A stretch of DNA of 17,821 nucleotides from Paenibacillaceae bacterium UBA6304 (GTDB lineage Bacteria; Bacillota; Bacilli; Paenibacillales; Paenibacillaceae): positions 1 through 17,821 of the forward strand of contig DJTQ01000318.1 of assembly GCA_002439285.1 (NCBI GenBank). The letters run 5' to 3'. Shown in pieces: positions 1-17,821 of this stretch. The notes under the pieces were generated by a model. It was not told the DNA's origin. It searched no databases and worked only from the letters and a program-made list of their open reading frames with translations. Each line of letters starts with the position of its first letter. The first letter of the stretch is position 1. The position numbers were made by a program, and so were the translations under genes.

Positions 1-107
1 CGGGAATGCTGCAAATCGTTAAACCGTTCTTCCGCAGCCGCGCTTCCTGCCGAAATAAGCATGGAACCGAGCGCGACACCGAGAATCGTCATCATTTTCA
101 AATTCAT
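1..107 (-). CDS. Exported protein, N-terminal fragment (signal peptide)
   Basis: Only the first 35 codons lie in the window and the gene continues past position 1. The ATG at 107 is preceded by AGAGGTG at a suitable distance. The visible protein begins MNLKMMTILGVALGSM, a basic n-region followed by a hydrophobic core, then SAGSAAAEE, a typical AxA signal-peptidase I site with cleavage near residue 25. The first mature residues, EERFNDLQHS, resemble the opening of an S-layer homology repeat (F-x-D...), but too little is visible to assign a family. It is therefore an exported or cell-envelope protein of unknown function. It reads in the same direction as the catabolic locus but is separated from it by a terminator, so it is probably an independent transcription unit. 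Confidence 0.7.
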   Translation of the reverse strand, partial: MNLKMMTILGVALGSMLISAGSAAAEERFNDLQHS

Positions 108-242
108 CTGTACACCTCTTAGCTGTTCTTTGATTGATTAGACGTCCCTGATCTATCATTTGTTGCGTTTGTACCCTTTGACACACTTTGCCAAGGAAAT
201 AATAACTTTGCTGTGTTCTTCACCTTTCGCCTGTACAAAAAA

Positions 243-267
243 TTAAAAAAGCCTGAATTCATCAGGC
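243..267 (-). terminator. Rho-independent terminator of the catabolic locus
   Basis: On the minus strand a six-pair stem GCCTGA/TCAGGC with a five-base loop is followed directly by six T residues. It lies about 35 bases beyond the stop codon of the regulator gene and ends the long minus-strand locus. The rest of 108-302 shows no clear gene or consensus promoter. Confidence 0.75.
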
Positions 268-302
268 AATTTAACTTTATCCCTATATGTATCTAATCAG
301 AT

Positions 303-1655
303 TTATCGAATGAGTCCATTCAAAAATTGAATTCGGTATTTTTGCCTAGGGCGACCACGGGAAGCTCCCTTTTCCTCGCCAATAATGTCAACGAGCCCGG
401 CATCCATCCAGTTCAGCAAGAACCGGTGCGCACTTCGGGTAGTCACTCCAAGAACAGAAGCTAAATCCTGAGCATAATAGTCAAGTTTGCCAAAACGTGT
501 GATATGAGCGATCAGCTTGCTTAAGTAGATTGAAGTTAAACCGGCAGATTCCGCCCTTTTGACCAGAACGGAATCGACCAGAGAAAGATCCAGTTCCATC
601 GGCTCCGTCATTTCGAGCGGCCCGATGACGCTTTCGTCTTCCCGCAAAATAAAGCAATTGTTGCCTCCCCCATCCTGGGCCAACCGCAGAGCTTGTCTTG
701 CATGCTCCCCGGCTTCTCCCGCCGAATAGCCGAACCCCACACCGATACTGAGTAGCAGGCCGAAGGACTTTTGGGCTTTTTTGGCCAAAGGAATCCGCTT
801 GTAACCTCCGGTCTCACGCTCGAAGATGCCACGAGTCGTTACAAACAAATACTCATTGCCGGCTACTTGTGTGAGATGCCCGTCCAGATACTCGGCAAAA
901 TTCAGAACCACATGATGTATTCCGAGCCGCAGCTGCCGAACTTCCTGTTCAGAACCGAGGGATTCTGTAAGTTTGGAGAAATTATCGACATGGATAATTC
1001 CCATGACGATTTGAGCTTCTTTATTCCTCCTCCATTCCGTAGCTAGCAGCGCACGTTCAAGGGTCACAATAATGTCCTGTTCCGTAGGTGCGATCCATTC
1101 GCTGGGGACACCCTCGGCGTTCAATTGATCCGTCACAATTTTTGATGAGGTTAAGGCGCAGGATGAACGGTTTAGTTGAAATTGTTCCCGATGGAAGCTC
1201 AGCAGTTCTTGTTCCGTAGGAGTTACATTATTCTCATATACGGATATCTTCATTTCCGGACTGCCGAGCTCATCCAAGACGGTTTTGATCATGGTTAAAG
1301 TTAATGAATCGACAGATATAGACGTTACTGGGTGATTCCTCTTCAGGCAAAAAAGGCTGCGATATAATCCTGATGCAGTTAAAGGGATAAACAGTGCAGG
1401 GATCTCAAACCGATAATTTCCCTTCACGAGCTGATACGAATGATGTTCGGCAAAAAGTAGTACTTCCGCCTCCATAGCTGCGGCACTTGCCAGCTTGCCG
1501 GCTTCGGATATCTGTTTATAACATTTAATGATCGGATCGAAGGAGGGAAATCCCTTAAGACAGTTTAATATTTTCTGCATCAGAACTTCAGGGCCGATAA
1601 TCGCAATTCTTATTCCTGACATTTCAGAGGTCTCAGTCTGCTGTTCCATCCACAT
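303..1655 (-). CDS. Transcriptional regulator: PrpR-like N-domain, degenerate GGDEF-like domain, winged helix
   Basis: This is a 450-residue cytoplasmic regulator and the last gene of the locus. Residues about 14-205 look like a two-lobed alpha/beta sensor of the type seen at the N-terminus of PrpR-like regulators; it starts IRIAIIGPE and closes with a TEQDI segment. Residues about 214-340 resemble a GGDEF/nucleotide-cyclase fold, but the signature loop reads AGNEY (265-269) instead of GGDEF, so diguanylate cyclase activity is unlikely. Residues about 372-446 form a helix-turn-helix plus a wing rich in Arg and Gly (RGRPRQKY). The ATG at 1655 is supported by GGAGG nine bases upstream. The gap to the preceding aldolase gene is 61 bases with no terminator, so it is probably co-transcribed and regulates the locus, perhaps sensing a pathway intermediate. 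The domain calls come from sequence pattern, not a search. Confidence 0.75.
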   Translation of the reverse strand: MWMEQQTETSEMSGIRIAIIGPEVLMQKILNCLKGFPSFDPIIKCYKQISEAGKLASAAAMEAEVLLFAEHHSYQLVKGNYRFEIPALFIPLTASGLYRSLFCLKRNHPVTSISVDSLTLTMIKTVLDELGSPEMKISVYENNVTPTEQELLSFHREQFQLNRSSCALTSSKIVTDQLNAEGVPSEWIAPTEQDIIVTLERALLATEWRRNKEAQIVMGIIHVDNFSKLTESLGSEQEVRQLRLGIHHVVLNFAEYLDGHLTQVAGNEYLFVTTRGIFERETGGYKRIPLAKKAQKSFGLLLSIGVGFGYSAGEAGEHARQALRLAQDGGGNNCFILREDESVIGPLEMTEPMELDLSLVDSVLVKRAESAGLTSIYLSKLIAHITRFGKLDYYAQDLASVLGVTTRSAHRFLLNWMDAGLVDIIGEEKGASRGRPRQKYRIQFLNGLIR

Positions 1656-1672
1656 GATGATACGCCTCCGGC

Positions 1673-1696
1673 AAAGATTTTTCGAAAATGATCTTT
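1673..1696. repeat. Inverted repeat just upstream of the regulator RBS
   Basis: AAAGAT and ATCTTT flank an inner palindrome TTTTCGAAAA, with a two-base bulge (TG). It lies immediately upstream of the GGAGG of the regulator gene and has no trailing T-run, so it is not a terminator. It could be an operator for autoregulation or an mRNA hairpin close to the ribosome binding site. Confidence 0.4.
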
Positions 1697-1716
1697 ACTG
1701 TTAACTATATCACAGT

Positions 1717-2784
1717 TTAACTTTGGAGCCAGCGATTAAGATTAGCCGCTACAAACTGATCATCATTCAGGTGAGGGTAAGCTCTGTAGACGCGGTCAAT
1801 TTCTTCCTGCTGCCCTGGCGACAACTCCTCATCAACATTAAGGCAATAGCGCCCTTCCAATAATCCTTGATGCCGCAGCACCTCATGAATACCGGGAATG
1901 CACCCGTGAAAGGAATGTGCAGGGTCAAAGAAAGCGGCGTTGCTATCCGTAATCTCCGCTCCCAGGGACAACCATTTGCTGTCGATGGCAGGAGACTTTC
2001 TCACATTCTTAATACTGTCCAGCAGATCGACCGCCTTCTTAGTCCAGACAGCCCAGTGTCCAAGTAATCCTCCAACGATTTGTTTCTCGACGATTTCTCC
2101 ATCAACGGGATAACGATAAGTTGTCAGCAAATCCGCAACAATGTTATCATCGTTCCCCGTATAGAGCGCGATATCATCACGGCGGCTGGATTCCATAACC
2201 GCACGGATGACATCCCAGGATTGATACCGGTTAAAAGGCGCCAGCTTAATGGCTATAACTCCTTCAATCTCGGCGAATGCACGCCAGAACTCATAGCTCA
2301 GTCTTCTTCCCCCCACTGAAGGCTGAAGGTAAAAGCCAAACACAGGAATGATCTCCACGACCTTCCTAGTTCTCTCCAGCAGTTCCTCCTCGCTCCAGTC
2401 CTGAAGTGCGCCCATGCTGAGCAGGCCGGCTTCATAACCTAGACGGGCCGCCAGCTTCGCTTCATGAATAGCTTGTTCCGTCGGACCGCAAATGCCGGCC
2501 ACCTTTAAGAATGGGCGACCCAGTCCCGCCCGCTGAACTTCTTCCGCTGCCAGCCTTAACACCGGTTCCAAGAGATCAACGCCGGGATTCCGGATTTCAA
2601 ACTGCGTGGAATGAACGGCTACGGCAATCCCGCCGGCACCTGCATCTATATAGTATCGGGTAAGTGCCCTTTGCCTCCGTTCATCAAGTCTCCGCGAGGA
2701 ATCAAGGGCCAGCGGATGCGCCGGAATCGCCAGCCCGTCATGCAACGCCGCATACAGCGCCGGTGACAGTCTTGAATCCTTCAT
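1717..2784 (-). CDS. DapA/NanA-family (class I, Schiff-base) aldolase or dehydratase
   Basis: This is a 355-residue TIM-barrel protein of the dihydrodipicolinate synthase / N-acetylneuraminate lyase family. These enzymes form a Schiff base with a 2-keto acid and carry out aldol cleavage, condensation or dehydration. The predicted Schiff-base lysine is K180 in GVIAIKLAPF, the tyrosine is Y152 in GFYLQPSVGG, and TGND lies at 209-212. In a sugar-acid locus it would suit cleavage of a 2-keto-3-deoxy acid to pyruvate and an aldehyde; that role is inferred. It is longer than the usual roughly 300 residues, with an extra C-terminal helical region. The longest frame starts at 2829, but ATG 2784 is preceded by GGGAGGG and shares one base with the TGA of the upstream SDR gene (TGATG), which indicates translational coupling. 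Confidence 0.8.
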   Translation of the reverse strand: MKDSRLSPALYAALHDGLAIPAHPLALDSSRRLDERRQRALTRYYIDAGAGGIAVAVHSTQFEIRNPGVDLLEPVLRLAAEEVQRAGLGRPFLKVAGICGPTEQAIHEAKLAARLGYEAGLLSMGALQDWSEEELLERTRKVVEIIPVFGFYLQPSVGGRRLSYEFWRAFAEIEGVIAIKLAPFNRYQSWDVIRAVMESSRRDDIALYTGNDDNIVADLLTTYRYPVDGEIVEKQIVGGLLGHWAVWTKKAVDLLDSIKNVRKSPAIDSKWLSLGAEITDSNAAFFDPAHSFHGCIPGIHEVLRHQGLLEGRYCLNVDEELSPGQQEEIDRVYRAYPHLNDDQFVAANLNRWLQS

Positions 2785-3803
2785 CAATATTTTCCCTCCC
2801 GCTCCTGATAATGCGTTTCCTTCTTCCAATCCTCCCGATCATGAAGCACCCAGTGTCCTACCCAATCAATCATCTCATTCAGTGTGACTTTGGGATAACC
2901 GAAGGTCTGCATTGCTATGGCCGAATTGCTCAGCAAAACTGTGGTGGCCTCTTCACCGACAAGGTTAGGATCTACGCCGAAGATTTCGCCAAAACGGCCC
3001 GCAGCCCAACGTAGCGACATTGTTTCCGGCCCCGTTACATTCATGAACTTCGGCGGGCAACTGCAATTATTCAGGGCGCGAAGCGCAATTTCATTCGCAT
3101 CTCCCTGCCAAATCACGTTGGCATGTCCTATGGTGATATCGATCGGCTTTCCTTCCTTTACCGCTTTGGCCACTTCTTGCAGGATGCCATATCGCAGATC
3201 AATAGCATAGTTAAGCCTATAAATGAACATGGGAATCTGATACTTATGCGAAAAATGTTCAAATACCCTTTCTCGGCCCAGGCAGGATTGTCCATATTCC
3301 CCATTCCCGGCAGGAGAGCACTGTTCGGTGGCTCCGCCAAGCGTCAGCGGTGTCAGAGGATATACATTACCTGTTGAGAAAACAACAATCCGCGAATTCT
3401 TGAACTTATCGGCCACTCTTCCAGGCAAATAAGCATTCATAGCCCAAGTAAGATGTTCATTGCCCGTTGTGCCAAACTTATAGCCGGCCATAAAAATAAT
3501 GTTCTTCACGTCGGGTAGCGCTTGCAACTCGTTATCGTTCAAAATATCAGCAGCGATCGTCTCTACCCCGCTCTTCTCAAGCTCATTTCTCAATCCTTCC
3601 GAAGAGAAACGTGCTACACCAATTACTCTTTTCTTGAGGCCTGCCTGCTTTATCGCGTTAACAGCCAGTCTTGCCATGCTGGGACCCATCTTTCCTCCCA
3701 CGCCCAATAGCATAATATCTCCATCCACTGCCGCCAAATCGCTGAGCAGTTCAGCGGAAGGCTCAGCCAGCTTGTTTTCAAGTTCTTGAACGTCTCTGAA
3801 CAC
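2784..3803 (-). CDS. NAD(P)-dependent epimerase/dehydratase-like extended SDR, atypical active site
   Basis: This is a 339-residue Rossmann protein. Its nucleotide-binding loop is GVGGKMG (34-40), a variant of the GxxGxxG of extended short-chain dehydrogenases. The family serine/threonine is present (FSTGNVY, S143/T144) and so is the tyrosine Y170, but the usual YxxxK reads YGQSC, so the catalytic lysine is replaced by C174. It may therefore bind NAD(P) with altered chemistry, or use a different lysine or arginine (R177 and R179 follow). The frame is open from 3881, but that start would overlap the preceding gene by 50 bases. A GTG at 3803 sits eight bases after GGAGGGG and gives a 28-base gap, so it is chosen. 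Its role is presumably oxidation/reduction or epimerization of a sugar intermediate; the substrate is unknown. Confidence 0.78.
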   Translation of the reverse strand: MFRDVQELENKLAEPSAELLSDLAAVDGDIMLLGVGGKMGPSMARLAVNAIKQAGLKKRVIGVARFSSEGLRNELEKSGVETIAADILNDNELQALPDVKNIIFMAGYKFGTTGNEHLTWAMNAYLPGRVADKFKNSRIVVFSTGNVYPLTPLTLGGATEQCSPAGNGEYGQSCLGRERVFEHFSHKYQIPMFIYRLNYAIDLRYGILQEVAKAVKEGKPIDITIGHANVIWQGDANEIALRALNNCSCPPKFMNVTGPETMSLRWAAGRFGEIFGVDPNLVGEEATTVLLSNSAIAMQTFGYPKVTLNEMIDWVGHWVLHDREDWKKETHYQEREGKY

Positions 3804-3831
3804 CTTAGCATCCCCTCCAATATCATTACTT

Positions 3832-4722
3832 TTATAAATAAATAGTTTTTCCGGTTTTCTTGCTTTCATTGGCCGCTTCAATAAACCTGATGACTTGCAG
3901 GGTTACGTCCATAGGAACAGCAGGGACACCGGTTTGAAATAAGCTCATGACTTGCTCCAGCAAGCTGGCATAGAAGGGTTTGTCCGCGGAATTAACGGTA
4001 ATAAATGCGGAATTCTGTTCCCCGTGAACGCTCGCCACAAACGGGAGCTCTCCAGAGCGGCTGCCTTTCAACATACCGCTTCTTCCATCCTTCCAGACCC
4101 CTGAGATAATCTCCAAATCACCGGATGAGGTAGCACGGACGCTGCGGCAATCCGGGCCCATCAAGGTAAACATCATTTCCACCAGATGAATGCCATACCA
4201 GAAATACCCCTTCTGCGTCGGTTCCATATACATCGGTCCAAAGCATTCTACGTTTGTAATTCGTTCATTGTTGGTATTAAGATATTGGGTTATGGCCTCC
4301 GCATAACGAAGTGCCGAAGTGCTCATAACAGGAACTGCAGCTTCTTGTGCGAGCTGTGCAATGACTCTCGCTTCCTCCAGGCTGTTCGCCAGCGGTTTAT
4401 CGATGAAGACCGGCTTCCCAAAGGGGACGATCTTTTCAAAAAGCTCACGATGCACGTATCCGTCGGCAGACAACAATAAAATAGCGTCACATTCCTCCGC
4501 AACCTCTTCCGGCCTTTCGGCCAGCCGGACGCCAAATCGTTGCTTTAGATCCTCTGCATAACCGGTAACTCTCGAAATACTAAGCTCGAAATTCGCCGAT
4601 CCTCCCGGAAATGCGGTGATCACCTGGCCGCCCTCGACATGATATGGATGCGCTTTATCATTCAGAAGCTCTGTAAAGGCAACCGAATGAGAGGTATCTG
4701 TGCCAATGATGCCGATCTTCAT
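3832..4722 (-). CDS. Gfo/Idh/MocA-family oxidoreductase (second copy, divergent)
   Basis: This 296-residue protein has an N-terminal NAD(P)-binding Rossmann fold (MKIGIIGTDTSHS) and a C-terminal Gfo/Idh/MocA alpha/beta domain. The family EKP motif appears as IDKP (K109), and a histidine corresponding to the catalytic one is present in YGIHLVEMM (H179). It is shorter and clearly diverged from the other Gfo/Idh gene in the locus, so it is not a recent duplicate. Typical reactions are NAD(P)-dependent oxidation of a sugar or cyclitol hydroxyl; some relatives have other roles. Start choice: ATG 4722 gives the family-typical N-terminus and has GGAG five bases upstream. ATG 4734, after AAGGGG, is equally possible and would add MGEG; the frame opens with GTG at 4743. 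Confidence 0.8.
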   Translation of the reverse strand: MKIGIIGTDTSHSVAFTELLNDKAHPYHVEGGQVITAFPGGSANFELSISRVTGYAEDLKQRFGVRLAERPEEVAEECDAILLLSADGYVHRELFEKIVPFGKPVFIDKPLANSLEEARVIAQLAQEAAVPVMSTSALRYAEAITQYLNTNNERITNVECFGPMYMEPTQKGYFWYGIHLVEMMFTLMGPDCRSVRATSSGDLEIISGVWKDGRSGMLKGSRSGELPFVASVHGEQNSAFITVNSADKPFYASLLEQVMSLFQTGVPAVPMDVTLQVIRFIEAANESKKTGKTIYL

Positions 4723-4754
4723 TCCTTCTCCCATAAGAGCCACCCCTTAATAAA

Positions 4755-4784
4755 CTATGAATTTAGATACTATGAATCTATGAA
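4755..4784. repeat. Three short CTATGAA direct repeats
   Basis: CTATGAA occurs at 4755-4761, 4770-4776 and 4778-4784, all in the same orientation, in the 74-base gap between the MDR gene and the second Gfo/Idh gene. The spacing is uneven (15 and 8 bases). It could be a processing or binding site, or simply AT-rich chance repetition. Confidence 0.25.
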
Positions 4785-4796
4785 GGGCAACACAAA

Positions 4797-5810
4797 TCAA
4801 TCGTAACGCAACAAAACTCCTAGTGATTCACCAATGTTCTTATTCATGGCGAGATAAGCATTAGGTGCTTCATGAATCGAATACTCTTGTGTTATCAGCG
4901 AATTCACTTGAAGAATACCCTCTTCAATTTGCCGGACAAATTCAGCCATATTCCGACCTTCTGTCCAACGAATATACGATTTGGGATAATCGATATTCCG
5001 ATCTTCATATTGTTCGTCATATCGACCGGGGCCTGCTGCGCGGGCAATTAAGAAATCCGCTTCCTTCTGAAAAAACAACTCGCGCGGGAACTCGATAGGC
5101 ACATTGCCGACAAGCACGAATTTGCCGCGAAAGGCCAACTTTTCCATACTTGTAGTGATTATTTTTGAGCTGGATGAATGAGCCACCAGTGAAATGCTGT
5201 CAAATCCGTGTCCCTCAGTAAACAGGTCGATCTGTTGGTCGAGCTTTGGATCATTGGCTAGATAAGCTTCGATTCCGGAGGCTTTGACGGCAGCCACACG
5301 TGCAGGGTCCATGTCCGTTCCGAACACTCGGTAGTTGGCCTGCTTGCATAGTTGCGCCATCAGCTGGCCCAGTAATCCTAAGCCGACGATCCACACCGTT
5401 TCTCCAAACTGCAACCCCATTCTTCTTACACTATGAATTGCCACGGAGCTCAATCCGACAAAGGCTGCTTCCCGCAGCTTTTCCTCTGAAGACAGTTTCA
5501 CACAAAGTTGTCTCGGTACGGATAATTGTTCAGCATGATAAACGTAGGGGCCGCCGTAACAAGCAACAAGATCACCGGGTTTTAGATCAGTTATCTTCGC
5601 GCCAACCGAAACCACCTGGCCCGAGGCGCTATAACCAAGCTTGAATCCGTCAGGAACATCTATGTTATGGATCAGGTTTAATTCCGTACCGGGACTGATA
5701 GAAGAATACTTAACTTTAACAAGCACCCGATAGGGATGGTCTTCCGTGATCTGAGGCGCTTCCGCCTCCTCAAGTATGGCCGCCTTCTGTTTCACGACGA
5801 TCTGCTTCAT
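4797..5810 (-). CDS. Medium-chain dehydrogenase/reductase lacking zinc ligands
   Basis: This 337-residue protein has the two-domain medium-chain dehydrogenase layout: a GroES-like N-domain (about 1-125) and a Rossmann domain with VGLGLLG (142-148), followed by an acidic residue (D166) that favours NAD over NADP. The usual catalytic-zinc residues are absent: the GICGTD-type cysteine is replaced by SSISPGTE (36-43), and the GHE segment reads GYS (59-61). No four-cysteine structural zinc loop is present. The SxSxGTE pattern occurs in MDR relatives of bacteriochlorophyllide dehydrogenase and in Gfo/Idh-linked oxidoreductases. The ATG at 5810 has AAAGGGG upstream. It lies 37 bases after the isomerase gene and is probably co-transcribed; it presumably oxidizes or reduces a sugar-derived substrate. 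Confidence 0.82.
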   Translation of the reverse strand: MKQIVVKQKAAILEEAEAPQITEDHPYRVLVKVKYSSISPGTELNLIHNIDVPDGFKLGYSASGQVVSVGAKITDLKPGDLVACYGGPYVYHAEQLSVPRQLCVKLSSEEKLREAAFVGLSSVAIHSVRRMGLQFGETVWIVGLGLLGQLMAQLCKQANYRVFGTDMDPARVAAVKASGIEAYLANDPKLDQQIDLFTEGHGFDSISLVAHSSSSKIITTSMEKLAFRGKFVLVGNVPIEFPRELFFQKEADFLIARAAGPGRYDEQYEDRNIDYPKSYIRWTEGRNMAEFVRQIEEGILQVNSLITQEYSIHEAPNAYLAMNKNIGESLGVLLRYD

Positions 5811-5847
5811 ATCCGTTATCCCCTTTACTATGAGATGAAATTGAATG

Positions 5848-6729
5848 CTATCGGTAGTTCTGAATAAATGTCACGGCGTTGCGAATGTCACGTTCCGGGT
5901 CGTCGCCAACTTCTCGTTCAATGGTTAAATAGCCATCGTAACCTATATCCTGCAGTGCCTTGAAATAAGCGTTAAAATCCACTTTACCTTCCCCCAGCGG
6001 TAACTCTTCAAATAATTTGCCTTCACGCAGCAGTTGCGCGATCGCCTCATGCTTCATCGGCTCATAGCCTAAAGCGCCGTAAAGCACCCGTGGATCAAAG
6101 GGTTGATAGCGAATCCCGTCCTTTACATGGGTATGCACAATATAATCCTTAAGCAGATGTACGCCTTGCGCCGGATCATCGCCTGTCACCATGACCATAT
6201 TGGCGGGATCAAAATTAACCGAGACGCCCTTTGTACTAAAAGTATCCAAGAAACTCTTCAAATGCGCAGCCGGTTCAGGCCCTGTCTCCACAGCAAAATA
6301 GGCTCCTAAGCTAGTGGCATACTGCCCCAGTTCCTCACAGGCATCACGCATCGCTTCGTAGACCGAATTTTCTTCCTGTGGAACGATCCCTATATGTGTG
6401 GTAACGACATGGGTACCCAATTCAACCGCCAGATCCAATATTCGCTTGGATTTTTCGATTTTCTTCGCATTGGCTTGCCGATCCTGAAAGCCGTGACCCT
6501 CCAAATCGCCACATAGGGCTGAAATCTCCAAGCCTAGAGATGCGATATAATCCCGGAGATCCTTTCTGGCCCCGGTATTCAGGTTGTCCGGATCCATCTC
6601 GCCTTTAACGGCATAAATCTGTACCCCATCGGCACCGGCTTCTTTGGCTTTTCGCAAACCATCGCGTACCGGAAGACCAAAACTGTCAACAATCACGCCG
6701 ATTTTGTTATTCAAGGCATGCCTAGTCAT
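5848..6729 (-). CDS. Sugar phosphate isomerase/epimerase-like TIM barrel (AP endonuclease 2 fold)
   Basis: This 293-residue protein belongs to the xylose-isomerase-like / AP endonuclease 2 superfamily of metal-dependent TIM barrels. The expected metal-site residues are visible: E148 in FAVETGPEP, D174 in VNFDPANM, H201 in VHTHVKDG and E271 in LTIEREVG. The superfamily covers ketose 3-epimerases, inosose dehydratases and 3-keto-glycoside (including C-glycoside) cleaving enzymes. Its position 14 bases after a Gfo/Idh dehydrogenase gene suggests it acts on that enzyme's keto product, by epimerization, isomerization or elimination. The ATG at 6729 has AAGGGGGG eight bases upstream. The length is normal for the family and the active site looks intact. 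Confidence 0.85.
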   Translation of the reverse strand: MTRHALNNKIGVIVDSFGLPVRDGLRKAKEAGADGVQIYAVKGEMDPDNLNTGARKDLRDYIASLGLEISALCGDLEGHGFQDRQANAKKIEKSKRILDLAVELGTHVVTTHIGIVPQEENSVYEAMRDACEELGQYATSLGAYFAVETGPEPAAHLKSFLDTFSTKGVSVNFDPANMVMVTGDDPAQGVHLLKDYIVHTHVKDGIRYQPFDPRVLYGALGYEPMKHEAIAQLLREGKLFEELPLGEGKVDFNAYFKALQDIGYDGYLTIEREVGDDPERDIRNAVTFIQNYR

Positions 6730-6743
6730 TTGCAGAGCCCCCC

Positions 6744-7808
6744 TTAATTGAAATGTACTTCCTGTTGAAGCCTTGCCGACTCATAAATTGCACTAAGGAT
6801 CTTCATCATCTCCAGTCCGTCTTCCACTGGACTGATGGTGTTCGAGCGGCCGGTACAGCTATCGATAAAATGATTGATTTCATTCTGAAATCCCGAGATG
6901 AAATCGAAGGTGGGATAGTCGATCTGCGGGGTTGCATTCAGAATCGTATCGAATTTCTCCGAGATGATTTGCAGCCCCGGTTCAAGTTCAGCCCCGCCCT
7001 TGTCTCCGTATAATTTTACCGACATCTCATCTTGCTTCGCATGTAGCGTAAAGCTGACATCAACCATCAATGAGGCTCCATTCTCAAACCGGATAATGGC
7101 ATTGGCCAGGTCTTCAACATCATTGCGCTGTGCATCATAATCGGCCGCTTTATAAAAAGAAAGATTGTGTATATTTGAGCGATTTCCCAAGCAGGAGTAG
7201 GTATTTCCGCTTACACTTTTCACTTTGGGCTTGCCCATCAAGTACCAGCAAACATCGATAATATGGACGCCCAGATCAATGAGCGGACCGCCTCCTGAAG
7301 ATTCTTTTTCGGCAAACCATCCGCCCGGATTCCCTAGCCGCCGCAAACAAGTGGCTTTCGCGTAATAAATGTCACCCAGATCCCCGGCATCAATGAATTT
7401 CTTCAATACCTCCGTATTCTGGGAATACCTGCGCACAAATCCGACCTGCAGCACCTTGCCGTTGCTAGCGCTTACAGCCTCTGCAATTTCTTCCGCCTCG
7501 GATATGGTCTTACTTAATGGTTTTTCGACCAAGACATGCTTGCCTGCCTTTAGCGCTGCGATGCTGATTGGCGCATGCGTATTATTCCATGTGCAGATAC
7601 TTACAGCCTCAATCGAGTCGTCCGCCAGAAGCTCCCGGTAATCGGTATAAACATCGGGAATGCCGTACTTTAACGCAGCTTCCTGAGCTCGTTCCCGGTT
7701 GATATCGCAAACCGCCTGGAGATCTACCTCCGGATGATTGGCATAGGCCTGTAAATGGACACCTGAGATGGATCCTGCTCCGATCACGGCCACTTTAAGC
7801 TTGTTCAT
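6744..7808 (-). CDS. Gfo/Idh/MocA-family dehydrogenase (canonical copy)
   Basis: This is a 354-residue NAD(P)-dependent sugar or cyclitol dehydrogenase. The N-terminal Rossmann domain begins MNKLKVAVIGAGSISG. The EKP motif (VEKPLSK, K96) and the GGGPLIDLGVHIID segment with D178 and H182 give the usual catalytic set, so the enzyme should be active. The frame is open from 7931, but ATG 7808 follows AGGAGG by nine bases and gives the family-typical start. It overlaps the 3' end of the toroid-protein gene by 14 bases, which implies coupled translation. By analogy with the family it could oxidize a ring hydroxyl of a sugar or inositol, or a free or glycosidic C3-OH; the substrate is not determined. 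Confidence 0.87.
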   Translation of the reverse strand: MNKLKVAVIGAGSISGVHLQAYANHPEVDLQAVCDINRERAQEAALKYGIPDVYTDYRELLADDSIEAVSICTWNNTHAPISIAALKAGKHVLVEKPLSKTISEAEEIAEAVSASNGKVLQVGFVRRYSQNTEVLKKFIDAGDLGDIYYAKATCLRRLGNPGGWFAEKESSGGGPLIDLGVHIIDVCWYLMGKPKVKSVSGNTYSCLGNRSNIHNLSFYKAADYDAQRNDVEDLANAIIRFENGASLMVDVSFTLHAKQDEMSVKLYGDKGGAELEPGLQIISEKFDTILNATPQIDYPTFDFISGFQNEINHFIDSCTGRSNTISPVEDGLEMMKILSAIYESARLQQEVHFN

Positions 7809-8901
7809 GCGCAATTGCCTCCTCTTCCCCCAACAACAATTCTTCAAGAATAAGATTTGCCACGATACCGGCAAAACCAGCCGCCTTGCGGAAGGTCGTT
7901 GTAACCGGGGTCCGGTCTTGTTCGTTTTCATTATTTTGAATGTTAGGTTTGAACAGAGAGCTCCTTCTCTCTGCCAGATCGCCAGCTACTTCTGCGAATT
8001 TGTTTAGTCCAATCCTTCGCACATCTTCCTTTGATGAACTTCGCAACAATGCCCAATAAAGCTCCCAGCCATTACTCCAATCCCGCGTCCACCAAGGTGC
8101 TTCCGTGGCTTCCGATGGGGGCTGCCGCATAGCTTCCACCAAAGTATCCACCGCTTGGGATGACACTTCGAGCCAACGCTCGTGTAGATCACTACTCAGC
8201 AGAGGAAGGGCTGTATGGCTAAGGGCGATAATTGTGGCTTGATAGAGTACACTGTTACCCATGTGTACAGAACCGTCCCAATGTTCAATGTAGGGCCACC
8301 ATCCCTTTTCATTTTTGCCAAAGCGGTCTGCCAGATGGGTGAAGATTTGCTGAACTTTCTTTAAATATTCCAAATTTCCTGAAAGCTCGTAAGCTCTGCC
8401 GAACGTATGGGCAGCGTACATATCCCCATTTAGCACATCAAAATCTGATCCGGGCCGCTTTAGAATCACCGCCGGATTTTGTACTGCCACCTGTGTCAAC
8501 AAGTATTCTGCGGATTGCAACAAACTTTCTTTAGCCGATAGGCTACCCGTGGCCTTGTGCACAAGGTAAAGACTATTTGCAACCGCGCCCACCTCTGCGA
8601 TATCCACCACCTCAGGTTCGCCTTTTTTTGCATAAAAAGGCTGACTGAAGGCACCGCCCGGCAATTGCCGCCGTCTCACTTCCAGCACGAGTTGACCGGC
8701 GATTTGCAATCCGTCACCGCCAGGGTTTATTTTCCCATCGAGCGCATACAACGAGGCTGCCAGCCCCGTCGTGCAGCAGCTTGCCCGGTCACCGAGCTCC
8801 TCATCAAATATATACAGTAATCCCGTTTCCGGGTCTTTATTAAGCAAGCTGTCAAAGTACGGCTTCATCCCGCTGATGATTTGTGGGGCAAGCTCTCTCA
8901 T
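7795..8901 (-). CDS. Alpha/alpha-toroid (six-hairpin-like) protein of unknown function
   Basis: This 368-residue, helix-rich soluble protein has no signal peptide. I do not recognise a defined family. Repeated helical pairs, aromatic- and acid-rich loops (GWWPYIEHWDGSVHMGNS, APWWTRDWSNGWELYW) and a conserved-looking CCTTGLAASLYAL near the N-terminus resemble the alpha/alpha toroid of six-hairpin glycosidases, GH88-like hydrolases or uronate epimerases. It lies between the permeases and the dehydrogenases, so intracellular hydrolysis or epimerization of the imported compound is plausible but inferred. The frame is open to 9045, inside the permease gene. ATG 8901 is preceded by AGGAG at nine bases and is chosen over ATG 8937 and 8910, which lack a suitably placed ribosome binding site. 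Confidence 0.65.
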   Translation of the reverse strand: MRELAPQIISGMKPYFDSLLNKDPETGLLYIFDEELGDRASCCTTGLAASLYALDGKINPGGDGLQIAGQLVLEVRRRQLPGGAFSQPFYAKKGEPEVVDIAEVGAVANSLYLVHKATGSLSAKESLLQSAEYLLTQVAVQNPAVILKRPGSDFDVLNGDMYAAHTFGRAYELSGNLEYLKKVQQIFTHLADRFGKNEKGWWPYIEHWDGSVHMGNSVLYQATIIALSHTALPLLSSDLHERWLEVSSQAVDTLVEAMRQPPSEATEAPWWTRDWSNGWELYWALLRSSSKEDVRRIGLNKFAEVAGDLAERRSSLFKPNIQNNENEQDRTPVTTTFRKAAGFAGIVANLILEELLLGEEEAIAHEQA

Positions 8902-8933
8902 GTCACTCATCTCCTGTAACTGTTCATTGCGGT

Positions 8934-9818
8934 TCATTTGGAGCCTGTCATCGTAATTCCTTCGATAAACACTTTTTGAACGAAGAAATACAATATTATG
9001 ATCGGGAGTGCAAACAATGCCGCGGCTGCCATCAACATTCCCCATTCAATGTTGTATTCGCCTATAAATGCCTTTAAGCCGACCGACAGTGTCCATTTCT
9101 CCGGATCGTTCAAGTAAATAAGCGGAAGCTGATAGTCCTTCCAGGAGTTCAAGAATACGAGCAATCCAACCGTAAATAATGCGGGACGCGATAAAGGCAA
9201 TATTATCTGCCAGTAGATCCGGAATTCCGAGGCTCCGTCGATTTTGGCGGATTCGGAAACTTCCTGCGGAATCCCCATAAAAAACTGCCGGAGCAAAAAG
9301 ATATAATAGGCCGCCCCAAAAAAGGCAGGGAGAATCAAAGGCCAGTAAGTGTTGACCATGTTCATTTTATTGAACAATACATAGAGGGGGATCATTGTAG
9401 CCTGGGAAGGCAGCATGATCGTTGCCATAATAATCATGAACAGAAAGTTTCTTCCTTTGAAAGGGATCCTGGCAAGCCCGTAAGCTGTCAAAGGTGCAGC
9501 GATTAGTTCCCCGGCCACGCATAGAAGAGACACGAACAAGGTGTTCATTGTGTATCTCATAAACGGGATGAAGTTAACCGCATTCGAGTAATTGGTCCAA
9601 TACAATTCTTTCGGCCACCATACAAAAGGTACGGCAAAAATATCATCGATCGATTTAACGGATGTTAGCAGCAAATAAGCAAAAGGCCCGAGAAAAAAGA
9701 TTCCGGCAAAACACAGGAGTAAATGCCTGGTCACAGAACCTGCTCTTTTTTTCATAGATGGTTTTTTCTTACTGGATTCCACCGAGAGGGATTCGGAAGC
9801 AAGGGAAAGGTTGGACAT
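8934..9818 (-). CDS. Carbohydrate ABC transporter permease, MalG type
   Basis: This 294-residue inner-membrane protein has about six transmembrane segments. The first is near residue 33 (RHLLLCFAGIFFLGPFAYLL), after a basic cytoplasmic N-terminus. The EAA loop that contacts the ATPase is at 188-211 (SESAKIDGASEFRIYWQI...), and the protein ends in a short basic tail (VFIEGITMTGSK) typical of MalG-like subunits. It pairs with the adjacent MalF-type subunit to import a carbohydrate. ATG 9818 overlaps the upstream TAA by one base (TAATG) and is preceded by a near-perfect GGAGGTGATA, indicating translational coupling. Confidence 0.93.
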   Translation of the reverse strand: MSNLSLASESLSVESSKKKPSMKKRAGSVTRHLLLCFAGIFFLGPFAYLLLTSVKSIDDIFAVPFVWWPKELYWTNYSNAVNFIPFMRYTMNTLFVSLLCVAGELIAAPLTAYGLARIPFKGRNFLFMIIMATIMLPSQATMIPLYVLFNKMNMVNTYWPLILPAFFGAAYYIFLLRQFFMGIPQEVSESAKIDGASEFRIYWQIILPLSRPALFTVGLLVFLNSWKDYQLPLIYLNDPEKWTLSVGLKAFIGEYNIEWGMLMAAAALFALPIIILYFFVQKVFIEGITMTGSK

Positions 9819-10747
9819 TACTTATCACCTCCATAGTAAACCCACTTCGCAGAAGTCTTGAAAATAATAAAAGCAAAAAACATGACCACCATGAAGAGCA
9901 TCCACGCCATGGCCGATGCATATCCCATATCCAGGAAAGAAAAGGCCTGCTGATATAAATAGATGGAATAAAACAACAGGGAATTTTCGGGCCCGCCGGT
10001 TGACTGTGTTGCTTCGGCAAAGACCATCCCTTCCGTGAAATATTGAAATGAAGCGATGAGCATCATAATCAACTGGAATAATGTCATGGGAGAAATAAAC
10101 GGGAACGTAACCGTCCAGAATTGTCTCCATTTGCTTGCGCCGTCAATCTCTGCGGCTTCGTAGAACATTTTCGGCACATCCTGAAGTGCGGCCAAATACA
10201 TGACTGTGATTGTGCCTGTACCCCAGAATCCCATTAGAACCAGGGAAGGCTTGGTCCAATCCGGGTCAATCAGCCAGTTAGGACCGGTAATCCCTATATA
10301 ACTAAGTCCCATGTTGATAAGCCCGTATTGAGAGTTCAACAACCACATCCACAGCAGAGAACCTGCAACAGCCGGAACTAATGTAGGCAAGAAATAAATC
10401 GTGCGGTAAATGCTCTGACCCTTCACCTTAGTATTTAGAAGCAAGGCCATGACTAAGGCATAAGCTAAATGCGGAACAACGCCAACGATCGTAATATATA
10501 AAGTGTTATACATGGATAAATAAAACTTTTCGTCCCGGAACAACTCCGTATAATTCCTCAATCCTAACCACTCAGGCGCTTTAAATAAATTATATTCAGT
10601 CAAGCTGTAATAAAATGAGGCCGCAACAGGGTACAACTGAAAAATTAAAAATCCTATAATCCAAGGGCTAGTAAATAAAAGTCCTGTGAGCAGTACTTTC
10701 CGTTCTCTCTTTCGAATGCCGACTGTATTACTGCTCTTTTCCGTCAT
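9818..10747 (-). CDS. Carbohydrate ABC transporter permease, MalF type
   Basis: This 309-residue permease has six predicted transmembrane segments, the first at about 19-40 (LLTGLLFTSPWIIGFLIFQL), and the EAA loop at 197-220 (EAAEIDGASKWRQFWTVTFP). The conserved WLGLRNYTELF segment after TM1 is typical of MalF/UgpA-type subunits of CUT1 transporters. The frame is open to 10801, but ATG 10747 has GAGGAGG seven bases upstream and gives a normal length. No ATPase gene is present in the locus; in Bacillota such importers usually share a distant MsmX/UgpC-type ATPase. Confidence 0.93.
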   Translation of the reverse strand: MTEKSSNTVGIRKRERKVLLTGLLFTSPWIIGFLIFQLYPVAASFYYSLTEYNLFKAPEWLGLRNYTELFRDEKFYLSMYNTLYITIVGVVPHLAYALVMALLLNTKVKGQSIYRTIYFLPTLVPAVAGSLLWMWLLNSQYGLINMGLSYIGITGPNWLIDPDWTKPSLVLMGFWGTGTITVMYLAALQDVPKMFYEAAEIDGASKWRQFWTVTFPFISPMTLFQLIMMLIASFQYFTEGMVFAEATQSTGGPENSLLFYSIYLYQQAFSFLDMGYASAMAWMLFMVVMFFAFIIFKTSAKWVYYGGDK

Positions 10748-10776
10748 TAAACCGCCTCCTCGATTTGCCGGGATAA

Positions 10777-10799
10777 GCGGTCCGAATCCACCGGACCGC
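10777..10799 (-). other. Intercistronic GC-rich stem-loop after the binding-protein gene
   Basis: This is a perfect eight-pair stem, GCGGTCCG/CGGACCGC, with a seven-base loop, located between the solute-binding protein stop and the first permease start. No T-run follows, so it is not a normal terminator. Similar hairpins after binding-protein genes are known to stabilize the upstream mRNA and give more binding protein than permease; that role here is inferred. Confidence 0.65.
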
Positions 10800-10803
10800 A
10801 ACT

Positions 10804-12126
10804 TCAGCTATGTTTGTCTACAAGCGGCTGAATTTTATCTGCTACGTTATCCATTGCCTCTTGAGGTGACAAGGAACCTTTAAGCGCCTTCTCTGTCTCT
10901 TCCGATAAGGATTGCAAATACTCGCTAATGTAAGGACTGTTCGGAAATCCATTCAGATTTTCACTCTTCGCTTTTTCATAAAACGTCCACATCGTCTTAT
11001 TCTCTTCACTTAACAACCGGTTATCATCCAGTGCCGTAATGATTGTCGGGATGACATGTCCATCCAATGAAAACTGAATCTGTGTATCCGTAGTCATTAG
11101 ATATTGTATGAATTCCCAGGCCTCCTCCGAATGTTTAGCTTTTGTCGGAATAAATACGGCACGCGGGCTGACCATACCGGAGCCTTTGAGCTCAGGATGA
11201 GCTTCCGGATATGGAAAATCAGCAACGCCGATAGGACCATCCTCCGTTCTTTCCTGCATGAAGTTATACTCCCAGCCGATATACATCGCCAATTGTCCGG
11301 TCAACAACGGATCTTGTGGCGTGCCGCGTTTGCCCATTCCCGATTTGAACTTATCGATTTGGCTTTGACCGAATTCTTCATAGAAGGAACGTTGGTAAGC
11401 GATCGCTTGTACGTTGGCCTCTGCGTTCGGAGTCACCTTGCCTGTGGCCTCGTCATACCAGGAGCCACCAAAGATCACCGGCCAGAACACATTATCAATC
11501 CATGGATAGTCTGGAATAAAACCGATTTGCGAAATATTTCCACTGTCATCCCTTTTCGTCAGTTGCTTGGCATAATCAAACAACTGCTCCAATGTTTCTG
11601 GAGGTGATGTTATTCCGGCTTCCTTAAAAGCCGCTTTATTGTACATCAGTGAACTGCCTATACTCATCGTAAATGGCATTGCGTAATATTTATCATTCAC
11701 TTTCATCCGATCCATGGCTGCCGGAATAATTGTGTTTATATCAAACTCATCTTTGGCTATATTGTCGGTTAAATCTAGGATAGCGCCTGCATCGGCCCAG
11801 GGTCCGACATTGTCCCAGTACGTGAGTACAACATCGGGCGCCGCACCGCCAGATATGGCGGTCAATTGCTTCGTCGGATCCTGATTTCCAAGAATTTTAA
11901 CCTTAATCCGATCCTGGCTCTGATTGAAGTTCTCGACGGTTTTCTTAATTGGATCGGCATCCGCATCGGTATAAGTATGCCAGAAGGAAATTTCCACTTT
12001 TCCGGCCGACTTCCCCGTTGCACCGTTATTAGTGCTGCTTTCATTCGAACTGCAACCCGCAAGAAGTGAGGCTGTGACTACGATAGAGGCAATCATTCCA
12101 AAAGCTTTGTTCTTGAATACTGACAA
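10804..12126 (-). CDS. Extracellular solute-binding lipoprotein, family 1 (sugar ABC importer)
   Basis: This 440-residue lipoprotein delivers the substrate to the adjacent permeases. The N-terminus MSVFKNKAFGMIASIV is a lipoprotein signal peptide ending in the lipobox LLAGC, with C25 as the acylated residue, followed by a Ser/Asn/Gly-rich linker. The mature part has the family-1 pattern ISFWHTYTDADADPIKK, and GGSWYDEATGKVTP and EEAWEFIQYLMT further on. Tryptophan and tyrosine residues are spread along the presumed cleft. The frame opens at 12162, but a TTG at 12126 lies six bases after AAGGGGGG, and the ATG at 12162 has no ribosome binding site in front of it, so TTG is chosen. The 195-base gap upstream contains a candidate internal promoter. 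Confidence 0.92.
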   Translation of the reverse strand: MSVFKNKAFGMIASIVVTASLLAGCSSNESSTNNGATGKSAGKVEISFWHTYTDADADPIKKTVENFNQSQDRIKVKILGNQDPTKQLTAISGGAAPDVVLTYWDNVGPWADAGAILDLTDNIAKDEFDINTIIPAAMDRMKVNDKYYAMPFTMSIGSSLMYNKAAFKEAGITSPPETLEQLFDYAKQLTKRDDSGNISQIGFIPDYPWIDNVFWPVIFGGSWYDEATGKVTPNAEANVQAIAYQRSFYEEFGQSQIDKFKSGMGKRGTPQDPLLTGQLAMYIGWEYNFMQERTEDGPIGVADFPYPEAHPELKGSGMVSPRAVFIPTKAKHSEEAWEFIQYLMTTDTQIQFSLDGHVIPTIITALDDNRLLSEENKTMWTFYEKAKSENLNGFPNSPYISEYLQSLSEETEKALKGSLSPQEAMDNVADKIQPLVDKHS

Positions 12127-12254
12127 ATTGGTTCCCCCCTTAATTAGAATCATAAAATTCAAATTAATCTCGAGACTTACCGGATATGAAGTCAGGCTCC
12201 GACCCGCTTAATAACCACCCCCTTAAAAGTAATCAAGGATTGAATAACGTTTTT

Positions 12255-12287
12255 ATTATAATTGATAGTGAAAATAACCTTTATTTT
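12255..12287 (-). promoter_or_regulatory. Candidate promoter -10 plus 17-base palindrome before the binding-protein gene
   Basis: On the minus strand a perfect TATAAT lies at 12260-12255. About 11 bases upstream, covering the -35 position, is the inverted repeat AAAATAA-N3-TTATTTT (12271-12287). No good -35 hexamer is seen at 16-18 bases, as in activator-dependent promoters. The palindrome could be a repressor or activator operator giving separate control of the transporter. AT-rich sequence makes chance occurrence possible. Confidence 0.4.
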
Positions 12288-12293
12288 ACGAGT

Positions 12294-12318
12294 AAACTGC
12301 GGATATTTCCTCCAGTTT
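12294..12318. other. Stem-loop at the 3' end of the enolase-superfamily gene
   Basis: AAACTG/CAGTTT flank an inner GGA/TCC pairing with a four-base loop, just beyond the stop codon at 12322. On the minus strand it has no T-run, so termination would be weak. It may define the 3' end of a separate short transcript or simply protect the mRNA. Confidence 0.35.
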
Positions 12319-12321
12319 TTG

Positions 12322-13461
12322 TTATGAAGGATCCCCATATTCTCCATAGCAGTAACGTTGCAACTTGTCCATTGAGATCTCGCATCCGATTCCGGGCCTG
12401 TCAGGTAAAAGTACCCTACCTTCCTTAATCTCGGGGCCATCGATGACTGGATCATCTTCCAAAAATAAAGGGCCGTTCAAATCGACCGGATCGGTAATTT
12501 GCAAGTAGTTAAACAAATGCGCACTTGCCGTCAAGCCGAGCCTTGACTCCGTCAGCCCTCCCCCAAGCAATCCGAGTCCCGCTTCTCTTGCTAGTTCTCC
12601 GCACAATCTGGCACCGGACAAGCCCCCCATCTTAGTGAGCTTGATTACAACCGTATCGCACGCTTCCGCCCGAATGGCCTGCAGCAGGTCAACGGCAGTC
12701 CATATGCTCTCGTCAAGCGCAACGGGAATAGAGGTTCTTCTTCTCAGCGCTGCATGTCCGGATAAATCGCCGGCTCGCAGTGGCTGCTCAAACACATCTA
12801 CACCGATTTGTTCCATCTGTTTGGCAAGCTTGACTGCCTGCTGCAGATTGTAGGCCTGATTGGCATCCACCCGCAAAAACAAATCGGGAGCCGAGCTCTT
12901 TACAGCGTGCAGAATTTCAATATCCTGCAGCGGATTGATTCCGAGTTTCACATCCAGACCCTTGTACCCGTGTGTATAGGCGTACAAGGCTTTTTGCTCC
13001 GCTTCCTCCGGGCTCGCCGTACTGATGAGATAGGAAAGTTGTGAAGTCTGCTGAAATCCGGAGAACCACAGATCGGCCAGCCGGTTGTCGTCGGCAACAC
13101 CGATCAAATCATGCAGCGCCATATCCACCGCAGCCTTCGCAATAGGTTGTCCGTTTCCAACTCCCCCTTTAATCTCCTTGTTCATTAACATATGAATGTG
13201 AGAAAGGTCTCTTACATTTTCGCCCAGCAAAACAGGCCTTATATAGCGTAGAAGCGTACTTGTTACAGACTCAAGAGTTTCATAGCTCCATCTATGGCTT
13301 GGACGGGCTTCACCCCATCCCTCCACACCGTTATCTGCAGTCACTTTCACATATACATGGGGGGCGCCACAATTTCTATTTCCTACCGAGCCGCTGGAGA
13401 TTGTAAAATCCTGCTTCATGGGGAGATTCAACGGGTATATCTCAATGTTAGAAATATTCAC
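12322..13461 (-). CDS. Enolase-superfamily enzyme, mandelate racemase/muconate lactonizing type
   Basis: This 379-residue enzyme has the capping domain (about 1-130) and modified TIM barrel of the superfamily, which abstracts a proton alpha to a carboxylate. Predicted Mg2+ ligands are D199 (RVDANQAY), E225 (FEQPL) and D250 (ALDES). A lysine on the opposite face is present in VIKLTKMGG (K274/K277). The strand-2 K-x-K motif reads D170-V-K172, so the first lysine is missing while K172 remains. The overall pattern is closest to the MLE/dipeptide-epimerase branch, but the locus suggests a sugar-acid dehydratase; both are possible. The GTG at 13461 is supported by GGAGG nine bases upstream; an ATG two bases upstream is out of frame and followed directly by a stop. 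It is the first gene of the locus. Confidence 0.87.
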   Translation of the reverse strand: MNISNIEIYPLNLPMKQDFTISSGSVGNRNCGAPHVYVKVTADNGVEGWGEARPSHRWSYETLESVTSTLLRYIRPVLLGENVRDLSHIHMLMNKEIKGGVGNGQPIAKAAVDMALHDLIGVADDNRLADLWFSGFQQTSQLSYLISTASPEEAEQKALYAYTHGYKGLDVKLGINPLQDIEILHAVKSSAPDLFLRVDANQAYNLQQAVKLAKQMEQIGVDVFEQPLRAGDLSGHAALRRRTSIPVALDESIWTAVDLLQAIRAEACDTVVIKLTKMGGLSGARLCGELAREAGLGLLGGGLTESRLGLTASAHLFNYLQITDPVDLNGPLFLEDDPVIDGPEIKEGRVLLPDRPGIGCEISMDKLQRYCYGEYGDPS

Positions 13462-13515
13462 ATAATCACTCCTCCACTTTTGTATTATATTTCTCTTTAT
13501 TGCTTCTATTGTAAT

Positions 13516-13585
13516 GCGACAGACGGAAAAAATCTTTATTTTGTCGATTTAAAGACAATTTTTTCTCCATTTGGCGACAACGGAA
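13516..13585. promoter_or_regulatory. Repeated GCGACA / TTGTC elements, putative operator array
   Basis: Two direct repeats, GCGACAGACGGAA (13516-13528) and GCGACAACGGAA (13574-13585), are 58 bases apart. They flank an inverted repeat TTGTC-N8-GACAA (13541-13558). All share the core CGACA or its complement. They lie 55-125 bases upstream of the first gene of the catabolic locus, where a regulator such as the one encoded at 303-1655 would be expected to bind. Confidence 0.45.
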
Positions 13586-13631
13586 GGATAAACCTTTTCT
13601 TCAATGTCATAAAAATTAACATATAATATTT

Positions 13632-13645
13632 TGGAAACGTTTACT
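13632..13645. promoter_or_regulatory. cre-like catabolite-repression site (CcpA/LacI-type operator)
   Basis: TGGAAACGTTTACT agrees with the cre pattern TGWAANCGNTNWCA except at two positions, and contains the near-palindrome GGAAACGTTTAC with the central CG typical of CcpA and LacI-family operators. It sits in the divergent region between the catabolic locus and the permease gene, so it could act on either or both. Confidence 0.5.
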
Positions 13646-13693
13646 TTTATTGAGTGTTAATGATCGCTGATCAAGCTGACCCTTCAAGTAACC

Positions 13694-13710
13694 TGTAACC
13701 TATTATGATA
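13694..13710. promoter_or_regulatory. GlnR/TnrA-like site overlapping a -10-like element of the permease gene
   Basis: TGTAA-N7-TGATA fits the nitrogen-regulator pattern TGTNA-N7-TNACA at seven of eight fixed positions. It overlaps TATGAT (13704-13709), the best -10-like hexamer ahead of the plus-strand permease; no clear -35 was found. A tandem GTAACCT repeat (13687-13700) and a ten-base palindrome GCACATGTGC (13724-13733) lie on either side. The remaining parts of 13462-13760 show nothing else recognisable. Confidence 0.35.
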
Positions 13711-13760
13711 CATACTCCTTGTGGCACATGTGCATCTTAATCCTAGAGGAGGAATGTGAA

Positions 13761-15131
13761 ATGGGTTCACCTGAAGAAGGCAACTCAAAGTCTTCGAGTC
13801 AAAAGAAGAATAAGGACGGTTTAAAATGGTGGCAGCTCTCTCTCCTCGGCATCGGGTGTACCATTGGGACGGGGTATTTTCTTGGTTCCGGCATTGGCAT
13901 CAAGCTGACGGGTCCTTCTATGGTGATTTCATTCCTAATCGCAGCGATCGGAACCTACATCGTGTTTCATTTTTTGGCCAAAATGACCACAGCGGATCCT
14001 CAAGAAGGCTCCTTCTGTTATTATGCGGGTAAAGCGTTCGGCCGCTGGGCCCGGTTCGGAAGCGCATGGAATTATTGGAGCACGAAAATTCTGATTATGG
14101 GCAGTCAGTTAACGGCTCTCTCCATTCTGACCCAATTTTGGTTTCCCCAGATTCCATTATGGATATTTGCGGCGGTGTACGCCGTATTATCGATTGTTGT
14201 CGTTCTCCTGGGCACCAAAGGATTTGATAAGGTGGAGAATGTCTTGGCCGTTATTAAAACAGCGGCAATATTTATGTTCATTCTGCTTGCTGCCGCCGCG
14301 CTTATAGGATGGATTCGCGGAGGCAGCGACGAAAGGCCGGGTATTCCCCACTCGCTTGGGCTAGTATTCCCCGGCGGTTTTACCGCATTCTGGTCCTCCC
14401 TCCTGTATGCCTTTTATGCGTATGGAGGGGTTGAAACCATCGGCTTAATGTCCATGCAGCTTAAAAACAAGAAGGATGCCCCCAAATCAGGGAAAGTCAT
14501 GCTCATCGGACTGACCTTCATCTATATGATATCCATCGGGCTTGTGGTCTTCATGGTTTCGAACAACCTTTTAAGCGAGAAAGAAAGTCCCTTCGTTACG
14601 GCGCTGTCCAGTTATCGCTTAGCCTTTTTTCCCCATGTATTCAATGGAGCGATCATTATAGCAGGATTCTCGACGATGAGTGCCTCGTTATTTGCCGTGG
14701 TTAACTTACTTGTTACAATGGCTAAGGATGGCGATGCGCCAGGTATTTTTACGAAGAAGTTGGAGAAGTTCCGGAAGTTGCCTCTGCCCTCCTTGGCGCT
14801 TGCCGCGATCGGCTTGTCCGCTTCGATCATCACGGCACTTCTGCTGCCGGGAAAAATATACGAATATATAACGACGGCCGCCGGTATCCTCCAAATGTAC
14901 AATTGGTCGTTTATTATCATATCCGCATATAAAGTTTTAAAAGTAAAAATCAAGGATGTGATTTTGGGGGGAATTGGGATCATTCTTCTCCTGGGCGCAG
15001 TTACCGGAACGATCATGGAAAAAAGCATCCGACCCGGTTTTTTCGCCAGCTTGGTCCTGGCTGTGATCGTCGCCGGCGTGACGCTTATTATGGTTAAAAT
15101 ATGGAAAAAAGAAAGGGTGTCTTCTCCATAA
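13761..15131 (+). CDS. APC-superfamily amino acid permease
   Basis: This 456-residue integral membrane protein has about 12 transmembrane segments. A short charged N-terminus rich in Ser and Lys precedes TM1, which carries the glycine-rich motif GIGCTIGTGYFLGSG (30-44) that binds the substrate amino and carboxyl groups in APC transporters. A second conserved helix reads SSLLYAFYAYGGVETIG (TM6). It most likely imports an amino acid with H+ or Na+. Convergent asnA and the nearby asparaginase suggest asparagine, aspartate or a related amino acid, but specificity cannot be read from the sequence. The frame opens at 13719; ATG 13761 is chosen because GAGGAGG lies eight bases upstream. It is divergent from the catabolic locus. 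Confidence 0.87.
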   Translation: MGSPEEGNSKSSSQKKNKDGLKWWQLSLLGIGCTIGTGYFLGSGIGIKLTGPSMVISFLIAAIGTYIVFHFLAKMTTADPQEGSFCYYAGKAFGRWARFGSAWNYWSTKILIMGSQLTALSILTQFWFPQIPLWIFAAVYAVLSIVVVLLGTKGFDKVENVLAVIKTAAIFMFILLAAAALIGWIRGGSDERPGIPHSLGLVFPGGFTAFWSSLLYAFYAYGGVETIGLMSMQLKNKKDAPKSGKVMLIGLTFIYMISIGLVVFMVSNNLLSEKESPFVTALSSYRLAFFPHVFNGAIIIAGFSTMSASLFAVVNLLVTMAKDGDAPGIFTKKLEKFRKLPLPSLALAAIGLSASIITALLLPGKIYEYITTAAGILQMYNWSFIIISAYKVLKVKIKDVILGGIGIILLLGAVTGTIMEKSIRPGFFASLVLAVIVAGVTLIMVKIWKKERVSSP

Positions 15132-15142
15132 GAGCCCTTTCT
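15105..15142 (-). terminator. Rho-independent terminator of asnA, overlapping the end of the permease gene
   Basis: The stem AGAAAGGG/CCCTTTCT with an inner TCTT/AAGA extension is followed on the minus strand by a T-run (plus-strand A residues 15105-15110). It starts eight bases beyond the asnA stop and lies partly inside the last permease codons. The plus-strand read-out lacks a good T-run, so termination of the permease transcript here would be weaker. Confidence 0.7.
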
Positions 15143-15149
15143 CTTGATA

Positions 15150-16163
15150 TTACAGAAGCGGAATGTTGCGCTCTTCACATTCCTTTAAAGTTCTCTCATT
15201 CCATACCGAAACCTGAACTTCGCCGATATGGGCTTTTTTCAGAAGAAACATACACAACCTCGATTGGCCGATTCCTCCCCCGATTGTGGATGGCAGTTCT
15301 CCTCCCAAAAGTGCTTGATGAAACTCAAGGCCCATACGCTCCATTTGGTTGCTGGTTAGAAGCTGATCAAGTAGCGATTGGGCGTTTACCCGGATTCCCA
15401 TCGACGAAACTTCGAACGCGCATTCCAATACCGGGTACCAAAGAACGATATCCCCGTTTAAGGTCCAGTCGTCATAATCCGGCGACCGGCTGTCATGAAT
15501 GCTGCCGGATCTGAGTGTTCCGCCGATTTGCATAATAAAGACAGCGCCATGCTGTTTGGCAATCTCGTATTCTCGCTCCTTGGCAGATAAATTAGGATAA
15601 CGATCCTCAAGCTCTTGCGCCGTAATAAAATAGATTTGATCCGGAAGGATTGGCTCCAAACATGGATATTGCTCGTGGATATATCGTTCCGTGGATCTTA
15701 TGACATTATAGATTTTTGCAACCTCGCTTCGTAAAGTGTCGAAATTTCGCAGATTCTCCGAAATCACTTTTTCCCAATCCCATTGATCGACGTAGATGGA
15801 ATGCAGATTATCCATGCTTTCGTCTCGCCTAACCGCCTTCATATCGGTAACTAAGCCTTCACCAACCGAAAAGCCGTACTGGGCAAGGGCAAATCGCTTC
15901 CACTTGGCAAGAGATTGCACGATTTCAACCCAACCATCCTTCACGTCCAACGCGTCAAAAGTTACGATTCTTTCAGTACCGGTCAAATTGTCGTTTACTC
16001 CTGTTCCTTCTCTTACGATAACCGGAGAGGAGATTTGGGTTAAATGAAGCGCCTTTTCTAACTCGGATTGAAAATGCGATTTTGTTTTTTGAATGGCGAC
16101 AGCCGTTTGCAACCTGTTTAATTTAGATTGATAACGTTCTGTAATTACGCTATTTCTCAGCAA
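15150..16163 (-). CDS. asnA: Aspartate--ammonia ligase (asparagine synthetase A)
   Basis: This 337-residue cytoplasmic enzyme makes L-asparagine from aspartate, ammonia and ATP (AMP and pyrophosphate formed). It is related to class II aminoacyl-tRNA synthetases. Recognisable conserved segments are LAKWKR (85-90), YVDQWDW (124-130), LPDQIYF (173-179), SPDYDDW (227-233), NGDIVLW (236-242), SSMGIRV (253-259) and the ATP-site motif GGGIGQSR (295-302), so the enzyme looks intact and of normal length. The start is a TTG at 16163, ten bases after AAGGGG. An in-frame TGA lies three codons upstream and there is no in-frame ATG near the N-terminus, so TTG is the only reasonable start. It is convergent with the amino acid permease, with 18 bases between the stops, and follows the LysE-type gene by 113 bases. 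Confidence 0.95.
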   Translation of the reverse strand: MLRNSVITERYQSKLNRLQTAVAIQKTKSHFQSELEKALHLTQISSPVIVREGTGVNDNLTGTERIVTFDALDVKDGWVEIVQSLAKWKRFALAQYGFSVGEGLVTDMKAVRRDESMDNLHSIYVDQWDWEKVISENLRNFDTLRSEVAKIYNVIRSTERYIHEQYPCLEPILPDQIYFITAQELEDRYPNLSAKEREYEIAKQHGAVFIMQIGGTLRSGSIHDSRSPDYDDWTLNGDIVLWYPVLECAFEVSSMGIRVNAQSLLDQLLTSNQMERMGLEFHQALLGGELPSTIGGGIGQSRLCMFLLKKAHIGEVQVSVWNERTLKECEERNIPLL

Positions 16164-16218
16164 CTTGCTTCAGCCCCTTCACATCGTATTGACTGAAACA
16201 GTTTATGTATGCATTGGC

Positions 16219-16239
16219 CTAGGGGCGCTTTGTCCCTAG
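16219..16239. other. Stem-loop in the asnA leader
   Basis: CTAGGG/CCCTAG with a nine-base loop lies about 55 bases upstream of the asnA start, in the 113-base gap after the exporter gene. There is no T-run on either strand and no T-box consensus, so it is neither a clear terminator nor a T-box. A second small repeat, ATGACC/GGTCAT (16262-16280), sits at the exporter stop codon. Confidence 0.35.
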
Positions 16240-16276
16240 CACCTTGCTCATAAATGGGCAGATGACCATTACTCGG

Positions 16277-16912
16277 TCATTTGAATAAAGCAAGAATTCC
16301 CTGGATACCAAAATATACACCGAAGCCGATCAGAGAAATACCCGAGATTATCGAGATCGCAGTCAGCATTTTCTCATTCAGAAATCGACGCAATCCTGTC
16401 GTTAACCCGGCCACGCATAGATCCCAACAGGTCAAGCCCAAAAAGATCATGCTGCTGTATAACAGCAAATGGCTTGTCCCGAACGTTGTGACGGTTTTAG
16501 CCAGAATGGAGCCATAGATCCCCAGCCAGAACAAGATCGATAAAGGGCTTGTAACCGACATAAAGAACCCGAGCAAAAAGCAACTGAACAGCGAATCCTT
16601 TTTTCGTACCATCATACTTAAATCTATCTTGTTTACTTTTGTCACACTCTCAATCCCGCTGTAAATTAAGACAAATCCGCCGAACAACCATAAAAAGATT
16701 TGAACGATCGGAATATTCAGAAATTGAACAAGCCCCATATAGATGAGCAGCATGAAAGTTGCGTCTGCCAGCATCGATCCCACTCCGACAACCCAAGCAT
16801 GCCAAAAGCCGTTTTTGATGCCTTTATTAATTCTGGCGGAGTTCACAGGGCCTATGGGAGCGGCCAGGGTTAATCCCAGAAAAATGTAACTGATGAGCAA
16901 ATTCACGTTCAA
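16277..16912 (-). CDS. LysE/RhtB-family amino acid exporter
   Basis: This 211-residue membrane protein has about six transmembrane segments. The first contains the family signature APIGPVN (18-24), followed by INKGIKNGFWHAW and a charged loop (KVNKIDLSMMVRKKDS) between TM3 and TM4. LysE-family proteins export amino acids or related small molecules; which one is not visible here. The frame opens with a TTG at 16939 that has no ribosome binding site. The TTG at 16912 lies six bases after GGGAGTG and gives the family-typical MNVNLLISYIFLGL, so it is chosen. It lies between asnA and the asparaginase on the same strand, which hints at a role in asparagine or aspartate balance; that is inference. 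Confidence 0.88.
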   Translation of the reverse strand: MNVNLLISYIFLGLTLAAPIGPVNSARINKGIKNGFWHAWVVGVGSMLADATFMLLIYMGLVQFLNIPIVQIFLWLFGGFVLIYSGIESVTKVNKIDLSMMVRKKDSLFSCFLLGFFMSVTSPLSILFWLGIYGSILAKTVTTFGTSHLLLYSSMIFLGLTCWDLCVAGLTTGLRRFLNEKMLTAISIISGISLIGFGVYFGIQGILALFK

Positions 16913-16991
16913 TGGAATCACTCCCGGTATTAAATACAAAGCTTGTTCATTTTATGTGGAAGGAGTGAGCGCTTATGACTGTTTGTCCGAT

Positions 16992-17034
16992 AAAAAAAGA
17001 AGAGGGAAACCTGCTTTACCTCGCAGATTTCCCT
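16992..17034 (-). terminator. Rho-independent terminator of the asparaginase gene
   Basis: On the minus strand AGGGAAA/TTTCCCT and CTGC/GCAG pair around one mismatch and an eight-base loop. The stem is followed by CTTC and seven T residues. It lies about 60 bases beyond the asparaginase stop and separates it from the exporter gene. Confidence 0.8.
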
Positions 17035-17094
17035 TCAATTTCGTTACAACATTTAGTCCTTATAAATTGCATTTATCATAAAGACCCTACCCTC

Positions 17095-17821
17095 TTAGAA
17101 TCGATTGTATTCTTCCATGAGAGGACGCTGTACTTTATGGAGGCGAAAATCCGGTTCAATGCTTCCAACGTCCTCGCCTCTGTGGTTTTTTTGCACGGGT
17201 TTGTGGAATCCGGAAAGACGATTCATTTCTTCAGGCTCCAGCAGCCTAAGCTGTTGCAGGATTTCCATAGCGGCCGGATAGGCCGCGCGGCGGTTACCGT
17301 CATCAATTTTCAGAGCGATTCCCAAACCGCGTTCCGGAACCGCCATGCAGAACACGCCTTCGGCTCCTATCTTACCGATCACTCGCCCGCGGGTTTCCTG
17401 CATGAGGATCGTGTCGAATTCACCCGTCCCGCCGACCATTTCCGGATATTGCACCATGGCACTGGTTAATCGATGAATGGCCGCTTCCATATTCTCTCCA
17501 AGGCCTTCCGGTGAGGCTAATCTGGCATAAGTATAAGCGAGCCGCTCCAGCGGAAGTAGATAGGTTGGCAATCCGCAGCCATCTTGCCCGGCTGGAATCT
17601 CGGTAGGATCCAAACCGGATAATTCCGCGAGCTGTTCCAGTGCCTTGCGCTGAATCGGATGATCCATATCGGTGTACCCTTCCAGATCATAGCCGGAATG
17701 CTTAGCTTCGAGTAACATACCGGCATGCTTGCCGGAGCAATTATTGTGAATGGTTCCGGGTTTCTTCCCCTGGCTTAACAGTTCTTCATAGGCTTCTGTA
17801 CTATATGGCGGATGACTACCG
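17095..17821 (-). CDS. L-asparaginase, zinc-type (Rhizobium etli AnsA-like, asparaginase II family), 5' truncated
   Basis: The C-terminal 241 residues are in the window and the gene continues past 17821. The frame stays open upstream of the internal Met at 17718, and the conserved segment HNNCSGKHAGML is read just before it. With GQDGCGLPTY and GKIGAEGVF this identifies the asparaginase II family (R. etli type), which hydrolyses L-asparagine to aspartate and ammonia. In the structurally studied R. etli enzyme the Cys and Lys of NNCSGK and the Cys of DGCG bind zinc; all three are present here. About 90 N-terminal residues, including the catalytic serine region, are missing from view. No signal peptide can be judged. 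A terminator follows the gene. Confidence 0.9.
   Translation of the reverse strand, partial: GSHPPYSTEAYEELLSQGKKPGTIHNNCSGKHAGMLLEAKHSGYDLEGYTDMDHPIQRKALEQLAELSGLDPTEIPAGQDGCGLPTYLLPLERLAYTYARLASPEGLGENMEAAIHRLTSAMVQYPEMVGGTGEFDTILMQETRGRVIGKIGAEGVFCMAVPERGLGIALKIDDGNRRAAYPAAMEILQQLRLLEPEEMNRLSGFHKPVQKNHRGEDVGSIEPDFRLHKVQRPLMEEYNRF

What the first reader, a model, noticed from the sequence alone, without database searches (positions are those of the whole stretch)
303..13461. Twelve-gene catabolic locus for an unidentified carbohydrate, with no kinase and no ATPase
Four NAD(P)-type dehydrogenase-like proteins (two Gfo/Idh, one MDR, one SDR), an enolase-superfamily enzyme, a TIM-barrel isomerase, a DapA-type aldolase and a toroid protein accompany one CUT1 importer. 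The absence of a sugar kinase points to a non-phosphorylative route: oxidation to a sugar acid, dehydration to a 2-keto-3-deoxy acid, retro-aldol cleavage. The missing ATPase fits a shared MsmX-like ATPase. I know of no described pathway with exactly this set.
Basis: partly seen in the sequence, partly recalled or inferred. Interest (0 to 1): 0.7.

Follow-up and report, generated by a model that had tools for sequence, protein, structure and literature searches.

The report
Variant 3-keto-glycoside breakdown operon
A soil-type bacterium carries a twelve-gene cluster that probably imports and dismantles an unidentified, likely amino-sugar-containing glycoside by oxidising it first, and comparison with relatives suggests it is one of two trimmed-down versions of a larger ancestral gene set.

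Summary
In detail: twelve intact genes on one strand (13461-303), tightly packed, with no kinase and no transporter ATPase.

(1) The core ENO-SBP-two permeases-TOR-MDR recurs in other Paenibacillaceae. In half of 12 related loci it carries NanE (ManNAc-6-P epimerase) and an M55 peptidase where the window has GFO1-TIM and SDR-DHD, and in 5 of 12 an intact ROK kinase. So absence of a kinase here is local; this genome also has a NanE-RpiR-ROK cluster elsewhere.

(2) One relative (L135) keeps relics of GFO1, TIM, SDR and ROK at matching positions, so window and relative look like opposite reductions of a larger locus.

(3) A conserved element 95 bp before ENO occurs once per genome in 9 of 12 genomes searched: one dedicated regulon is likely.

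(4) GFO1-TIM-MDR resembles E. coli YcjS-YcjR-YcjQ (34/23/25% identity), enzymes working through 3-keto-glycosides.

(5) ENO has an MLE-type active site, so it is a doubtful sugar-acid dehydratase. The SDR lacks its catalytic lysine (12 of 12 sequences). TOR is a toroid without a family model.

(6) One MalK/MsmX-type ATPase elsewhere fits a shared ATPase.

Best reading: new variant of 3-keto-glycoside catabolism; substrate unknown, probably N-acetylhexosamine-bearing.

The parts
13530..13559 (-). Conserved operator-like element (TTYGTCTTTAAAT-N8-TRAAGATTT), 95 bp from its GTC to the ENO start
   Evidence: One site per genome in 9 of 12 genomes at up to 2 mismatches, none for the reversed control; GTCTTTAAAT in 9 of 10 ENO upstream regions; shorter core in the window 1 match at up to 3 mismatches against 0.10 expected
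12322..13461 (-). ENO: enolase-superfamily protein, MLE subgroup, DxK in place of KxK
   Evidence: Pfam MR_MLE_N/C; alignment to 2p88 and 1jpm; DxK in the window and 9 orthologues, 10 of 10 aligned
12162..12321 (-). ENO-SBP intergenic region with a possible second, related conserved element (GGAGRAAATATCC...)
   Evidence: By eye in the intergenic regions printed; not tested statistically
10804..12126 (-). SBP: CUT1-type extracellular solute-binding lipoprotein
   Evidence: SBP_bac_8/SBP_bac_1; best PDB chain 4r9f 'MBP1' E 7.6e-33
9818..10747 (-). PERM1: CUT1 permease
   Evidence: BPD_transp_1
8934..9818 (-). PERM2: CUT1 permease
   Evidence: BPD_transp_1
7795..8937 (-). TOR: (alpha/alpha)6 toroid protein, no Pfam family
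   Evidence: AlphaFold2 pLDDT 93.8; AGE-like, GH88-like and GH76-like folds; found in 14 of 394 family genomes at E 1e-5
6744..7808 (-). GFO1: Gfo/Idh/MocA sugar dehydrogenase, DgpA/YcjS-like
   Evidence: Best PDB DgpA 7xr9, 196.8 bits; YcjS 34%; EKPL and GGGPLIDLGVH motifs
5848..6729 (-). TIM: xylose-isomerase-like TIM barrel, distant YcjR relative
   Evidence: AP_endonuc_2 E 1.4e-34; YcjR 23%; best PDB is 3tva (E 1e-22, deposited without a function), 3-keto-D-glucoside 4-epimerase 6wn6 follows at E 3e-5
4797..5810 (-). MDR: medium-chain dehydrogenase with GTE motif as in YcjQ
   Evidence: ADH_N/ADH_zinc_N; YcjQ 25%; GTE aligned in 7 of 7
3832..4743 (-). GFO2: short, divergent Gfo/Idh protein
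   Evidence: GFO_IDH_MocA E 1.6e-10; WYGIH in place of the GGGxxxDxxxH signature in 6 of 6
2784..3803 (-). SDR: atypical extended SDR lacking the YxxxK lysine, paired with DHD
   Evidence: Motif and 12-sequence alignment; in the same locus as DHD in 80 of 80 named loci
1717..2784 (-). DHD: DapA-superfamily class I aldolase/lyase
   Evidence: DHDPS Pfam; invariant lysine in AxKxAxF; 158 of 394 family genomes at E 1e-10
303..1655 (-). REG: putative regulator, GGDEF-like middle and helix-turn-helix-like C-terminus
   Evidence: GGDEF_GdpP 41.2 bits; relatives in 60 of 80 SDR-DHD loci and 8 of 12 TOR loci
251..267 (-). Terminator-like hairpin closing the operon
   Evidence: where such hairpins are as frequent as in shuffles; its place after REG is the only support

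Best explanation
A dedicated uptake and catabolic operon of the 3-keto-glycoside type. SBP-PERM1-PERM2, energised by an ATPase shared from elsewhere, import a glycoside, probably beta-linked and N-acetylhexosamine-bearing. GFO1 oxidises a sugar ring, most likely at C3, with NAD(P). TIM isomerises or beta-eliminates the 3-keto sugar. MDR (and perhaps GFO2) returns or removes hydride at the partner position, as YcjS-YcjR-YcjQ do. TOR acts on the glycosidic bond or on the keto/glycal product. ENO epimerises a carboxylate-bearing part. SDR-DHD takes an acid product and splits it by retro-aldol to pyruvate or a similar 2-oxo acid. The kinase branch (ROK, NanE) that travels with this core in relatives was lost from the locus and could be supplied in trans. 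Shown here: gene content, conserved core, shared cis-element, fold and motif assignments, relics in a relative. Inferred: every reaction, their order, the loss, and the substrate.
For: GFO1's best solved relative is DgpA, and it aligns with YcjS with the motifs kept; that DgpA is a C-glycoside dehydrogenase is recalled. GFO1-TIM-MDR adjacency mirrors ycjQRS, annotated D-guloside 3-dehydrogenase, 3-dehydro-D-guloside 4-epimerase, D-glucoside 3-dehydrogenase. TIM of the window and two relatives keeps Glu, Asp, His, Glu at positions aligned with YcjR (that these bind the metal is recalled). Printed pathways of oxidation-elimination-hydration-reduction use the same families (passages). Amino-sugar link: NanE in 6 of 12 and intact ROK in 5 of 12 TOR loci; NanE-NagB-ROK and a GH20-like gene (NagB and GH20 named by eye) next to GFO1-MDR-TOR in L155; NanE-ROK in one run with GFO1, MDR, SDR, DHD and GFO2 on a Mesobacillus plasmid. 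One regulon. Shared ATPase.
Against: Identities to YcjQRS are only 23-34%, TIM's best solved relative has no known function, and GFO1's best NCBIfam model is inositol 2-dehydrogenase, below its cut-off (166.6 of 355 bits). The core also exists without GFO1-TIM: 0 of 12 related loci have them intact, so the 3-keto step is not essential to the locus everywhere. No glycosidase, phosphorylase, kinase or hexosaminidase is in the window. Six of 12 related loci (L139, L140, L141, L142, L143, L146) have neither NanE nor ROK in the stretch fetched. Only 10 of 80 SDR-DHD loci have any of NanE/ROK/NagA/NagB within about 10 kb. No substrate is shown.
Confidence: 0.45

Rival explanations
1. One reading: a free sugar is imported, oxidised to a sugar acid, dehydrated by ENO to a 2-keto-3-deoxy acid, and split by DHD, with no phosphorylation.
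For: DHD has the Schiff-base lysine of DapA-type enzymes. Elsewhere the SDR-DHD pair lies beside other candidate makers of 2-keto-3-deoxy acids: an IlvD/Edd-like gene (named by eye) in 2 of 80 loci, serine-dehydratase-like SdaAA in 57 of 80 with an M20 amidohydrolase in 36 of those, a heparinase-like lyase in 3 of 80 and in this genome's second copy. No kinase in the window.
Against: ENO has MLE-subgroup catalytic lysines and its two nearest solved relatives are 2p88 (deposited as a family protein; an N-succinyl amino acid racemase by recall) and the L-Ala-D/L-Glu epimerase 1jpm. ENO and SBP are conserved in loci with a kinase and without the aldolase. A route from a free sugar leaves TOR, TIM and GFO1 unexplained.
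Confidence: 0.2
2. Unsaturated-uronide route: TOR is a GH88/GH105-like hydrolase of lyase-made oligosaccharides, SDR and DHD process the 4-deoxy-5-keto-uronate to pyruvate.
Confidence: 0.15
3. Nonulosonic-acid (sialic-acid-like) route: DHD is a lyase giving an N-acetylmannosamine-like sugar plus pyruvate, ROK and NanE are the usual NanK and NanE steps.
For: DHD's only PDB match is an N-acetylneuraminate lyase (E 7e-5); NanE and ROK belong to the same locus in relatives and NanE lies near SDR-DHD in 3 of 80 loci.
Against: Most SDR-DHD loci have no NanE/ROK/NagA/NagB within about 10 kb (70 of 80); in 11 of 12 TOR loci no DHD lies in the stretch fetched; the window locus itself has neither NanE nor ROK.
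Confidence: 0.1
4. A mosaic: two neighbouring operons (TOR core; SDR-DHD set with GFO1, TIM, GFO2) joined by chance and serving different substrates.
For: GFO1 and/or TIM relatives at 68-75% occur with SDR-DHD but without TOR or ENO in L036, L043 and L084.
Against: Packing with overlapping genes; relics of TIM, GFO1 and SDR at the same places in L135; SDR-DHD beside the TOR locus in L144/L147; all 14 TOR genomes hold DHD.
Confidence: 0.1

Closest known systems
E. coli ycjMNOPQRSTUV (YcjQRS D-guloside to D-glucoside conversion)
   Same: CUT1 importer plus Gfo, TIM and MDR genes side by side; same families, GTE motif of MDR, Gfo and TIM motifs
   Different: 23-34% identity; no phosphorylases YcjT/YcjM or mutase; extra ENO, TOR, GFO2, SDR, DHD; other regulator
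DgpABC puerarin and GlycDH/OGE glycoside degradation operons
   Same: Gfo oxidation followed by a sugar-isomerase-like enzyme; GFO1 best PDB hit is DgpA (passages of PMC10628242)
   Different: The Agrobacterium operon has two sugar-isomerase-like genes and a second oxidoreductase; Dgp's second lyase subunit is recalled; substrate here unknown
Levoglucosan pathway LgdA-LgdB1-LgdB2-LgdC
   Same: Oxidation, elimination, hydration, reduction by dehydrogenase and sugar-isomerase-like proteins with an ABC transporter (passages of PMC7676230)
   Different: GFO1 scores 152 against the 650-bit levoglucosan dehydrogenase cut-off; only one TIM gene; toroid, enolase and aldolase extra
NanE-NanK amino-sugar catabolism
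   Same: Half of the related loci carry NanE, 5 of 12 a ROK kinase
   Different: Neither is in the window
N-acylglucosamine 2-epimerase / cellobiose 2-epimerase superfamily
   Different: About 10% identity; window TOR has no Pfam match up to E 10 except one unrelated model

Membership tests
YcjQRS-type 3-keto-glycoside conversion | Gfo dehydrogenase with EKP and GGGxxxDxxxH motifs | tested here: met
   GFO1 EKPL 95, GGGPLIDLGVH 172; aligned with YcjS
YcjQRS-type 3-keto-glycoside conversion | TIM-barrel enzyme with Glu/Asp/His/Glu metal site | tested here: met
   Residues of the window and two relatives (L036, L084) aligned with YcjR; their metal role is recalled
YcjQRS-type 3-keto-glycoside conversion | MDR partner with GTE motif next to the other two genes | tested here: met
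YcjQRS-type 3-keto-glycoside conversion | Orthology at clear identity | tested here: inconclusive
   34, 23 and 25% identity
YcjQRS-type 3-keto-glycoside conversion | Glycoside phosphorylases YcjM/YcjT in the operon | tested here: not met
   No such gene in the window
YcjQRS-type 3-keto-glycoside conversion | Activity on 3-keto-glycosides | not testable with these tools
   Needs enzymes
Enolase superfamily, MLE subgroup | Lysines at strands 2 and 6, three acidic metal ligands | tested here: met
   DVKLG 170, RVDANQ 197, FEQPL 224, LDES 249, IKLTKMGG 273, aligned to 1jpm and 2p88; roles recalled
Enolase superfamily, dipeptide epimerase | KxK motif and family cut-off | tested here: not met
   DxK in 10 of 10 sequences aligned; 157.8 against 500 bits
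Sugar-acid dehydratases of the enolase superfamily | Family cut-off of arabinonate, talarate, mannonate or gluconate dehydratase models | tested here: not met
   All far below cut-offs
DapA superfamily class I aldolases | Schiff-base lysine and Ser/Thr-Thr carboxylate site | tested here: met
   Lysine and [ST]T in 12 of 12 sequences; role assignment by motif, recalled
DapA superfamily class I aldolases | Catalytic tyrosine | tested here: met
   GFY in the window; replaced by Ala or Ser in 2 of the 12 sequences aligned, so not a fixed trait of the family
Extended SDR dehydrogenases/epimerases | YxxxK catalytic pair | tested here: not met
   YGQSC in the window; no lysine at that position in 12 of 12 sequences, window included
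AGE/cellobiose 2-epimerase (TOR) | Fold | tested here: met
AGE/cellobiose 2-epimerase (TOR) | Sequence family and two catalytic histidines | tested here: inconclusive
   PF07221 reached by 10 of 49 members, best E 9e-4; one invariant and one nearly invariant His (H201, H177), no residue mapping made
GH88/GH105 unsaturated uronyl hydrolases (TOR) | Sequence family and catalytic aspartates | tested here: inconclusive
   PF07470 in 8 of 49, best E 0.0077; D112 and D167 invariant, superposition not made
CUT1 importer with shared MsmX-like ATPase | No ATPase in locus, a MalK-type ATPase elsewhere in the genome | tested here: met
   one found, genome 86% complete; that it serves this importer is not tested

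The most novel reading that the evidence does not exclude
The locus and its relatives are the catabolic system for beta-linked N-acetylmannosamine-bearing wall polymers of Gram-positive bacteria (such as S-layer-anchoring secondary cell wall polymer), released outside by the DUF4855 beta-glycosidase-like partner, imported by this CUT1 system, and dismantled inside through 3-keto amino-sugar chemistry by GFO1-TIM-MDR and the toroid TOR, giving a kinase-free branch (window) and a ROK/NanE branch (relatives) of one pathway. I recall no described route for breaking down this polymer; one search on its terms listed papers on its synthesis and anchoring role (listing only).
Probability: 0.1. Interest if true: 0.72.

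Novelty: new variant of a known kind. Interest (0 to 1): 0.45.

Why it matters
It gives a concrete, testable gene set for an unknown carbohydrate, with three enzymes of no assigned function: the toroid TOR, the lysine-less SDR that is paired with a DapA-type enzyme in Bacillota, Planctomycetota, Pseudomonadota, Actinomycetota and Bacteroidota, and a DxK enolase-superfamily protein. The relics in a relative suggest that presence or absence of a kinase in one locus is a poor guide to whether a pathway is phosphorylative, which is a common inference in genome annotation.

Tried and rejected

Left out before counts: G367 (weak partial TOR match) was not fetched, so TOR loci are 12 of 13 non-own genomes; L141, L142 and L146 were not in the upstream regions; the operator search covered 12 genomes, of which G355, G034 and G217 gave no match. 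L142 holds TOR and a DUF4855 gene but no other core gene, and L146 is decayed. Several loci end at contig ends, so their absences are weak. The named SDR-DHD loci are the 80 best of at least 567, so they lean to close relatives.
Full report
What is there. The window holds twelve intact genes on the - strand between 13461 and 303, packed with gaps of 61 bases or less except ENO-SBP (195), with a terminator-like hairpin at 267-251. Pfam places them as one enolase-superfamily protein (ENO), a CUT1 binding protein and two permeases, a protein without a family (TOR), two Gfo/Idh proteins (GFO1, GFO2), a xylose-isomerase-like TIM barrel, a medium-chain dehydrogenase (MDR), an SDR that reaches no Pfam model, a DapA-type protein (DHD) and a regulator-like protein (REG). 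None of the 16 window proteins scanned matches a kinase or ATPase family.

The core is conserved, but in different company. TOR occurs in 14 of 394 genomes of the family. I fetched the loci of 12 of the 13 other genomes. ENO and MDR are present in 11 of 12, SBP and permeases in 10 of 12, GFO2, NanE and an M55 peptidase in 6 of 12, an intact ROK kinase in 5 of 12, an RpiR regulator in 9 of 12, REG in 8 of 12, and a secreted-type DUF4855 protein in 10 of 12; GFO1-TIM are intact in 0 of 12 and SDR-DHD lies beside the locus in 1 of 12 (L144/L147) (fragments in L146 are counted). Six of 12 have neither NanE nor ROK in the stretch fetched. Where NanE and M55 occur, NanE stands where the window has GFO1-TIM, and M55 where it has SDR-DHD. 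Outside the family, an Alicyclobacillus-like genome (L155) has NanE-NagB-ROK-Gfo-TIM-GFO1-MDR-GH20-like-TOR in a row (NagB, GH20 and TIM named by eye, GFO1, MDR, NanE, ROK and TOR also by tblastn; the genus is inferred from a contig length), and a Mesobacillus plasmid has TIM-GFO1-SDR-DHD-GFO2-CUT1-MDR-GFO1-Gfo-NanE-ROK across its record origin, with a few other genes between.

Relics. L135, whose TOR is 70% identical, keeps broken pieces at the matching places: 42 codons of TIM with stops, directly after TOR; a nucleotide match that runs from the tail of window GFO1 into TIM (72% over 158 bases), so that L135's TOR gene seems to end in GFO1's last codons; pieces of SDR between M55 and REG (78% over 83 and 87% over 38 bases); and 19 codons of ROK upstream of ENO. 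So both gene sets seem once to have sat in that locus. The window shows no relic of NanE, ROK, M55 or RpiR (none below E 0.3). I read window and L135 as opposite reductions of a fuller ancestor; gain in one lineage is not excluded.

One regulon. Upstream of ENO lies a conserved, partly palindromic element, TTYGTCTTTAAAT-N8-TRAAGATTT, with GTC 85-96 bases from the start codon in 9 of 10 upstream regions examined. In 12 genomes searched it occurs once in each of 9 and not in the other 3 at up to 2 mismatches, with no match for the reversed pattern. A related element seems to precede SBP (by eye). This speaks against separate regulation, though expression was not measured, and which regulator binds is unknown.

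The SDR-DHD pair. DHD is in 158 of 394 family genomes at E 1e-10, and SDR lies in the same locus in 80 of 80 named loci, which are the best 80 of at least 567. Within about 10 kb, SdaAA-like genes occur in 57 of 80, M20 in 37, REG in 60, GFO2 in 30, a heparinase-like lyase in 3, IlvD-like in 2, and any of NanE/ROK/NagA/NagB in 10. These neighbours suggest, without proof, that DHD receives a 2-keto-3-deoxy-type acid made in different ways. All 14 TOR genomes have DHD against 144 of the other 380 (Fisher p 2e-6, uncorrected for kinship).

ATPase and kinase. One OB_MalK-type ATPase was found in the genome, 372 aa, on a 3.7-kb contig with a regulator-like gene and no permease, which fits a shared ATPase. 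The genome has NanE-RpiR-ROK on another contig, SdaAB-SdaAA on a third, and a second SDR-DHD with heparinase-like lyase and CUT1 genes on a fourth. It is 86% complete in 452 contigs, so absences are weak.

Substrate. Leads only: amino-sugar genes in relatives; SBP's best solved relative 4r9f 'MBP1' (that it binds beta-manno-oligosaccharides is recalled); the DUF4855 partner with a CBM32-like domain and a glycosidase-like barrel, whose close subfamily shares 7 contig lengths with the TOR family, 73 TOR rows against the first 36 DUF4855 rows (equal length taken as same contig, not checked one by one). I commit to a 3-keto-glycoside route for a probably N-acetylhexosamine-bearing glycoside at 0.45.

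Verdict. Real and coherent; a new variant of a known kind of pathway, with three unassigned enzymes.

Noticed in passing
L135: 8975-9160 and 4990-5450: Relics of TIM/GFO1 tail and of SDR at the places where the window has intact genes, plus a ROK relic upstream of ENO.
   Followed up: yes
L061:7614-13888 and, in part, 57 of 80 named loci: Recurrent Paenibacillaceae module REG-SDR-DHD-SdaAB-SdaAA-M20-GFO2; an N-acyl-amino-acid/sugar-acid route can be imagined (deacylation, ammonia elimination, retro-aldol).
   Followed up: partly
L145:4124-5830 and 9 other TOR loci: DUF4855 protein: CBM32-like domain plus barrel with invariant glutamates (E410, E491, E493), likely a glycosidase of unassigned family.
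   Followed up: partly
L114:8073-11059, L117:8020-11062: In Sulfitobacter and Tistrella the SDR-DHD pair sits with a GNAT gene and a differently annotated ABC transporter, so its substrate range may be wider than sugars from CUT1.
   Followed up: no
window 303-1655: REG's C-terminus matches the end of an antiphage-protein model weakly (25 of 370 bits); probably a shared helix-turn-helix rather than membership.
   Followed up: no
window 13719-17718: Upstream flank: amino acid permease, asparagine synthetase AsnA, LysE exporter and an L-asparaginase II-like gene (matching positions 135-321 of the 322-position model), an unrelated asparagine-type cluster.
   Followed up: no
L119:4184-8407: The genome's second SDR-DHD copy lies beside a heparinase II/III-like lyase and CUT1 genes at a contig end.
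   Followed up: partly
L146:8900-14000: A decayed copy of the TOR locus with ENO, TOR, MDR, RpiR and REG in fragments; described only.
   Followed up: no
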